Origin: Brachybacterium sp. P6-10-X1
GTDB lineage: Bacteria; Actinomycetota; Actinomycetes; Actinomycetales; Dermabacteraceae
Assembly: GCF_001969445.1 (NCBI RefSeq)
Contig: NZ_CP017297.1
Coordinates: 2,914,001 to 2,978,000 of the forward strand
Direction: 5' to 3'
DNA length: 64,000 nucleotides
Positions 1 through 64,000 of the stretch are shown piece by piece. Each line of letters starts with the position of its first letter. Position 1 is the first letter of the stretch. The position numbers and the translations under genes were made by a program. Under the pieces are notes generated by a model. That model was not told the origin of the DNA and did no database searches. It was given only the letters and a program-made list of their open reading frames with translations.

Positions 1-774
1 TCGCCCGTCGGCCGCCCGCACCGGGAAGCGGGAGAAGCCCTCGACGGCGGCCGCCTCGGCCTCGGCGGCAGTGACTCCCTCGGGCAGGAACGAGATCCGG
101 TCCAGCGGGATCACGAGGTTGGCCACGCTGCGGGCCTCGAAACGCAGCGCCCCCAGCAGGAGCGCCTCGTCGTTGTCCTCCAGCAGCCCGCCCTCGCGGG
201 ACTCGCTGACCATCGCAGCCACCTCGTTCCGGGTGAACACGCTGGTCACTTCGTCCTTCGGCGTGACGCCGAGCATCCGCAGCACCAGATTGCCGATGGA
301 GTTGAGCAGCCACAGCAGCGGGCGCAGCACCGTCACGATGCCCATCAGCAGAGGTGCCAGGATCAGTGCCATCCGCTCCGGGCCGGCCAGCGCGATGTTC
401 TTGGGCACCATCTCGCCGAAGACGACGTGGAGGTAGGTCACCAGCGTCAGGGCGATCACGAAGGAGATCGGATGGACCAGCGCACCGGGCACACCGATCG
501 CCTCGAACGGTGGTTCCAGCAGATGGGCGATGGCGGGTTCGCTGATCGCGCCGAGCGCCAGCGAGCACACGGTGATGCCCATCTGCGCGCCCGCCATCAT
601 CAGCGAGACCTGCTCCATCGCCGAGATCGTGATCCGCGCCGCCCACTTGCCCTCGAGGGCCTTGGGCTCGATCACGGAGCGACGGGCGGAGATCAGCGAG
701 AACTCCGCGCCGACGAAGAAGGCGTTCAGCGCCAGCAGCAGCAGGGTCAGGCCGAGGCCGAGTCCGGTGCTCAT
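1..774 (-). CDS. CNNM/CorC-type (DUF21 + CBS) membrane protein, 3' end cut by window edge
   Basis: This minus-strand gene starts at 774 and is open to base 1, so 258 codons are visible and the C-terminus lies outside the window. Residues 1-150 hold three or four hydrophobic segments. They carry the DUF21 hallmark in which a membrane helix ends in FVGAEFSLISARR, and later VFGEMVPKNIAL. This is followed by the start of the CBS/CorC region (IPLDRISFLPEG, SRFPV). Proteins of this family (CorC/HlyC/YtfL, eukaryotic CNNM) are linked to magnesium or cobalt export. The start ATG overlaps the stop codon of the upstream paralogue (ATGA), so the two are translationally coupled. The family call is firm; the transported ion is not. 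Confidence 0.85.
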   Translation of the reverse strand, partial: MSTGLGLGLTLLLLALNAFFVGAEFSLISARRSVIEPKALEGKWAARITISAMEQVSLMMAGAQMGITVCSLALGAISEPAIAHLLEPPFEAIGVPGALVHPISFVIALTLVTYLHVVFGEMVPKNIALAGPERMALILAPLLMGIVTVLRPLLWLLNSIGNLVLRMLGVTPKDEVTSVFTRNEVAAMVSESREGGLLEDNDEALLLGALRFEARSVANLVIPLDRISFLPEGVTAAEAEAAAVEGFSRFPVRAADGR

Positions 775-2231
775 CGGCTCACCTCGCTCGTCTCGGCCGC
801 GGGCATCGCATCATGCTCGGCCGTCACCCTCTTCTCGTCGGTGTTCCGGTCCGGGTGCTTCTCCGTGGTCCGGTCCGTCTCCGCATCGTCGCCCTCGTCC
901 GCGGCCGGTTCGACCTTCACGTGGACGGTCTCGATGCGCATGCCGTCGACCTCGGTGACCTCGATGCGCAGCTGCGCGAGCTCCTCGCCGGGGACCGGAT
1001 CGGTGTCGACGACGATCTCGTCGCCCACCTCCGCGAGACGTCCGAGCTCGAGGGTGACCAGGCCGGCCAGGGTGTCGTAGTCCTCGTGCTCGGGCACGGT
1101 GACGCCGAGGCGCTCGGTGGCCTCGTCGGGGCGCATCCGGGCGTCGAGATCCCAGGAGCCGTCGGGCTCGGGGGTGTCGTCCCTCTCCTCGTCGTGCTCG
1201 TCGCGCACCTCGCCGACGATCTCCTCGACCAGGTCCTCGAGCGTGATCAGGCCGGCGTGGTCGCCGAACTCGTCGACCACCACGGCCATCTGCAGGCCGC
1301 CGCCGCGCAGGGTGTCCATGAGGTCGTCCAGCGGGACCGTGTCGGGCACGAAGGTGGCGGTGCCCATGACCCCGTCGACCCGGGTGGTGGACCGCTGCTC
1401 GAAGGAAACGGCCAGGCCGTGGCGGATGTGCGCGACCCCGGAGATCTGGTTCTGGTCGGTCAGCACGGGGAAGCGGGAGTGACCGGTGGTGCGGGCCAGC
1501 TCCAGCATGTCCGCGACGGTGTCGTCCTCGTCCAGGGAGTCCATCCGCCCGCGCGGGACCATCGCGTCGTGGGCCCGACGGTCGCCGAAGGCGAGGGTCC
1601 GCTGGACCAGCGAGGCGGTCTCCTCCGCGAGAGCGCCCTCGTCGGCCGAGCGCTTGACCAGGGCCGAGAGCTCCTCGGCGCTGCGGGCGGAGCCGAGCTC
1701 CTCCTGCGGCTCGACGCCGAGGGCTCGCACCACGGCGTTCGCGTTGCCGTTGAACAGACGGATCGGCAGACCGAAGATCGTGGTGAAGAGCCGCTGGAAG
1801 CCGACCACCAGCTTCGCGGTGCGCAGGGGCTGGGCGATCGCCATGTTCTTGGGGACCAGCTCGCCGAAGATCATGGTCGCGCCGGTGGCGAGCACGAGAG
1901 CGATCGTCACCGAGACGGAGCGCGCCGCGACGGTGCCGAGGCCCATGTCCACCAGCGCCGGGCTCACCAGAGCGGCGATCGCCGGCTCCGCGAGGAAGCC
2001 GATGCCCAGATTGGTCACGGTGATGCCGAGCTGTGCTCCGGAGAGCTGGGTGGAGAGGGTCTTCATCCCCTCCAACACGCCGCCGGCGCGCTTGTCGCCC
2101 CTGTCGACGGCGGCTTCGACGTCGTTGCGGTTGGCGGTGATCAGGGAGAACTCGGCGGCGACGAAGCCGCCGCAGGCGAGGACGAGCAGAAGTCCGATGC
2201 CCAGGGATATGAGGGGACCGATCAGGTCCAT
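771..2231 (-). CDS. CNNM/CorC-type (DUF21, two CBS, CorC_HlyC) membrane protein
   Basis: The protein has 486 residues, the usual size for this family. The N-terminal DUF21 domain (about 1-200) has membrane helices and the hallmark GGFVAAEFSLITANRND near residues 21-36, plus FGELVPKNMAI. Two CBS motifs follow (ARTTGHSRFPVL, then VVDEFGDHAGLITLEDLVEEIVGE), then a C-terminal CorC_HlyC-like domain and a charged tail. It is the first gene of a two-gene paralogous operon; its stop overlaps the start of the second copy by ATGA. Known relatives affect magnesium or cobalt homeostasis, but the substrate cannot be read from sequence. A G6-AT-C6 palindrome lies directly before the start codon in place of an ordinary Shine-Dalgarno. 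Confidence 0.88.
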   Translation of the reverse strand: MDLIGPLISLGIGLLLVLACGGFVAAEFSLITANRNDVEAAVDRGDKRAGGVLEGMKTLSTQLSGAQLGITVTNLGIGFLAEPAIAALVSPALVDMGLGTVAARSVSVTIALVLATGATMIFGELVPKNMAIAQPLRTAKLVVGFQRLFTTIFGLPIRLFNGNANAVVRALGVEPQEELGSARSAEELSALVKRSADEGALAEETASLVQRTLAFGDRRAHDAMVPRGRMDSLDEDDTVADMLELARTTGHSRFPVLTDQNQISGVAHIRHGLAVSFEQRSTTRVDGVMGTATFVPDTVPLDDLMDTLRGGGLQMAVVVDEFGDHAGLITLEDLVEEIVGEVRDEHDEERDDTPEPDGSWDLDARMRPDEATERLGVTVPEHEDYDTLAGLVTLELGRLAEVGDEIVVDTDPVPGEELAQLRIEVTEVDGMRIETVHVKVEPAADEGDDAETDRTTEKHPDRNTDEKRVTAEHDAMPAAETSEVSR

Positions 2232-2554
2232 GGGGGGATCCCCCCGGTCAGTGCGTGTCGTGTCAGGCCCGAAGGCCTGGGACTGTCACTGGGGGCGTCG
2301 CTGGCGGCGCTCATGGTCTCCTGGTGCTCCTCATGATCCGCTCCGGCTCTCGGTGCGGGATGACGAAATGCTACAGCGCGGTCCCTGGGCGTGGGAGGGG
2401 TCGTGGATGCGAGGTCCGACGCACAGGGGCAGCCTGCGCCATCCGCGCTGGGACGAAAGTCCGGGCTCGGCGAATCCACGGGCGCCGTACGAGCGGGGAG
2501 GCGGTTGACGGGAAGAGTCTGCTCACAGGACGACCGTGGGCGCGACGTCCGGGT
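2232..2554. other. Intergenic region between the esterase and the CNNM pair
   Basis: About 320 bases without a convincing gene. It begins with the 14-bp palindrome G6-AT-C6 (2232-2245) next to the CNNM start. A weak minus-strand -10-like TAGCAT is at 2368-2373. An 85-codon open frame here has no recognisable domain and looks like compositional noise. No RNA gene was seen. Confidence 0.5.
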
Positions 2555-3271
2555 TCAGCGTGCGGGGCGCTCAGCGGCCCGGCGCCGCAGGAAGCTCGCG
2601 ACCGCACGCAGCTCGATCTCGTCGACCGCGTGTCCGAGGTGCGGCCGGCGCTCCTCCTCCACACGGGTGTGCGCGGCCAGGAACTCGCGCGTGGCCTCCT
2701 CCGTCTCGGGATCGACGTGAGGGTCGAGCCCGCCGTGGCCCCACAGCACGGGCGGGGCGACCTCGGCGAGCGCGGCGTCGCCGGGCATCGGGGCCGGGAA
2801 GGGGGCGCCGGAGAGCTGGACGACCCAGTCTAGGGCGCGGGGGTCGCGTCGCAGCAGCTGGAGGGCGAGGAATCCTCCTTGGGAGAAGCCGATGGCGCCG
2901 GCCGCGGACGTCCCCCGTGCCGCCTGCTCGGCGATCCAGGTCTCGACGGCGGTGGCCGAGGCCTCGAGGGTCTCGGGGCGTGCAGCGTCCAGCGGCCAGT
3001 CCATCCAGGCGTAGCCCTGCACGTAACGATAGATGCCGCGCAGGGAGGCGTAGGTGAAGTCGGTCGGCAGGAACGGGACCAGGCCGGTGAGGTCCTCCTC
3101 GTGACTGCCCAGGCCGTGCAGGAGGATGACCAGCGGCTTGTCGGCCGCGCCGCCCTCCGGCCCGTCGGCCTCGGTGCCGGGCGGGTCGAGCCGCACCACG
3201 GCGGATTCATCGATGCGCGGGGAGATCAGCTCGACCGACGGGGGCTGGGGCGAGGTCGTGGTGGTCATCAT
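2555..3271 (-). CDS. Alpha/beta-hydrolase, phospholipase/carboxylesterase type
   Basis: The 238-residue protein has the alpha/beta-hydrolase layout. An oxyanion-hole segment LLHGLGSHEEDL lies near residue 50, and the nucleophile elbow GFSQGG near residue 127 gives the catalytic serine. A likely acid lies in WGHGGLDPHV, and a late histidine (PHLGHAVDE) would complete the triad. The size and the GFSQGG elbow match the small phospholipase/carboxylesterase family (PF02230), cytosolic enzymes that hydrolyse acyl esters. It is transcribed alone on the minus strand, diverging from the DUF4091 gene. The natural substrate is unknown. Confidence 0.8.
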   Translation of the reverse strand: MMTTTTSPQPPSVELISPRIDESAVVRLDPPGTEADGPEGGAADKPLVILLHGLGSHEEDLTGLVPFLPTDFTYASLRGIYRYVQGYAWMDWPLDAARPETLEASATAVETWIAEQAARGTSAAGAIGFSQGGFLALQLLRRDPRALDWVVQLSGAPFPAPMPGDAALAEVAPPVLWGHGGLDPHVDPETEEATREFLAAHTRVEEERRPHLGHAVDEIELRAVASFLRRRAAERPAR

Positions 3272-3691
3272 GGACCGAGGCTACGTGGACGGCCTGCCCG
3301 AGGTGCCCGGTCGACGGGTCAGCGGACAGGGAAGGACCCGCAGGTTGCGCATCTGCGCTGGTCGGATGGACGGTGTCCGACCCCTGCGGGTCCCGGCAGC
3401 TCGGTGGTATTCGCTGCACGTCCGTCGATCTGGGGCCCGCCGACGGCGGGTCAGGTCGATGGTCGCCTCAGCGGCGAGCCACCTCACATGTCCGATAAGA
3501 AATCATTCTTTGGACCACCTCCCTTCCTGTGTCCCTCCACCGTAGGACCGGCCCGTCGGCGGCGCAACGGATTATTCGCGGATGCGCTCGGGGCGGCTCC
3601 GGGTCCGCCGAGCCCCTGGTCCCGGATCGATCGCCGTGCTTGGATGGACAGCGGCCCGACGTCGACGTCACCCCTGCTGAGGAGCGCACCT
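3272..3691. other. Divergent intergenic region with an AT-rich patch
   Basis: About 420 bases separate the esterase (minus) from the DUF4091 gene (plus). Around 3494-3515 there is an unusually AT-rich stretch for this genome, containing the small inverted repeat AAGAA-TCA-TTCTT-like arms. It could be a promoter or operator for either gene, but no clear -35/-10 pair was found. Confidence 0.35.
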
Positions 3692-5398
3692 GTGCAGTCC
3701 GTCCTGACCGATTCCCTGGAGAAGGTGCTCGGGGGGACCGCCCCGCGCCCCGCCGAGCTGATCGGGGGTGCACACACGTCCGGATTCCTGGGCGAGGTGC
3801 TGTCCATGCAGGTCGCGCTGCTGCTCGAGGAGCACGACGCGCCGAACACCGGCTCCGCGGACCGGTTCGCCCACGCACCCCGCGGTCTCGAGGACGCCTC
3901 CACCGTGGTGCGCATCCACCTCTCCGGGGGCCTCGCCGAGCGGGCACAGGTGCACGTGGTGCGGCGGGTCCCCGTCTCCTCCCCCGCCCCCGACGCGGCC
4001 GATGAGCACTACCTGGCCACCGAGCCGGGGGAGTACCCGGACCTGCTCGAGCCGGTCACCGACCGCACCGCGCGCCTCACCCCGGGAGTCTGGGAGGCCC
4101 TGTGGATCGACGTCACTGCCGAGGACCCGACCGATGGCGGCCCCCATGACCTCGCCATCACGCTCACCAGCGCCGACCGGGAGCATCTGCTGGCCGAGCA
4201 CACGATCCGCCTGCACGTCCACCCGCACCGTCTGCCGCCGCTGACCCTGACCAACACGCACTGGCTGCATGCCGACTGCCTGGCGACCCATTACGACGTC
4301 GAGGTGTTCTCCGAGCGGCACTGGGAGCTGATCGAGGCCTTCCTCGCCTCGGCGCGCGAGATGGACGTGAACTCCGTGCTCACCCCGACCTGGACGCCGC
4401 CGCTGGACACCGCCGAAGGACATACCCGCCCGGTCGTGCAGCTGGTGGGGATCCACGAGGTCGAGGGTCGGTACGAGTTCGACTTCCACCGCCTGGACCG
4501 CTGGCTGAGGATCTGCCGTGACCTGGGATTCACCGGGATCGAGATCGCGCATCTGTTCACCCAGTGGGGAGCCCGCTTCACGCCCGCGATCGACGTGGAG
4601 ACCGCGGCGGGGCCCGAGAACCGGTTCGGCTGGCACGTGCCGGCGACCTCCCCCGCCTACCGCCGGTTGCTCGAGGCGCTGGTCCCGGCGCTGCACGAGC
4701 ACCTCGCGCAGCAGTGGGACGGCCAGGTGCTCTGGCACATCAGCGATGAGCCGAACCAGGATCAGCTCGAGGAGTACCGCGCGGCGAAAGGCCAGGTCGC
4801 GGACCTGCTCGACGGCGCGCACGTGGTCGACGCGCTGAGCTCGCTGGACTTCGCGTCCCGCGGCGTGGTGGAGACCCCGATCGTCGCGACCGACCACGTC
4901 GGCCCCTTCCTCGAGGCCGGGTGGGCGCCGTGGGTGTACTACTGCGTCTCCCAGAACCGGGACGTCGCGAACCGGTACATCGCCCTGCCCTCGGTGCGCA
5001 ACCGGGTCCTGGGCCGCCAGCTGTTCGCGTTCGACGCGCCCGGTTTCCTGCACTGGGGCTACAACTTCTGGTACTCGCAGTTCTCCCTGGAGGAGATCGA
5101 TCCGTTCCAGGACACCTGCGCGGGCGGCCCGTTCTTCGGCGGTGACGCCTTCGCGGTCTACCCCGGGCCCGACGGCACCGCGTGGCCGTCGATCCGGCAC
5201 CGCGTGTTCGCACAGGCCATGGCGGACCATCGCGCGCTGACCTGGCTCGCGGAGCTCACCGACCGTCCCGGTGCGAAGTCGCTGATCGACGAGGGCGGCA
5301 CTCTGACCTACTCCTCGTTCTCCTATGACGTCACCGCTCACCTGCGCTCCCGGCAGGAGGTCGACGAGAAGATCCTCGTCGCCCTCGCCGCGCGCTGA
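3692..5398 (+). CDS. DUF4091-type glycoside-hydrolase-like protein
   Basis: The 568-residue reading uses the GTG at 3692, which has a GAGGAG ribosome site about 8 bases upstream. An in-frame ATG at 3644 lacks one. The N-terminal third is a beta-rich segment and the rest resembles the TIM-barrel DUF4091 family (PF13320), related to GH123-like N-acetylhexosaminidases. Visible family signs are HISDEPN (an Asp-Glu pair typical of the active site), LHWGYNFWYSQFS and the late YPGPDGTAWPSIR block. No signal peptide is seen, so the enzyme would be cytoplasmic. No sugar transporter or regulator is adjacent, so the substrate cannot be inferred. Confidence 0.78.
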   Translation: MQSVLTDSLEKVLGGTAPRPAELIGGAHTSGFLGEVLSMQVALLLEEHDAPNTGSADRFAHAPRGLEDASTVVRIHLSGGLAERAQVHVVRRVPVSSPAPDAADEHYLATEPGEYPDLLEPVTDRTARLTPGVWEALWIDVTAEDPTDGGPHDLAITLTSADREHLLAEHTIRLHVHPHRLPPLTLTNTHWLHADCLATHYDVEVFSERHWELIEAFLASAREMDVNSVLTPTWTPPLDTAEGHTRPVVQLVGIHEVEGRYEFDFHRLDRWLRICRDLGFTGIEIAHLFTQWGARFTPAIDVETAAGPENRFGWHVPATSPAYRRLLEALVPALHEHLAQQWDGQVLWHISDEPNQDQLEEYRAAKGQVADLLDGAHVVDALSSLDFASRGVVETPIVATDHVGPFLEAGWAPWVYYCVSQNRDVANRYIALPSVRNRVLGRQLFAFDAPGFLHWGYNFWYSQFSLEEIDPFQDTCAGGPFFGGDAFAVYPGPDGTAWPSIRHRVFAQAMADHRALTWLAELTDRPGAKSLIDEGGTLTYSSFSYDVTAHLRSRQEVDEKILVALAAR

Positions 5399-5446
5399 CC
5401 TCACCTCCGGGGCCCGCGCCGGAGATGCGCAGGACCGGTCTGCGCC

Positions 5447-5851
5447 TCAGGCCTCGGGGTCGGCGAGATCCCGTTCGGTGCCGCGGGCGTCGCCGTCGGA
5501 CCCGGCGAGGTCGTCGAGCTCCTCGTCGTCGACGTCGCTCTCCATCCGGTCCTCATCGCGGTTGCCCTGCTCGGCGGCGGCCGCGTCCTCGGTGCCGCGT
5601 TCGCGGTCCTCGTCGAAGCCGTAGCCGTCGGCGTTGCGCGAGTCCGCACCCTCGGCGACGACGCGGTCGGTCTCCAGCGCGTCGTCGATGCTCACCTCGC
5701 CGGGCTCCTCCTCGCCCGGCCGGGTGTACTCGTCCTCGCTGCTCTCGGCCAGCAGCTCGGTGTCCTCCTCGATCGCTGGATCCTGGGCGGCGTCCGCAGA
5801 AGCGGCATCCGCCTCCCAGGCGGCTGACTCGGAGTCGAAGGCGTCGGTCAT
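5447..5851 (-). CDS. Acidic low-complexity hypothetical protein
   Basis: The 134-residue protein is preceded by a perfect AGGAGG ribosome site, which argues that it is real. It is strongly acidic (many Asp and Glu, few hydrophobic residues) with no membrane segment or signal peptide, so it is probably an intrinsically disordered cytoplasmic protein. I could not place it in a characterised family; small acidic DUF5709-like actinobacterial proteins are the nearest idea, but I do not see their defining motif. It converges with the DUF4091 gene, with a short hairpin (5405-5424) between them. Confidence 0.65.
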   Translation of the reverse strand: MTDAFDSESAAWEADAASADAAQDPAIEEDTELLAESSEDEYTRPGEEEPGEVSIDDALETDRVVAEGADSRNADGYGFDEDRERGTEDAAAAEQGNRDEDRMESDVDDEELDDLAGSDGDARGTERDLADPEA

Positions 5852-5915
5852 GGTGTTCCTCCTGGCGTCGGGGTGGGCTGGTCACGCGATGCGCCGGATG
5901 GTCCCGGGCGACGGG

Positions 5916-6083
5916 TCAGGTCAGCGCATCGAGGGTCTGGACGGTCCCCGGCTGCTTCGCGGCGACGGTGACGGTCGCCCCCGCCTCGCGCAGGGACTCC
6001 AGGGGCCGCTGGATCTCGTCGGTCTCGGTGTCGAAGTTGCTCGAGAGCAGGAGGATCGTGCGATCTGCGAGAGGGCCTGGCAT
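5916..6083 (-). pseudogene. N-terminal remnant of a DJ-1/PfpI-family protein
   Basis: A 55-codon frame starts at ATG 6083 with a GGAG ribosome site 5-8 bases upstream. It reads like the first strand-helix-strand of the DJ-1/PfpI (class I glutamine-amidotransferase-like) fold: RTILLLSSNF, then a helix ending LREAGATVTVA, then the family-like end PGTVQTLDAL. Full proteins have about 170-190 residues with a nucleophilic cysteine near residue 100; here a stop falls before that region. Only about 65 bases separate it from the next gene, so the rest is gone. It is either a decayed gene or a retained short peptide; remnant is favoured. Confidence 0.5.
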
Positions 6084-6306
6084 GGAGTCTCCGTCCGTCG
6101 GAAGCGTCGACGGCGGGGCCTGGCGTGCGGTGACGTCGACCCCGTCCCGCCGGGGCTTCGACCGTAGCACCGGCGGGTGGGGCGCGTCCCGACCGAGCGG
6201 TGCACGGCAGCGGGGCCCCTCGGGGCGGCCGAGGCCGCCCTGGACGGATCCAGAGCGGCCTCGCACTCGCACCTGCGGTGTCGGGTCGCGCGGCCCGACG
6301 CGGGGA

Positions 6307-7647
6307 TCAGGCGTCCGGCGGCGGGGGCACCGCGGTGCCGGTCGACGGGGCAGGTCCGGAGCCCCCAGCAGGGTTCGCCGCTGCGGATTCCGAGGACTTC
6401 TCGAGCTTCGCGAGCTGACGGGCGGCGGCCTCGCGACCGCCGAGGCCGAAGGCCAGCACGCCGGCCGCGGCACCACCGATCACCAGGGCGCCGAAGGCCA
6501 TCTCGATGATCGAGTCGGCCACGCCCATGGACTGCAGGCCCATGGCGGTGAACAGGATGATGATCGCCCAGCGCACCACGGTCGAGACGGTCCCCGAGAG
6601 GACCTTGCCGACGATCATGGCGATGAAGAAGCCGGCGGCGATGATCGCGCCGCCGAACAGCACGTTGCCGCCGAGGGCGAGGATCTCGCTGAGGATCGCG
6701 GTGATCTGCGCGAAGCCGAGCACCTGGGCGCCCATCACGGCGAAGAACAGCACCACGGCGATCTCGACGATGCGCAGCACGGTCGGCGTGGCCGAGGAGC
6801 CCTGCGGGAGGATCTCCTGCTTGGTCAGCCACGCGTCGATGCCGGAGCTCTCCAGGATCGGGCGGAACAGGCCGGAGACGAAACGGGCGATGAGCACGCC
6901 GATCCCCACCAGTGCCACCGCGGCGATGATGTTCGGGATGGCCGTGAACACACCGGAGAGCATCGCGGAGGCCGGATCCGAGATCGACGCGATCCCGAGG
7001 ATCTGCAGGGCGGCGATCGAGACCACGATCATGATCAGCGCGAACACGACGGAGCCGAGGATCTCGGGCACCTTCGAACGCTGCTGCGCGGGCTGACCCG
7101 GCTGGCCGGGCTGACCGCTGTGGCCGGGCTGACCGGGCTGGCCGGCCTGTGCCGGGGCGCCCTGGGGGCCGGCATGCGCCGGAGCGGCGGTGACACCGCC
7201 GGTGGCCTTCTCGAAGCCGGACTGGGCGGTGCCCAGCAGCTTGCCGAAGTCCACCGCGTTCAGCGCGGTCACGATCAGGGCCCGGACGATCTTCGCGATC
7301 GTCAGGCCGATGATGAACACGAACACGGCGCCGATGATGTTGGGGATGAAGCTCAGGCCCTGCTCGAGCATGGCGATCACCGGCGAGAGCACCTGGGAGA
7401 GCTGGAAGATGCCCAGGATGATGATCAGGCCCAGCAGCCACACCACCATCGAGGCGATGGTGCCGAGCGAGGCACCGAGACCTGCGCCGTCCACGCCGGG
7501 ACGCTGCAATGCCGGAACCTTCTGCGTCAGTCTGGCGATCCCGGCCTTGACCACGGCGGCCAGGATGGCGGTGATGATCAGGATGACGATGGCGGCCAGG
7601 ATCTTCAATCCGAGTCCTGCCCAGTCGATGGTGGATAGAGCGCCCAC
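6307..7647 (-). CDS. Mechanosensitive-channel-like protein with conserved TM-helix repeats
   Basis: This 446-residue integral membrane protein starts with a GTG at 7647 after a strong GGAGG site. It has about ten hydrophobic helices in repeated units of the type FIPNIIGAVFVFIIGLTIAKIVRAL and IPNIIAAVALVGIGVLIARFVSGL, the conserved TM helix repeat (PF05552) found in CmpX-like relatives of small mechanosensitive channels. A Gly/Gln/Pro-rich loop (PGQPGQPGQ type) lies near residues 165-190, and the C-terminal tail is soluble and Ala/Pro-rich. A role in osmotic or membrane-tension response is inferred from the family. It stands alone on the minus strand. Confidence 0.78.
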   Translation of the reverse strand: MGALSTIDWAGLGLKILAAIVILIITAILAAVVKAGIARLTQKVPALQRPGVDGAGLGASLGTIASMVVWLLGLIIILGIFQLSQVLSPVIAMLEQGLSFIPNIIGAVFVFIIGLTIAKIVRALIVTALNAVDFGKLLGTAQSGFEKATGGVTAAPAHAGPQGAPAQAGQPGQPGHSGQPGQPGQPAQQRSKVPEILGSVVFALIMIVVSIAALQILGIASISDPASAMLSGVFTAIPNIIAAVALVGIGVLIARFVSGLFRPILESSGIDAWLTKQEILPQGSSATPTVLRIVEIAVVLFFAVMGAQVLGFAQITAILSEILALGGNVLFGGAIIAAGFFIAMIVGKVLSGTVSTVVRWAIIILFTAMGLQSMGVADSIIEMAFGALVIGGAAAGVLAFGLGGREAAARQLAKLEKSSESAAANPAGGSGPAPSTGTAVPPPPDA

Positions 7648-7946
7648 GATGTCCTCCGGTTGTCTCGGGGGTCGGGATGGTCACCGATCGCCGGCCGGCT
7701 GAGGAGCACCGGCGAGAGATCGGCCGCAGATCCTTCAGGGGATCTTCAGAGTGAGCATGGACTATCCGGCTTTTCAGGTCCAGACGCGCAGGTGAGGGAC
7801 GTCACACTCGTGCTGCGATGCGGTCGGCCTGTCCGATTCCTGGTGAATTCCTCGCCCCGGTCCGGGCCGGATGTCCGGCGCTGGCGAGAGAGTCGTCCGG
7901 CACCGGCGAGAAAGGCGTCCGGCACTCCCGGGACAGGGGGGGGAGC
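7648..7946. other. Intergenic region upstream of the TM-repeat gene
   Basis: About 300 bases between the SelO stop and the TM-repeat protein start, both on the minus strand. I see no gene, RNA or strong hairpin. The promoter for the downstream membrane protein must lie here, but no clear -35/-10 pair is visible. Confidence 0.4.
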
Positions 7947-9524
7947 TCACGTCCCGCAGAAGGTCATGAAGAGGTCGCCGCCGTCGCCGGGCCCCTCGAG
8001 GTGAGCATGCTCCGCCCGATGCTCGAAGGGCCGCCGGACCGCCTCCAGAAGAGTCCGCGCCGGCTCGAGATCGCCCCGGTGCGCGGCGCGCAGAGCCGCG
8101 TCGAGATGCATGTTGCGCGGGATGTGGACCGGGTTCGTGCGCGCCATCGCCTCCTCCGAGGCGTCGGCCGACGGGCCCGTCCCCCGCAGAGCGAGCAGCC
8201 GCCCGTGCCAGACCTCGAAGGGCGCGGGGTCGCGGAACAGGGCGGACGGATCCCCGTCCGTCAGTGCGCGGAAGAAGCCGGTGTGGTCGACCTGCTGCTC
8301 CTCGAGGAGGGCGAAGAGGTCGGCGCCGAGCTCGCGGATGCTCGGGAGGGGATCAGGTCCGGGCCCCGCCCCGGTCGCCGCGGCACCTTCGCCGTCGGGC
8401 GGTGAGCCTCCGCCCCGGGCCGGACCTGTCGCCACCGGGATGCCGAGCTTGGCGGCCAGGCCCCGCGCGTATGCGGCGAGGACATGGCCCTCGTAGCCCT
8501 CGAGCACGGCGGTGGCCTGCTCGACGGCGACGTTCGGATCCTCCTCGTCGACGAGCTCGAGCAGCGTCTCGGCGCAGCGCGAGAGGTTCCACAGGGCGAT
8601 GCCCGGCTGATTGCCGTAGGCGTAGCGACCACCGCGGTCGATCGAGCTGAACACGGCTCCATGGCGGTGGACGTCGAGGAAGGCACAGGGCCCGTAGTCG
8701 ATGCCCTCACCGGACAGCGCCATGTTGTCCGTGTTCATGACCCCGTGGACGAAGCCGACCAGCATCCACTGCGCCGTCAGCTCTGCCTGGGACCGCATCA
8801 CCGCCTCGAGCAGGGCCAGCGGCGGGCTCTCGGCCCCCTCGGCCGTCGGATGATGGCGCTCGATCACATGATCGAGCAGCGCCCGGCGCACTCCGAGGTC
8901 GTGGTGCCACGCCGCGTGCTCGAGGGTTCCGACGCGCAGATGGCTCGCGGCGGCGCGCACCAGCAGCGCTCCCGGTTCCGGGGTCACGCCCTGGCGCGGG
9001 GCGATCTGCTCGCCCGTGGTCAGCACCGCGAGCGCGCGGGTGGTGGGGATGCCGAGGGCATGCAGGGATTCGCCGACGACCGCCTCGCGCAGCATCGGGC
9101 CCAGCGGGGCCTTGCCGTCCCCGGCGCGGGCGAAGGGGGTCGCACCGGCCCCTTTGAGGTGCAGGTCGCGACGGTCCCCGAGAGTGTCGACGAGGTCGCC
9201 CAGCAGCACGGCGCGGCCATCGCCGAGCTGAGGGTTCGCGCTGCCGAACTGGTGGCCGGCGTACGCCTGCGCCGTGGTGAAGGGGCGCTCGGGCGCGTCG
9301 GAGCCGGGGATCAGCGGTTTCCCGGCGGCATCGAGCTGCCCGGTCAGCAGAGCCATGCCCTCCGGGCCGCACAGCCACGCCGCGTCGTAGCCGAGCTCGG
9401 CGGCCAGGTCCTCGTTCAGCCAGACCAGCTCGGGTGCCGGCGGGACGTCCGCCTGCCAGGGGACGGACAGCTCCGGGACCGCGGCCGCATAGCTCTGCTG
9501 CAGCACCGGGTCATTCATCGGCAT
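7947..9524 (-). CDS. selO: Protein adenylyltransferase SelO (YdiU/UPF0061 family)
   Basis: The 525-residue protein matches the SelO pseudokinase family, which transfers AMP from ATP to serine, threonine or tyrosine residues of target proteins. Diagnostic blocks in order are AYAGHQFG and LGDGRA (about 90-105), LKGAGATPFARAGDGK (about 123-138), LREAVVGESLHALGIPTTRAL, and the metal- and nucleotide-binding GVMNTDNMALSGEGIDYGPC (about 258-277). A Gly/Pro-rich insert (GGGSPPDGEG) interrupts the C-terminal third. The bacterial C-terminal selenocysteine/cysteine seen in some SelO proteins may correspond to the Cys in FMTFCGT at the extreme end. It diverges from the ROK regulator. Confidence 0.93.
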   Translation of the reverse strand: MPMNDPVLQQSYAAAVPELSVPWQADVPPAPELVWLNEDLAAELGYDAAWLCGPEGMALLTGQLDAAGKPLIPGSDAPERPFTTAQAYAGHQFGSANPQLGDGRAVLLGDLVDTLGDRRDLHLKGAGATPFARAGDGKAPLGPMLREAVVGESLHALGIPTTRALAVLTTGEQIAPRQGVTPEPGALLVRAAASHLRVGTLEHAAWHHDLGVRRALLDHVIERHHPTAEGAESPPLALLEAVMRSQAELTAQWMLVGFVHGVMNTDNMALSGEGIDYGPCAFLDVHRHGAVFSSIDRGGRYAYGNQPGIALWNLSRCAETLLELVDEEDPNVAVEQATAVLEGYEGHVLAAYARGLAAKLGIPVATGPARGGGSPPDGEGAAATGAGPGPDPLPSIRELGADLFALLEEQQVDHTGFFRALTDGDPSALFRDPAPFEVWHGRLLALRGTGPSADASEEAMARTNPVHIPRNMHLDAALRAAHRGDLEPARTLLEAVRRPFEHRAEHAHLEGPGDGGDLFMTFCGT

Positions 9525-9569
9525 CGCCTCCTGCGCCCCACGCTACCGCCGCACGCGACGGGTCCGCTC

Positions 9570-9598
9570 TTGACACCGCACGGCGACGGGCGAAGACT
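9570..9598 (+). promoter_or_regulatory. Candidate sigma-70-type promoter for the ROK operon
   Basis: A perfect TTGACA lies at 9570-9575. With a 17-base spacer it leads to AAGACT at 9593-9598, a weak -10 match. The following TGTGCATGCATTGTGCA segment (about 9599-9615) is partly palindromic and could be an operator. The ROK start lies at 9670. Confidence 0.4.
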
Positions 9599-9669
9599 GT
9601 GCATGCATTGTGCAACCGGGTTTCAGAACAGCAGGACGGTTGCCGCGACCACGAGAGCGAGGGAGCTCG

Positions 9670-10890
9670 ATGACGACGGCCGACGACTCCCCCGCGGCGC
9701 GCCCGGATCCTGGCCCGGGAACGGCCATGCGTCGGGCCAACGCCCGCGACTGCGTGCTCACTCTGCGCACCGCCTCCGGCGCGCTGACCATCGGCGAGCT
9801 CTCCACCGCCACGGGCCTGTCCCGGCCCACCGTCGAGAGCGTGCTGCAGGACCTCGTCGCCGCGGGTACGATCTCCCCGGCCCCCACCGCCGACGCCGGC
9901 CGCCGCGGACGCCCCGCACGCCGCTTCACCCTGGACCCCGACGCGGCGACCGTCGCGGCCCTCGACCTCGGTGAGCGCACCGTGAGCTGCCTGCTCACCG
10001 ATGCGCTCGGCACAGTCCTCGCCCGGAGCACCGTGGAGGTCGAGAGCGGGGACCACCTCGCGGCGATCGGGCGGGCGATCGAACGCACCGGGTCCCGGCC
10101 GGACGTCGTCGGCCTCGCCGTACCGGGAATCCTCGCCGCCGACGGCCGCGTCACCCGGAGCCTCGCCCTGGACGACCTCGTCGGCCGCGACCTCGCCGCG
10201 GAGGTCACCCAGCAGATGAACTGCTCGGTCGTGGTCGAGAACGACATCAAGCTCGCCGCCCTCGCGGAGCGCCACCTGGGCCCGCCCGCGAACTCCATCG
10301 CCTACCTGCAGATCGGCCATCGCCTCTCGGTGGCCCTCATCGTGGACGGGGTGATCCTGCAGGGCAGCCACCGCCTGGCCGGCGAGCTCGGCAGTCAGCG
10401 CGGGATGCGCTGGACCAGCACCTCGCAGCGCGGACGGCTGACCTGGTCCACCGGGGACGAGGCGAAGCCGCTGCTGGAGCGGGCGGCGGCCGGGGAGGAG
10501 ATCGCCCGGCGCGAGGTCGAGGATTTCTGCGCGGAGATCGCGCCGCGACTGGCCACCGTGGCGCTGACCGTGGATCCCGAGCTGGTGGTCGTCGGCGGCG
10601 GACTCTCACGGGCGGGCGAGACCCTGCTCGATCCGCTGCGGCGCAGCCTGCAGCACCTGCTGATGACCCCGGAGCATCCCGAGGTGGTGGCCGCCCGACT
10701 CACCACGGACGGCTCGCTGATCGGCGCGCTCGGCCGGGCCTTCGAGCACGGCTCCGCCCGCGTCGCCGGGGTGCCCGGCGTCCCGGCACCGTGGCCACGG
10801 TTCCTCGCAACACCCACTCCGTCGGCCACCGCACCGTCGGCCGCGGCCCCGGACGCCGCGGCGTCGACGGCCTCGTCCTCCCGCACCTGA
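9670..10890 (+). CDS. ROK-family transcriptional regulator
   Basis: I place the start at ATG 9670 (AGGGAG ribosome site), giving 406 residues. Residues 18-85 form a winged helix-turn-helix (LTIGELSTATGLSRPTVESVLQ). The ROK domain follows with ALDLGERTVSCLLTD, AVPGIL, VENDIKLAALAERHLG (the conserved Asp) and VVGGGLSRAGETLL. The CxCGxxGC zinc motif of ROK sugar kinases is missing, so this should be a ligand-binding repressor and not a kinase. It lies directly upstream of, and co-directional with, a sugar isomerase-like gene and a Gfo/Idh/MocA oxidoreductase, which it probably controls. The effector is likely a sugar or polyol. Confidence 0.85.
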   Translation: MTTADDSPAARPDPGPGTAMRRANARDCVLTLRTASGALTIGELSTATGLSRPTVESVLQDLVAAGTISPAPTADAGRRGRPARRFTLDPDAATVAALDLGERTVSCLLTDALGTVLARSTVEVESGDHLAAIGRAIERTGSRPDVVGLAVPGILAADGRVTRSLALDDLVGRDLAAEVTQQMNCSVVVENDIKLAALAERHLGPPANSIAYLQIGHRLSVALIVDGVILQGSHRLAGELGSQRGMRWTSTSQRGRLTWSTGDEAKPLLERAAAGEEIARREVEDFCAEIAPRLATVALTVDPELVVVGGGLSRAGETLLDPLRRSLQHLLMTPEHPEVVAARLTTDGSLIGALGRAFEHGSARVAGVPGVPAPWPRFLATPTPSATAPSAAAPDAAASTASSSRT

Positions 10891-10952
10891 CGCTCGAGCA
10901 GTCCTGTCCACCACCCCCGAGAACCACGGCACCCCGATCGCGAAGGAACCTC

Positions 10953-11852
10953 ATGACCACCGGCATCCGCCTCGGCTTCAGCTCCTACAGCTTCCATTCC
11001 CAGCTCTCCACCGGCGGGATGACCCTGCCCGAGGTGATCGACTGGGTCGCCGCCGGCGACGGCGAGCACCTCGAGCTCGCCTCCCTCGGCGACGATCCCG
11101 GCGCCCCCATCCCCAACATCGCCTCCGACCCCGCCTACGTCGAACGGATCCGAGCACACGCCGAGCATGCCGGAGTGGCGCTGTCCACCCTGGCGATCGG
11201 GGCGAACTTCCTCACCGACGACCCCGAGGAGCTCGCCGCGCAGATCGACCGCGTGAAGGCCCACGTGGACCTCGCCGAGCGGCTCGGGATCCGCCAGATG
11301 CGCCACGACGTGGTCGCCCACGCCGGATACGAAGGGGACGACACCCCGCAGTTCGAGCAGGCGCTGCCCTCGATCGTCGCCGCGAGCAAGGAGATCGCGC
11401 AGTACGCCGCGACCAAGGGCATCACCACCAGCCTCGAGAACCACGGCTTCTTCGTGCAGGCCGCCGATCGCGTGCGGCGGATCGTCCACGCCGTCGACGA
11501 GCCGAACTTCGCCACCACGCTGGACGTGGGCAACTTCGTGTGCGTCGACGAGGACCCCACCGTCTCGGTCCCACAGAACCTGCCGTACGCGATGGTCGTC
11601 CACCTCAAGGACTTCTACATCCGCCCGGCCGACGCCGATCCCGGCGCGGGCTGGTTCCGCAGCCGCGGCGGCAAGCACCTGCGCGGCGCCGTCGTCGGCA
11701 ACGGCGACATCGACCTGCGCTCGGTGGCCCGCTCGATCCGCGAGGCCGGGTACACCGGCTTCGTCTCGATCGAGTTCGAGGGCTGGGAGGACTGCCTGCT
11801 GGGCTGCGAGCGCGGCCTGGCCAATGCCCGCCGTCTGCTCGATCTCGACTGA
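10953..11852 (+). CDS. Sugar phosphate isomerase/epimerase-like TIM-barrel protein
   Basis: The 299-residue protein begins at ATG 10953 after an AAGGAA site. It belongs to the xylose-isomerase-like TIM-barrel family (AP_endonuc_2, PF01261), whose members isomerise or epimerise sugars and inositol derivatives with a divalent metal. Visible strands and candidate metal ligands include GITTSLENHGFF (Glu), TTLDVGNFV (Asp), VHLKDFY (His/Asp) and FVSIEFEGWED (Glu) near the C-terminus, the usual Glu-Asp-His-Glu pattern. It lies between the ROK regulator and a dehydrogenase, which supports a sugar or polyol catabolic role, but the exact substrate is unknown. Confidence 0.85.
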   Translation: MTTGIRLGFSSYSFHSQLSTGGMTLPEVIDWVAAGDGEHLELASLGDDPGAPIPNIASDPAYVERIRAHAEHAGVALSTLAIGANFLTDDPEELAAQIDRVKAHVDLAERLGIRQMRHDVVAHAGYEGDDTPQFEQALPSIVAASKEIAQYAATKGITTSLENHGFFVQAADRVRRIVHAVDEPNFATTLDVGNFVCVDEDPTVSVPQNLPYAMVVHLKDFYIRPADADPGAGWFRSRGGKHLRGAVVGNGDIDLRSVARSIREAGYTGFVSIEFEGWEDCLLGCERGLANARRLLDLD

Positions 11853-11916
11853 GCCCGCTCCCCACCCCCGTCGCCACGACCCCCATCGGCCTCCCGGCCA
11901 GAAGGAAGCACCGCAC

Positions 11917-12978
11917 ATGAGCACATTCCGAGTCGGCGTCATCGGCGCCGGAACCATCGCCCAGTCCCACCTGACCGCCTACGCCGAGAACTCCGACGTC
12001 GATCTGATCGCCGTCGCCGACATGAACCTCGAGCGCGCCCGGTCCGTGGCCGAGACCTACGGCGCGAAGCGCGCCTACGCGGATCCCCACGAGCTCCTGG
12101 CGGACGAGGAGATCGACGGGGTGTCGATCTGCACCTGGAACAACTCCCACGCCACCTGGGCGATCGCCGCGATCGAGGCCGGCAAGCACGTGCTGGTCGA
12201 GAAGCCGATCGCCCGCACCCTGGCCGAGGCCCTCGAGATCCAGCAGGCCGTCGAGCGCAGCGACCGGGTGGTGCAGGTCGGGTTCGTGCGCCGCCACTCC
12301 CCCAACTGCCAGGTGCTGAAGTCCTTCATCGACGCGGACGAGCTGGGCGAGATCTACTACGCCAAGGCCAGCTGCCTGCGTCGGGTGGGCAACCCCGGTG
12401 GCTGGTTCGCGGACAAGGAGATCTCCGGCGGCGGCCCGCTGCTGGACATCGGCATCCACGTCCTGGACCTGTGCTGGTATCTCATGGGCTCCCCGAAGGT
12501 CGTCTCCGTCAGCGGGAACACCTACGACAAGATCGGCAATCGGGCGAACGTCACCACCATGCCGCGCTACAAGGCCGCGGACTACGACCCCGACCGGAAC
12601 TCGGTCGAGGACCTGGCCAATGCGGTCATCCGCTTCGAGAACGGGGCCTCGCTGCTGCTGGACTGCTCCTTCTCGCTGCATGCCACGAAGGATTCGATCG
12701 ACGTGGCGGTGTACGGCGAGAAGGGCGGGGCGGAGCTCGAGCCGGCCCTGCACATCGCCACCGAGATGCACGACTCCGTGGTGAACATCGAGCCGCAGAT
12801 CGCCTCGCGCACCTTCGAGTTCGGCACCGGATTCGCCCGCGAGATCCAGAACTTCGTCGACGCCGGCCTGGGCCGTGCGGAGTCGGTCGCGCCGGCCTGG
12901 CACGGCGTGGAGATCGTGCGGATCCTCGAGGCGATCTATGCCTCCGCCGAGTCCGGCCAGGAGGTCCTGATCGCCTGA
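11917..12978 (+). CDS. Gfo/Idh/MocA-family NAD(P)-dependent oxidoreductase
   Basis: The start at ATG 11917 follows an AAGGA site; the product has 353 residues. The N-terminal Rossmann fold carries the nucleotide motif VGVIGAGTIAQSH (about 5-17). The family EKPIA block with its catalytic lysine is near residue 95, and GGPLLDIGIHVLDL supplies the conserved Asp and His near residue 175. The family oxidises or reduces sugars, inositols and related polyols. It forms a run with the upstream isomerase (64-base gap) and ROK regulator, so the three probably act together in one catabolic pathway. No transporter is next to them. Confidence 0.88.
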   Translation: MSTFRVGVIGAGTIAQSHLTAYAENSDVDLIAVADMNLERARSVAETYGAKRAYADPHELLADEEIDGVSICTWNNSHATWAIAAIEAGKHVLVEKPIARTLAEALEIQQAVERSDRVVQVGFVRRHSPNCQVLKSFIDADELGEIYYAKASCLRRVGNPGGWFADKEISGGGPLLDIGIHVLDLCWYLMGSPKVVSVSGNTYDKIGNRANVTTMPRYKAADYDPDRNSVEDLANAVIRFENGASLLLDCSFSLHATKDSIDVAVYGEKGGAELEPALHIATEMHDSVVNIEPQIASRTFEFGTGFAREIQNFVDAGLGRAESVAPAWHGVEIVRILEAIYASAESGQEVLIA

Positions 12979-13044
12979 CCCTCGCCGCGGCCGGGCCCGT
13001 GCTCGTCGGCGTGGATCGCGCCGGCGAGCGCGTAGGGTCGAGCC

Positions 13045-13593
13045 ATGACAGATCGCACCACGTACCTCCTGGTCGACGGCGAGAACATCGACGCCACGCT
13101 CGGCATCTCCGTCCTCGGCCGCCGCCCGCAGCCGGAGGAGCGTCCCCGTTGGAACAAACTGCTCCACCACGCCGAGGTCACGTGGGACCAGCCCGTCACG
13201 GGCCTGTTCTTCCTCGCCGTCGGTGACAGCCTCCCCTCCGGCTTCGTGCAGGCGCTGATCGCCCTCGGGTACAAGACCATCCCGCTGCGCGGCGAGGGCA
13301 AGGTCGTCGACATCGCCATCCAGCGCACCGCCGAGGCGCTGGCCTCCCGCCCGGCCGACGTCATGCTGGTCAGCCACGACCGCGACTTCGTCCCGCAGAT
13401 GCAGGACCTGGCCGCGACGCCCGAGCGCCGCACCGCCCTGATCGGCTTCCGCGAGTTCATGGCCGGAGACCTGCAGGAGATCCCGGGGATCGAGTTCCAC
13501 GACCTCGAGTACGACGTCGCCGCGTTCACCAGTCGTCTGCCGCGGGTGCGGATCATCGACATCGACGAGTTCGACCCGCTGGATTTCATCTGA
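13045..13593 (+). CDS. NYN-domain protein (putative ribonuclease)
   Basis: The 182-residue protein consists of one NYN/PIN-like domain. The acidic positions expected for a metal-dependent nuclease are visible: LLVDGENIDA (about 8-17), GKVVDIAIQ (about 87-95), VMLVSHDRDFVPQM (about 109-122). NYN proteins are thought to process RNA, with a fold shared with PIN nucleases and FLAP endonucleases. It follows the oxidoreductase after 66 bases but is unlikely to be related in function. It converges with the downstream quinone oxidoreductase. Confidence 0.82.
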   Translation: MTDRTTYLLVDGENIDATLGISVLGRRPQPEERPRWNKLLHHAEVTWDQPVTGLFFLAVGDSLPSGFVQALIALGYKTIPLRGEGKVVDIAIQRTAEALASRPADVMLVSHDRDFVPQMQDLAATPERRTALIGFREFMAGDLQEIPGIEFHDLEYDVAAFTSRLPRVRIIDIDEFDPLDFI

Positions 13594-13617
13594 GAGGTCG
13601 GGGCCTCTCCTCGCGCC

Positions 13618-14562
13618 TCAGGTGGAGAGGTCCAGGACGATCCGTCCGCGGACGCCTCCTGCCTCGAGACGGCGGTGCGCCTCGGCGGCCTCGACCGCGG
13701 GCAGCACATCGGCCACCCGCAGCTCGAGCACGCCCTGCTCGGCGAGGTCCCGCAGTCCGGCGAGCATCCCCCGCTCCTCGGCGACATCGCGCACCATGAC
13801 CGGTTCGACCCTCAGCCCGCGCGCACCGTCGCCCCGGTAGCCGCGGAAGGTGGCGACCGCTCCGCCGTCGGCGACGGCGGGCAGCACCTGCGCGGACTGG
13901 AGAGAGGCATCGGCCAGGCCGTCGACGCCGTCAGGGGCGATCTCCCGGATGCGCTCGGCGATGTCCTCGCCGCGGCGCAGGACGACGTCGGCCCCGAAGG
14001 AGCGGACCAGCTCCTCGTCCTTCTCGGCCGCGTCGGCGATCACGTGCAGACCGTCGTGGACGGCCAGCTGGACCAGGTAGCCCCCGAGGGTGCCCGCGGC
14101 GCCGGTGACGGCGAGGGTCTGCCCGGTCCCGAGCGCGAGCAGGTCGAGGGCGTGACGGGCCGTCAGCGCATTCATCGGAAGCGTCGCGGCCTCCGCATCC
14201 GAGGCACCCGTCGGGGCGCGGACCACCGATCCCACCGGCAGCACGATGTCCTCCCGGTAGGCGCCGTGCGGGCCGGTCGGCGTGACGATGCCGACCACGC
14301 GGTCCCCGACAGCAAGTCCGTCGCCGCCGTCCGGTCCGAGCTCCGCGACGACCCCCGCGACATCCATACCGGGGACGTCCCCGGGCGCGTCGGCCTGCTC
14401 CGCCTCCGACCGGGCCCCGCTGCGCACCAGGGTGTCCGTCGGGCTCACCGCAGCGGCGCTCACCCGGATCCGCAGGGTGCCGGGCCCGAGCTCCTCGACC
14501 GGGACGTCGATCTCCTGCAGGGCCTCAGGGCCTCCGTACCGTGTCACTCCGATGGCTCGCAT
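13618..14562 (-). CDS. NADPH:quinone oxidoreductase-like medium-chain dehydrogenase
   Basis: The 314-residue protein has the GroES-like N-terminal half (DVPGMDVAGVVAELG, GDRVVGIV) and a Rossmann half with VTGAAGTLGGYLVQLA near residue 153. The structural and catalytic zinc cysteines of alcohol dehydrogenases are absent, which places it with the zinc-free quinone oxidoreductase branch (QOR/zeta-crystallin type). These enzymes reduce quinones or enones with NADPH. It is divergent from the aldehyde dehydrogenase across 139 bases that contain a 12-bp palindrome, so the two may be co-regulated, for example by electrophile stress (inference). Confidence 0.85.
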   Translation of the reverse strand: MRAIGVTRYGGPEALQEIDVPVEELGPGTLRIRVSAAAVSPTDTLVRSGARSEAEQADAPGDVPGMDVAGVVAELGPDGGDGLAVGDRVVGIVTPTGPHGAYREDIVLPVGSVVRAPTGASDAEAATLPMNALTARHALDLLALGTGQTLAVTGAAGTLGGYLVQLAVHDGLHVIADAAEKDEELVRSFGADVVLRRGEDIAERIREIAPDGVDGLADASLQSAQVLPAVADGGAVATFRGYRGDGARGLRVEPVMVRDVAEERGMLAGLRDLAEQGVLELRVADVLPAVEAAEAHRRLEAGGVRGRIVLDLST

Positions 14563-14663
14563 GCTCCCTGCCTAACACTGTTCCGGAGGCGCGGCAACGG
14601 AGATGGACCGTCCGGTCGCCGTCGGCCGACGCACCCGCCGGCGGGACGACCGATCGGACGGTC

Positions 14664-14675
14664 ACCTGTACAGGT
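14664..14675. promoter_or_regulatory. 12-bp perfect palindrome in a divergent promoter region
   Basis: ACCTGTACAGGT is a perfect palindrome 26 bases before the aldehyde dehydrogenase start. The adjacent segment 14648-14663 (GACCGATCGGACGGTC) is also near-palindromic, and its GGACGGTC arm has an inverted copy GACCGTCC at 14605-14612. This is the layout of a regulator operator between two divergent genes; the regulator is not in the window. Confidence 0.4.
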
Positions 14676-14701
14676 CCTCCGGAACGGTCGAGGGTGGCCG
14701 T

Positions 14702-16078
14702 ATGGCTGGATACACGACGACCAACCCGACCACGGGGCGGACCGACGAGGAATTCACCGGGCTCGACGACGGCGGGATCCAGGACGTGCTCTCCCGGACC
14801 GCTGCGGCCTTCCCGCGCTGGCGCGGCCTCGCGGCGCAGGAGCGCGCGGAGACCCTGGAGCGGGTCGCCGACGCCTACGACGAGCGCGGCCGGGAGCTCG
14901 GGGAGCTCATCGCGACAGAGATGGGCAAACCGCTGCAGCAGGCGATCGGGGAGGCCGAGCTGGCCGGTTCCATCTATCGCTGGTACGCCGAGCACGGCCC
15001 GGATCTGCTGCGCGACGAGCAGCTGGATCCACAAGGTGCCCAGGAATCGCTGGTGCAGACCGAGCCGATCGGTCCGCTCGTCGGCGTGATGCCGTGGAAC
15101 TACCCCTACTACCAGGTGGCCCGCTTCGTGGCTCCGAACCTGATGGCCGGCAATACCATCCTGCTCAAGCACGCCGGGATCTGCGCCGCCTCCTCCGAGG
15201 TCATGGCGCAGATCCTCCACACCGCAGGCGTACCCCGGGACGCCTACATCAACATCTTCGCCTCCCATGGCCAGCTCGCCGACATGATCGCCGACGACCG
15301 GATCCGGGGCGTCTCGCTCACGGGCAGCGAGAAGGCCGGGGCAGCTGTCGCCGCCAACGCCGGGGAGCACCTGAAGAAGTCGGTGCTCGAGCTCGGCGGA
15401 TCCGACCCGCTCATCGTGCTCGAGGATGCCGACATCGAGCGCGTCGCCCGGATCGTCGCCACGGCGCGGCTCTCCAATGCCGGGCAGGCGTGCAACTCCC
15501 CCAAGCGGATGTTCGTGCCCCACGGTGATCTGGACGCGTTCGTCGCGACCGTCGTCGAGGTCTTCGAGGGCGCGAGGGTCGGTGACCCGCTGGACGGGAG
15601 CGTCGACGTCGGTCCGCTTTCCTCGGTCGGAGCGCGGGACGGGGTCCTCGAACAGGTCGAGCGCGCTGTCCGGCAGGGGGCGACCCTCCACACCGGGGGC
15701 ACGGCGATCGACCGCGCGGGCGCCTTCCTGCAGCCGGCCGTGCTGACCGGGGTCACCCCGGCCATGGACGCCTACTCCGAGGAGATCTTCGGGCCGGTCG
15801 CGGTGATCCACGGCGTCGAGTCGGTCGACGATGCGGTGGAGCAGGCCAACGACGTCCCCTACGGCCTCAGCGGCTCGGTGTGGGGCACCGATCTGGAACG
15901 TGCCCAGGAGGTGGCCGACCGTCTGGACGTCGGGATGGCCTACGTCAACGAGCACGGCACGACGCTGCCGGGTCTGCCGTTCGGCGGCGTGAAGCGCTCC
16001 GGCTTCGGTCGTGAGCTCGGCCGCTGGGGCATGGGAGAGTTCGTCAACGTCCGCCTGCGCCGCACCGCTGTCGCATGA
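14702..16078 (+). CDS. Aldehyde dehydrogenase (succinate-semialdehyde dehydrogenase-like)
   Basis: The start at ATG 14702 gives 458 residues, typical of the shorter GabD2/YneI-type enzymes. Order of motifs: MPWNYPYYQ (about 118-126), cofactor segment SLTGSEKAGAAV (about 204-215), ELGGSDPLIVLEDAD with the general-base Glu, NAGQACNSPKR with the catalytic Cys at residue 264, and EEIFGPVAVI. The GQxC context with SPKR is typical of NAD(P)-dependent succinate-semialdehyde dehydrogenases. Subfamily assignment is by motif only. It is divergent from the quinone oxidoreductase and convergent with the hydrolase downstream. Confidence 0.9.
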   Translation: MAGYTTTNPTTGRTDEEFTGLDDGGIQDVLSRTAAAFPRWRGLAAQERAETLERVADAYDERGRELGELIATEMGKPLQQAIGEAELAGSIYRWYAEHGPDLLRDEQLDPQGAQESLVQTEPIGPLVGVMPWNYPYYQVARFVAPNLMAGNTILLKHAGICAASSEVMAQILHTAGVPRDAYINIFASHGQLADMIADDRIRGVSLTGSEKAGAAVAANAGEHLKKSVLELGGSDPLIVLEDADIERVARIVATARLSNAGQACNSPKRMFVPHGDLDAFVATVVEVFEGARVGDPLDGSVDVGPLSSVGARDGVLEQVERAVRQGATLHTGGTAIDRAGAFLQPAVLTGVTPAMDAYSEEIFGPVAVIHGVESVDDAVEQANDVPYGLSGSVWGTDLERAQEVADRLDVGMAYVNEHGTTLPGLPFGGVKRSGFGRELGRWGMGEFVNVRLRRTAVA

Positions 16079-16102
16079 ACGACGGCGGTCGAGCGGGCGG
16101 CG

Positions 16103-16945
16103 TCAGCCGCGGCGCGCCAGCACCCCGTCGACGAAGCCGATCACGTCCTCGAGCACCTCATCACGGTTGGTCTCGTTGAGGATCTCGTGCCGGGCGCCCG
16201 GGTAGGTCGTCACGCGCGTGGCGCTGCCTTCGATGGCCTGCAGGCCGATCCGGCTCGCCGCGAGCGGGACCAGATGGTCGTCCTCGCCGTGCAGGTACAG
16301 CAGCGGATGGTCACCGACGGGGCCGGCCGCGGTGATCATGGCCAGGCAGCGGTCGATGGCCTCCAGGGTGGGGCGCTTGAAGTCGCCGTGCCAGACCAGC
16401 TCGTCCTCGGCATAGGCGGCGCCGACGGCGGGATCCCGGGAGAGGACGTCGGGGTCGATCGGGGTGGAGGGGATCTCCTCGAGCGCGAGCAACTCGTCCA
16501 CGATCGCCCAGGAGCCGAGCACCGGCCCGGAGAGAACCGTCGCGACCAGTCGATCGGGGTGGATCTGCGTGTAGCGCGCGGCGATCATGCCGCCCAAGGA
16601 GTGGCCGATCAGCACGATCGGCAGCTCCGGGTGCCGGTCGCGGGCGTCGCGGACCACGAGGTCGAGGTCCGCCACGACCTGGTCGAAGTCCTCGATCAGC
16701 ACGCGCTCCCCGTCACTGCGCCCATGGCCGACGTGGTCGACGGCATGGACCGCGGCGCCGGCAGCGGCCAGGCGGTCGGCCACCCAGGCGTACCGGCCGA
16801 CATGTTCGCCGTATCCATGGGCGAGCACCGCGATCCAGCGCGGATCCTGACGGGTCCAGATGCGGCCGACGAGGGCACCGGCGTGGCCGGCGAGGGTGAC
16901 GTGGTCGGAGGGGGTGAGGTCGTCGGAACGGGTGAGGGTGCTCAT
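16103..16945 (-). CDS. Alpha/beta hydrolase, monoacylglycerol lipase type
   Basis: I use ATG 16945, which lies just after a GGAAGG site; a longer frame to 17008 has no support. The 280-residue protein contains AHGYGEHVGRY near residue 40 (oxyanion region and the HGxxEH signature of this group), the nucleophile elbow GHSLGG near residue 113, LHGEDDHLVP for the catalytic Asp and PGARHEILNE for the His. This is the serine aminopeptidase S33/monoacylglycerol lipase group, which splits monoglycerides or related esters. It is divergent from the LCP gene. Confidence 0.85.
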   Translation of the reverse strand: MSTLTRSDDLTPSDHVTLAGHAGALVGRIWTRQDPRWIAVLAHGYGEHVGRYAWVADRLAAAGAAVHAVDHVGHGRSDGERVLIEDFDQVVADLDLVVRDARDRHPELPIVLIGHSLGGMIAARYTQIHPDRLVATVLSGPVLGSWAIVDELLALEEIPSTPIDPDVLSRDPAVGAAYAEDELVWHGDFKRPTLEAIDRCLAMITAAGPVGDHPLLYLHGEDDHLVPLAASRIGLQAIEGSATRVTTYPGARHEILNETNRDEVLEDVIGFVDGVLARRG

Positions 16946-17037
16946 AGAGCCATGATGCCTTCCCGGCCATCGAGGCACACTGATCCCGCCGTCCCGTAAG
17001 GTCGGCATCTTCTGTCCTCGACTCCCGCGAGAGGCTT

Positions 17038-18069
17038 ATGGACGCCACCACTTCGTCGACCACCGATCCGGACGACGAGCCGCGCCGAGCGCGTCGGCCC
17101 CGCCGTCGGAAGGCATTGATCGCGCTGGTCGTGATCGGCAGCCTCCTCGCCGTCGGCGGGCTCCTCACCAGCCGCTACCTGGGCTCGCTCGAGGAGGCCT
17201 ACGAGAAGCGCAGCACGGTCAGCCTCGACCGCGGCGCGTCGGACGGCCAGCGGCCCGCAGAGGCGACGGACGACGGGCAGAACATCCTGCTGCTGGGCTC
17301 GGACCAGCGCACCACCGCAGAGGCCGCCGAGCAGGGGGTCAGCGGGCAGCGGTCCGACACGATGATGCTCGTGCACCTGCCCGCCGACGGCTCGGGGGCC
17401 TACGTGACCTCCTTCCCCCGCGACCTCTACGTCGAGATCCCCGGGCACGGACAGGACCGCATCAACGCGGCGCTGTCCTACGGCGGCCTGCCCCTGGCGG
17501 TGAGCACGGTCGAGGACTACACGGACACGCCGATCGACCACGTCGCGCTGATCGACTTCGAGGGCATCACGGGGCTGGTCGACACCCTGGGCGGGGTCGA
17601 CGTGCAGGTGCCCGAGTCCTTCGAGCGGGACGGCATGCAGTTCACCGAGGGCACCCAGCATCTGGACGGCGAGGAGGCGCTCGTCTTCGCCCGGGAGCGC
17701 AAGCAGCTCGACGAGGGCGACTTCGCGCGCAACGAGAACCAGCAGCAGCTGCTCAAGGCGATCGCCGGAGAGCTGCTCAGCGGGGACACGCTCTCCAACC
17801 CCGGGGCGATGCGCGACACGATCGCGGCCCTCTCCCCATACCTCACGACGGACGAAGGCCTGGACTCCAGGACGATCGTGCAGCTGGGCGTGGAGAACCG
17901 GAACCTGCGCAGCTCGGACCTGCACTTCCTGGAGGCGCCGCACGGGGATCCGTACACCACCTCCGGCGGGGCGAGCGTCGTGGCCTCGGACGAGGAGGGC
18001 ATGGAGGAGCTGCGCACCGCGCTGGAGGAGGGCACGATGGACGAGTACGCCGCCGAGCACGCGGACTGA
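17038..18069 (+). CDS. LytR-CpsA-Psr (LCP) family cell-wall glycopolymer ligase
   Basis: The 343-residue protein has a short basic cytoplasmic tail, one membrane anchor at about 25-45 (LIALVVIGSLLAVGGLL) and an extracellular LCP domain. Conserved LCP blocks are LLLGSDQRT, RSDTMMLVHL, SFPRDLYVEIPGHGQDRINAALSYGG (shown here in part: SFPRD and RINAA), LGGVDVQVP and ARERKQLDEGDFARNENQQ. The Arg and Asp residues in these blocks bind the polyprenyl pyrophosphate head group. LCP enzymes attach wall teichoic acid, capsule or arabinogalactan to peptidoglycan. It starts at ATG with a GAGAGG site. Confidence 0.92.
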   Translation: MDATTSSTTDPDDEPRRARRPRRRKALIALVVIGSLLAVGGLLTSRYLGSLEEAYEKRSTVSLDRGASDGQRPAEATDDGQNILLLGSDQRTTAEAAEQGVSGQRSDTMMLVHLPADGSGAYVTSFPRDLYVEIPGHGQDRINAALSYGGLPLAVSTVEDYTDTPIDHVALIDFEGITGLVDTLGGVDVQVPESFERDGMQFTEGTQHLDGEEALVFARERKQLDEGDFARNENQQQLLKAIAGELLSGDTLSNPGAMRDTIAALSPYLTTDEGLDSRTIVQLGVENRNLRSSDLHFLEAPHGDPYTTSGGASVVASDEEGMEELRTALEEGTMDEYAAEHAD

Positions 18070-18100
18070 GCCCGGCCACGGGGACGGGCGCCGCCGGCGA

Positions 18101-18130
18101 GTCCCGGGGGCGCCCTGCCGCTCCCGGGAC
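18101..18130 (+). terminator. Possible hairpin terminator downstream of the LCP gene
   Basis: Arms GTCCCGGG (18101-18108) and CCCGGGAC (18123-18130) can form an 8-bp GC stem 31 bases after the LCP stop. There is no T-run, so this is only a candidate. Confidence 0.3.
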
Positions 18131-18170
18131 GCCCTGTCGCCGGGCACCGCGGGCCCCCTCCCCTGGATGC

Positions 18171-18202
18171 GAAAATCCCCGGCTCACCTGGGTGAACCGG
18201 GG
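18171..18202 (-). terminator. Intrinsic terminator of tRNA-Leu
   Basis: The 11-position stem (18177-18187 with 18192-18202, one mismatch) is followed on the minus strand by TTTT at 18175-18172. It starts 13 bases after the tRNA 3' end, the classic position for a terminator. Confidence 0.85.
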
Positions 18203-18214
18203 AATTCCTTGCGG

Positions 18215-18298
18215 TGCGCGAGGGGGGACTTGAACCCCCACGCCCTCTCGAGCACACGGACCTGAACCGTGCGCGTCTACCAATTCCGCCACTCGCGC
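18215..18298 (-). tRNA. tRNA-Leu (anticodon CAG)
   Basis: An 84-base class II tRNA reads on the minus strand. The acceptor arms are GCGCGAG and CTCGCGC. The D-arm is of type GGCGGAATTGGTAGACGC, the anticodon stem CACGG/CCGTG holds the loop TTCAGGT (anticodon CAG), a long variable arm follows, and the T-arm contains GGTTCAAGTCC. The 3' CCA is not fully encoded (A-CC-G follows), so the CCA-adding enzyme encoded in this window is needed. A terminator lies just downstream. Confidence 0.95.
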
Positions 18299-18346
18299 AT
18301 TCCTTCGACACCGGGTCACAGAGGCGCCGAGGCCGAAGGTTCCCTT

Positions 18347-18374
18347 AGGTTACCCCCGATGAACCCTCAGCCAA
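18347..18374 (-). promoter_or_regulatory. Candidate promoter of tRNA-Leu
   Basis: On the minus strand TTGGCT (18374-18369) and TAACCT (18352-18347) are 16 bases apart and about 50 bases upstream of the tRNA 5' end. Spacing and position fit, but both hexamers are imperfect. Confidence 0.4.
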
Positions 18375-18471
18375 AACCGGCTCGCTCGAGCGTAATCAAC
18401 GCCACGTTCCGGGAGATCGCGCGCGTCGGCGCATGGCCCCGCCCCGGGTCGGCGCACGGTCCCGTCCCGGG

Positions 18472-19962
18472 TCAGCGCATGCTCTCGGCTTCCGCGAAGG
18501 CGTCCTCGATATCGGCCGGGTCGATCCGCCGACGGGCGACGACGACGTACAGCACCGTCGCGATCAGCACGGCCGGGATCCCCACCATGGCGGCGATCTG
18601 CATGCTGGGCCGCACGGTGACGGTGGCGAACACCGCCAGCAGCCCCACCAGGCCCGCTGCCGCGGCGAGGATCCCGCCGGGCATCCGGAAGGTCGCGCCC
18701 GTGATGCCGCTGCGGCGGAACCGTATGTAGGTGACCAGGATCAGCGCCCACACCATGATCACGGCGAACACCACGAGGCTCATCATGTACCCGAACACGC
18801 CGCCCACCCCGCTGAAGGCGAGCAGCGCCGCACCCACCAGACCGATCGAGCTCAGGGCGATGCCGATCACCGGTACACGACGGGCCGTGGTCGTGGCCGC
18901 GAAGCGCGGGGCGAGCCCGTCCGAGGCCAGGGAATGGATCATGCGGCTGCCGGCGTAGAGGTTCGCGTTGGCAGCCGAGAGCGCCGCGATCAGCACCAGC
19001 AGGTTGGTGATGTCCGCGGCGCCGGGGATCCCGATCCGGTCGAAGACCATGACGAACGGTGAGGTGGCGACGTCCTCGCCGGCCCCGGCGGCCTGCCGCC
19101 ACGGCACCAGGCACAGCACGATGCCGATGCAGAAGACGTAGAAGAAGGCCAGGCGCACGATGGTGGTGCGCGCGGCGGTGCGGATGGACCGGGCGGGGTC
19201 CTTCGCCTCGGCGGCGGTGATGGACAGCAGCTCGATGCCGCCGAAGGAGAACATCACGACCGACAGCGCGATCCACACCGGGGCCCAGCCCATCGGGGCG
19301 AAGCCCCCGTCGGCGGTCAGCTCGACGAATCCGGGAGCCGGAGCGCTCGGCAGCCCGAAGATGACCAGGACGGCGCCGATCAGGATGAAGACGAACACCG
19401 CGATGACCTTGATCGAGGACAGCACGAACTCCACCGCGCCGAAAGATCCGACGCTGGAGAGGTTGATGGCGAGGATCACCGCGGCGAACAGGATGATCCC
19501 TGCCCACAGCGGGATCGCGGGCACCCAGTAGGCGAGATAGGCGGCGCAGGCCACGAGCTCGGCTCCGGTCACACTGACGGTGACGATCCAGTACAGCCAC
19601 CGCGAGAGGTAGCCCCAGAAGGGGGAGAGGTAGCGGGCTGCGAGGGTGCCGAAGCCGCCGCGCACGGGATGGCGGGAGGCCATCTCCCCCATCGCCAGGG
19701 CCACGGAGGCGGCGATCAGGGATCCCAGCGCGAAGGAGATGATCACCGCAGGGCCGGCGATGCCGATCGCTTCACCGGAGCCGAGGAAGAGCCCGGTCCC
19801 CAGCGCCGAGCCCATGGCGATCATCGCCATCTGGCCGTGGCCGAGGGAGCGGGCCAGGGATCCGTCGTGCTGTCCGGTCGCGGCGTCGGGGCGCACGGAG
19901 CCCGGGGAGGAGGTGTCGTTGCGTCGAGAGGTCACCGCACGAGGGTAGCCCGCGTGGAGCAC
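18472..19962 (-). CDS. APC-superfamily amino-acid permease
   Basis: The open frame gives 496 residues; a GTG at 19935 (protein beginning VTSRRNDTSS) is equally possible. About twelve membrane helices are visible. The first contains the APC signature MIAMGSALGTGLFLGSGEAI (substrate-binding unwound helix), followed by GEMASRHPVRGGFG. These features place it with the amino-acid transporter (AAT) branch, proton-coupled importers of amino acids. The transported amino acid is unknown. It lies between tRNA-Leu and the ribosomal operon, all on the minus strand. Confidence 0.88.
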   Translation of the reverse strand: MLHAGYPRAVTSRRNDTSSPGSVRPDAATGQHDGSLARSLGHGQMAMIAMGSALGTGLFLGSGEAIGIAGPAVIISFALGSLIAASVALAMGEMASRHPVRGGFGTLAARYLSPFWGYLSRWLYWIVTVSVTGAELVACAAYLAYWVPAIPLWAGIILFAAVILAINLSSVGSFGAVEFVLSSIKVIAVFVFILIGAVLVIFGLPSAPAPGFVELTADGGFAPMGWAPVWIALSVVMFSFGGIELLSITAAEAKDPARSIRTAARTTIVRLAFFYVFCIGIVLCLVPWRQAAGAGEDVATSPFVMVFDRIGIPGAADITNLLVLIAALSAANANLYAGSRMIHSLASDGLAPRFAATTTARRVPVIGIALSSIGLVGAALLAFSGVGGVFGYMMSLVVFAVIMVWALILVTYIRFRRSGITGATFRMPGGILAAAAGLVGLLAVFATVTVRPSMQIAAMVGIPAVLIATVLYVVVARRRIDPADIEDAFAEAESMR

Positions 19963-19990
19963 CGCGGACGATGCCCCCCGCTGAACGAGC

Positions 19991-20046
19991 GAGTGCGACC
20001 TCGGAGACGCTTCCCCGTCAGGGGAGGCGTTCCCGAGGTCGCACTC
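19991..20046. repeat. 56-base inverted repeat with 14-bp perfect arms
   Basis: GAGTGCGACCTCGG (19991-20004) is the exact reverse complement of 20033-20046. The inner bases (20005-20032) continue the pairing almost completely around a GTCA loop. It lies 3' of rplI on the minus strand and could terminate that operon, but there is no T-run. Its symmetry also fits a dispersed palindromic repeat element. Confidence 0.75.
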
Positions 20047-20062
20047 GGTGGCGACGGCAGGC

Positions 20063-20183
20063 GATCAGGCCCTGCCGCACCGCCTGATCTCCTACCGCTC
20101 GTACCTCGCAGTACGTCGATCAGGCCTTACTGCACTGCCTCATCTCCTACCGCTCGTACCTCGCAGTACGTCGATCAGGCCTT
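20063..20183. repeat. 55-bp tandem repeat reaching into the rplI 3' end
   Basis: Units start at 20063, 20118 and 20173 with an exact 55-base period. Units 1 and 2 are near-identical; the third is only the start of the unit and is the real rplI end. Each unit begins GATCAGGCC, which contains the rplI stop codon on the minus strand, so the duplication copied the stop and the 3' flank. Confidence 0.9.
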
Positions 20184-20648
20184 GGCGGCGGCGCCCTTGG
20201 CGGCGACGACCTGCAGGGCGAGGGTCGCGAAGACGTCCTCGTGCAGGCGCACGGTGGCCTTGTGCTCGCCGAGCGAGCGGATCGGTGCCGGGAACTCGAC
20301 GGTGCGACGGTCGATGTCCTTGTCGAACATCGCCTTCACGCCCTGGGCGACCTCCTTGGAGGCCACGGCGCCGAAGAGGCGACCGTTGTCGCCGGCGCGC
20401 TCGGAGAGCACGACGGGCTTGGACTCGAGGGTCGCCTTGAGGGCCTGGGCCTCGTCGAGGGTGGCGATCGCGCGCTTGCCCCGGGCAGCGCGGATCTGGT
20501 CGAGCTGACGCTGACCACCCTTGGTCCACGGGGTGGCGAGACCGCGGGGCAGCAGGAAGTTGCGCGCATAGCCGTCGCGGACGTCGACGACGTCCCCGGC
20601 GGTGCCGAGCCCCGTGACCTCGTGGGTGAGGATGAGCTTGCTGGTCAT
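20175..20648 (-). CDS. rplI: Ribosomal protein bL9
   Basis: The start at ATG 20648 follows a GGAAGGGAAG site and gives 157 residues, close to the usual 150. The N-terminal domain has MTSKLILTHEVTGLG and the conserved DGYARNFLLPRGLA (about 27-40). The long connecting helix and a C-terminal domain (VRLHEDVFATLAL) follow, then a short Ala/Lys tail. bL9 binds 23S rRNA near the L1 stalk. It is the last gene of the rpsF-ssb-rpsR-rplI operon, and its stop codon lies inside a 55-bp tandem repeat. Confidence 0.97.
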   Translation of the reverse strand: MTSKLILTHEVTGLGTAGDVVDVRDGYARNFLLPRGLATPWTKGGQRQLDQIRAARGKRAIATLDEAQALKATLESKPVVLSERAGDNGRLFGAVASKEVAQGVKAMFDKDIDRRTVEFPAPIRSLGEHKATVRLHEDVFATLALQVVAAKGAAAKA

Positions 20649-20665
20649 ATGCTTCCCTTCCTCGC

Positions 20666-20902
20666 TCAGCGACCGGAGGTCGAGTACGGCAGGAGAGCGA
20701 TCTCGCGGGCGTTCTTGACGGCCTTCGCGATCTTGCGCTGCTCCTGGACGGTGACGCCGGTGACCCGACGGGCACGGATCTTGCCGCGGTCGGAGACGAA
20801 CTTGCGCAGCAGCGCGGCGTCCTTGTAGTCGACGGTCTCGAGACCGGCGGCCTTCAGCGGGTTCAGCTTCTTCTTCGGCTTGCGAAGAACTGGCTTTGCC
20901 AT
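20666..20902 (-). CDS. rpsR: Ribosomal protein bS18
   Basis: ATG 20902 gives 78 residues, the family length. The bS18 core is clear: [19 protein letters not shown] followed by [22 protein letters not shown] and the end LLPYS. In the 30S platform it pairs with bS6, which is encoded two genes upstream. The N-terminus has the actinobacterial basic start [11 protein letters not shown]. No zinc-binding cysteines are present, so this is the zinc-independent form. The gap to rplI is 17 bases. Confidence 0.97.
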
Positions 20903-21025
20903 CGTGGTGCTCCTTCTTTCTGAGGGGAGCCCGGGCATGCACCCGGGATGGAATGGATCTGGAACTGCAGCGATCGACAGGGACGGCCCGAGGAGCTCAG
21001 GCTCGCCGGGCGTCCCCGGTCACGA

Positions 21026-21562
21026 TCAGAAGGGAGGGTCGTCGTACCCGCCCTGGTTGCCGCCACCGGCCCACGGGTCGGCGGCAGGGGCGCCCTGCGG
21101 CGCGTTGTTGTAACCGCCCTGACCGCCGTAGCCACCCTGGCCGCCGCCCTGCGGCGCACCGCCGCCGAAGCCGCCCTGACCGCCGCGGCCGCCGCCGCGC
21201 TGGACCTTGTTGGCCTTCGCGGTCGCGTAGCGCAGCGAGGGGCCGATCTCGTCGACGTCGAGCTCGATGCTGGTGCGGTTGTTGCCCTCGCGGTCGGTGA
21301 AGGAGCGCTGCTTCAGGCGACCCTGTGCGACGACGCGGGCGCCCTTCTCCAGCGACTCGGCCACGTTCTCCGCGGCGTCGCGCCAGATGGAGCAGCGCAG
21401 GAACAGAGCCTCGCCGTCCTTCCACTCGTTCGCCTGACGGTCGAACATGCGCGGGGTGGACGCGATGGTGAACGACGCGACCGCGATGCCGGACTGCGTG
21501 AAGCGCAGCTCGGGATCAGCGGTGAGGTTGCCGATCACCGTGATGACGGTGTCATTCGCCAT
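21026..21562 (-). CDS. ssb: Single-stranded DNA-binding protein
   Basis: The 178-residue protein has an OB-fold at about 1-110 ([24 protein letters not shown], given here only as landmarks: [10 protein letters not shown]; later [24 protein letters not shown]). A Gly/Gln-rich flexible linker with GGQGG and QGGYGG repeats follows, and the acidic tip DDPPF docks replication and repair partners. It binds single-stranded DNA at forks. Its position between rpsF and rpsR is the standard bacterial arrangement. Confidence 0.97.
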
Positions 21563-21618
21563 GGGTGCTCCTTAGCTCCAGGGGCTTCAGGTGTGGTGCG
21601 GGGGTCAGTGAACGCGGA

Positions 21619-21909
21619 TCACTTGGCGTCGAGACGCATGACCTTGGTGCGCATGACGGACTCGTTGAGCCCGAGCCGGCGGTCCAGCTCCTGCGAGGTC
21701 TCGGCCTTCGCGGTGAAGGTGAAGACGATGTAGATGCCCTCGACCTTCTTGTCGATCTCGTAGGCGAACTTCCGCTTGCCCCAGATGTCGACGTTGTCGA
21801 TGGTGCCACCCTCGTTCGGGATGACCTGCACGAGCTTCTCGAAGGTCTCGGTGACGGTCCGCTCGTCGACGGACGGGTCGAGGATCACGACCATTTCGTA
21901 CTGACGCAT
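21619..21909 (-). CDS. rpsF: Ribosomal protein bS6
   Basis: I place the start at ATG 21909, with an AGGAGGTG site upstream; a longer frame to 21999 is not supported. The 96-residue product begins MRQYEMVVILDPSVDE and contains WGKRKFAYEIDKKVEGIY and SVMRTKVMRLD, all standard for bS6. It pairs with bS18 on the 30S platform. It is the first gene of the operon that continues with ssb, rpsR and rplI. Confidence 0.97.
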   Translation of the reverse strand: MRQYEMVVILDPSVDERTVTETFEKLVQVIPNEGGTIDNVDIWGKRKFAYEIDKKVEGIYIVFTFTAKAETSQELDRRLGLNESVMRTKVMRLDAK

Positions 21910-22109
21910 GTTCTGGTACCCACCTCCTGTGGTCTCTACGGCCACGGTCTCTCCGTGGCAGGAGGGTTCATGCCGTCCGCGCGGGCGTCGGCGACGCACG
22001 CCACGGACCGGCCAAGCCTACCTGTCACCTCCGCCGGGGACCAGAGGTGGACGCGACGTGCGCCCGGGGTCACAACGGGCACCGGCGACGCCGGGGACGC
22101 ATCAGCTGG

Positions 22110-22910
22110 TCAGCTGTCGCGAGGCATCGGCACCACCATCGGGGAGCCGCTGAGCGGATCGGCCGCGATCTGCGCGCGCAGACCGAACACATCGGCCACC
22201 AGCTGCTCGCGGAGCACCTCCTCGGGCGCACCGGAGGCGACGATCCGCCCGGCGTCCATCACCACCAGGTGGTCGGCGTAGCGGGCGGCCTGGTTGAGGT
22301 CGTGCAGGACGGTGACGACGGTGCGCCCCTGCTCGCGCATGTCCTGGCACAGATGCAGCACGTCGATCTGGTGGGCGACGTCGAGCGAGGAGGTGGGCTC
22401 GTCCAGCAGCACGTACTCGGTGTCCTGGGCGAGGATCATCGCGACCCACACCCGCTGGCGCTGCCCGCCGGAGAGCGCGGCCACCGGTCGCTCGGCGATC
22501 TGCTGGACCCCGGTGGCGGAGAGGGCGGCGGAGACCGCGTCGTCGTCCCCGGGCTGCCGCTGCCGCAGCGGCGAGTGGTAGGGATGGCGGCCCCGTCCCA
22601 CCAGGGACCGGACCGTGATGCCGTCGGGGACCACGGGGTCCTGCGGCAGCAGGGCGATGCGTCGGGCGACGGCCTTCGGCCGCCAGCGGGACAGCGGACG
22701 CTCATCGAGCAGGGCGGCACCGGCCCGAGGGCGCAGGGTGCGGGCGAGGGTCTTCAGCATCGTGGACTTGCCGCAGCCGTTGGGACCGATCACCGCGGTG
22801 AACGCGCCGCGCGGCACCGTGAAGTCGAGCCCCTCCAGGACGGGCCTCTCGCCGTAGGCGACGGTCGCCCCGGCCAGGCGCAGGGACGAGGCGGTCTCGG
22901 GTGCGCTCAT
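22110..22910 (-). CDS. ABC importer ATPase for iron-siderophores
   Basis: The start at ATG 22910 overlaps the stop of the upstream permease (ATGA); the product has 266 residues. Walker A GPNGCGKST is at 42-50, the signature LSGGQRQRVWVAMIL near 140, and Walker B YVLLDEPTSSLD near 160, followed by the His switch VLHDLNQAARYAD. It is closest to the FecE/FepC/BtuD group. It would power the two FecCD-type permeases encoded directly upstream, with the lipoprotein at the head of the operon delivering substrate. Confidence 0.93.
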   Translation of the reverse strand: MSAPETASSLRLAGATVAYGERPVLEGLDFTVPRGAFTAVIGPNGCGKSTMLKTLARTLRPRAGAALLDERPLSRWRPKAVARRIALLPQDPVVPDGITVRSLVGRGRHPYHSPLRQRQPGDDDAVSAALSATGVQQIAERPVAALSGGQRQRVWVAMILAQDTEYVLLDEPTSSLDVAHQIDVLHLCQDMREQGRTVVTVLHDLNQAARYADHLVVMDAGRIVASGAPEEVLREQLVADVFGLRAQIAADPLSGSPMVVPMPRDS

Positions 22911-23905
22911 GCGTCGGACCTCTTCCATTCGGCGAGCAGCAGGTAACCCAGGTAGATGCCGCCCACGCCGGCGGTGATGACCCCGACGGGGAGGTCCTCC
23001 ACCGCCGTCACGTGCTGGACGGCGAGGTCGGCCAGCACCATGATCAGCGCCCCCACGAGGGCGGACAGCACCAGCTGCGGGCCGGGGGCGCCGACCGAGC
23101 GGCGGGCGATGTGCGGGGCGGCCAGGGCCACGAAGGCGATGGGGCCGGCGACCGCGACCGCTGCCGCGGCCAGCAGCACGGACAGTCCGATCGCCGCGGT
23201 GCGGGTGCGCAGGGCGGAGCCGCCGAGAGCATCGGCCAGCTCATCTCCCAGATCCATCATCCGCAGGTCGTGGGAGACCAGCGCGATCAAGGGGATCAGC
23301 ACCACCAGGGCGACGCCGATCAGCGCGGCCTGGTCGAGGCTGCGGGAGTTCAGGGTGCCCACCAGGTAGCCGGCGAGCTGGGAGGAGCGGTCGCGCAGGG
23401 CGACGGCCACGACGTACTGGGTCACGGCCAACGCCATCGCGGAGACGCCGATGCCCGTGATGATCACGCGGGCCGGGGAGGCGAAGCCGAGCCCGGTGGA
23501 GAGGTGGACGAGGCCGATGGCGACGGCGGCTCCCAGCAGGGCGCCGACAGGGGCGGGCACGAGGCCCGGTGCCAGCAGGGTCGTCAGCGCCACTCCGGCC
23601 CCGGCGCCGGCCCCGATCCCGATCACGTCGGGACTGCCCAGGGGATTGCGGGTGACGGTCTGGAACAGCGCTCCGGCCAGGCCGAGGGCGATGCCCGCGC
23701 CGATGCCGACCAGCAGTCGGGGCCCGCGCAGGCGTTCCAGCACGAAGGTGACCTTCGTGCCGGCCTCGCCCCGCGCTGCGGAGACGAGCTCGCCGGGCCC
23801 GACGCCGAGCTCGCCCCAGGCCAGGGTGGCCACGGCCCCGGCGAGGGTCGCCGCGACCAGCACGGCCCCGATGCCCAGGGGGCGGGAGCTCAGGACGCGA
23901 GCCAT
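22907..23905 (-). CDS. FecCD-type iron-siderophore permease (second subunit)
   Basis: ATG 23905 overlaps the preceding stop by one base and gives 332 residues with about nine or ten membrane helices. FecCD landmarks are RLRGPRLLVGIGAGIALGLAG, FQTVTRNPLGSPDVIGIGAGAG (in part TRNPLGSPD), and the ATPase-coupling loop near GPIAFVALAAPHIARR. It should form a heterodimer with the neighbouring permease in the cytoplasmic membrane. Confidence 0.93.
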   Translation of the reverse strand: MARVLSSRPLGIGAVLVAATLAGAVATLAWGELGVGPGELVSAARGEAGTKVTFVLERLRGPRLLVGIGAGIALGLAGALFQTVTRNPLGSPDVIGIGAGAGAGVALTTLLAPGLVPAPVGALLGAAVAIGLVHLSTGLGFASPARVIITGIGVSAMALAVTQYVVAVALRDRSSQLAGYLVGTLNSRSLDQAALIGVALVVLIPLIALVSHDLRMMDLGDELADALGGSALRTRTAAIGLSVLLAAAAVAVAGPIAFVALAAPHIARRSVGAPGPQLVLSALVGALIMVLADLAVQHVTAVEDLPVGVITAGVGGIYLGYLLLAEWKRSDA

Positions 23906-24981
23906 CAGGTCGTCACCTTCCCGCGTCGCACGGACCACAGCAGGAACGGGGCGCCGACGAAGGCCGTGACCACCCCGACCATCAGCTCCTGGGGACGGAC
24001 GATCACCCGGGCGAGGACGTCGGAGCCCAGCAGCAGGGCGGCCCCCAGCAGCAGGCAGATCGGCAGCTGCCAGCGGTGATCGCCGCCGACGAGACCGCGC
24101 ACCAGGTGCGGGACGGCGAGGCCGACGAAGGCGATCGGTCCGACGGCGGCGGTGGCGGCGGCGGCCAGCAGGGTCGCGGCGAGGATCGCGCCGGCGCGCA
24201 GCAGGCCCACCGGGGTGCCGAGGGCGGTGGCGACGTCATCGCCCAGGGCCAGCAGGTTCAGGCCCGGCGCCACCCAGGCCGCCAGCACCAGGCCGAGCAC
24301 GAGCGCGGGGGCGATGGCGGCGAGGGTGGCGTAGGAGGAACCGGCCAGCGATCCCACCACCCAGTGGCGGTAGGAGTCGAAGACGTCCGGGCGGGTGAGG
24401 ATCATGGCCTGGATGTAGGCGTACAGCACGGCGGAGATCACGGCGCCGGCGAGGATCAGCGGCACCACGGAGTGGGAGCCGGCGGGGCGTCCCAGCAGGA
24501 CGACCACCACCACGGCGAGCAGCGCCCCGGGCAGGGCGACCCAGACGGTCGCTCCGCCGCCGGAGAAGCCCCAGAAGGCGGTCGCGGTGACCACGGCGGC
24601 GGAGGCGCCGCTGGTCACGCCGAGCAGGCCCGGTTCGCCGAGCGGATTGCGGGTGACCCCCTGGATGAGGAGCCCGGAGGCGGCCAGCGCGGCGCCGACG
24701 ACGGCGCCGAGCACGGTGCGGGGCTCGCGGGCGTCGACCACCTGGCGCAGGTGCTCGGGCCCGGCACCGCGCAGGGCGTCCCACACCTCGGTCAGACTCG
24801 CGGCGCGCGCCCCGAGAGCGAGGCTCGCCGTCGCAGCGATCACGAGCAGCACGATGACCAGCACCAGCACGAGCCAGGGCGGAAGACGCCGGGGCCCCGA
24901 CGGCACCGCGGAGGCGACGGCCGACGTCCCGTCCGACAGATCGTCGGCCGGGCCGTGCGGGGCGAGGGCGGTCCTGCTCAC
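23905..24981 (-). CDS. FecCD-type iron-siderophore permease (first subunit)
   Basis: The 358-residue protein starts 2 bases after the stop of the binding-protein gene. A Pro/Ser-rich cytoplasmic leader of about 35 residues precedes about ten membrane helices. Motifs match its partner: DAREPRTVLGAVVGAALA, TRNPLGEPGLLG and the coupling helix GPIAFVGLAVPHLVRG. The two permeases differ enough to be a true FecC/FecD pair and not a recent duplication. Confidence 0.93.
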   Translation of the reverse strand: MSRTALAPHGPADDLSDGTSAVASAVPSGPRRLPPWLVLVLVIVLLVIAATASLALGARAASLTEVWDALRGAGPEHLRQVVDAREPRTVLGAVVGAALAASGLLIQGVTRNPLGEPGLLGVTSGASAAVVTATAFWGFSGGGATVWVALPGALLAVVVVVLLGRPAGSHSVVPLILAGAVISAVLYAYIQAMILTRPDVFDSYRHWVVGSLAGSSYATLAAIAPALVLGLVLAAWVAPGLNLLALGDDVATALGTPVGLLRAGAILAATLLAAAATAAVGPIAFVGLAVPHLVRGLVGGDHRWQLPICLLLGAALLLGSDVLARVIVRPQELMVGVVTAFVGAPFLLWSVRRGKVTT

Positions 24982-24982
24982 C

Positions 24983-26029
24983 TCAGGCCGTGGGGACCTG
25001 CGCGATGGCCTCGTCGATCATCGGGACGTAGCGCTCGAGGGCCCACGGGACGGTGAGCGGGGTGATGATCGAGGAACCGGTGACGAAGGATTGATCCGTG
25101 GGCGCCACGATCGCGCCGGCCTCGATGGCGGGGATCGAGGCGTAGAGCTCCTGACCCTCGATCTCCGCGCGGTTGGCCTCGTCGGAGTAGAAGGTGAAGA
25201 TGAGGTCCGAGTCGGCCAGCAGGTCCGCGTTCTCCAGGCCGATCATGGCCGAGTCCGTCCCGGGCACGTCGAACTCGCCCAGCTCCTGGTTCACGGGGTC
25301 GACGGTGAGGCCGAGCGCCCGGACCATCGCCACCCGCTGCTCGTCCTCGTAGAAGACACCGAGGGTGCCGGGACCGGAGTTGTAGATGAAGGAGAAGGTG
25401 AAGTCGGCGTACTGCGGCTGCGCGGACTCCTCGAATCTCGCGTGGATCCCCTCGATCAGGTCGGCGGCGGGCTCGTCCTCGCCCAGGGCCTTCCCGATCG
25501 TGGTGATCTGCTCCTGCCAGGTGATCACCCAGGGCTGCTCGGCGTAGGCGACGGTGGGAGCGATGTCGCTGAGGATGTCGAACTGCTCCTGGGTCACGCC
25601 GGACCAGGGCGCGAGGATGACGTCGGGCTCGAGGGCGAGGACCGCCTCGACGTCGAGCTCGGTGCCGCCCGTGAACTGCTGGGGCAGCTCGCCGCCGGCG
25701 TCGGTGACCGCCTCGTGGATCCACGGCAGGTAGCCGGTGTCGTCCGCGCCCCAGGGGTACTCCTCGATGCCGACGGGGATGATCCCCAGCGCGATGGCGG
25801 TCTCCGCCGATCCCTGGCCGAGGGTCACGATCCGCTGCGGCTTCGCCGTGATCTCTGCGCTGCCCAGGGCGTGCTCGATCGTCACCGGTGCGAAGTCCCC
25901 CGCGCCGCCGCCGTCGGAGGTGCCGGGGCCGCCTCCGTCGGCTTCCCCGCTGCAGGCGGCGAGCGCGAGGGGGGCGGCGAGCGCGCCACCGAGCCAGGCG
26001 CGGCGGGTCAGGCGGGTGGTGGCGGTCAT
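24983..26029 (-). CDS. Iron-siderophore-binding lipoprotein (FecB type)
   Basis: The start at ATG 26029 gives 348 residues with a lipoprotein signal. Twin arginines (LTRRAWLGG, residues 8-15) precede a hydrophobic stretch, and the lipobox LAAC puts the lipidated Cys at residue 26; Tat export is therefore possible. The rest is a periplasmic-binding-protein (TroA/FecB-like) fold: RIVTLGQGSAETAIALG, DVILAPWSGVTQEQFDIL, and DSDLIFTFYS. It captures the ferric siderophore and hands it to the permeases encoded directly downstream. A DtxR/IdeR box lies 50 bases upstream. Confidence 0.92.
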   Translation of the reverse strand: MTATTRLTRRAWLGGALAAPLALAACSGEADGGGPGTSDGGGAGDFAPVTIEHALGSAEITAKPQRIVTLGQGSAETAIALGIIPVGIEEYPWGADDTGYLPWIHEAVTDAGGELPQQFTGGTELDVEAVLALEPDVILAPWSGVTQEQFDILSDIAPTVAYAEQPWVITWQEQITTIGKALGEDEPAADLIEGIHARFEESAQPQYADFTFSFIYNSGPGTLGVFYEDEQRVAMVRALGLTVDPVNQELGEFDVPGTDSAMIGLENADLLADSDLIFTFYSDEANRAEIEGQELYASIPAIEAGAIVAPTDQSFVTGSSIITPLTVPWALERYVPMIDEAIAQVPTA

Positions 26030-26078
26030 GGTTCTCCTGGGGACGTCGGTCGGCACGGTCGTCGGAACGACCGACGAC

Positions 26079-26097
26079 TTAGGCAAGACTAACCTCA
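26079..26097 (-). promoter_or_regulatory. DtxR/IdeR iron box upstream of the siderophore operon
   Basis: TTAGGCAAGACTAACCTCA agrees at 15 of 19 positions with the DtxR/IdeR consensus TTAGGTTAGGCTAACCTAA. It lies just upstream of the FecB-type gene, so iron-loaded DtxR/IdeR should repress the importer. The regulator gene is not in this window. Confidence 0.82.
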
Positions 26098-26170
26098 CCA
26101 AATTCCGCTGGGAACATCCGCGGTGCCTGCCCGCGCCGTGATCCCGATCACCGCACGGGCCGGGCGGGGC

Positions 26171-28903
26171 TCAGGCGCCGCCGTCCCCCCGTCCGACCGT
26201 CGCCGGTTCCGAGGGCGGCAGGGCATCGGGGTCGCCGCCCCCACCGCCGTCGTCCTGGCCGTTCCCGCCGCCGGATCCCTCGGACTCCGTCCCTTCCGTG
26301 GGCTGGCCCGCGTCCTGGTCGTCGCCGCCGTTCGACGGCGACTCGCTCGGCGACTCGCTCGGGGACTCGCTGGGCTCGTCCGACGGCTCCTCGCTCGGCT
26401 CCTCGCTCGGCGACTCGCTCGGTTCCTCCGAGGGCGACTCACTGGGTTCCTCGGACGGCTCCTCGCTCGGCTCCTCCGACGGCGGAGGCGGAGGCGGCGT
26501 GTAGCTGCGCTCCTGGGTCTCGTTGTCCAAGGTGACCTCCTCCGGGAACTGCAGCATCTCCTGGCCCTCGAGGGACGTGGACATGATGTCGCCCCAGATG
26601 GCGGTCGGGTACGTGCCGCCGGTGATGCTCTCCTCCCCGCCGAAGGGCGTCAGCTGATCCGCAGTGGTGCCGTCCTCGGACGGCTGGAACATCCCCACCG
26701 CGGTCACCAGCTGCGGCGTGAAGCCGACGAACCAGGCGGAGCGGAAGCTCTCGGAGGTGCCGGTCTTGCCGGCCACCTCTCGCCCGTTCATCACGCCCTG
26801 GAGCTCTCGGGCGGAGCCCTCCGTCGGCGGCCCCTGCAGGGCGACGGTCGCGTTGGTGGCGACGTCCTCGTCCAGAACCCGCCGTTCCTCGGATTCGAAC
26901 TCGTAGCGCGTGGACCCGTCGGGGCGGGTCACGTTCTTGACGATATGCGAGCCGTGGTGCACCCCGCCGGCGGCGATGGTCGAGTACACCTCTCCCATCT
27001 CGGTCACGGTCGGCGATGCGGTGCCGAGCACGTTGGAGGCCGCGTCGTCCAAGCCCGGGGTGGTCTCCGGCAGACCCAGCGCGATGGCCGTCTCCTTCGT
27101 GCGTCCCGGACCGATCTCGAGATTGACCTCGGAGTACGCCGTGTTGATCGAGTGTGTGGTCGCCTCCTGGAGAGTCACGCGGCCGTAGTCGATGTCCGAG
27201 AAGTTCTTGACCGTCCACCCCGGGAAGGACTTCGGCGAATTGCCGTCCCAGCGGGAGTCCAGCGGGTAGCCGTCCTCGAGGGCCGCGATCAGGGTGAAGG
27301 TCTTGAAGATCGACCCGGCCTGCATGCGGGCCTGGGTGGCGTCGTTGCGCGGCTGGGTGACGTAGTCCGCCCCGCCGTACATGGCCTTGATCGCTCCCGT
27401 GGACGGGTCGATCGTCACGGTGCCGACCTTGTTCTGCTCGGGCCGGTCCTCGGGCAGGTTCTCGATCGCCTGGACGGTGTTCTCCTGGATGGCCGGATCG
27501 ATCGTGGAGACGATCGTGAAGCCACCGGTGTTGATCTCCTCCTCGGTGAACCCCTGCTCGAGGAGCTCGCTGCGCACCTTCATGAGCAAGTAGCCGTTGG
27601 TGCCGCCCAGGGAGTTCTCGTTCCTGGGCTCGATGGTCTCGGGGAACTTCATCGCATCGGCCTCCTCGGCCGTGAGGTACCCGAGATTGACCTGCCGAGA
27701 GATGACACGGTCCCAGAGCTGGACGGACTTCTCCTTGTTGTTCGCCGGATCGTAGGCGGAGGGTCCGGGGATGACCGCCACCAGCAGCGCGGCCTCCTCG
27801 TCGGTGAGCTCGGAGGCATCCTTGCCGAAGTACGCCTGAGACGCCTCCTGCACGCCGTAGGCACCGCGCCCGAAGTAGATCGTGTTGAGGTATCTCGAGA
27901 GGATCTCGTCCTTGCTCAGCTCCTGGTCGATCTTCAGCGCCATCACCGCCTCCTTCGCCTTCCCGATGTAGGAGGTGGTGGTGCCGGTGTAGTAGCGCTC
28001 GACATACTGCTGGGTGATGGTGGAGGCGCCCTGCCGGGACCCCCCCGAGAGGTTGTTGACCAGGGCGCGGGCGATACCGCGCGGGGAGACGCCGCGATTC
28101 TCGTAGAAGCTGTCGTCCTCGCTGGCCACGACCGCGTCCTTGATGTTCTGCGGGATCTCGTCGGAGGACAGCTCGGTGCGGTTGATCTCGCTGAACGTGC
28201 CCATCTCCGTCTCGCCGTCGGAGAAGTAGACGCGGCTGGTCTGTGCCAGGGCGAAATCGGACGGCTCGGGGACCTCGGTGTCGTTGTACAGCCACACGGC
28301 GAAGCCGAGACCGGCCAGGACCAGCAGCGCCATCGCGCCGACGATCAGCCGGAGGGAGGGGATCCAACGCCACGGGTTCTTGGCCCCGGCCCGGGGATAG
28401 TTCAGGAAGTTGGTCGCCGCCGCCTTCTTGCCCCGGCCCGTCCGCCCGCCATCGGTCCCGGCGCTCCGCGAACCGCCCGCGGCGGCCGTCGTCGCAGCGC
28501 CGCTCTTCGCCCCCGGACGCGCGTGACGCGCGTTGACGGAGGTGCGCCCGGCGGCATTCGCCGAGGAGGGCGATGCTGCCGCGGAGGCGCCCGCCCCACC
28601 CTGCGCGGCCGTCCGGGAGGTGGACTTCGGGGAGCTGGTTCTGCCGCCCCCTTTCCCGGAAGATCCCTTCGCGGCCGAGCCCGTGGCGGAGGAGCTCTTC
28701 GCGGCTCCCCCTGCCGCGGCGGCACCGGTCCCGGAGCTCTTGGCGGTGCGGCTGGTGCCCTTGGGCTCCGGGCCCTTCCCCGCCGGCTTGCCGGAGGATG
28801 CGCGGCGCACTCCGGCGGCGCGGCGTGCGCCACCGCTCGCCGGGGTCTTCGATCGTGAGGATCGACCCGACGGGCCACGGGACGAGCGGCGAGAATCGCT
28901 CAT
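26171..28903 (-). CDS. Class A penicillin-binding protein (PBP1A-type, transglycosylase/transpeptidase)
   Basis: I start at ATG 28903 (GGAG site), giving 910 residues. Layout: a basic Ser/Gly/Lys-rich cytoplasmic region (1-178), one membrane anchor (179-203), GT51 glycosyltransferase with catalytic Glu in VVASEDDSFYENRG near 258 and STITQQYVERYY, then a transpeptidase with SxxK at AGSIFKTF (about 530), SxN at SINTAY (about 585) and KTG at AGKTGTSESF (about 711). The C-terminus is a Pro-rich tail of repeated SEEP/SESP units and a Gly/Asp-rich end. It polymerises and cross-links peptidoglycan outside the membrane. Both disordered tails are longer than usual. Confidence 0.95.
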   Translation of the reverse strand: MSDSRRSSRGPSGRSSRSKTPASGGARRAAGVRRASSGKPAGKGPEPKGTSRTAKSSGTGAAAAGGAAKSSSATGSAAKGSSGKGGGRTSSPKSTSRTAAQGGAGASAAASPSSANAAGRTSVNARHARPGAKSGAATTAAAGGSRSAGTDGGRTGRGKKAAATNFLNYPRAGAKNPWRWIPSLRLIVGAMALLVLAGLGFAVWLYNDTEVPEPSDFALAQTSRVYFSDGETEMGTFSEINRTELSSDEIPQNIKDAVVASEDDSFYENRGVSPRGIARALVNNLSGGSRQGASTITQQYVERYYTGTTTSYIGKAKEAVMALKIDQELSKDEILSRYLNTIYFGRGAYGVQEASQAYFGKDASELTDEEAALLVAVIPGPSAYDPANNKEKSVQLWDRVISRQVNLGYLTAEEADAMKFPETIEPRNENSLGGTNGYLLMKVRSELLEQGFTEEEINTGGFTIVSTIDPAIQENTVQAIENLPEDRPEQNKVGTVTIDPSTGAIKAMYGGADYVTQPRNDATQARMQAGSIFKTFTLIAALEDGYPLDSRWDGNSPKSFPGWTVKNFSDIDYGRVTLQEATTHSINTAYSEVNLEIGPGRTKETAIALGLPETTPGLDDAASNVLGTASPTVTEMGEVYSTIAAGGVHHGSHIVKNVTRPDGSTRYEFESEERRVLDEDVATNATVALQGPPTEGSARELQGVMNGREVAGKTGTSESFRSAWFVGFTPQLVTAVGMFQPSEDGTTADQLTPFGGEESITGGTYPTAIWGDIMSTSLEGQEMLQFPEEVTLDNETQERSYTPPPPPPSEEPSEEPSEEPSESPSEEPSESPSEEPSEEPSDEPSESPSESPSESPSNGGDDQDAGQPTEGTESEGSGGGNGQDDGGGGGDPDALPPSEPATVGRGDGGA
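26330..26490. repeat. Coding tandem repeat of the PBP tail
   Basis: The DNA is built from 12-base-type units of CGACTCGCTCGG or CTCCTCGCTCGG form, encoding about twelve SEEP/SESP/SDEP units on the minus strand. Such a tract can change length by slippage. Confidence 0.8.
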
Positions 28904-29176
28904 GACTGCTCCTGGTCCTTCGAGGGGACGGACGAGTGCGCGCCGGAGGGCGGCGCACGGCCTCCCAGTATGATCACGCCTCCCCCTGAGACGGAACGGT
29001 CCCGCGTCGAACCACACAGGGTGTGCACGTCTCGTGCGGCCCTGCTCACACGGTCCGGGCGGACGGTCACACGAGGTTCACCCCCGGCGGCGGAGGCACG
29101 AGCGGCGGCTCGGCGAGAGCATCGTGCGCTGTGATTCCATCCAGGGACGTGGAGCGCGCCATGGGGTATCGCCGCG
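28904..29176. other. Intergenic region upstream of the PBP gene
   Basis: About 270 bases between the CCA-adding enzyme stop and the PBP start, both on the minus strand. No gene, RNA or strong hairpin was recognised; the PBP promoter is expected here. Confidence 0.4.
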
Positions 29177-30682
29177 TCAGCCGCGCTGACGAGCCTCCCA
29201 CCAGGTGTTCAGCTCGGCGATGGCTCGCTCCTCGCCGAGCGGGCCGTGCTCCATGCGCAGCTCGAGGAGATGCTTGTACGCCTCGCCCACCTCGCGGCCC
29301 GGGGGGATCTGCAGGACCTCCATGATGCGGTTCCCGTCGAGGTCAGGGCGGATCCGGTCGATCTCCTCCTGCTCGGCGAGCTCGTCGATCCGGGCCTCGA
29401 GCTCGTCGTAGGCGCGGGCCAGGGTGCGGGACTTGCGCCGATTGCGGGTGGTGACATCGGCCCGGGTGAGCCGGTGCAGGTGCTGGAGGAGGTCTCCGGC
29501 GTCCGTGACGTAGCGCCGCACCGCCGAATCGGTCCAGGGCGAGTCGACGTACCCGTGGAAGCGCAGGTGCAGCTCGACCAGACGCGCGACCTTCTTGGTG
29601 GTGTCCTTGTCGAAGGTCAGCGCCTTCATCCGCTTCTTCGTCATCTTCGCGCCGACGGTCTCGTGGAAGCGGAAGGTGACCACACCGCCCGCCTCGAAGC
29701 GTCGGGTGGCGGGTTTGCCGATGTCGTGGAACAGCGCGGCCAATCGCAGCACCAGGTCCGGGGACTCGCAGGGCCCTCCGGAGCCGACCGGGCTCTCGAG
29801 ATCGATGGCCTGGTCCAGCACGGTCAGGGTGTGCTGGTAGACGTCCTTGTGGTGATGATGCTCGTCGATCTCGAGGCTCAGCGCCGGCAGCTCCGGCAGC
29901 ACGTGGATGGCCAGACCCAGCTCGACCAGGAGCTCGAGGCCGCCGCGGGGGTGGGCACCGAGCATGAGCCGTACGAGCTCCTCGCGCACCCGCTCGGCGG
30001 AGACGATCGTGATGCGCTCGGCGAGGGACTCGATCGCGTCGGCCGTGGCGTCCTCGATGCGGAATCCCAGCTGGGAGACGAAACGGACCGCGCGCATCAT
30101 GCGCAGCGGGTCGTCCGTGAAGGACTGAACGGGGCCGACGGGGGTGCGAAGCACCGTGCGCGCGAGGTCGCCGAGCCCGTCGAAGGGATCGACCAGCTCG
30201 AGCGAGGGGATCCGCACGGCCATCGCGTTGACGGTGAAATCGCGGCGGGAGAGGTCTCCCTCGAGCGTGTCGCCGTACTGGACCTGCGGCTTGCGGCTGG
30301 TGGGGTCGTAGGACTCGGTGCGGTAGGTGGTGATCTCGACCTTCACGCCGTCGCGCATCCCGCCCAGGGTGCCGAACTCGCGGCCCATGTCCCAGATCGC
30401 CCCGTCGTGCGTCCACTGCCGCAGGATCACCTCGGTCTCCTCCGGGCGCGCGGAGGTGGTGAAGTCGAGGTCCGCGCTGGAACGGCCCAGCACCGCGTCG
30501 CGCACGGGCCCTCCCACCAGGGCGAGCTCGAAGCCGGCGGCCTCGAACCGGCGACCCAGCTCGTGGATCTCCTCGGGCAGAGCCCGGAACATGGACGCGG
30601 CCCGGAGGCGGGCGCGCGCGAGCCGGTCGGCGACGGAGGAGGTCTCGTCGGACGGGTCGACGATGTCGAGGGGATCGGGCAC
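29177..30682 (-). CDS. cca: CCA-adding tRNA nucleotidyltransferase
   Basis: The 501-residue protein has the class II nucleotidyltransferase head: FELALVGGPVRDAVLG (GG at 57-58) and SADLDFTT (catalytic DxD at 71-73), RRDFTVNAMAVR, and DDPLRMMRAVRFVSQLGF. A C-terminal HD domain follows (HTLTVLDQAID, LAALFHDIGKP). It repairs or adds the CCA end of tRNAs, which the tRNA-Leu here does not fully encode. It matches the M. tuberculosis PcnA position (Rv3907c) next to the MurJ cluster and is divergent from the DUF6049 gene. Confidence 0.95.
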   Translation of the reverse strand: MPDPLDIVDPSDETSSVADRLARARLRAASMFRALPEEIHELGRRFEAAGFELALVGGPVRDAVLGRSSADLDFTTSARPEETEVILRQWTHDGAIWDMGREFGTLGGMRDGVKVEITTYRTESYDPTSRKPQVQYGDTLEGDLSRRDFTVNAMAVRIPSLELVDPFDGLGDLARTVLRTPVGPVQSFTDDPLRMMRAVRFVSQLGFRIEDATADAIESLAERITIVSAERVREELVRLMLGAHPRGGLELLVELGLAIHVLPELPALSLEIDEHHHHKDVYQHTLTVLDQAIDLESPVGSGGPCESPDLVLRLAALFHDIGKPATRRFEAGGVVTFRFHETVGAKMTKKRMKALTFDKDTTKKVARLVELHLRFHGYVDSPWTDSAVRRYVTDAGDLLQHLHRLTRADVTTRNRRKSRTLARAYDELEARIDELAEQEEIDRIRPDLDGNRIMEVLQIPPGREVGEAYKHLLELRMEHGPLGEERAIAELNTWWEARQRG

Positions 30683-30789
30683 GGAGGGTCCTGTCGTGGG
30701 TCGAGGGCGGTCAGGCGTGAGACGGACGCGATGTAAGGGTCTCGTGCACCCGGGGGCCCTCTACGGTAGCGGCCGCTTACAGTGTCACC

Positions 30790-33222
30790 ATGCCGTCGTC
30801 CCCGCTACCCGTGCGCCCGGTGCTCGCGGCACTGCTGACGGCACTGCTCATGGCCTCATCGGTGCTGGTGGGCGCCTCGGCGACCCTGACCCCGAGCGCT
30901 GCGGCCACCGATACCCCCGGTATGGAATCCCCCGCCGCCCCGCCGGAGACGGGCTCCGACGCGCCGGTGAGTATGGATCTGGTCTCCCTCACCCCCACCT
31001 CGCTGGCTCCGGGCGGCACCCTGACGGCCGAGGTCGAGGTGACGAACACCTCCTCGGAGCCGCTGCCGGCGGTGGACCTCCAGCTGCGCACCCGCACCTC
31101 TCGCGTCACCGACCGCGAGCAGCTCGAGAGCTGGCAGGAGGACACCTCCCCGGACACCTCCGGGGCGGCGCTCGCCGCGTCCGACGAGGTCGACGAGCTC
31201 GCTCCCGGGGAGTCCGCGACCTTCACCATCGCGGTGGAGGCCGAGGAGCTCGGCTACTCCGAGGCTCCCTACTTCTGGGGGACCCGTCGCATCTCCCTGA
31301 CCGTCGTCTCGGGCGAGGATCCGCTGTCGTCCCTGCGCTCCTTCGTGGTGTGGCGCCCGGAGGACGCGACCGCGAGCATCACCCAGTCCGTGCTGCTGCC
31401 CGTGGCGGCCCCGGAGCCTGCCGCCGCGGTCACCGATCCCCAGGCGCTCCAGGAGTCCCTCGCCTCCGGACGGCTCGCCGATCAGCAGCAGCTCGCTCTG
31501 CGCGACGACGTGGACTGGTGGCTGGACCCGTCCCTGCTGGATCCGCCGCTGCTGCCGGTCGACACCGACGAGGGCAGCGGTGAGGACGCTCAGGACGAGG
31601 AGTCCGCGCAGGTGCCGCGCGAGTACGCGCCCGATCCGCAGTCCGAGGAGCTCGCGACCGCGCTCGCGGAGGGGGTCGGGGACCGCACCGTGCTGGCCAT
31701 GCCCTACGGCCGGGCCGACATGGTCAGCCTGCAGGAGGGGGGCGCCGAGACGATCGCCGCCGTGGCGGCCGAGAAGGGGACGGCGACCTTTGAGGAATCG
31801 GGTATCGCCCCGCAGGCCACGGCGCTGGACGTGGAGGGGCCGACGGCCTCCGGCGACACCCTGGACGGGCTGATCGATGCCGGGGCGGCCGCCGCGATCC
31901 TGCCGTCGGCCGCCGTGCGGCCGGACCTGCGCGCGAGCGTCACCCCGAGTTCGGTGGGCACGTACGAATCCTCCGACGGCTCCGGGGAGGAGCTGCCGCT
32001 GCTGACGCCGGACCCCGTGCTCTCGGACGAGTTCTCCCACCTCACCGCGGACTCCGACACCGAGCAGACCCGTCAGCGCCTGCTCGCCGAGACCGCGACC
32101 ATCGCCTCCGAGTACGCCACCGCCCCGCGCCATCTGCTGATCTCCCCGGATCCCGACGCCGCGCTGGATCCCGCCGCGGCCGGCGCCACCCTCGACGCCC
32201 TCGGGGAGGCCCCGTGGATCTCCCGCGGCCGCACGGGCGACCTGCTGGACGCCGCGGCCGGGCAGGAGACGACCACGGACCCCCGGGCCGAGGGCGACGA
32301 GCTCTTCACCCTGGGACGGCTCGGCAGCCGGGACGTGATGCCTGCGGCCCGCACGGAGGACGGCGACTGGGAGCACCTCGAGTCCGCCGCGGACCCCGAG
32401 CTGCTCGACCCCGAGGTGCTCGCCTCGCTCGAGGACAGCTGGGGACGACTCGGCACTCTCGCCACGGTGATGGAGGACGACTCCTCCCTGGAGCCGGCGC
32501 GGCGGGAGATGCTCGGGGCCGTCTCCATCCGGTGGCGCGGCCATCCCGAGATCCCGGCCCAGCGCGCCGAGGCGGCCGCCGCCCGGGCCGAGGACCTCGA
32601 GGGCAGGATCGAAGTGGTCCCCGCCTCCGGGTACAACCTGATTTCCGACTCCGTGGGCGTGCCGATCACCATCTCCAACGGATTGGACACGCCGATCACG
32701 GTGCACACGGAGGTCACCTCGGACCGCCCCCTGGTCCAGATCGGCGAGCACGGGGCCGTGGAGGTCCCGGCCCGGGGCCAGGTCGATGCGACCGTCCCGG
32801 TCGACGCGGTCGCCAACGGCACCGTCACCCTGACCACGGTGCTGACCACCGAGGACGGCACGGAGCTGACCGAACCGGTCCAGGTGCCGCTGACGGTGAA
32901 CCCGGCCTGGGAGAACTGGACCACGCTGGTGCTGGTCATCGGCATGGGCGTGCTCGTGGTCGTGGGCGTGGCCCGCGCCCGTCGCACCGGATCCTCCACC
33001 CGCGCCCCGGCGGTCCACGGACCCGAGGACCCCGAGGAGCTGGCCCGTACCGGACGCTCGACGCCCGCACCGGAGGCCACCGGCGACACGGACGACGCGG
33101 TCGGCGAGGAGGAGCAGCGGATACCGCCCGCTGACGCCGACCCGTCGTCCACCGACGATCCGGACCCCGAGAGCCCGCACGCCGACACCACCGCCGACCG
33201 CCCCGAGGAGGACCGCCCGTGA
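30790..33222 (+). CDS. DUF6049-family secreted/membrane-anchored protein (Rv3909-type)
   Basis: The 810-residue protein has an N-terminal signal peptide (LAALLTALLMASSVLVGASA), a large extracellular part with a CARDB-like beta domain (SLAPGGTLTAEVEVTN), and one C-terminal membrane segment near 712-730 (TTLVLVIGMGVLVVVGVA) followed by an acidic Pro-rich cytoplasmic tail. Its position directly upstream of murJ is conserved in Actinobacteria (Rv3909 in M. tuberculosis). The function is unknown; a role in cell-wall assembly is inferred from the linkage. Its stop overlaps the murJ start (GTGA). Confidence 0.82.
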   Translation: MPSSPLPVRPVLAALLTALLMASSVLVGASATLTPSAAATDTPGMESPAAPPETGSDAPVSMDLVSLTPTSLAPGGTLTAEVEVTNTSSEPLPAVDLQLRTRTSRVTDREQLESWQEDTSPDTSGAALAASDEVDELAPGESATFTIAVEAEELGYSEAPYFWGTRRISLTVVSGEDPLSSLRSFVVWRPEDATASITQSVLLPVAAPEPAAAVTDPQALQESLASGRLADQQQLALRDDVDWWLDPSLLDPPLLPVDTDEGSGEDAQDEESAQVPREYAPDPQSEELATALAEGVGDRTVLAMPYGRADMVSLQEGGAETIAAVAAEKGTATFEESGIAPQATALDVEGPTASGDTLDGLIDAGAAAAILPSAAVRPDLRASVTPSSVGTYESSDGSGEELPLLTPDPVLSDEFSHLTADSDTEQTRQRLLAETATIASEYATAPRHLLISPDPDAALDPAAAGATLDALGEAPWISRGRTGDLLDAAAGQETTTDPRAEGDELFTLGRLGSRDVMPAARTEDGDWEHLESAADPELLDPEVLASLEDSWGRLGTLATVMEDDSSLEPARREMLGAVSIRWRGHPEIPAQRAEAAAARAEDLEGRIEVVPASGYNLISDSVGVPITISNGLDTPITVHTEVTSDRPLVQIGEHGAVEVPARGQVDATVPVDAVANGTVTLTTVLTTEDGTELTEPVQVPLTVNPAWENWTTLVLVIGMGVLVVVGVARARRTGSSTRAPAVHGPEDPEELARTGRSTPAPEATGDTDDAVGEEEQRIPPADADPSSTDDPDPESPHADTTADRPEEDRP

Positions 33223-34958
33223 GCACCGCCGGACGCGTCCAGCACGTCCCCCGCCACCGCCGCCACGGCGTCCCCGCCAGCCGCTCGAAGCTGATGCAGG
33301 CCAGCGTGGTGATGGCGGCCGGCTCGATGGTCTCGCGCCTGCTGGGCTTCGTCCGCAACTTCATGTTCGGCGTCATCCTGGCGGGCTCCACGTCCTCGGC
33401 CGCCAGCGCCTTCAGCGCCGCCAACACCCTGCCCAACACGATCTGGCTCCTGGTGGGCGGCGGCACGCTGAACGCCATCCTGGTGCCCGCGATCGTGCGG
33501 GCCGTGAAACGGCCGGATCGCGGCAGCGACTACATCTCGCGCCTGATGACGCTGGTGGCCGTGGTCTCGCTGGGCATCACCCTCGTGTGCATGATCGCGG
33601 TCCCGCTGCTGCTGACCGTGACCAGCGGTGTGCTGCCCCCGGAGACCTACGGGCTCGCGGTGCAGCTGGGCTACTGGATGATGCCGCAGGTGTTCTTCTC
33701 CGCGCTGTACGTGATGTGCGGGCAGCTGCTGAACGCCCACGACTCCTTCGGGCCGTACCAGTGGGCCCCGGTGCTCAACAATCTCGTGGGCATCCTCGGG
33801 GCCGGGATGTTCGTCGCCGCCTGGGGCAAGGTCGGTTCCCCGGCGGACTGGACGCTGCCGATGATCGTCGCGATGGCGGCGATGAACGTCGGCGGCTCGG
33901 CCGCGCAGGTCGTGTTCCTGTCCTGGTACGTCAAGAAGCTCGACCTGCGGCTGCGGCCCCGGTGGGGCTTCCGCGGCCTGGGTCTGGGCAAGCTCAGCCG
34001 GATCGGTCTGTGGACGCTGGGGATGCTGGGACTGGGGCAGCTGGGCATCTGGGCCTCCCGCTGGGCGACCGGCGGCGCCGTGCGCATGACCCAGCAGCTG
34101 AGCGACCAGCCGGAGCAGGCCGCGCGATACCCGGCGCTGCTGACCATGGACTGGGCGTACATGGCGTTCATGATCCCGCAGGGGGTCATCGGGGTGGCTG
34201 TCGTCACGGCGGTCTTCCCCGCGATCTCGCGACGGGCGGTCGACGGCGATCACGCCGGCGCCCTGGCCCGGTACGCGGAGACCAACCGCATGCTCGCGGT
34301 GCCGATGATGTTGAGCACCGCGGTGTTCATCGCCCTGTCCGGCCCGATCATGTGGGTGATCGGCGGCGGCACCGGCCCGATCGCGGCCCGCGCCAACGGC
34401 ACCGTGCTGGTCGCCTACGTGCTGGGATTGGTGCCCTTCGCCGCGCTGTACCTGATCAAACGGGTGTTCTACGCCTACGAGGACGCCCGCACCCCCTTCC
34501 TCGCGCAGATCCCGATCGCCCTGATCAGCGTCGCAGCGGTCCCGGTCATCCTGACCTCCGTCGATCCGATGTGGGCGACGATGGCCGCGGCCGGCTCGAC
34601 CAGCCTCGGCAATCTCGTGGCCTGGATCGTCGGCATGTGGCAGCTGCGTCGCCATGCGGCCACCCTGGGCACCACGCCGCCGAGCATCCGCACCGGCGCG
34701 ATCACGACGGGCAAGCTGCTCGCGGCGACCGTCGCCAGCTGGGCCGTCGGCACCGGGCTGGTGGCCCTGGCCGGGGACCTGATCTGGTGGCACCGGGCCA
34801 CCGCCGTGCTGCTGGGCGGGGTCGTGGCCGTGGTGATGGCGGCGGTGTTCGCCGCCATCGGCTCGGCGCTGAACGTGGGCGAGATCCGTCAACTGCTCGG
34901 TTATGCCCAGCGTGTCGTGACCCGGCTGTCCCGGCGCGGTCGCAGAGTGACCTCGTAG
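33219..34958 (+). CDS. murJ: Lipid II flippase MurJ (MviN)
   Basis: The GTG start overlaps the preceding stop. The 579-residue protein has a short basic leader and about fourteen membrane helices of the MOP exporter fold. Family landmarks are SMVSRLLGFVRNFMFG, NTLPNTIWLLVGGGTLNAILVPAI (in part), and YLIKRVFYAYEDARTP. It flips the peptidoglycan precursor lipid II across the membrane. In mycobacteria the protein carries a fused C-terminal pseudokinase; here it ends after the last helices and the pseudokinase is the next gene. Confidence 0.95.
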   Translation: MSTAGRVQHVPRHRRHGVPASRSKLMQASVVMAAGSMVSRLLGFVRNFMFGVILAGSTSSAASAFSAANTLPNTIWLLVGGGTLNAILVPAIVRAVKRPDRGSDYISRLMTLVAVVSLGITLVCMIAVPLLLTVTSGVLPPETYGLAVQLGYWMMPQVFFSALYVMCGQLLNAHDSFGPYQWAPVLNNLVGILGAGMFVAAWGKVGSPADWTLPMIVAMAAMNVGGSAAQVVFLSWYVKKLDLRLRPRWGFRGLGLGKLSRIGLWTLGMLGLGQLGIWASRWATGGAVRMTQQLSDQPEQAARYPALLTMDWAYMAFMIPQGVIGVAVVTAVFPAISRRAVDGDHAGALARYAETNRMLAVPMMLSTAVFIALSGPIMWVIGGGTGPIAARANGTVLVAYVLGLVPFAALYLIKRVFYAYEDARTPFLAQIPIALISVAAVPVILTSVDPMWATMAAAGSTSLGNLVAWIVGMWQLRRHAATLGTTPPSIRTGAITTGKLLAATVASWAVGTGLVALAGDLIWWHRATAVLLGGVVAVVMAAVFAAIGSALNVGEIRQLLGYAQRVVTRLSRRGRRVTS

Positions 34959-35012
34959 CATGGTGACGCTCGTGAGGGGCGCAGGAGGGCACGACGAGGT
35001 AAAGGACGGTCC

Positions 35013-37454
35013 GTGAACACGATCCCGCAACAGGACGCACTGCGTTCTCGGTGGACCCTGGAGGGGAAGATCCCCCTGTCCGGCATCGCCGACGGTGCCG
35101 TGTGGCACCGCGCCCGGACGGTGGCCACCGGGGAGGCCGTCATCCTGTTCATCGTGCGGGGCGAGGCGGCCCTCGAGGCCGCCGACGCCGTCCGGCGCGC
35201 CTATCTGGTCGAAGACCCGCACCTGCTGCCGGTCCGCGAGATCGTCGTGCTCGACGACCCGCGCGAGACCGACGAGGGCACGCCCGCCCAGGACGGTCCG
35301 ACGACGATCGTGGAATACCCGCTGCCGCCCGCCCCGCCGCTGGCGGCGCTGCTGAGCAAGGCGCCCCTGCATCCGGAGACGGCACGCTCGATCATCGGCG
35401 AGGCCGCGACCGGCCTCGAGGTGGCCCGTCGGCGCGGCGTGCGCCACCAGCTGCTGGACTCCAACCGACTGTTCGTCGACACCCGCACCGGTGCCGTCGT
35501 GGTGCTCGGAGTCGGCGTCGAGGCGGCTGCCCACATCGGGCTGGACCGGTCACGGGAGACCGCGTCGTTCCAGGACACCGCCGCACTGGTCGCGCTGCTG
35601 TACCGGATCCTGACCGGTCGCAGCCCGCAGCACGATGCCTCCGGTGTCGTGCCGCGGCCGAGCACCGTCGTGGACACGGAGATCCCGCAGGATCTCGACC
35701 TGCTGTGCGACCTGGTGCTCAATGAGTCGGCCGACGACATCCCCGAGACCACCCGCGGGCTGATCGCTGCGCTGGAACCCTGGCAGTCCATCCCGGTCAC
35801 CCTCGAGGCCTACCCGCAACCGATCCCGCCCGGTCGCCCCGCTCCCGGAACGTCCTCCGCGGCGACGACGGCGGGCGCTGCAGCACTCGCGGCGGAACCT
35901 GCGCCATCAACGGGCTCAGCGCCGTCGGCGGGCTCGGCACCGTCGGCGGACGCAGCGCCGTCCGAGCAGCTGCCGGAGGAGGACACGATCGCGCGACCAC
36001 CGGCGGCGACCGCCGCTGCGGTCGGCGCGGTCGGGGCCGCCGGTACCGCCGGAGCCCTGGGGATCGTCGGGGCCGCCGAGGCGGCGAACGGCTCCGGGCA
36101 GCGCGCCGAGCAGGACGACGCAGAGCATGCCACCGCGCAACGGGCCGGGGAGGAGGAGTCTGCTCGCCGTTCCGCGGAGGCCCAGGCCATCGTGCACGAC
36201 CTCCACCTCGACGAGAAGCGTGCGACCAGCCCGTTCCCCGGCCACCTCGACATCAGTGCGCCGGAACCGACACCGCGCACGACGGGCGATGAACCGCCCC
36301 GGGCGGCTCCCGGGGCGACGGGCACCTCCGACGGAGCCGGCGCCTCCGGAGCAGCCGTCGGTGCAGCTGCCGCAGGAGGCGCGGCCGCTGTCGGGGCGGG
36401 AGCCGCCGCCGTCTCCTCCGGGTCGGACTCCGCCGACGTCCCCGCCCGCACCGCGGGAACCCGGTGGCCACTCGCCCCGTCCTCTCCCGGAACCGCCGCC
36501 TCGAGCCCCTCCGCGGCCACGGCCGGTCCCCGCACCCCGGCGGAGACGCAGACCCCGTCGCAGACTCCGCGGGGAGACTCCGCGGCGGATCCTGCGGACG
36601 TGACCGGTCGCGGCGAACCGGTCGCCCCCGTCGCCGCTGCCGGCCCGATCGTGGTCCACGGACGCGGACGCTCCTCCTGGAACGACGACCCCGCGGAGAG
36701 CACGGTCGCCGCGTCCAGGAGCTCGCTGCTGCGGGACGTGGTCAGCGTGGCCGTCGACCACGATGATCCCGACAGCTATGCCTGGGGGCCGCAGCAGCCC
36801 GAGGAGCGCTCCCGCCAGTCGCAGTGGATCATCGCCGGTGCCGTGCTGTTGACCATCATCGCCGCCGTCTTCGCCGTGACCACCGCGACCTCCGGGCTGC
36901 GCGACCGGATGGCCGATCCGTTGGACACCTCTGCGGCACCTGCACCGACGGAGACGGAGACCGGCGAGGCCCCCGTCGAGCCGACCGCCGAGAACACGGA
37001 GGAGCCCGAGCTGCCGTCCCCGGAGCTCGACGGCGTCGAGCTGTCCTCCCACGGCGGCGGGGATCCCGATCACACCGACCAGCAGGACCGGCTCACCGAC
37101 GGAGATCCCAGCACCTACTGGTCCACCCAGCACTACGCGAGCCCGGACTTCGGGGGCCTGAAGGACGGCGTCGGCATCCGGATCGATCTCGCGGAGAAGT
37201 CGGAGCTGTCCGCCGTCACGGTCACGACCGCCCGCAACACCGGCGGCACCCTGGAGCTGCGCACCGTGAACGAGGACGGATCTCCTGGCGACGTCCTCGC
37301 CTCCGGGGAGTTCGCGGGGGACAGCGAGGTGCGACTGGAGCCCGACGAACCCGTCGAGACCGGCCAGGTCATGGTGTACATCCCCGAACTTCCCCCGGAC
37401 AGCGATGAGGCGGGGCGGTTCCGTGCCCGGATCGCGGAGATCAGCGTCGAATGA
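35013..37454 (+). CDS. Pseudokinase with transmembrane segment and discoidin-like ectodomain
   Basis: The 813-residue protein starts with GTG 35013 after AAAGGA. Residues 10-260 resemble a protein kinase but have lost the catalytic parts: the HRD motif reads HQL (145-147) and DFG is replaced by LGV (165-167). A long Ala/Pro/Ser-rich disordered region (270-600) follows, then one membrane helix (about 605-627) and a discoidin/F5-8-like domain (670-813, with DPSTYWST). This matches the C-terminal half of mycobacterial MviN (Rv3910), where a phosphorylated pseudokinase recruits the FHA protein FhaA to control lipid II flipping. Here it is a separate protein, 54 bases after murJ. Confidence 0.85.
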   Translation: MNTIPQQDALRSRWTLEGKIPLSGIADGAVWHRARTVATGEAVILFIVRGEAALEAADAVRRAYLVEDPHLLPVREIVVLDDPRETDEGTPAQDGPTTIVEYPLPPAPPLAALLSKAPLHPETARSIIGEAATGLEVARRRGVRHQLLDSNRLFVDTRTGAVVVLGVGVEAAAHIGLDRSRETASFQDTAALVALLYRILTGRSPQHDASGVVPRPSTVVDTEIPQDLDLLCDLVLNESADDIPETTRGLIAALEPWQSIPVTLEAYPQPIPPGRPAPGTSSAATTAGAAALAAEPAPSTGSAPSAGSAPSADAAPSEQLPEEDTIARPPAATAAAVGAVGAAGTAGALGIVGAAEAANGSGQRAEQDDAEHATAQRAGEEESARRSAEAQAIVHDLHLDEKRATSPFPGHLDISAPEPTPRTTGDEPPRAAPGATGTSDGAGASGAAVGAAAAGGAAAVGAGAAAVSSGSDSADVPARTAGTRWPLAPSSPGTAASSPSAATAGPRTPAETQTPSQTPRGDSAADPADVTGRGEPVAPVAAAGPIVVHGRGRSSWNDDPAESTVAASRSSLLRDVVSVAVDHDDPDSYAWGPQQPEERSRQSQWIIAGAVLLTIIAAVFAVTTATSGLRDRMADPLDTSAAPAPTETETGEAPVEPTAENTEEPELPSPELDGVELSSHGGGDPDHTDQQDRLTDGDPSTYWSTQHYASPDFGGLKDGVGIRIDLAEKSELSAVTVTTARNTGGTLELRTVNEDGSPGDVLASGEFAGDSEVRLEPDEPVETGQVMVYIPELPPDSDEAGRFRARIAEISVE

Positions 37455-38089
37455 CCCCCGAGGCGCCTCGCGACCCCGAGCGGCCGACGGCGACCCCTGC
37501 CCTGCATCGCCTCCGCCGACTGCCCGCGCGGTGGCTCGATCGGGGAGGATCCCGGCGCCGGCCGACCGCGCGTCCGCACGCATCCGCGGTGCTCGGCATC
37601 CCGATCCCGCTCCTGCTGACCGCTCTGGTTCTCGCCGCCCTGCTCGGTCTGCTGCTCTCGGTGACGCTGGAGGCGTCGACGGGGAACCGCTCCTACAGCG
37701 TCTCCTCGTCGGTCGAGCAGGACTCGGGCGCCGGGAAGAATTCCTCGGGTCTGCCCGTTGTGACGGAGGCGAGCTTGGGCACCGAGGTGCAGAGACTCGT
37801 CGACTCCGGCATGATCCAGCCGCCGACGAGCTTCGACGCCACCGCGTGCCTGCGGGCGCTGGGAGTCCAGGATTCGGTTCTGATCATGGAGGAGGTCGCA
37901 TGGAGTGCCGACGAGAGCCGTGCCTGGCTGCTCGTGCACGGTCCCATGGACCGCGAGACCCTGCGCGCGAACGGTGGCACGGTCTCCGCCTCGGTGGTCC
38001 GCCAGGACTGCGGCTCCGGCACGGCGGACGGCACCGACCCGGCCGAGAGCCGACTGTGGGCCGGTGAGGTCATGATCGGCTCCCTATGA
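37451..38089 (+). CDS. Single-span membrane protein resembling an orphan anti-sigma factor
   Basis: The 212-residue protein overlaps the pseudokinase stop by ATGA. It has a basic cytoplasmic leader (1-45), one membrane helix (about 48-72, IPIPLLLTALVLAALLGLLL) and an extracellular domain with two cysteines (TACLRALGV and VVRQDCGSG). At this position mycobacteria encode sigM and its anti-sigma factor (Rv3911-Rv3912). The layout and C-terminal domain resemble the anti-sigma partner, but no sigma factor gene is present and the leader is short on recognisable sigma-binding features. The identity is therefore tentative. Confidence 0.55.
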   Translation: MTPEAPRDPERPTATPALHRLRRLPARWLDRGGSRRRPTARPHASAVLGIPIPLLLTALVLAALLGLLLSVTLEASTGNRSYSVSSSVEQDSGAGKNSSGLPVVTEASLGTEVQRLVDSGMIQPPTSFDATACLRALGVQDSVLIMEEVAWSADESRAWLLVHGPMDRETLRANGGTVSASVVRQDCGSGTADGTDPAESRLWAGEVMIGSL

Positions 38090-38194
38090 GATCACCCCGA
38101 TTCCCGAGACCACCCGCCCTGCATCCTGTGCCCGACCGGGCCCCACCGTGGGCCCCCTGAGACCACCACGAACCCTCCGGAAGGACATCACCCC

Positions 38195-39271
38195 ATGTCA
38201 CAGCCCATCCAGGCCCTGAACATCCTCGGCGCCCCCTCGACCCCGTCGGCGGCAACCGCACCGGCGGCCGCGACCCCGGCCGACGACACCGTCCACGAGG
38301 TCGTCATCGTCGGCTCCGGTCCGGCCGGGTACACCGCGGCGATCTACACCGCGCGCGCCGAGATGAAGCCGATCGTCCTCGCCGGGGCCCTGGACGCCGG
38401 CGGAGCGCTGATGACCACGACCGACGTCGAGAACTTCCCGGGCTTCCCCGAGGGCATCCAGGGCCCTGAACTGATGACGCAGATGCAGGAGCAGGCCGAG
38501 CGCTTCGGCGCCGAGGTCATCTTCGAGGACGCCGTCGACCTCCAGCTCGAGGGGGACATCAAGACCGCCACCCTCGACGACGGCACCGTGTACCGCGCGA
38601 AGACGCTGATCCTCTCGACCGGCTCGGCGTACCGAGAGCTGGGGATCGATGGGGAGAGGCAGCTCTCCGGCAAGGGCGTCAGCTGGTGCGCGACCTGCGA
38701 CGGCTTCTTCTTCAAGGACCAGGACATCATCGTCGTCGGTGGTGGCGACAGCGCCGTCGAGGAGGCGACCTTCCTGACCCGTTTCGGCAAGTCCGTGACC
38801 CTGGTGCATCGTCGCGACGAGCTTCGGGCCTCGAAGATCATGGCCCGTCGTGCCGAGGCCGACCCGAAGCTGCAGTTCTCGTGGAACAGCGAGATCGTGA
38901 GCATCAACGGTGAGGAGAAGGTCGAATCGGTGACCCTGCGCGACACCGTCACCGGCGAGGAGCGCGTCATGCCGACGACCGCGGTGTTCGAGGCGATCGG
39001 CCACCTGCCGCGCACCGATCTGCTGCGGGGCAAGCTCGAGCTCGATGAGCAGGGATACATCGTCGTGGAGGGCCGCTCCACCCACACGTCCGTGCCCGGC
39101 GTGTTCGCCGCCGGTGACGTCGTGGACCACACGTACCGTCAGGCCGTCACCGCCGCAGGCACAGGCTGCCAGGCCGCGCTGGACGCCGAGCGGTGGCTGA
39201 CCGACCAGGCCGCCCTGGCCGACGAGCAGGCGAAGGCCGCAGCCGTCGCCGCTGCGCCCGCGGGCCGCTGA
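38195..39271 (+). CDS. trxB: Thioredoxin reductase
   Basis: The 358-residue flavoprotein has the FAD motif GSGPAGYTAAIYTARAE near 38-54, the redox-active WCATCDG with Cys165 and Cys168, the NADPH motif VVGGGDSAVEEATFLTRF near 185-202, and the C-terminal FAD block TSVPGVFAAGDVVD. It passes electrons from NADPH to thioredoxin. The N-terminus has a 25-residue Ala/Pro-rich leader before the first strand. An AAGGAC site lies before ATG 38195. The next gene is a thioredoxin-fold protein that lacks the reducible cysteines. Confidence 0.96.
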   Translation: MSQPIQALNILGAPSTPSAATAPAAATPADDTVHEVVIVGSGPAGYTAAIYTARAEMKPIVLAGALDAGGALMTTTDVENFPGFPEGIQGPELMTQMQEQAERFGAEVIFEDAVDLQLEGDIKTATLDDGTVYRAKTLILSTGSAYRELGIDGERQLSGKGVSWCATCDGFFFKDQDIIVVGGGDSAVEEATFLTRFGKSVTLVHRRDELRASKIMARRAEADPKLQFSWNSEIVSINGEEKVESVTLRDTVTGEERVMPTTAVFEAIGHLPRTDLLRGKLELDEQGYIVVEGRSTHTSVPGVFAAGDVVDHTYRQAVTAAGTGCQAALDAERWLTDQAALADEQAKAAAVAAAPAGR

Positions 39272-39303
39272 GCGCGCACGGACGCGCTCCTGGCGCCCCA
39301 CCG

Positions 39304-39732
39304 ATGACCGCTCCGGACGGCGACCTCGATCCTGCACCGGGACCCGAGGTCGCCGTCCTGCTGGTCACCGCTGCCTGGTCGGCGCCGGCCCGGCCCGCGG
39401 CCACCGTGCTGCGGGAGCTCGCACGCCGCTGGGGGTCGAGAGTTCACGCCCTCCTCGTCGAGGACGCCGACGAGGAGATGCTCGACCTCCTCGGCGTCCA
39501 GACGATCCCGACCTGGATCCGTCTCTCGAGGGCCACTGCCCGGGGGAGCGCGGTGAACTCCTCGGTGACGACATTCCACGAGACGACGTTCCACGATCTG
39601 CGAGCCACCGACCTCCACGGGAACCCCGTCGTCCTCACCGGCGCATGGACGATCACCCACTGCCGCAGCGGCGCTCTGCCGAAGCACGCCGTCGACGAGC
39701 AGTTCGGTCCGGACTCGGGTTCCGCCCCCTGA
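39304..39732 (+). CDS. Thioredoxin-fold protein without the CxxC active site
   Basis: The 142-residue frame starts at ATG 39304, 32 bases after trxB. It occupies the trxA position and has a thioredoxin-like order: a beta strand, then AWSAPARPAATVLRELARRWG, then EEMLDLLGVQTIPTWIRL. The active-site WCGPC is replaced by W25-S26-A27-P28-A29, so both cysteines are gone, while the cis-proline (P69 in TIPT) is kept. It cannot act as a disulfide reductase. There is no good ribosome site; the start is uncertain. A structural or regulatory role, or ongoing decay, is possible. Confidence 0.65.
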   Translation: MTAPDGDLDPAPGPEVAVLLVTAAWSAPARPAATVLRELARRWGSRVHALLVEDADEEMLDLLGVQTIPTWIRLSRATARGSAVNSSVTTFHETTFHDLRATDLHGNPVVLTGAWTITHCRSGALPKHAVDEQFGPDSGSAP

Positions 39733-39854
39733 CGTCCGCGGCTCGCCGGACTTGCTCCCGAGGATCGACCGGGTCCCACCGCGAGGACAGGGTCGAGCCC
39801 AGGTGATCCTGTCAACATGTCCGGGACGGTGCCGCGTCACGAGGGCCGACGCTG

Positions 39855-40111
39855 TTGTCCACAACGTCATCCACAGTGTTGTCCACTGCGAGGTGGGGGT
39901 TCATCCACAGAGTCATCCACATCCTCATGTGGACAACCGGAGGACGAGATTCTCTCCTCCAGGCGTGAGAATCCGCCCGTGACCTGCACAAACAGTGTTC
40001 CAGCGTTCGGCCGCCGACCCATAGGCTTCCTGTCAGAAGCACATTGACACGACGGCCGAGCACGCGTCTCCGGTCACGTTTTCCACAGAGTAACCCACAC
40101 TGTGCACAAGA
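39855..40111. promoter_or_regulatory. DnaA-box array left of the parS cluster
   Basis: Boxes (nine bases each) start at 39855 TTGTCCACA, 39867 TCATCCACA, 39879 TTGTCCACT, 39901 TCATCCACA, 39913 TCATCCACA, 39928 TGTGGACAA (reverse), 40081 TTTTCCACA, 40093 TAACCCACA and 40103 TGTGCACAA (reverse). The first six fall within 82 bases, and several starts are exactly 12 bases apart in the same orientation. This is denser than the dnaA-dnaN region. Confidence 0.8.
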
Positions 40112-40295
40112 CGTCGGTGGACGCGCTCCGCTGCATCGCCGAACCGCGCTCCGCCAGTGCCCCCGTCCGGTTCCCCGTGCTCCACGTGGAACCGGACGGG
40201 GGTGCCCTATATCGGTGTTCGGACGTCGGGGACCTTGTGCTGGCCACCGTCTGTTCGCGATCCGTTCATGCACGTGTCCCCTCACGACAGGCCCG

Positions 40296-40309
40296 GTTCC
40301 CCGTGAAAC
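40296..40309. promoter_or_regulatory. parS: parS site
   Basis: GTTCCCCGTGAAAC, 12 of 14 to the parS consensus. Confidence 0.75.
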
Positions 40310-40425
40310 GTACAGCGACTCCACACCTGCACGGCGTCCCGTCATATCGCGGGCATCAGCACCGCTCGTGCCATCGGTCGAGACGAACCTGGGGAGCACG
40401 GGCACTCCTCCGATCCGAGGAGATT

Positions 40426-40439
40426 GTTCCGCGTGAAAC
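40426..40439. promoter_or_regulatory. parS: parS site
   Basis: GTTCCGCGTGAAAC, 12 of 14 to the parS consensus. Confidence 0.75.
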
Positions 40440-40581
40440 CCCGCGGTCCAGGATGATCTCGCACTGGAAGATTCGGGCCGCGCCTACTCCCGGACTACTC
40501 TGCACTTGAGCTCACGGGGCGATCGGCCCGCATGAGGTCTCGTGGAAGAGTTGACGCCGACCAGTGACGCCGCTCGAACAC

Positions 40582-40595
40582 GTTTCACGGGAAAC
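40582..40595. promoter_or_regulatory. parS: parS site
   Basis: GTTTCACGGGAAAC, 13 of 14; it is the reverse complement of the three sites at 40704, 40823 and 40939. Confidence 0.88.
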
Positions 40596-40703
40596 AGCGC
40601 ACGTGCGCGAAAGCGCACTGGAAGCAGGGCATCTCTCCACGCACTCCATTGCCTCCGCGGGGCTCACCACGCCCTGATCCGAACCCGGCGGTCCATCCAC
40701 GCC

Positions 40704-40717
40704 GTTTCCCGTGAAAC
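40704..40717. promoter_or_regulatory. parS: parS site
   Basis: GTTTCCCGTGAAAC, 13 of 14 to the parS consensus. Confidence 0.88.
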
Positions 40718-40822
40718 CGGGCGAGCTCCACCACCAACGCTCCGGAGAAGGTGTTCCACCAAGCTCTGGCAGCTCGAGCGTGTCCGAGAAGCCAGGGAAT
40801 CACCCTGGCTCACATCTGAGGC

Positions 40823-40836
40823 GTTTCCCGTGAAAC
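40823..40836. promoter_or_regulatory. parS: parS site
   Basis: GTTTCCCGTGAAAC, 13 of 14; 119 bases after the previous site. Confidence 0.88.
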
Positions 40837-40938
40837 AGAGAGCGACGCGTCTACCGACTCCCCGTCGGGCTTGCTGCCTCCCACGAGTGGAGGAGGATCA
40901 GGCACACCGGGCCGGAGCTCTGGAGATTCCCCCACCCG

Positions 40939-40952
40939 GTTTCCCGTGAAAC
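40939..40952. promoter_or_regulatory. parS: parS site
   Basis: GTTTCCCGTGAAAC, 13 of 14; 116 bases after the previous site. Confidence 0.88.
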
Positions 40953-41150
40953 TCTGCGCGTATGACGTCACCGCACCGCACGCCGCGTGAACGACCGCCG
41001 CCGAGATCGCATCCACCGCGGGCTCAGTTCGGACGATGCTCAGATCGAGCACAGGGCAGGGCAGTTCGCAAGCCACCGACTTCGCCCACCAGTCATGGGG
41101 TCGACCATGCAATCACCGACACCGTCATCGACGACGTCTTCTCGCACATG

Positions 41151-41164
41151 GTTTCCCGTGGAAC
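41151..41164. promoter_or_regulatory. parS: parS site
   Basis: GTTTCCCGTGGAAC, 12 of 14 to the parS consensus. Confidence 0.8.
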
Positions 41165-41389
41165 ATGGCCGGCCGCGCACGATCCCCATCAGGTTCACCC
41201 CAGTCTCGGTGCCGTTCATTCACCGAGAGCTTCGACCGAGGTCGCGGTGAGGTTCGCATGGGCGTGCTCCACCCCCCACGGTGCCGCTCCTCTATGACGG
41301 CACGAGCCGGCCGTATGCCGAATCCGCGCCTGAGGAATGGGCAGCTTCATCGACAGCTTCATCGACAGCGCATACCCGTTCTGCACCGT

Positions 41390-41403
41390 GTTCCACGGGA
41401 AAC
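41390..41403. promoter_or_regulatory. parS: parS site
   Basis: GTTCCACGGGAAAC, 12 of 14; exact reverse complement of the site at 41151. Confidence 0.8.
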
Positions 41404-41569
41404 TTTGCCGGAAGGGTGCGACGACCGTCGGCCGAGACGGGGTGTCAATCGTCAGATGCGCAAAGCCCACCGAACGAGCAACGCACCGAGCGACAGCCAA
41501 GCGGCAGCGAAGAGATCATGCATCTGAACGCGTCGCGGTGAGCACAACGAGCCGACCACGCCTGCGAGA

Positions 41570-41583
41570 GTTTCACGAGAAAC
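41570..41583. promoter_or_regulatory. parS: parS site
   Basis: GTTTCACGAGAAAC, 13 of 14 to the parS consensus. Confidence 0.88.
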
Positions 41584-41700
41584 GCGGCCAGTCACGCGTT
41601 CGCGAACATCGTCGTCTAAACCGTCATCACATCCAGTGATCGCCCGAGAGTGGCAGGGACGCCATGTGGTGACCGACTGATCTCCGCCCCGAGTTCTCAC

Positions 41701-41714
41701 GTTTCACGAGAAAC
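41701..41714. promoter_or_regulatory. parS: parS site
   Basis: GTTTCACGAGAAAC, 13 of 14; identical to the site at 41570. Confidence 0.88.
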
Positions 41715-41904
41715 GTACCCGCACACGAGGAAAGGAGGTCCCTGCGGGGCGTACTTGCTGGATGCGAGGAGTTGGAAGGCAGCCAGCACTCGCCTCGCGC
41801 CCCATCACCGACCGATCCGCCGAGAGGTCCGCCGTGGAGGACCAGTCTCAACGGAGTCACTGATCCCAGGTCATGCGCGATCCGACAGCCCTCGGTGGAC
41901 CAGA

Positions 41905-41918
41905 GTTTCACGTCGAAC
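41905..41918. promoter_or_regulatory. parS: parS-like site
   Basis: GTTTCACGTCGAAC, 12 of 14; the central CACGT is kept but the right arm is weaker. Confidence 0.7.
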
Positions 41919-42094
41919 GATCGACCCGTGACCGCTGCTCACGACCAGGATGAGGCATCTCGGCAGCGACGCGGCGATACCCACGTAGGCATGCCGATCG
42001 AGGATCACCGTGCGTGGGGTGATGGCACGGCGCTGTGTCTCGGAGCGCCGTTCCCATCGGACGCGCCGAGACGACCGAAGCGGTTCCACGTGGA

Positions 42095-42199
42095 TCATCC
42101 ACAATGGTGTACACAGTGGTGGACAACGTCGCGTTCAGGATGCTGACCAGCATCGACACATCCAGCGGCACCGACGAGACGTCGTCAGGCTGTGGATGA
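42095..42199. promoter_or_regulatory. DnaA boxes right of the parS cluster
   Basis: TCATCCACA at 42095-42103, GGTGGACAA (reverse, one mismatch) at 42118-42126 and TGTGGATGA (reverse of TCATCCACA) at 42191-42199. The TCATCCACA variant also occurs three times in the left array, so the two flanks look related. Confidence 0.6.
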
Positions 42200-42390
42200 C
42201 AGTGCCGGCCAACGAGGACGCGGGGCGCGCGAGAACATGGACGATGGCGCGGGGTCATCACGAGGAAGAACAGCCGCAAGGATCGTAGCTGACGCAGTAT
42301 GCTCTCGTGTCAGCACCCCGCACAGGAAGACTGTGTGTCCCACATCACATCCGGTGGGCGACGGTCCAGTTCCTCCCTACCAGTCCGTCC

Positions 42391-42427
42391 CCCACCAGTG
42401 CGGCCCCCCCCCCCCACCAGTGCGGCC
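42391..42427. repeat. Twelve-base C homopolymer between short direct repeats
   Basis: C12 runs from 42404 to 42415. The flanks repeat CCCACCAGTGCGGCC (first copy from 42391, second from 42413), so a 22-base unit is present about twice. Such tracts slip in replication and in sequencing. Confidence 0.85.
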
Positions 42428-42536
42428 CTCCACAGGTGCGACCCCACAGGTACGTCGACGTCGCCATCACGGAACTCTCCGTCCCCGGACGGGTAAGGCT
42501 CCCCGGAGTCGGCCGGACGGGGGTGTCCCCGGACAG

Positions 42537-42566
42537 AGAAGGGGGCCGGCGCGAACGCCGGCCCCC
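42537..42566 (-). terminator. Intrinsic terminator of parB
   Basis: An 11-bp GC stem (42541-42551 with 42556-42566, loop CGAA) is followed on the minus strand by TTCTCT. It lies 20 bases after the parB stop. Confidence 0.85.
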
Positions 42567-42586
42567 TGATCATTCACCCGGTGGGA

Positions 42587-44476
42587 TCAGTCCTCGGACT
42601 CCTGAGCGGTACCCGGGGCGGGAGCATCCAACCCCATCGACTCGATCACGCGGTCGAGATCTTCGAGATTCGTGAACTCGAGAGTGATGCGTCCTTTGCG
42701 CTTGCCGACGTCGATGCGGACCGGGGTCTCCAAGCGGTTGGAGAGCCTGCTGGTGAGGTCGACGACGTGGGGGTCGTAGCTGCTGCGTCGGACCGTTCGG
42801 GCAGGCGCCTGCTGACCGCCGCGGGCCACGAGGCGTTCCACGGCGCGGACCGAGAGCCCCTCGGAGACGATGCGCTGGGCGAGTTCCTCCATCAGCGTCG
42901 GATCGTCGAGGGAGAGCAGGGCACGGGCATGTCCGGCGCTCAGGGCGCCGCTGGCGAGCCGGCGCTGAACGAGCGCGGGCAGGCGCAGCAGACGGAGCGT
43001 ATTGGTGATCTGGGGGCGGGAGCGTCCGATCCGGTCGCCCAGCTCGTCCTGGGTGCACCCGAAATCGTCCAGCAGCTGCTGGTAGGCGTTGGCCTCCTCC
43101 AGCGGGTTGAGCTGGGTGCGATGGAGGTTCTCCAGCAGAGCGTCCCGCAGGAGGTCGTCGTCGCTGGTCTCCCGGATGATCGCGGGGATCGATGTGAGTT
43201 CGGCACGACGGGCGGCACGCCAGCGCCGCTCGCCCATCACCAGCTCGAAGGACTCGCCCTCCTCCGTGACGGGGATGGGGCGGACGACGACCGGCTGCAG
43301 CACGCCGACCTCGCGGAGGGAGAACGCGAGCTCGTCGAGTTCGTCGTCATCGAACATGGTGCGGGGATTGCGCGGGTTCTCCCGGACCTCGTGGATCGGA
43401 ATCTCCGCGAACTCGGCGCCCGGGACGCTGAGGAGGCCGTTGCGGCTGCGCTCGGGCTCGCTCCCGGGCTCGGCAGCAGCATCCGGGCTCGCCCCGGCAT
43501 CGACGCCGCCGTCAGCACCGGGTCCACCGTCGTCACCGTGGTCGGACATGGACCCCACGGACTCCTCCGGTGCGGCGTCGGACTGCGTGGCCTCCCCCCG
43601 ATCCGGCTCCGTACCCCGCTGCGGCGGGTTCTCGGTCACCGATCGATCGGACGTCGTCGTGCTCGCGTCGACGACGGGCGACGTCGCCGGTCCCTGCACG
43701 GCCGTGGGTTCAACGGTCTGTGACGCGAGGTCCGGAGTCTCCTCCGGGGCCTCCGTGCGCCCGCTCGTCGATGTGCTGCTGGGGCGGGACGGACTCTTCG
43801 CGGTGCTCTTCGAGGTCGCCGAGCGCTTCGTCGTCGAGCCGGTGCGGGGCGCGTCCCCGCTCCCGGTGCTCCTCGCAGCATCCGTCCTCGCGGATCTCGG
43901 GGACGAGGACCTGTTTTTCGTCGTCGACGAGTTCTTCGTCGCCGATGATTTCCCCGCAGCCGCCGTCGACCGTGAGCTCGGAGCCGACGTCTTCGTCGGC
44001 GTCGTGGACGTCCAGGACGACTTCCCACCGCCGGACGTCGCCGTGTCGGACGCGGGGGCATCAGTCTTCGGACCACCGGATCTCTTCGCGGTGGCGGAAC
44101 CGGTGGTCGATCGCTTCGCCGCGGTTCGTGCCGAGGTCGACGAGGACGTCGCTCCCACCTGGTCGTCATCCGACTCCGGGGAGGGGGAGGAGGCGCTGCG
44201 CGCGGAGGCCGTCCGACCTCGGCGCTGCGCGGCCGCGCGTGCCATGTCCCCGGCGAGGTCCGGTCGTCGGGCGCGTTCCCGCTGAGGACGATCGTCGTCC
44301 CGGGAAGCGCTCTCTCCGGAGAAGAACATGTCGACGGGGCGGTCGCTCGGCGTGGATTCCTCGTCGGCCGATTCCGGACGCACACGCGTGCGCAGCTCCT
44401 GCTCGGGAGCGGGGCCCGACCCCGCGCCCGGGATCAGGGCACCGAGTCCTCGTCCGAGTCCTCGCTTCTGCGTCAT
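42587..44476 (-). CDS. parB: Chromosome-partitioning protein ParB with a very long linker
   Basis: ATG 44476 has an AAGGA site; the product has 629 residues, about twice the usual 300-350. The N-terminal tip KRGLGRGLGALIP is the ParA-activating peptide. Residues from about 20 to 345 are a disordered Ser/Thr/Ala/Lys/Arg-rich insertion, more basic in its first part and acidic near the end. The canonical core starts near 350: EIPIHEVRENPRNPR (CTP-binding ParB/Srx box), GERRWRAARRA (arginine patch), the helix-turn-helix QDELGDRIGRSRPQITNTLRL, and the dimerisation end. It binds parS next door and slides as a CTP-dependent clamp. Confidence 0.95.
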   Translation of the reverse strand: MTQKRGLGRGLGALIPGAGSGPAPEQELRTRVRPESADEESTPSDRPVDMFFSGESASRDDDRPQRERARRPDLAGDMARAAAQRRGRTASARSASSPSPESDDDQVGATSSSTSARTAAKRSTTGSATAKRSGGPKTDAPASDTATSGGGKSSWTSTTPTKTSAPSSRSTAAAGKSSATKNSSTTKNRSSSPRSARTDAARSTGSGDAPRTGSTTKRSATSKSTAKSPSRPSSTSTSGRTEAPEETPDLASQTVEPTAVQGPATSPVVDASTTTSDRSVTENPPQRGTEPDRGEATQSDAAPEESVGSMSDHGDDGGPGADGGVDAGASPDAAAEPGSEPERSRNGLLSVPGAEFAEIPIHEVRENPRNPRTMFDDDELDELAFSLREVGVLQPVVVRPIPVTEEGESFELVMGERRWRAARRAELTSIPAIIRETSDDDLLRDALLENLHRTQLNPLEEANAYQQLLDDFGCTQDELGDRIGRSRPQITNTLRLLRLPALVQRRLASGALSAGHARALLSLDDPTLMEELAQRIVSEGLSVRAVERLVARGGQQAPARTVRRSSYDPHVVDLTSRLSNRLETPVRIDVGKRKGRITLEFTNLEDLDRVIESMGLDAPAPGTAQESED

Positions 44477-44561
44477 GGCCGTTGTCCTTCCGGAAAGTGT
44501 TCCACCAGGGGAGAAACCAGGAGCACGCGAGGCGTCGTCGCAGAGGTGCTCCGGGCTGGTG

Positions 44562-45485
44562 TCAGGGGGCGGGGCGGGTAGTCAGCTCGTGGGCGGCGGC
44601 CCGGTAGGCCAGGGCGCCGCTGGAACCGGAATCATAGGTCAGGACCGTCTGACCGTAGCTCGGTGCTTCGGAGATCCTCACGGAGCGGGGGATCGTCGTG
44701 GTGAGGGTCTGATCCGGGAAATGGTCCCGGACGTCCTGCGCGACCTGTGCGGCGAGCCTGGTTCGGGCGTCGTACATGGTCAGCATGATCGAGGAGACCA
44801 CCAGCTCCGGGTTGAGGTGCTGGCGGATCAGCTCGATGTTGTTCAGCAGCAGGCTCAGGCCCTCCAGCGCGTAGTACTCGGCCTGGATGGGAATCAGCAC
44901 CTCGCGAGCCGCGACCAGGGCGTTCACGGTCAGCAGGCCGAGGGAGGGCGGGCAGTCGACCAGCACGTAGTCCAGACGCGGCAATCCCTGCTCCTCGCGG
45001 AACTCGAAATAGTCCCGGAGAGCACCCCGCAGGCGGTTCTCACGGGCCACCAGGGACACCAGCTCGATCTCGGCACCGGAGAGGTGGATCGTGGCGGGAG
45101 CGCAGGACATGCGGTCCATGTCCGGGACGTCCTGGACCACGTCGGCGAGCGGAGTCGACTCGACCAGGACCTCGTACATGCTGGGGACCTCGGCGTGATG
45201 CTCGATGTTCAGCGCGGTCGAGGTGTTCCCCTGCGGATCCGCGTCGAGCACCAGCACGTGCAGACCACCCATGGACAGGGCGGCCGCCAGGTTCACGGCG
45301 GTGGACGTCTTGCCGACGCCGCCCTTCTGGTTCGCCACCGTGATCACTCGGGTCGCCTCGGGCGGGCGGAAATCCGCCGTCTCGAGCTGCTCCCGTCGCG
45401 CGTGGTCCCGGGTGAGCTCACGCATCAGCGGGGTGTCTTCCATCGCCCCGCGCCCCCGGGAGGAGTCGTCGCGCTGGTCAGCCAC
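44562..45485 (-). CDS. parA: Chromosome-partitioning ATPase ParA (Soj)
   Basis: The GTG start at 45485 lies inside the rsmG 3' end (8-base overlap). The 307-residue protein has an N-terminal extension of about 45 residues, the deviant Walker A KGGVGKT at 54-60 (the signature lysine is Lys54), LVLDADPQGN near 80, and LVDCPPSLGLLTVNAL (Walker B) near 155. ParA forms ATP-dependent dimers on the nucleoid and moves ParB-parS complexes. It is followed by parB after 85 bases. Confidence 0.96.
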   Translation of the reverse strand: MADQRDDSSRGRGAMEDTPLMRELTRDHARREQLETADFRPPEATRVITVANQKGGVGKTSTAVNLAAALSMGGLHVLVLDADPQGNTSTALNIEHHAEVPSMYEVLVESTPLADVVQDVPDMDRMSCAPATIHLSGAEIELVSLVARENRLRGALRDYFEFREEQGLPRLDYVLVDCPPSLGLLTVNALVAAREVLIPIQAEYYALEGLSLLLNNIELIRQHLNPELVVSSIMLTMYDARTRLAAQVAQDVRDHFPDQTLTTTIPRSVRISEAPSYGQTVLTYDSGSSGALAYRAAAHELTTRPAP

Positions 45486-46143
45486 GTGTCACTCCCTTCC
45501 TGGTCGCCTGTGCTCGGCGACGCACGAGGACCACTGTAGTGGGAACCTCGACCTCGCCGACCCCGTACCGCTCGATGCGCGGATCACTCCCGCCGAGCTT
45601 CGTCAGCACTGTGCCCGCCTTGTCCACTTCGTCCGCCGCGGAGCCGCCTTTCAGCGCCAGCAGCTGTCCGTCCTCGGCGACCAGTGGAAGGGTCCAGCGG
45701 GCCAGCTTGTCCAACGCGGCCACCGCCCGGGCGGTCACCGCATCGAAGGTACGCCGCCCGTGCAGCTCCTCGGCGCGGGCGCGCACCACCTCGAGGCCCA
45801 GGCCGAGCTCGGCGTCGACCTCCTCCAGCCAGGTGGCGCGTCGCTGCATCGTCTCGATGAGCGTGACCTCCAGGTCCGGGCGTGCGATCGCGAGGACCAC
45901 CCCGGGCAGGCCGGCGCCGGAGCCGACGTCGGCGAGGGTTCTCGCGGCCGGGTCGATCGCCTCGACCATCAGGGCGCAGTTGAGGACGTGCCGCTCCCAC
46001 AGCCGCTCCACCTCGCGAGGGCCGATCAGACCGCGTTCGGGGCCCTGCTCGGCGAGCAGGGTGGTGAAGCGCTCGGCCAGCTCGAGGCGATCCGCGAACA
46101 GACGCTCGGCCGGCGGCCGCAGGGCATCGGGCAGAGGCAGCAC
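45478..46143 (-). CDS. rsmG: 16S rRNA (guanine-N7) methyltransferase RsmG (GidB)
   Basis: The 221-residue protein begins with GTG 46143 and has the SAM motif DVGSGAGLPG at 72-81. The usual GidB landmarks are also present: ERHVLNC near 50, VTLIETMQRRATWLEEV near 95 and VTARAVAALDKL near 135. It methylates G527 of 16S rRNA (E. coli numbering); loss gives low-level streptomycin resistance. It is translationally close to both jag (8-base gap) and parA (overlap). Confidence 0.96.
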   Translation of the reverse strand: MLPLPDALRPPAERLFADRLELAERFTTLLAEQGPERGLIGPREVERLWERHVLNCALMVEAIDPAARTLADVGSGAGLPGVVLAIARPDLEVTLIETMQRRATWLEEVDAELGLGLEVVRARAEELHGRRTFDAVTARAVAALDKLARWTLPLVAEDGQLLALKGGSAADEVDKAGTVLTKLGGSDPRIERYGVGEVEVPTTVVLVRRRAQATRKGVTRG

Positions 46144-46151
46144 GGGATGCC

Positions 46152-46793
46152 TCAGGAGGCCGGGTAGATGACGACGTGGCGGTTCTTGCCGTCCCCGTCG
46201 GACTCCGAGCGCAGCCCCTCGCGCTTGGCGACATCGTGGACGACCTTGCGCTCGAAGGGATTCATGGGCCGCAGCGGCACCGGCTCGCTGCCGTCCTTGG
46301 CCTCGGACACCGCCTTCTCGGCGAGATCCTCGAGGCTCTCCTTGTGCTCGGCCCGGAAACCGCCGATATCGAGCATCAGGCGGGAGCGGTTGCCGGTGCG
46401 GGTCTGCACGGCCAGGCGTGCGAGCTCCTGCAGCGCATCCAGCAGCTCCCCCTTGGGACGGTTGAGCCGTGCGAGACGGTCGGCGCCGGCGATCTCCACA
46501 GACGCCCGGTCGCCGTCCACGTCGATGTCGATGTCGCCGTCGAGGTCGGCGATGTCCAGCAGCTCCTCGAGGTAGTCGGCGGCGATGTCACCCTCCTCCT
46601 CGAGGCGCCGCATGCGGTCCTCCGCCGATTCGGCGGTCTCCGGAGCTCCATCCGTCTCGACGGAACCGTCGGTCGTCCCCGCGGACCCGTCGGCGTCCGG
46701 GGACTGCGGCGCCGACGCGCCCTCCGCGACGGCAGAGGTCGGCTGCTCGTCGGTCTCGTCGGTCGTGGGGCGATCGGACGTGGTCTCGTTCAT
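46152..46793 (-). CDS. jag: RNA-binding protein Jag/KhpB (KH-R3H)
   Basis: The start at ATG 46793 follows GGAGGATT; a longer frame to 46871 is rejected. The 213-residue protein has an acidic Thr/Ser-rich N-terminus (about 1-65), a KH domain (about 70-140, GDIDIDVDGDRASVEIAG then NRPKGELLDALQELARLA as landmarks) and a C-terminal R3H domain with MNPFERKVVHDVAKREG (the R-xxx-H element). The Jag_N domain is absent, as is common in Actinobacteria. It partners with KhpA in RNA binding linked to cell elongation. A strong hairpin separates it from yidC. Confidence 0.93.
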   Translation of the reverse strand: MNETTSDRPTTDETDEQPTSAVAEGASAPQSPDADGSAGTTDGSVETDGAPETAESAEDRMRRLEEEGDIAADYLEELLDIADLDGDIDIDVDGDRASVEIAGADRLARLNRPKGELLDALQELARLAVQTRTGNRSRLMLDIGGFRAEHKESLEDLAEKAVSEAKDGSEPVPLRPMNPFERKVVHDVAKREGLRSESDGDGKNRHVVIYPAS

Positions 46794-46832
46794 TCGAATC
46801 CTCCGGGGAACATGCTCGGGATGTGAGAGGTG

Positions 46833-46858
46833 CGCCCCGGGAGCGTCGGCGCTCCCGG
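46833..46858 (-). terminator. Hairpin between yidC and jag
   Basis: CCCCGGGAGCG (46833-46843) and CGCTCCCGGGG (46848-46858) form a perfect 11-bp stem with a TCGG loop, 10 bases after the yidC stop. There is no T-run, so it may attenuate or stabilise the message instead of ending it. Confidence 0.5.
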
Positions 46859-46867
46859 GGTGCGAGG

Positions 46868-47983
46868 TCACTTCTTGCGCTTCTTCTTCGCGCCCTTGTT
46901 CAGCGGCGAGGAACTCGAGGAGGGAGGCGGTTCAGGAGACTCCCCGGCCGCTTCCTGCGCCATGCGGCGCTCCTCGGCGGCCTTCTCCCGGGCGGCACGG
47001 GCACGCTCGAGCTTCTCCTGGTCCGACAGCTTCTTGCCGCCCTTGTTCTTCGCGGACGGCTGGATCCGGAGGTTCTGCTCCGGTTCGGGCTCCGGCTCCG
47101 CGGAGACCTTCTTGGGCGGGGTGAAGTCGAGCGGCTCGAGGCCCTTCCTCTCCCGCTTGGCGTTGATGCGCTCGTGGCGCTCCTTGGCCGCGTCCGAGCC
47201 CGGGGTCGGGGTGGCGCGGATGACGATGTACTGCTGGCAGAAGGTCCACACGTTGGTCGTCAGCCAGTAGATGAGCACACCGATCGGCATGCCCGGCCCC
47301 GTGATCACATAGATGAACGGGAGCATGTACAGCATCATCTTCTGCGTGTTCGCCATGGGGCCCTCGAGGGCCGCCTTCGGCATGTTCTTCATGGTCAGCG
47401 ACTTCTGAGTGAAGAAGGTGACCGCGCACATGCAGGCGATGATGATGCCGGCGACGATCTTGGTGGTGATGCCTCCGTCGCCCGAGCTCAGGAAGCTGTC
47501 GGCGATGGTGACGTCGCCGAGGATCGTGGAGTGACTGGCGCTCTGGGCGAGTTCGGGGGTCAGGGGGCCGAAGCGGGTGCCGTCGGCGGCCTCCGGCAGC
47601 TTGTTGTACAGCACCCGGAACAGGCCGAAGAAGATCGGCATCTGCAGCAGCATCGGCAGACACGAGGAGAACGGGCTGGCCCCGGCCTCCTTGTAGATCG
47701 ACATGGTCTCCTCCGCCATCTTCTGGCGGGAGGCCTGGTCGGTCTTGCCCTTGTACTTCTTCTGGACGGCCTGCAGCTCGGGCGAGACCATCTGCATCGC
47801 GCGCGAGGCGCGGATCTGCCGCACGAACAGCGGGATGATCAGGGTTCGCACCACGACGGTGAGGCCCACGATCGACAGCACCCAGGTGAGGCCGGAGTCC
47901 GGCTCCATGAACGTCGACAGCAGCGCATGGAACTTCACCATGAGCCATGCGACGGCCCATTCGATCGGATACAGGGGGTTCAT
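46868..47983 (-). CDS. yidC: Membrane protein insertase YidC (Oxa1 family)
   Basis: The 371-residue protein has the short N-terminus of Gram-positive YidC and five membrane segments. The conserved Oxa1 region includes TVVVRTLIIPLFVRQI with the hydrophilic-groove arginine, PFSSCLPMLLQMPIFFGLF, and MPIGVLIYWLTTNVWTFCQQ. The C-terminal 100 residues are charged and lysine-rich, ending in KKKRKK, which is a ribosome-contact tail. It inserts membrane proteins alone or with SecYEG. Position between yidD/rnpA and jag is standard. Confidence 0.96.
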   Translation of the reverse strand: MNPLYPIEWAVAWLMVKFHALLSTFMEPDSGLTWVLSIVGLTVVVRTLIIPLFVRQIRASRAMQMVSPELQAVQKKYKGKTDQASRQKMAEETMSIYKEAGASPFSSCLPMLLQMPIFFGLFRVLYNKLPEAADGTRFGPLTPELAQSASHSTILGDVTIADSFLSSGDGGITTKIVAGIIIACMCAVTFFTQKSLTMKNMPKAALEGPMANTQKMMLYMLPFIYVITGPGMPIGVLIYWLTTNVWTFCQQYIVIRATPTPGSDAAKERHERINAKRERKGLEPLDFTPPKKVSAEPEPEPEQNLRIQPSAKNKGGKKLSDQEKLERARAAREKAAEERRMAQEAAGESPEPPPSSSSSPLNKGAKKKRKK

Positions 47984-48068
47984 CGGCCTGGTCTTCCTGC
48001 CGCACGGATGCGCATGACGTTCATACGAGGTGCCGGCTCTGGTCGGTAATCATGGACAAGGGTAGGCC

Positions 48069-48383
48069 CTAGGGGGCCGGGTGCCGCAGTCGGCGTGGAT
48101 TCCTCCACATGCCCGGTGCCGGCACCGGGTCGAGGCCTCCTCGACTCACCGGATTGCAGCGCAGGATCCGTCCGACGGTCAGGATCGTGCCTTTGACCGC
48201 ACCGTGCACCCGCAGGGCGTCCATGCCGTACTGCGAGCACACCGGGTCGTACCGGCAGCCGGGTGGGGTGTAGGGCGAGATCCCGACCTGATAGCCCCGC
48301 ACGAGGAGGGACAGCGCTCGGCGGGGCAGATGCAGGCCCGCGCGGAGAATGCTGTTCCTGCCGGCCGGATCCGCTCTGGTCAT
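48069..48383 (-). CDS. yidD: Membrane-protein insertion efficiency factor YidD
   Basis: The 104-residue protein is the UPF0161/YidD family: RGYQVGISPYTPPGCRYDPVCSQYG (only landmarks: GYQVGISP, CRYDPVCSQYG) and HGAVKGTILTVGRILRCNPVSRGGLDPVP. The three conserved cysteines are present. YidD is an amphipathic inner-membrane-associated protein that helps YidC-dependent insertion. Its start overlaps the rnpA stop (ATGA), the usual coupling. Confidence 0.95.
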   Translation of the reverse strand: MTRADPAGRNSILRAGLHLPRRALSLLVRGYQVGISPYTPPGCRYDPVCSQYGMDALRVHGAVKGTILTVGRILRCNPVSRGGLDPVPAPGMWRNPRRLRHPAP

Positions 48384-48748
48384 CGCGCGACCTGTGCGCG
48401 ACGTTCGAGCTTGGTCACGGCCGAGCCCAGGGCGGAGGCGACCTCGGCCTCGAGCTGCGCGAAGGGCACCCGGTCGATGCCGGGAAGGGAGCGCACCACG
48501 ACGGCGGACCCCGGCGGCAGCTCCGCCAGGCGCGGGCGCACGATCTCCCGGAGCCGACGGGTCACCCGGTTGCGGACCACGGCGTTGCCGACCTTCTTGG
48601 ACACGACGAATCCCACGCGGGCCGCATCGGAATCCTGCCCCAGCAGGTTCAGATGCACGACCACGTGGGATCGAGCGCTGCGAGTGCCACCTCGGGTGAC
48701 GGCGCGGAACTGGTCACCGCTGTGCAGGCGACGACTGGACCAGTTCAT
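48380..48748 (-). CDS. rnpA: RNase P protein component
   Basis: The 122-residue basic protein has the RnpA hallmark near 46-68: VGFVVSKKVGNAVVRNRVTRRLRE. The N-terminal helix and FRAVTRGG strand are also typical. It binds the RNase P RNA and helps cut tRNA 5' leaders. The stop overlaps the yidD start, and rpmH lies just upstream, as in nearly all bacteria. Confidence 0.96.
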   Translation of the reverse strand: MNWSSRRLHSGDQFRAVTRGGTRSARSHVVVHLNLLGQDSDAARVGFVVSKKVGNAVVRNRVTRRLREIVRPRLAELPPGSAVVVRSLPGIDRVPFAQLEAEVASALGSAVTKLERRAQVAR

Positions 48749-48784
48749 GGACGTCTGGCGCGCTGCCCCTGGTCAGGGACCAGA

Positions 48785-48922
48785 TCAGGAGGTGATCTCG
48801 GCGCGGCCCTTGGCGCGACGGGCGTTGACGATCGCCCGGCCGGCGCGGGTGCGCATGCGGGCGCGGAAGCCGTGCTTCTTCGCGTGACGACGGTTGTTCG
48901 GCTGGAACGTGCGCTTGCTCAT
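48785..48922 (-). CDS. rpmH: Ribosomal protein bL34
   Basis: The 45-residue basic protein starts at ATG 48922 (GAGGAGAA site). It shows the invariant bL34 pattern [30 protein letters not shown] and [11 protein letters not shown]. It is the first gene of the minus-strand rpmH-rnpA-yidD-yidC-jag-rsmG-parA-parB block, divergent from dnaA across the left part of oriC. Confidence 0.98.
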
Positions 48923-49314
48923 CGGTTCTCCTCGATCATGGGCACGGGCGTACCCCTCGCGGTGGTCTGTGGTCTGCTGCACGAACGGACTGTTCGGGCG
49001 CACCCGCGGGGCGGGGCGGCTGCCGGGAACCGTGTCAAGACGGCGCGCAGCGCTGACTGCACGATCTTAGGAGCGCGGTGGCGAGGGGTCAACGGCCGGA
49101 GCCCTCAGCAGCTCGGTTGTGGCCCGATTCTCATCACCGGGCGCGCCGAGGGGCGTTTCGCGCCGCCCAGGGGCCACGGGAGAGCGGTGGGCACGCGCTC
49201 CTGATGCGGTGGAGGAACCTCTCATGGGTGATTGTCCACAGCGTCGATCCACAATACAGCGGCTACTGTGGAAAACTACCCGGACCGCCGAACCACCCTG
49301 TACGGAGAGACCAC
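48923..49314. promoter_or_regulatory. oriC: rpmH-dnaA divergent region with DnaA boxes (left part of oriC)
   Basis: About 390 bases between divergent rpmH and dnaA. DnaA boxes are TTGTCCACA (49232-49240, perfect), CGATCCACA (49245-49253, two mismatches) and TGTGGAAAA (49267-49275, reverse, a TTWTCCACA match), all within 85 bases of the dnaA start. They suggest DnaA autoregulation and possibly part of the origin. The first 250 bases hold the rpmH promoter; no clear hexamers were identified. Confidence 0.7.
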
Positions 49315-50973
49315 ATGCCTGACGCGAACGTCGCCGCGATCTGGGAGCGCACCCTGGCCACCCTGCGCCGTGACGACGCCGTGTCCCAGCGCGTGATCGC
49401 CCTGCTGACGCTGTCCCGCCTGATGGCCGTCGTCGCTGACACCGCCCTGGTCGCAGCGCCGTCGACCTCCGCGAAGGAGCTGTTCGAGCACCGGGTCGCC
49501 GGCTCGCTGAAGGCCGCTCTCAGCGAAGCCGTCGGCCATGAGATGCGCTTCGCCGTGACGGTCGACGAGTCGCTCCTGCTGGAGGAGAACACCGACGACC
49601 ACGCCGTGACCTCCGCGTCGGGGACCGGCAGTGCACATTCTGTGGACAGAGATGTGGACAGTCCCGCGCAGGACGTCCACACCGCGCCGTTCCGCCGCGA
49701 CGAAGGCTCGATCCTGCCCCCCGCCGGGCAGCAGGGGCGCGCCGCACTGCCCGATCCTTCCTCGGTCGCGTCTGCCGGGGCACCCTCGACCGGTACCGCG
49801 GCGGAGGACCCCGGTGCCTTCGCCGGGCTCTCGGCGGTGACCGGCACGTCCGCCCCGTCCCCGGGTCCGGCGCCGCAGCGCCCTGCCCCCGCGGCCGACC
49901 GCACCCTCGGCGAGGACTCGCGTCTGAACGCCAAGTACACCTTCGACACCTTCGTGATCGGGTCCTCGAACCGCTTCGCCCAGGCCGCGGCCTCCGCCGT
50001 CTCGGAGACTCCCGCCAAGGCGTACAACCCGCTGTTCATCTACGGTGGCTCGGGACTCGGCAAGACCCACCTGCTGCACGCGGTGGGCCACTACGCCCAG
50101 AGCCTGTACCCGGAGGTCGTGGTGCGGTACGTGAACTCCGAGGAGTTCACCAACGACTTCATCAACTCCGTGCAGTCGGGCCGGTTCGGCCAGGCCCAGG
50201 AGTTCCAGCGCCGCTACCGGGACATCGACATCCTGCTGATCGACGACATCCAGTTCCTGCAGCGCGCGCCGGAGACGATGGAGGCGTTCTTCCATACGTT
50301 CAACACGCTGTACAACACCGACAAGCAGATCGTGATCACCTCGGATCTGCCTCCGAAGGAGCTCGGAGGCTTCGAGGACCGCATGCGTTCTCGTTTCGAG
50401 ATGGGTCTGATGACCGATGTGCAGCCCCCGGACCTCGAGACCCGCATCGCGATCCTGCGCAAGAAGGTCGCTCAGGAGAACACCGGCGAGGTACCGCACG
50501 AGGTGCTGGAGTACATCGCCTCCCACATCGCCACCAACATCCGCGAGCTCGAGGGGGCCCTGATCCGGGTGCAGGCGCTGCATTCCCTCTCCCGGCAGCC
50601 GATGGACGTCACGCTCGCGGAGTCGGTGCTCAAGGACCTGCTCTCCCACGACGACGGTGCCCAGATCACCGCCTCGACGATCATCGCCCAGACCGCGACC
50701 TACTTCGGGATCTCCGTCGAGGAGATCGTGGGGACGGGACGCTCGCGTCGACTGGTCTCGGCCCGCCAGATCGGGATGTACCTCTGCCGGGAGCTGACGG
50801 ACATGCCGCTGATCCGCATCGGTGAGGAGTTCGGCGGCCGGGACCACACGACGGTGATGCACGCCAACAAGAAGATCAGCGAGCTCATGAAGGAGCGTCG
50901 GGCGATCTTCAACCAGGTCACGGAGCTCACCGCTCGCATCAAGAGCTCCAACTCCGCCTCCTCCCGCCCGTGA
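49315..50973 (+). CDS. dnaA: Replication initiator DnaA
   Basis: I use ATG 49315 (GGAGAGA site), giving 552 residues. Domain I is at about 1-95, followed by a long Pro/Ala/Ser-rich domain II linker (about 95-210), AAA+ domain III with Walker [10 protein letters not shown] (about 243) and Walker [10 protein letters not shown] (about 306), and domain IV with the DNA-binding signature [14 protein letters not shown]. It binds TTWTCCACA boxes to open the origin. Two DnaA-box-like sequences lie inside the coding region for the linker (49641 and 49653). Confidence 0.98.
49641..49661 (-). promoter_or_regulatory. Two DnaA-box-like sites inside dnaA
   Basis: TGTGGACAG occurs at 49641-49649 and 49653-49661, each one mismatch from TGTGGACAA (reverse of TTGTCCACA) and 12 bases apart. 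They encode the SVDRDVDS part of the linker. Confidence 0.45.
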
Positions 50974-51439
50974 CGGAATGACATTCCTGGTCAGGGCGCC
51001 GTTCTCCCCAATTGTGGACAACTCTGTGGATAGTGTGGAGCGCGGAGCATCCACGCAGGACGCGATGTGCACGGTCGAATGACGAGAATCTGCTGTCGAC
51101 GCCGAGATGTGCACACCCCACCCACGTCCGGCCTCTCGCGGTCAACGATCCGTCCACGACACCGTCATTCATGCTGACCTGCACTGATCTTGGTTGTCCA
51201 CGGAGTCCACAGCCGTGATGAAGAGGACTGTAGTTCTGTGCTCGACGGGGATGTGGACGGGACGGGGTGCGGGGGAGGCGGAGAGGATCGTGTGATGCGG
51301 GGGCGCCGGGGCACGGGAGGAAGCACGGACGAGGAGGGGTCGCTGTCAAGGATCACCGCCGGTGTGTCGGCGGAAGGCCGTGGGAACCGATACGCTGTCT
51401 CCCGTTCTGGCTATCGACCACTGCGAAGGAGTGGCAACG
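50974..51439. promoter_or_regulatory. oriC: dnaA-dnaN intergenic region, likely core oriC
   Basis: This 466-base gap is the standard actinobacterial origin position. DnaA boxes: TGTGGACAA (51013-51021, reverse, perfect), TGTGGATAG (51025-51033, reverse), TTGTCCACG (51194-51202), GAGTCCACA (51203-51211) and TGTGGACGG (51252-51260, reverse). Gene strand also switches around this block. No single AT-rich unwinding element stands out. The dnaN promoter must lie here too. Confidence 0.8.
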
Positions 51440-52564
51440 GTGAAGTTCCACCTCGACCGCGGCGTCCTCGGCGACGCCGTCTCCTGGGCCACCCGAACCC
51501 TCCCCGTCAGGCCGGCGATGCCGATCCTGCAGGGCGTGCGGATCATCGCCGACACCAGCGGCGAGCTGCAGCTGTCGACATTCGACTACGAGGTCAGCGC
51601 CCAGATCCGGCTCGACGCCGAGGTGGAGCAGCCCGGTGAGGTGCTGGTCCAGGGCCGGATGCTCTCCGACATCGTCCGAGCGCTGCCCAACAAGGACGTC
51701 TCGATCGCCCTGGAGGGCACCAAGCTCCAGGTCCGCTGCGGCAGTGCCCGTTTCGCCCTGGCCACCCTCCCGGTCGAGGAGTACCCACAGCTGCCCACGA
51801 TGCCGCCGGTGGCCGGCTCCGTCCCGGCCGATGTGTTCGCCGAGGCCATCGGCCAGGTCACCGTCGCCGCCTCCAAGGACGACACCCTCCCGCTGCTGAC
51901 CGGCGTGAAGGTCGAGATCTCCGGCGAGACCATGACGCTCATGGCCACCGACCGCTACCGTCTGGCACTGCGCGAACTGACCTGGAACCCCTCGAGCCCC
52001 GGCGCCGAGCAGACCGCTCTGGTGCGCGGCCGCACCCTGCACGAGGTGGCCCGCTCCCTCGCCACCGGCGGCAGCGTCGACATCGCCCTGTCCGAGGACG
52101 ACTCCGCGACCCTCATCGGTTTCGAGTCCGGCGGCCGCCGCACCACCTCCACCCTGGTCGACGGCGAGTACCCGCCCGTGCGCCGTCTGTTCCCCGACAC
52201 CACGGCGATCACGGCCGTCGTCGCGACCGGACCGCTGATCGACGCGGTCAAGCGCGTCTCCCTGGTCGCCGAGCGCAACACCCCCGTGCGGCTGTCCTTC
52301 ACCGAGGGCCAGGTCGCCCTCGAGGCCGGCGCCGGCGACGACGCACAGGCCAGCGAGGTCCTCGAAGCCCAGCTCGAGGGCGAGGACCTGGTGGTCGGTT
52401 TCAACTCGGGCTTCCTGCTCGACGGCCTCGGCGCCCTCGGCGCCGAATTCGTGCGCCTGACCTTCACCGACTCGATCAAGCCCTCGGTCATGAGCGGCCA
52501 GGAGTCCCTCGAGGGGACCCCCGACACCTCGTACAAGTACCTGATCATGCCGATGCGGATCTGA
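51440..52564 (+). CDS. dnaN: DNA polymerase III sliding clamp (beta subunit)
   Basis: I choose GTG 51440, 8 bases after AAGGAG; the protein begins MKFHLDRGVLGDAVSW and has 374 residues, the usual size. The three clamp domains are present, with landmarks PVRPAMPILQGV, LPVEEYPQLP, SATLIGFESGGRRTTSTLVDGEYPPVRRLFP (in part) and the C-terminal YLIMPMRI that lines the partner pocket. It holds the replicase and other partners on DNA. It lies between oriC and recF in the canonical order. Confidence 0.97.
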   Translation: MKFHLDRGVLGDAVSWATRTLPVRPAMPILQGVRIIADTSGELQLSTFDYEVSAQIRLDAEVEQPGEVLVQGRMLSDIVRALPNKDVSIALEGTKLQVRCGSARFALATLPVEEYPQLPTMPPVAGSVPADVFAEAIGQVTVAASKDDTLPLLTGVKVEISGETMTLMATDRYRLALRELTWNPSSPGAEQTALVRGRTLHEVARSLATGGSVDIALSEDDSATLIGFESGGRRTTSTLVDGEYPPVRRLFPDTTAITAVVATGPLIDAVKRVSLVAERNTPVRLSFTEGQVALEAGAGDDAQASEVLEAQLEGEDLVVGFNSGFLLDGLGALGAEFVRLTFTDSIKPSVMSGQESLEGTPDTSYKYLIMPMRI

Positions 52565-52584
52565 GGGAGAGCGAGCTCCCCTCC

Positions 52585-53844
52585 GTGCAGCTGACCTCGC
52601 TCGACCTCACCGATTACCGCTCCTACCCGCGCCTGACCCTGCCCGTGCGCCCGGGCATCACCGTGATGGTGGGCCAGAACGGCCAGGGGAAGACCAACAT
52701 CGTCGAGGCGCTCTGGTACCTCGCGACCCTGTCCAGTCATCGGGTCCCCCACGATGCGGCGCTGGTCCGCCGAGGGGAGTCGACCGCGATCATCCGTGCG
52801 GGCTTCGTCCGTGCGGGCCGGGCGCTGCAGGTCGACCTCGAGATCACTCCGGGCCGGTCGAACCGGGCACGGCTGCAGGGCCAGAACGTCGGCCGCCTGC
52901 GCGACCTGCTCGGCGAGGTGCGGGCCGTGCTCTTCGCCCCGGAGGACCTGGGGCTGGTCAAGGCCGATCCCGAGGGTCGGCGCCGCTTCCTGGACGAGCT
53001 GCTGTTCGAGATCGCCCCCCGCTACGCCTCGGTCAAGGCCGACTACGACCGGGTGCTCAAACAGCGCTCCAACCTGCTCAAGCAGATGCGATCGATGCGC
53101 CGTGGGGGCAGCGGTCGCAGCGTCGGCGGCCTGGACCCGGCCGACTCCGCCGCCTCCACCCTGGAGGTCTGGGACCAGCAGCTGGCCCGTTTCGGGGCGG
53201 AGCTGCTGCGGGCCCGGCTGCACCTGGTCAACCGCCTGCGCCCCCACCTGGGGTATTCCTATCTCCGGGTCTCGACCGACGAGGGCGCCGAACAGGCCCT
53301 GGATCTTCCCCCGGACCAGCGCGGGAACCTGTCCTCCCCGGCCGACGTCGCCTACCGCTCCGCCGTGCTCGACGAGCTCGCCAGCGCTCCCGGCCAGCTG
53401 CCCTCGACGGGCGAGCTCCATGATGTGCTGCTGGAGATGCTGGCGAGCCGTCACGACGAGGAGATCGACCGCGGCGTCACCCTGACCGGACCCCATCGCG
53501 ACGACCTCGAGATCCGCCTGCACGACTTCCCGGCCAAGGGCTACGCGAGCCACGGCGAGTCCTGGTCCCTGGCCCTCGGCCTGCGACTGGCCTCCTACGA
53601 CCTGCTGCGCCTGGAAGAGGGCGACCTCGGGGACGGCGAACCGATCCTGATCCTTGACGACGTGTTCAGCGAGCTGGACACCCGCCGGCGCGAGCGTCTG
53701 GGCCGGATCGTCACGGGCGCTTCGCAAGTGCTGATCACCACGGCCAACGACACCGACATCCCGGATTCCCTGGACGGTGAGATCCAGGTGATCGACGTGA
53801 GCCTCGGTGCCGCGGTGCCGCGCGAGGGCGGCGGCCGGTCATGA
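52585..53844 (+). CDS. recF: Recombination/repair protein RecF
   Basis: The GTG start at 52585 gives 419 residues. Walker A GQNGQGKTN is at about 30-38. The RecF landmarks LTDYRSYPRL (9-18), FAPEDLGLVKADPEGRRRFLDELL (in part) and the C-terminal ABC-type Walker B ILILDDVFSELDTRRRERL are present. RecF is an SMC-like ATPase that loads RecA at gaps with RecO and RecR. It follows dnaN by 20 bases and overlaps the DUF721 gene by ATGA. Confidence 0.97.
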   Translation: MQLTSLDLTDYRSYPRLTLPVRPGITVMVGQNGQGKTNIVEALWYLATLSSHRVPHDAALVRRGESTAIIRAGFVRAGRALQVDLEITPGRSNRARLQGQNVGRLRDLLGEVRAVLFAPEDLGLVKADPEGRRRFLDELLFEIAPRYASVKADYDRVLKQRSNLLKQMRSMRRGGSGRSVGGLDPADSAASTLEVWDQQLARFGAELLRARLHLVNRLRPHLGYSYLRVSTDEGAEQALDLPPDQRGNLSSPADVAYRSAVLDELASAPGQLPSTGELHDVLLEMLASRHDEEIDRGVTLTGPHRDDLEIRLHDFPAKGYASHGESWSLALGLRLASYDLLRLEEGDLGDGEPILILDDVFSELDTRRRERLGRIVTGASQVLITTANDTDIPDSLDGEIQVIDVSLGAAVPREGGGRS

Positions 53845-54557
53845 GCCCGTCGCCCCGTCGGCCGCGGCTCGCGAACCCCTATGACCTCTCGACCTGGAAC
53901 GCTGCCCCCGAGGGAGCTCCGCGGGAAGGTGGCGCCGCATCGCATCCACCCGCGGTCCGGGAGCCCGATCCACAGCCCGGACCCGATCAGGACCCCGAAC
54001 CGGAGCAGGAGTTCTTCGACCCGCCGGACCTGCCCTCCCCGTCGGACCCCTTCGAGCTGGCCCGACGCACCGTGAACCGCTCCCGGGCGGCCGCGCGCGA
54101 CCGCGGGCTGTTCCCGATCTCCGCGAAGACGCAGGCCCGGGACGTGCGGGACCGCTCCGGGAAGGCGCCCGGGTACTCCGGGTCCCGCCCCGCCCCCCGC
54201 GACCCCCAGGGCATCGATCTGGTGCTGAGGAAGGTGCTGGGCAATCTCGGGTGGAACGCCGGGATGAACGCCGGACGCGTGCTGGAGGAGTGGGACGAGA
54301 TCGTCGGGGAGAAGGTCGGCTCCCACTGCCGTCCCGTCTCCCTCGAGGACGGGGTGCTGGTGGTCAGTGCGTCCTCGTCCGCCTGGGCCGCGCAGCTGCG
54401 CATGCTGACCGGCCAGCTGGTCACCACGATCGAGGAGCACGTCGGCTCCCACGTCGTCTCGGAGCTGAAGGTCACCGGCCCCGCCGCCGCCGAACGGTCC
54501 TGGAAGAAGGGACGGCGCACCGTCACCTGGCGCGGCCCCCGCGATACCTACGGCTAA
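53841..54557 (+). CDS. DUF721 (DciA-like) protein
   Basis: The 238-residue protein overlaps recF (ATGA). Residues 1-120 are Pro-rich and disordered. The DUF721 domain occupies about 125-215: LRKVLGNLGWNAGMNAGRVLEEWDEIVGEKVGSHCRPVSLEDGVLVV (landmarks EEWDEIVGEKV and GVLVVSASSSAWAAQLRML). It corresponds to Rv0004, which sits between recF and gyrB in mycobacteria. DUF721 proteins (DciA) load the replicative helicase in bacteria lacking DnaC. That function is inferred from the family. Confidence 0.9.
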   Translation: MSPSPRRPRLANPYDLSTWNAAPEGAPREGGAASHPPAVREPDPQPGPDQDPEPEQEFFDPPDLPSPSDPFELARRTVNRSRAAARDRGLFPISAKTQARDVRDRSGKAPGYSGSRPAPRDPQGIDLVLRKVLGNLGWNAGMNAGRVLEEWDEIVGEKVGSHCRPVSLEDGVLVVSASSSAWAAQLRMLTGQLVTTIEEHVGSHVVSELKVTGPAAAERSWKKGRRTVTWRGPRDTYG

Positions 54558-54567
54558 CCTGCTCGCC

Positions 54568-55509
54568 ATGACCCATCGCCTCCGCTGGGCGGATCTCCCC
54601 CTCCCGGTGCGCTCCCGCGTGGAGGCCCGGCTCGGCGCACCGATCCTCGAGACCCGCTCCGCCACGGGCGGGTTCTCCTCGAGCTCCGCCGAGATTGTGA
54701 CCACCGCGGGTGGCCACCGCGCCTTCGTCAAAGCCGTCACGTCCCGGATCAACGGGGCCTCCGAGGAGCTGAACCGTCGCGAGGCCGCAACGCTGGCCGC
54801 CCTGCCGCGCGAGGTGCCCGCACCTCGGCTGCTGGACGCCTTCAGCGAGGAGGACTGGTTCGTCCTCCTCATCGAGGTCGCCGAGGGGGCGCTTCCGCAG
54901 CAGCCCTGGCGGCCCCTCGAACTCGACGTCGTGCTGGAGGCGCTGGACACCCTGGCGCAGGTCGCGACCCCGACCCCGCTGCCCGAGGTCCCTGACCTGG
55001 AGACGCTGCTGGGCCCGGACCTCAGGGGCTTCGATCGGGTGACAGCGGATCAGCCGCCGGATCTCGACCCCTGGCTCCGCGAACGCCTCGGTCCGCTGCG
55101 CGAGGCGGCGGAGCGCGGGGTGGTCTCGCTGGCCGGTGACACCCTGTGCCACAGCGATCTGCGCGCCGATAATCTGCTGGTCACCGTCGACGGACAGGTC
55201 AGGATCGTCGATTGGGCGTGGGCCGCCCGCGGCGCCCGCTTCGCCGATGCGCTCCAGCTGCTCGCCTCGGTGGACGACCGCTCCGGCACTCTCGAGGTCT
55301 CCGCCCGGATCGACGCGGTCATGGCGCGCCACGGTACCCCGACCGAGGTCGCAACCGACCTGCTGGCGGGCATCCTCGGGTTCTTCGTCGATGCGGCCCG
55401 GCTGCCCACGGACCCGAGCCTCCCGACCCTTCGCGAACATCGCCGAGCCACCCGCGATCAGCTGTTCCCGATGGTCAGGGCGCGATGGACCCGTGAGGGC
55501 CGCGACTGA
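54568..55509 (+). CDS. Phosphotransferase of the aminoglycoside/choline-kinase-like (APH) family
   Basis: The 313-residue protein follows the DUF721 gene by 10 bases. The APH fold is shown by ATGGFSSSSAEIV near residue 30 (nucleotide loop), AFVKAV (catalytic lysine), the Brenner-type motif LCHSDLRADNLL near residue 190 (catalytic Asp), and VRIVDWAWAARG (metal-binding Asp). Members phosphorylate small hydroxyl or amine compounds; many genomic relatives have no role in antibiotic resistance. No homologue is found here in the mycobacterial gene order, so it is an insertion in the origin block. The substrate is unknown. Confidence 0.8.
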   Translation: MTHRLRWADLPLPVRSRVEARLGAPILETRSATGGFSSSSAEIVTTAGGHRAFVKAVTSRINGASEELNRREAATLAALPREVPAPRLLDAFSEEDWFVLLIEVAEGALPQQPWRPLELDVVLEALDTLAQVATPTPLPEVPDLETLLGPDLRGFDRVTADQPPDLDPWLRERLGPLREAAERGVVSLAGDTLCHSDLRADNLLVTVDGQVRIVDWAWAARGARFADALQLLASVDDRSGTLEVSARIDAVMARHGTPTEVATDLLAGILGFFVDAARLPTDPSLPTLREHRRATRDQLFPMVRARWTREGRD

Positions 55510-55621
55510 CCGCACGGCGGCACCGAGGCGACCGGCTGTGAGACGCCGTTCATCGCCCGTCACGATCCTCCGCCGCCCCCCGCCACCGGTGCTACCGTAA
55601 GAGCAGACGAGCTGACAAGCT

Positions 55622-55749
55622 CGCGTGCACTGGGGTCGGTGAAATTCCGAGCCGGCGGTGACAGTCCGCGACCCGATGGCCTCTGGCCCTCGGCTGACCA
55701 GGTGGAACTCCTGGACCGACGGTCAGAGTCCGGATGGGAAGCGCACGCG
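55622..55749 (+). ncRNA. FMN riboswitch (RFN element)
   Basis: The conserved RFN core is clear: GGGGTCGGTGAAATTCC from 55632, GAGCCGGCGGTGACAGTC, TGACCAGGTGGAACTCCTGG and GGTCAGAGTCCGGATGGGAAG (here in parts). P1 forms from CGCGTGC (55622-55628) and GCACGCG (55743-55749). It controls ribD-ribE-ribBA-ribH, shutting them when FMN is abundant. Confidence 0.96.
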
Positions 55750-55810
55750 GACGTCGTCCTGTGGACGACCGTCGGTCGCGCCTCACGCGCGTGACCACCG
55801 CAACCCTTTC

Positions 55811-55846
55811 CTCTCTCCGGACCGCGAGCCGCGGACCGGAGGAGAG
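55811..55846 (+). promoter_or_regulatory. Ribosome-site sequestering hairpin of the FMN riboswitch
   Basis: CTCTC-T-CCGG-A-CCGCG (from 55811) pairs with CGCGG-A-CCGG-A-GGAGAG (to 55846), which includes the GGAGGAGAG ribosome site 3 bases before the ribD ATG at 55850. This indicates control of translation, since there is no T-run after the stem. Confidence 0.75.
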
Positions 55847-55849
55847 ATC

Positions 55850-56875
55850 ATGCTGACCGACATCGAGCGCCGCGCGCTGCGCCGCGCCCTCGAGATCGCG
55901 GCCGACGACGCCGTGCCGCTCGGACCGAACCCCCGCGTGGGCTGTGTGCTCCTGTCCCCGGGCGGTGGGGTGCTCGCCGAAGGCCATCACCGCGGCGCCG
56001 GCACCGCGCATGCCGAGGCCGACGCCCTGGCCCGCGCCTCCGCTCCCCTCACCGGCGCCACCGCCGTGGTCACCCTCGAGCCCTGCACGCACGTCGGCCG
56101 CACCGGACCCTGCGCCGAGGCGCTGATCGACGCCGGCGTCTCCCGCGTGGTCATCGCCCGCCGTGATCCGAACCCCGTGGCCGCCGGGGGCGTCGACCGC
56201 CTGCGAAGCGCCGGGGTCGACGTCGAGCTCGACGTGCCGGAGGAGCTCGCCACCGCGGCGCAGCGCCTGAACCGCGGCTGGGAGCACGGGGTGCGGCATC
56301 AGCGACCCCTGGTCACCGCGAAGCTCGCCCTCACCCTCGACGGCCGCGCCGCCGCGGCCGACGGCACCAGCCGGTGGATCACCGGGGAGATCGCCCGCGC
56401 CGAGGTGCACGAGCTGCGCGCCACCAGCGACGTCGTCCTGGTCGGCAGCGGCACCGCCCGGGCCGACCGCCCCACGCTCACCGCTCGACGCGAGGACGGT
56501 GGCCTGCATCCCCGTCAGCCGCTCCGCGCCGTCATGGGCACCGGGCGTTTCCCGGCGCTGTCCACCCCTGAGGGCTCCGGGGAGGCGATCACCCTGGCCA
56601 CCCACGACCCGTCGGTCGCCCTGGAGGATCTTCACGCCCGCGGCCGACGTCACGTGCTGCTCGAGGGCGGTCCCACCCTGACCGCCGCCTTCCTGCGCGC
56701 CGGGTGCCTCGACGAGCTGATCGTCCATCTCGCCCCCACCCTGCTCGGCGCCGGATCGCCGGGCCTCGGCGACCTGGGCATCACCACCATCGCCGACCGC
56801 CTCGATCTCGATCTCGTCGAGGTCACCCCGCTGCCCCCCGACCTCCGCCTCACCCTGCGGCCGCGTGCCGCCTGA
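55850..56875 (+). CDS. ribD: Bifunctional riboflavin biosynthesis deaminase/reductase RibD
   Basis: The start at ATG 55850 follows a GGAGGAGAG site sequestered by the riboswitch hairpin. The 341-residue protein has an N-terminal zinc deaminase domain: LGPNPRVGCVL, HAEADAL (His/Glu near 53-55), EPCTHVGRTGPC (zinc cysteines near 78 and 87). The C-terminal reductase domain has KLALTLDGRAA, SRWITG and HVLLEGGPTL. It deaminates and then reduces the pyrimidine intermediate after the GTP cyclohydrolase II step. First gene of the operon. Confidence 0.96.
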   Translation: MLTDIERRALRRALEIAADDAVPLGPNPRVGCVLLSPGGGVLAEGHHRGAGTAHAEADALARASAPLTGATAVVTLEPCTHVGRTGPCAEALIDAGVSRVVIARRDPNPVAAGGVDRLRSAGVDVELDVPEELATAAQRLNRGWEHGVRHQRPLVTAKLALTLDGRAAAADGTSRWITGEIARAEVHELRATSDVVLVGSGTARADRPTLTARREDGGLHPRQPLRAVMGTGRFPALSTPEGSGEAITLATHDPSVALEDLHARGRRHVLLEGGPTLTAAFLRAGCLDELIVHLAPTLLGAGSPGLGDLGITTIADRLDLDLVEVTPLPPDLRLTLRPRAA

Positions 56876-56890
56876 CCTGGAAGGACCACC

Positions 56891-59264
<2,374 letters not shown>

Positions 59265-59409
59265 CCCGCTCGGCGAGCCGGTCCGGCGCGGCCGCCAGAC
59301 GGCGCTGTGGCGCGATGGCAGCCCGGGAAGCGTATGGGCCCCCGGCAGGCGGTCCGGCAGGGGCGCGAAGAGGCCGTCCCGTGCCGTCTGGTGCCCGATC
59401 CGCGTCGCG

Positions 59410-59418
59410 TTGTCCACA
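59410..59418 (+). promoter_or_regulatory. DnaA box upstream of the gyrB promoter
   Basis: TTGTCCACA is a perfect actinobacterial DnaA box, about 40 bases before the -10 candidate. Confidence 0.6.
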
Positions 59419-59434
59419 CAGCCGGGGAGGTTAA

Positions 59435-59463
59435 TAGGTTCAGCGGGCTCCATCCGCTAGAAT
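59435..59463 (+). promoter_or_regulatory. Candidate gyrB promoter
   Basis: TAGAAT at 59458-59463 matches the -10 consensus at five of six positions. A -35 element is weak (TAGGTT, 59435-59440, 17-base spacer). The resulting leader would be about 210 bases. Confidence 0.45.
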
Positions 59464-59679
59464 ATGGGCAGTTCGACCGACGTCTTCCGACGTCCTCGCG
59501 GACTTCGAAGCCGCCGGCTCGATCGCTGCGGCCTACGGGTGCTGATCGCGCGTGCGCGCGCGAGGCGCCCCCGTGGGCCGCGTGCGTGCTGAGCCGGAGG
59601 GCTCGTCCCCGCGGCCGGCCGGACCACCCTCGGCGCTCACCGGGCCGAGGGACCCCAGGACTGCGAGGAGCCACATCAG

Positions 59680-61797
59680 GTGAGCGACAGCGACCGACCC
59701 CTGCCCGACCAGGACGCGCCCCAGGGCGCGCCGGACCCGGTGCCCGATCCCGCTCCCGAGGTCGGCTCCGCCGGGGAGCGCGCGGCCCACGCCCCGACGC
59801 ACTACGACGCCTCGGACATCACCGTCCTGGAGGGACTCGAGGCGGTCCGCAAGCGCCCCGGCATGTACATCGGCTCCACCGGTGAGCGCGGCCTGCACCA
59901 CATGGTGCAGGAGATCGTGGACAACTCGGTGGATGAGGCGATGGCCGGCCACGGCGACACCATCGAGGTGACCCTGCTGGCTGACGGCGGCGTGCGCTGC
60001 GTCGACCACGCCCGCGGTATCCCGGTCGCCATGCACCCCACCGAGGGCAAGCCCGCCGTGGAGCTCGTGCTCACGGTGCTGCACGCCGGCGGCAAGTTCG
60101 GCGGCGGCGGGTACGCGGTCTCCGGTGGCCTGCACGGCGTCGGGTCCTCCGTGGTCAACGCGCTCTCGGTGCGGATGGAGGTGGAGATCCGCCGCGACGG
60201 CCACGTGTGGCGTCAGACCTACACCCGCGGCGTCCCCGCCACCGAGCTGGTCCGCGGCGAGGAGACCGATGAGACCGGCACCACGATCACCTTCTGGGCC
60301 GACGACGAGATCTTCGACGAGACCGTCTACGACGTCGAGACGCTGCGCAAGCGGTTCCAGCAGATGGCGTTCCTGAACAAGGGCCTGCGTATCACGCTGA
60401 CCGACGAGCGTCGGGTGGAGTCCGACGAGACCGAGGACGAGGATCTGGTCGACGTCGAGCTCGAGGCCGAGGGCATGGAGAAGAACGACGGTCCGAGCGT
60501 CTTCTCCTACCACTACGAGCGCGGTCTGCAGGACTTCGTCGAGTTCATCAACACGGCCAAGCGGGCCGAGGTCATCCACCCCGACATCATCTCCTTCGAG
60601 TCCGAGGACACCGAGGCGGAGATCTCCGTCGAGGTCGCCATGCAGTGGACCGGCGCCTACTCGGAGTCGGTGCACACCTACGCCAACACGATCAACACCC
60701 ACGAGGGCGGCACCCACGAGGAGGGCTTCCGCTCCTCGCTGACCTCGATCGTGAACCGCTACGGACGCGCCCAGGGCCTGCTGAAGGAGAAGGACGCCAA
60801 CCTCACCGGGGAGGACATCCGCGAGGGCCTGACCGCCGTGGTGTCCGTCAAGCTCGGCGAGCCCCAGTTCGAGGGCCAGACCAAGACCAAGCTGGGCAAC
60901 ACCGTCGCCCGCACCTTCATGGTCAAGGTGATGACCGATCAGCTGCAGGACTGGTTCGAGTCCCATCCGGCCGAGGCCAAGTCCATCGTCATGAAGGGCC
61001 AGGCCGCGGCGGCCGCCCGCGAGGCCGCCCGCAAGGCCCGCGACGCCACCCGTCGCAAGTCGCCGCTGGAGACCGGGGGAATGCCCGGAAAGCTGCGCGA
61101 CTGCTCCTCCCGCAACCCCTCCGAGTGCGAGATCTTCATCGTCGAGGGCGACTCCGCCGGCGGCTCCGCCGTGCAGGGCCGCGACCCGCGCACCCAGGCC
61201 ATCCTGCCCATCCGCGGCAAGATCCTGAACGTGGAGAAGGCGCGGCTGGACCGGGCCCTGGACAACCAGGAGGTCCGCTCGCTGATCACCGCCTTCGGCA
61301 CCGGCATCGGGGACGACTTCGACGCCACCAAGCTGCGGTACCACAAGATCGTCCTGATGGCCGACGCGGACGTCGACGGCCAGCACATCTGCACCCTGCT
61401 GCTGACGCTGCTGTTCCGCTACATGCGCCCGCTGATCGAGCTCGGCCACGTGTTCATCGCGATGCCGCCGCTGTACCGCCTGAAGTGGTCCAACGCCCCG
61501 CACGAGTACGTGTTCAGCGACGACGAGCGCGATGAGCGGATGGAGGCCGGCCGGGCGGCCGGGCGCCGCATCCCCAAGGACAACGGCATCCAGCGCTACA
61601 AGGGTCTGGGCGAGATGGACTGGAAGGAGCTCCAGGCCACCACCATGGACAGCGCCTCGCGCACGCTGAAGCAGGTCACGGTCGATGAGGCCGCCGACGC
61701 CGACACCATCTTCTCCGTCCTGATGGGCGATGACGTCGAGTCCCGTCGCCACTTCATCCAGGAGAACGCCAAGGACGTCCGCTTCCTCGACATCTGA
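59680..61797 (+). CDS. gyrB: DNA gyrase subunit B
   Basis: The GTG start at 59680 gives 705 residues with a Pro/Asp-rich leader of about 40. The GHKL ATPase has [32 protein letters not shown] (ATP-binding Asn) and [15 protein letters not shown]; the TOPRIM domain has [11 protein letters not shown] (Glu) and [12 protein letters not shown] (DxD). GyrB hydrolyses ATP to drive negative supercoiling with GyrA. It is followed by gyrA after 90 bases and preceded by a DnaA box. Confidence 0.97.
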
Positions 61798-61887
61798 GTC
61801 CGACCCCCCGGGCCGGCGCCGGCGAGAGCCCGAGCGCCCCCGGGGAGCGCCACGACCATCGGCCCTACCTGAAAGGCCTTCCGCATC

Positions 61888-64000
<2,113 letters not shown>

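Follow-up and report, generated by a model that had tools for sequence, protein, structure and literature searches.

A predicted DnaA assembly site on both sides of a putative parS centromere in Brachybacterium

Introduction

How the initiation of replication is linked to chromosome segregation in bacteria is an open question outside a few model species. The DnaA boxes at parS of Caulobacter crescentus reportedly go back to Mera et al. 2014, and the DnaA-box clusters of Streptomyces coelicolor are said to be the subject of Smulczyk-Krawczyszyn et al. 2006. According to passages in PMC6399470 and PMC6667618, the Caulobacter boxes are at parS, roughly 8 kb away from the origin, and DnaA acts there. 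In B. subtilis the removal of all six DnaA-box clusters (DBCs) leads to early initiation as one passage of PMC5295017 has it, and elsewhere in the same review a significant regulatory role for them is doubted; in a passage of PMC5742627 a DnaA-box cluster outside oriC of Streptomyces coelicolor is said to repress untimely initiation. On Vibrio cholerae chromosome II the regulatory locus rctA/parS2 contains initiator sites together with parS, the initiator there being RctB and not DnaA. E. coli datA needs an IHF site. It is an intergenic DnaA-box cluster downstream of genes, and is described as repressing untimely initiation.

The locus described here lies in the trxB-parB interval of a Brachybacterium chromosome, within a window of 64 kb (the whole stretch of DNA that was analysed), and shares something with each of these systems. 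Like datA it is a cluster of DnaA boxes that is intergenic and follows the ends of genes, and like the B. subtilis DBCs it is oriC-proximal and outside oriC. In its dense and conserved boxes it resembles sites of the DBC or titration type. It also joins initiator sites to parS, as rctA/parS2 does, and is an actinobacterial cluster outside oriC, as in Streptomyces, the latter likeness being one of description. With DnaA boxes, at which DnaA binding is predicted, close to oriC and within or next to parS, it resembles the DnaA-bound centromere of Caulobacter as those passages describe it (the boxes there being some 8 kb off the origin, and here roughly 9-11 kb off the dnaA-dnaN interval). In contrast to Caulobacter, the setting is the Actinobacteria, the parS sites are 13 and degenerate, arrays stand on both sides of them with a 12-bp phase and an oriC motif, and the DnaA sites are predicted ones. 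DnaA and parS site sets are interlocked in one interval of less than 3 kb in the window, in a geometry kept over most of the genus, and a second family has an arrangement related to it; a literature search covering listings of open-licence papers showed no description of such a parS-bracketing DnaA-box arrangement.

DnaA boxes and parS sites in the trxB-parB interval

The interval of 2.86 kb has parB on one side and trxB plus a small ORF on the other. The sequence-only reading had counted nine DnaA-type boxes to the left of the parS sites and three to the right, and these are present where it put them: eight on the left (39855-40109) at ≤1 mismatch to TTNTCCACA, a ninth that is weak (40091, TAACCCACA), and three on the right with starts at 42095, 42118 and 42191. 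Most fall into three modules, M1 and M2 on one parS flank and M3 on the other, each combining boxes spaced 12 bp apart on one strand with a box in inverted orientation. M1 (39855..39936, plus strand) holds six boxes in exactly the 82 bases earlier claimed for them, at 39855+, 39867+, 39879+, 39901+, 39913+ and 39928-, with offsets of 0, 12, 24, 46, 58 and 73 and the last inverted. M2 (40079..40109, plus strand) is made of 40079+ TTTTCCACA, the weak box at 40091+ and 40101- TTGTGCACA, with offsets of 0, 12 and inverted 22. M3 (42095..42126, plus strand) has 42095+ TCATCCACA, which shares three bases with the last parS site, the weak 42107+ GTGTACACA and 42118- TTGTCCACC, with offsets of 0, 12 and inverted 23. 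A lone DnaA-like box on the minus strand, again TCATCCACA, came from the box scan at 42191..42199; a fixed counterpart of this box was not made out in the genus relatives.

This density is well beyond random expectation. At ≤1 mismatch to TTNTCCACA the window has 30 box-like sites against 12.6 expected (mean of 100 shuffled windows, maximum 22, none reaching 30), and the interval has 11 against 1.26, a number that 0/100 shuffles reach. In a contiguous 354-kb part of the chromosome at least four boxes per 300 bp are reached at three places, and these are the parS locus with 8, dnaA-dnaN with 4 and genome position 3,019,404 with 4. The dnaA gene (plus strand, Pfam Bac_DnaA) and the adjacent dnaN are both where they had been placed.

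Between the two groups of boxes the parS array claimed earlier is real though degenerate, and runs from 40178 to 42097 as 13 ParB sites with 2-4 mismatches to the 16-mer TGTTTCACGTGAAACA. The first seven start at 40178, 40295, 40425, 40581, 40703, 40822 and 40938 and the last six at 41150, 41389, 41569, 41700, 41904 and 42082. In the 4.39-Mb genome six sites are within one mismatch of the 14-mer core GTTTCACGTGAAAC, and all six are in the trxB-parB interval; per genus locus there are 10-17 parS sites in 31/32, the exception being L048. These clustered ParB-site-like palindromes near parAB and oriC are what a parS array would look like, with putative ParB binding at degenerate sites.

Over positions 37500-54000 Rfam at gathering thresholds gave no family. 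A hidden gene in the interval was considered and taken as absent: among 34 stop-to-stop frames of at least 60 aa only two matched anything in the relatives that were fetched, one at six loci in short pieces with the frame covering M1 itself, and the other at one locus over 15 residues.

Conservation in Brachybacterium and beyond

Comparison of related genomes shows that the trxB-parB interval persists in 31 Brachybacterium relatives, with the box modules kept in most of the genus. The 35 same-genus genomes include four without a ParB match (G001, G005, G006 and G024), and the comparison at parB covers every one of the remaining 31 (L031-L061); in G022 (L061) the ParB match is in three pieces, and a fixed 3.3-kb stretch served as the interval in loci lacking a trxB match. 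Boxes exceed the shuffle mean in 32/32 genus loci, which being related are not independent, with a total of 279 against 46.1 expected. No shuffle of 100 reaches the observed number in 27/32, and in the remaining 5/32 some do (9/100 in L049). Counts over 31 rows refer to the window plus 30 relatives. The stretch of L048, from G032, is without an anchor box, and this locus is outside these counts; it was checked through L147, where the interval is enlarged to about 8 kb with the modules still present.

Boxes 2-5 of M1 (0, 12, 34, 46) are kept at ≤2 mismatches in 26/31 loci, M1 having diverged in the five that failed this four-box test (L051, L054, L057, L059 and L060). Within the 26, which were lined up on one box and so describe the conserved members with the five diverged rows left out, identity between species is 92% for the M1 box cores, 36% for the spacers and 27-32% for the flanks. 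Exact cores number 18, 21, 21 and 24 for boxes 1 to 4, 26 for box 5 (the anchor) and 23 for the inverted box 6, whose core is absent in 3/26. The M1 triplet pattern occurs exactly in 25/38 genus genomes, once in each, and for the 21 of these 25 with a parB position all 21 matches are at the M1 place; at ≤2 mismatches there are 33 matches against 18 for the reversed control. The distance from M1 to M2 is mostly 151 or 161 bp. Taken as maxima over a search stretch, for which 0/155 shuffled stretches reach even a score of 20 for either module, M2 scores at least 22/27 in 24/31 loci and below 22 in 7/31, and M3, beside parB, at least 22/27 in 19/31 and below 22 in 12/31.

Outside the genus, a genus of a second family (21/26 genomes sampled) carries a pair of 12-bp-phased arrays downstream of parB in 20/21 loci, and in 18 loci a parS lies between both arrays; trxB is ≤5 kb from parB in 7/21, and it is for those 7 only that the interval is shown to be the same. 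Beyond both genera the trxB side of parB showed a 12-bp-phased array in 0/20 other order-level loci, in 0/28 named loci of other genera and in 0/40 class-level loci (40/69 genomes fetched), the last being the sample that bears on the Streptomyces coelicolor comparison; in one of these, L207, a stretch of 60 bp holds three boxes that are not phased.

Possible functions of the locus

Conservation in the genus, a single triplet per genome in 25/38 and placement round the parS cluster together support a functional DnaA site linked to the centromere, and this part of the sequence-only reading is supported, in contrast to its suggestion of a true origin. The reading we prefer, with a probability of roughly 0.6 as judged from sequence, is that of a non-origin predicted DnaA assembly site built into the centromere, which would capture DnaA and couple initiation to ParB-parS. 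DnaA would bind M1-M3 and form oligomers there with the DNA staying closed. With the dnaA-dnaN interval about 9-11 kb away, the site would be copied early after initiation and could then capture DnaA, so damping re-initiation. Further, DnaA occupancy and ParB/ParA activity may sense each other, since the site lies along the borders of the ParB-loaded region, and initiation and centromere separation would thereby be coupled.

Somewhat short of even odds is that the locus is purely a DnaA titration or timing site, with its position beside parS incidental and reflecting only closeness to the origin. Titration and coupling fit the sequence evidence alike. The high density of boxes near oriC is as a sink would have it, non-origin clusters damping initiation are known (from the passages of PMC5742627 and PMC5295017), and there are further tandem-box places, for example 98-405 kb off on the dnaN side in 12 measurable genomes, which are not necessarily orthologous. 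However a sink would not need inverted boxes at a kept spacing, M1-M2 distances near 151/161 bp, a motif in common with oriC or sites that flank the parS array to left and right, and the second family likewise has its arrays around parS.

A DARS-like site that regenerates active ATP-DnaA seems distinctly improbable. What suggests it is the make-up of the triplets, a tandem pair of boxes at a 12-bp interval and a third in inverted orientation, which is also that of E. coli DARS1 and DARS2, where the cores read 0, 12 and inverted 26 (in a mirrored reading) and where, according to a review, one box is opposite to the other two. M1 boxes 4-6, M2 and M3 have the inverted box at 27, 22 and 23 and are thus off by 1, 4 and 3 bp, so the DARS core spacing is not found in any of the three. 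Moreover a dnaA-dnaN triplet (51002..51033, with boxes 51002+, 51013- and 51025-) has the M3 spacing read in reverse, M3 being its mirror image, and the topology is therefore not special to DARS. We know of no DARS-type activity in Actinobacteria.

That the parS locus is an auxiliary or the true replication origin is very unlikely, even though it has a dense 12-bp-phased DnaA-box cluster with an oriC motif and, in the window and 7/30 relatives, the least stable 60 bp of the fetched 12-20 kb in M1-M2. The dnaA-dnaN interval retains boxes, the motif and a conserved segment (51208..51230, plus strand) that adjoins its last boxes and is taken to be its likely unwinding side. This 23-base segment from the window has 15-23 positions matched in 30 genus dnaA-dnaN loci (two loci being cut short), 29 at 17 or more, and in the parS interval of 32 loci only 13-16, which is the level of the shuffled window interval (mean 14.3, maximum 18). 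With the segment matched there at chance level, the trxB-parB locus is, on this sequence comparison, probably not the replication origin. Duplex stability does not discriminate, since the dnaA-dnaN minimum is about as low as that of M1-M2 and both are among the least stable stretches, and the GC skew of the 354 kb in which the window lies is of no help, being weak, irregular and without a clear turning point.

That DnaA regulates the transcription of trxB or parAB, which the boxes adjoin, is scarcely credible because the boxes sit between convergent 3' ends, where a promoter of the flanking genes is not expected. Chance or a compositional artefact, for which the lower GC of the interval (64% against 70.6% in the window) might speak, is negligible, and is contradicted by dinucleotide shuffles of the interval itself and by conservation.

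A motif common to oriC and the parS locus

The linker between M1 and M2 contains the motif TGACCTGC (39980..39987, plus strand) that is also found in oriC, where it lies at 51175..51182 on the plus strand with its start 19 bases ahead of the box at 51194. In search windows picked after the alignments were seen, TGACCWGC occurs at +60..+84 of the anchor box (39913) exactly in 20/31 loci and at ≤1 mismatch in 24/31 (shuffled means 0.02 and 0.54), and in the 40-bp flank of M3, among the 25 loci with a scored M3, TGACCWG occurs exactly in 12/25 and at ≤1 mismatch in 18/25 (shuffled means 0.12 and 2.02); in the window the M3 copy is TGACCAGC (42144..42151, plus strand), 17 bases past M3. The motif was counted in dnaA-dnaN flanks over 25 or 29 loci, and it is found in a comparable position in dnaA-dnaN intervals of other actinobacterial genera, a set of 37 from 48 loci after length and gene filters, 8 of them from Kribbella.

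The common CTGACCTGC motif hints at a possible further origin-binding factor in Actinobacteria. A bolder version, which we regard as rather unlikely, is that the centromere carries oriC-like control modules: a putative CTGACCTGC-reading protein of actinobacterial origins would act also at the parS-flanking arrays and set DnaA activity there, the ParB-parS state would license initiation, and the array-parS-array plan would be old and common to the two families. A 5' copy of TGACSTGC at ≤1 mismatch is present in 20/31 loci, the window itself being without it. Genome-wide, TGACSTGCA has 149 matches against 58 for the reversed control, and so the motif alone marks nothing and it is only its place that does.

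DnaA-box modules around the parS array

In the Brachybacterium genome, a single contig of 4,385,603 bases, the trxB-parB interval spans about 2.86 kb, is bounded on one side by a small ORF downstream of a trxB-type gene and on the other by parB, and has convergent gene ends as its flanks. It holds 11 DnaA-box-like sites (at most one mismatch to TTNTCCACA), and the whole window 30 such sites against a shuffle mean of 12.6. Most of the interval's sites fall into three modules. M1 (39855-39936) has five same-strand boxes at offsets 0, 12, 24, 46 and 58 and one inverted box at 73, and M2 (40079-40109) and M3 (42095-42126) are triplets with a weak middle box, spaced 0, 12, inverted 22 and 0, 12, inverted 23 respectively. 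Between M2 and M3 lies a parS array of 13 degenerate sites (40178-42097), and in the window the last parS shares 3 bases with the first M3 box.

A perfect 14-mer parS core is absent from the 4.39 Mb, and the six sites with one mismatch are all in 40178-42097. Because all six genome-wide matches to GTTTCACGTGAAAC at up to one mismatch sit inside the trxB-parB interval, this is very probably, on sequence grounds, the main or only centromere of the chromosome. ParB specificity in Brachybacterium may differ. One relative (G032, locus L147) has the interval enlarged to about 8 kb, with gaps free of parS; M1 and M2 persist there, as do parS sites and a portion of M3.

Conservation in the genus

The sequence-only reading had drawn attention to dense DnaA boxes here, which are confirmed, and had proposed comparing relatives. 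With 100 dinucleotide shuffles of the interval per locus, across 32 genus loci (the window and 31 relatives), the box count exceeded the shuffle mean in every one, with 279 boxes in all where 46.1 were expected; in 27 loci no shuffle reached the observed count, and in the other five between 1 and 9 did. The four-box core of M1 (24 letters) is kept at up to two mismatches in 26 of the 31 relatives, G032 being scored through L147, and the window has one mismatch; the test failed in L051, L054, L057, L059 and L060, each of which retains 5-7 boxes in the interval. Across the 26 loci with a clear M1, between-species identity is 92% in box cores, 36% in spacers and 27-32% in flanks, and cores of boxes 1-5 are exact in 18, 21, 21, 24 and 26 loci and that of the inverted box in 23, individual boxes not being kept in some species. 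The 30-bp pattern of boxes 4-6 is exact in 25 of 38 genus genomes, in one copy each, and stands at the M1 place in all 21 exact-match genomes with a known parB position; at up to two mismatches it gives 33 matches versus 18 for the reversed pattern. Scores of at least 22 of 27 were obtained for M2 in 24 and for M3 in 19 of 31 loci, and for each module none of 155 shuffled stretches reached 20. M1 and M2 lie 149-153 bp apart in 10 loci, 158-163 bp in 12 and 168-170 bp in 4; the remaining 5 loci have distances from 127 to 213 bp.

A proposed role and its alternatives

The sequence itself shows the sites, how they are conserved and where they stand; DnaA binding at M1-M3, capture and coupling we infer. 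Most likely DnaA would assemble on M1-M3 with the DNA staying closed, and the modules would withdraw DnaA shortly after oriC fires; at the edges of a ParB-loaded centromere such withdrawal could couple initiation to segregation. The sequence-only reading had suggested coupling to ParB loading. A pure DnaA titration site stands at somewhat under even odds, a reading that overlaps with the main one. Known functional relatives are the DnaA boxes at Caulobacter parS (PMC6667618, PMC6399470), datA and DARS (PMC5742627, PMC8682772) and the B. subtilis DnaA-box clusters, the importance of which their source also doubts (PMC5295017). E. coli DARS cores (0, 12, inverted 26) are near but not identical to M1 boxes 4-6 (0, 12, inverted 27). 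Searches of open-licence papers brought up no account of this particular arrangement.

That the parS locus is itself the true origin, an option of the sequence-only reading, is probably wrong: a 23-base segment adjoining the last dnaA-dnaN boxes, by its place the presumed unwinding side of the origin, matches the window reference at 15-23 positions in 30 genus loci (at least 17 in 29 of them), and in the parS interval of 32 loci the match is at shuffled level, 13-16 versus a shuffled mean of 14.3 and maximum of 18. No clear turning point emerges from GC skew across 354 kb, and duplex stability does not tell the parS locus and dnaA-dnaN apart.

Parts in common with oriC

The dnaA-dnaN interval has a box triplet (51002+, 51013- and 51025- in the window), kept in most of 30 genus loci compared, with the M3 spacing in reverse reading. 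The motif TGACCWGC stands at conserved places and is exact in the M1-M2 linker (20/31 loci), beyond M3 (8/25), left of the dnaA-dnaN triplet (6/25) and before the right-hand dnaA-dnaN box (16/29), and a TGACSTGC version is exact 5' of M1 (16/31). For these stretches, which were picked once the alignments had been viewed, shuffled control means are at most 0.05. Linker, M3 and right-hand oriC copies are present in the window, and the 5' copy is absent from it. A similar motif precedes the last dnaA-dnaN boxes in several other actinobacterial genera (L062-L125), where CTGACCTGC (window 51175-51182) recurs about 19-20 bases before them; GCAGGTCA or its complement is exact in 15 of 37 dnaA-dnaN intervals, a sample in which Kribbella is over-represented. 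CTGACCTGC looks like an origin element that some factor would bind.

Other box groups and other genera

Tandem boxes 12 bp apart lie within the dnaA coding region (49641-49661), and several genus genomes have similar pairs at a distance of about 1.4-1.5 kb from their dnaA-dnaN pair. On the dnaN side, about 294 kb off and near a pyroglutamyl-peptidase gene, is a further group (G000:C1:3247829-3248175; L144:5829-6175); a tandem pair was found on that side 98-405 kb from parB in 12 genus genomes that allowed the measurement. Four DnaA-like boxes in 300 bp (G000:C1:3019404-3019703) make a third dense place within 354 kb.

A second genus, g6, of another family, has two 12-bp-phased arrays downstream of parB in 20 of 21 loci, with parS between both in 18 (exceptions L151, L157 and L153) and the M1 four-box core at up to five mismatches in 15. 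A phased array on the trxB side of parB was seen in none of 20 other order-level loci, 28 named loci of other genera and 40 class-level loci. Kribbella and Humibacillus also pair DnaA boxes with parS, in another interval, upstream of parA: a box group stands there in 9 of 10 Kribbella loci (L101-L105, L111, L112, L114, L115), with a parS that begins 56 bases beyond the last box's start in those nine, and in 4 of 9 Intrasporangiaceae-type loci, two of which (Humibacillus, L107 and L123) have a parS start at most 60 bases away.
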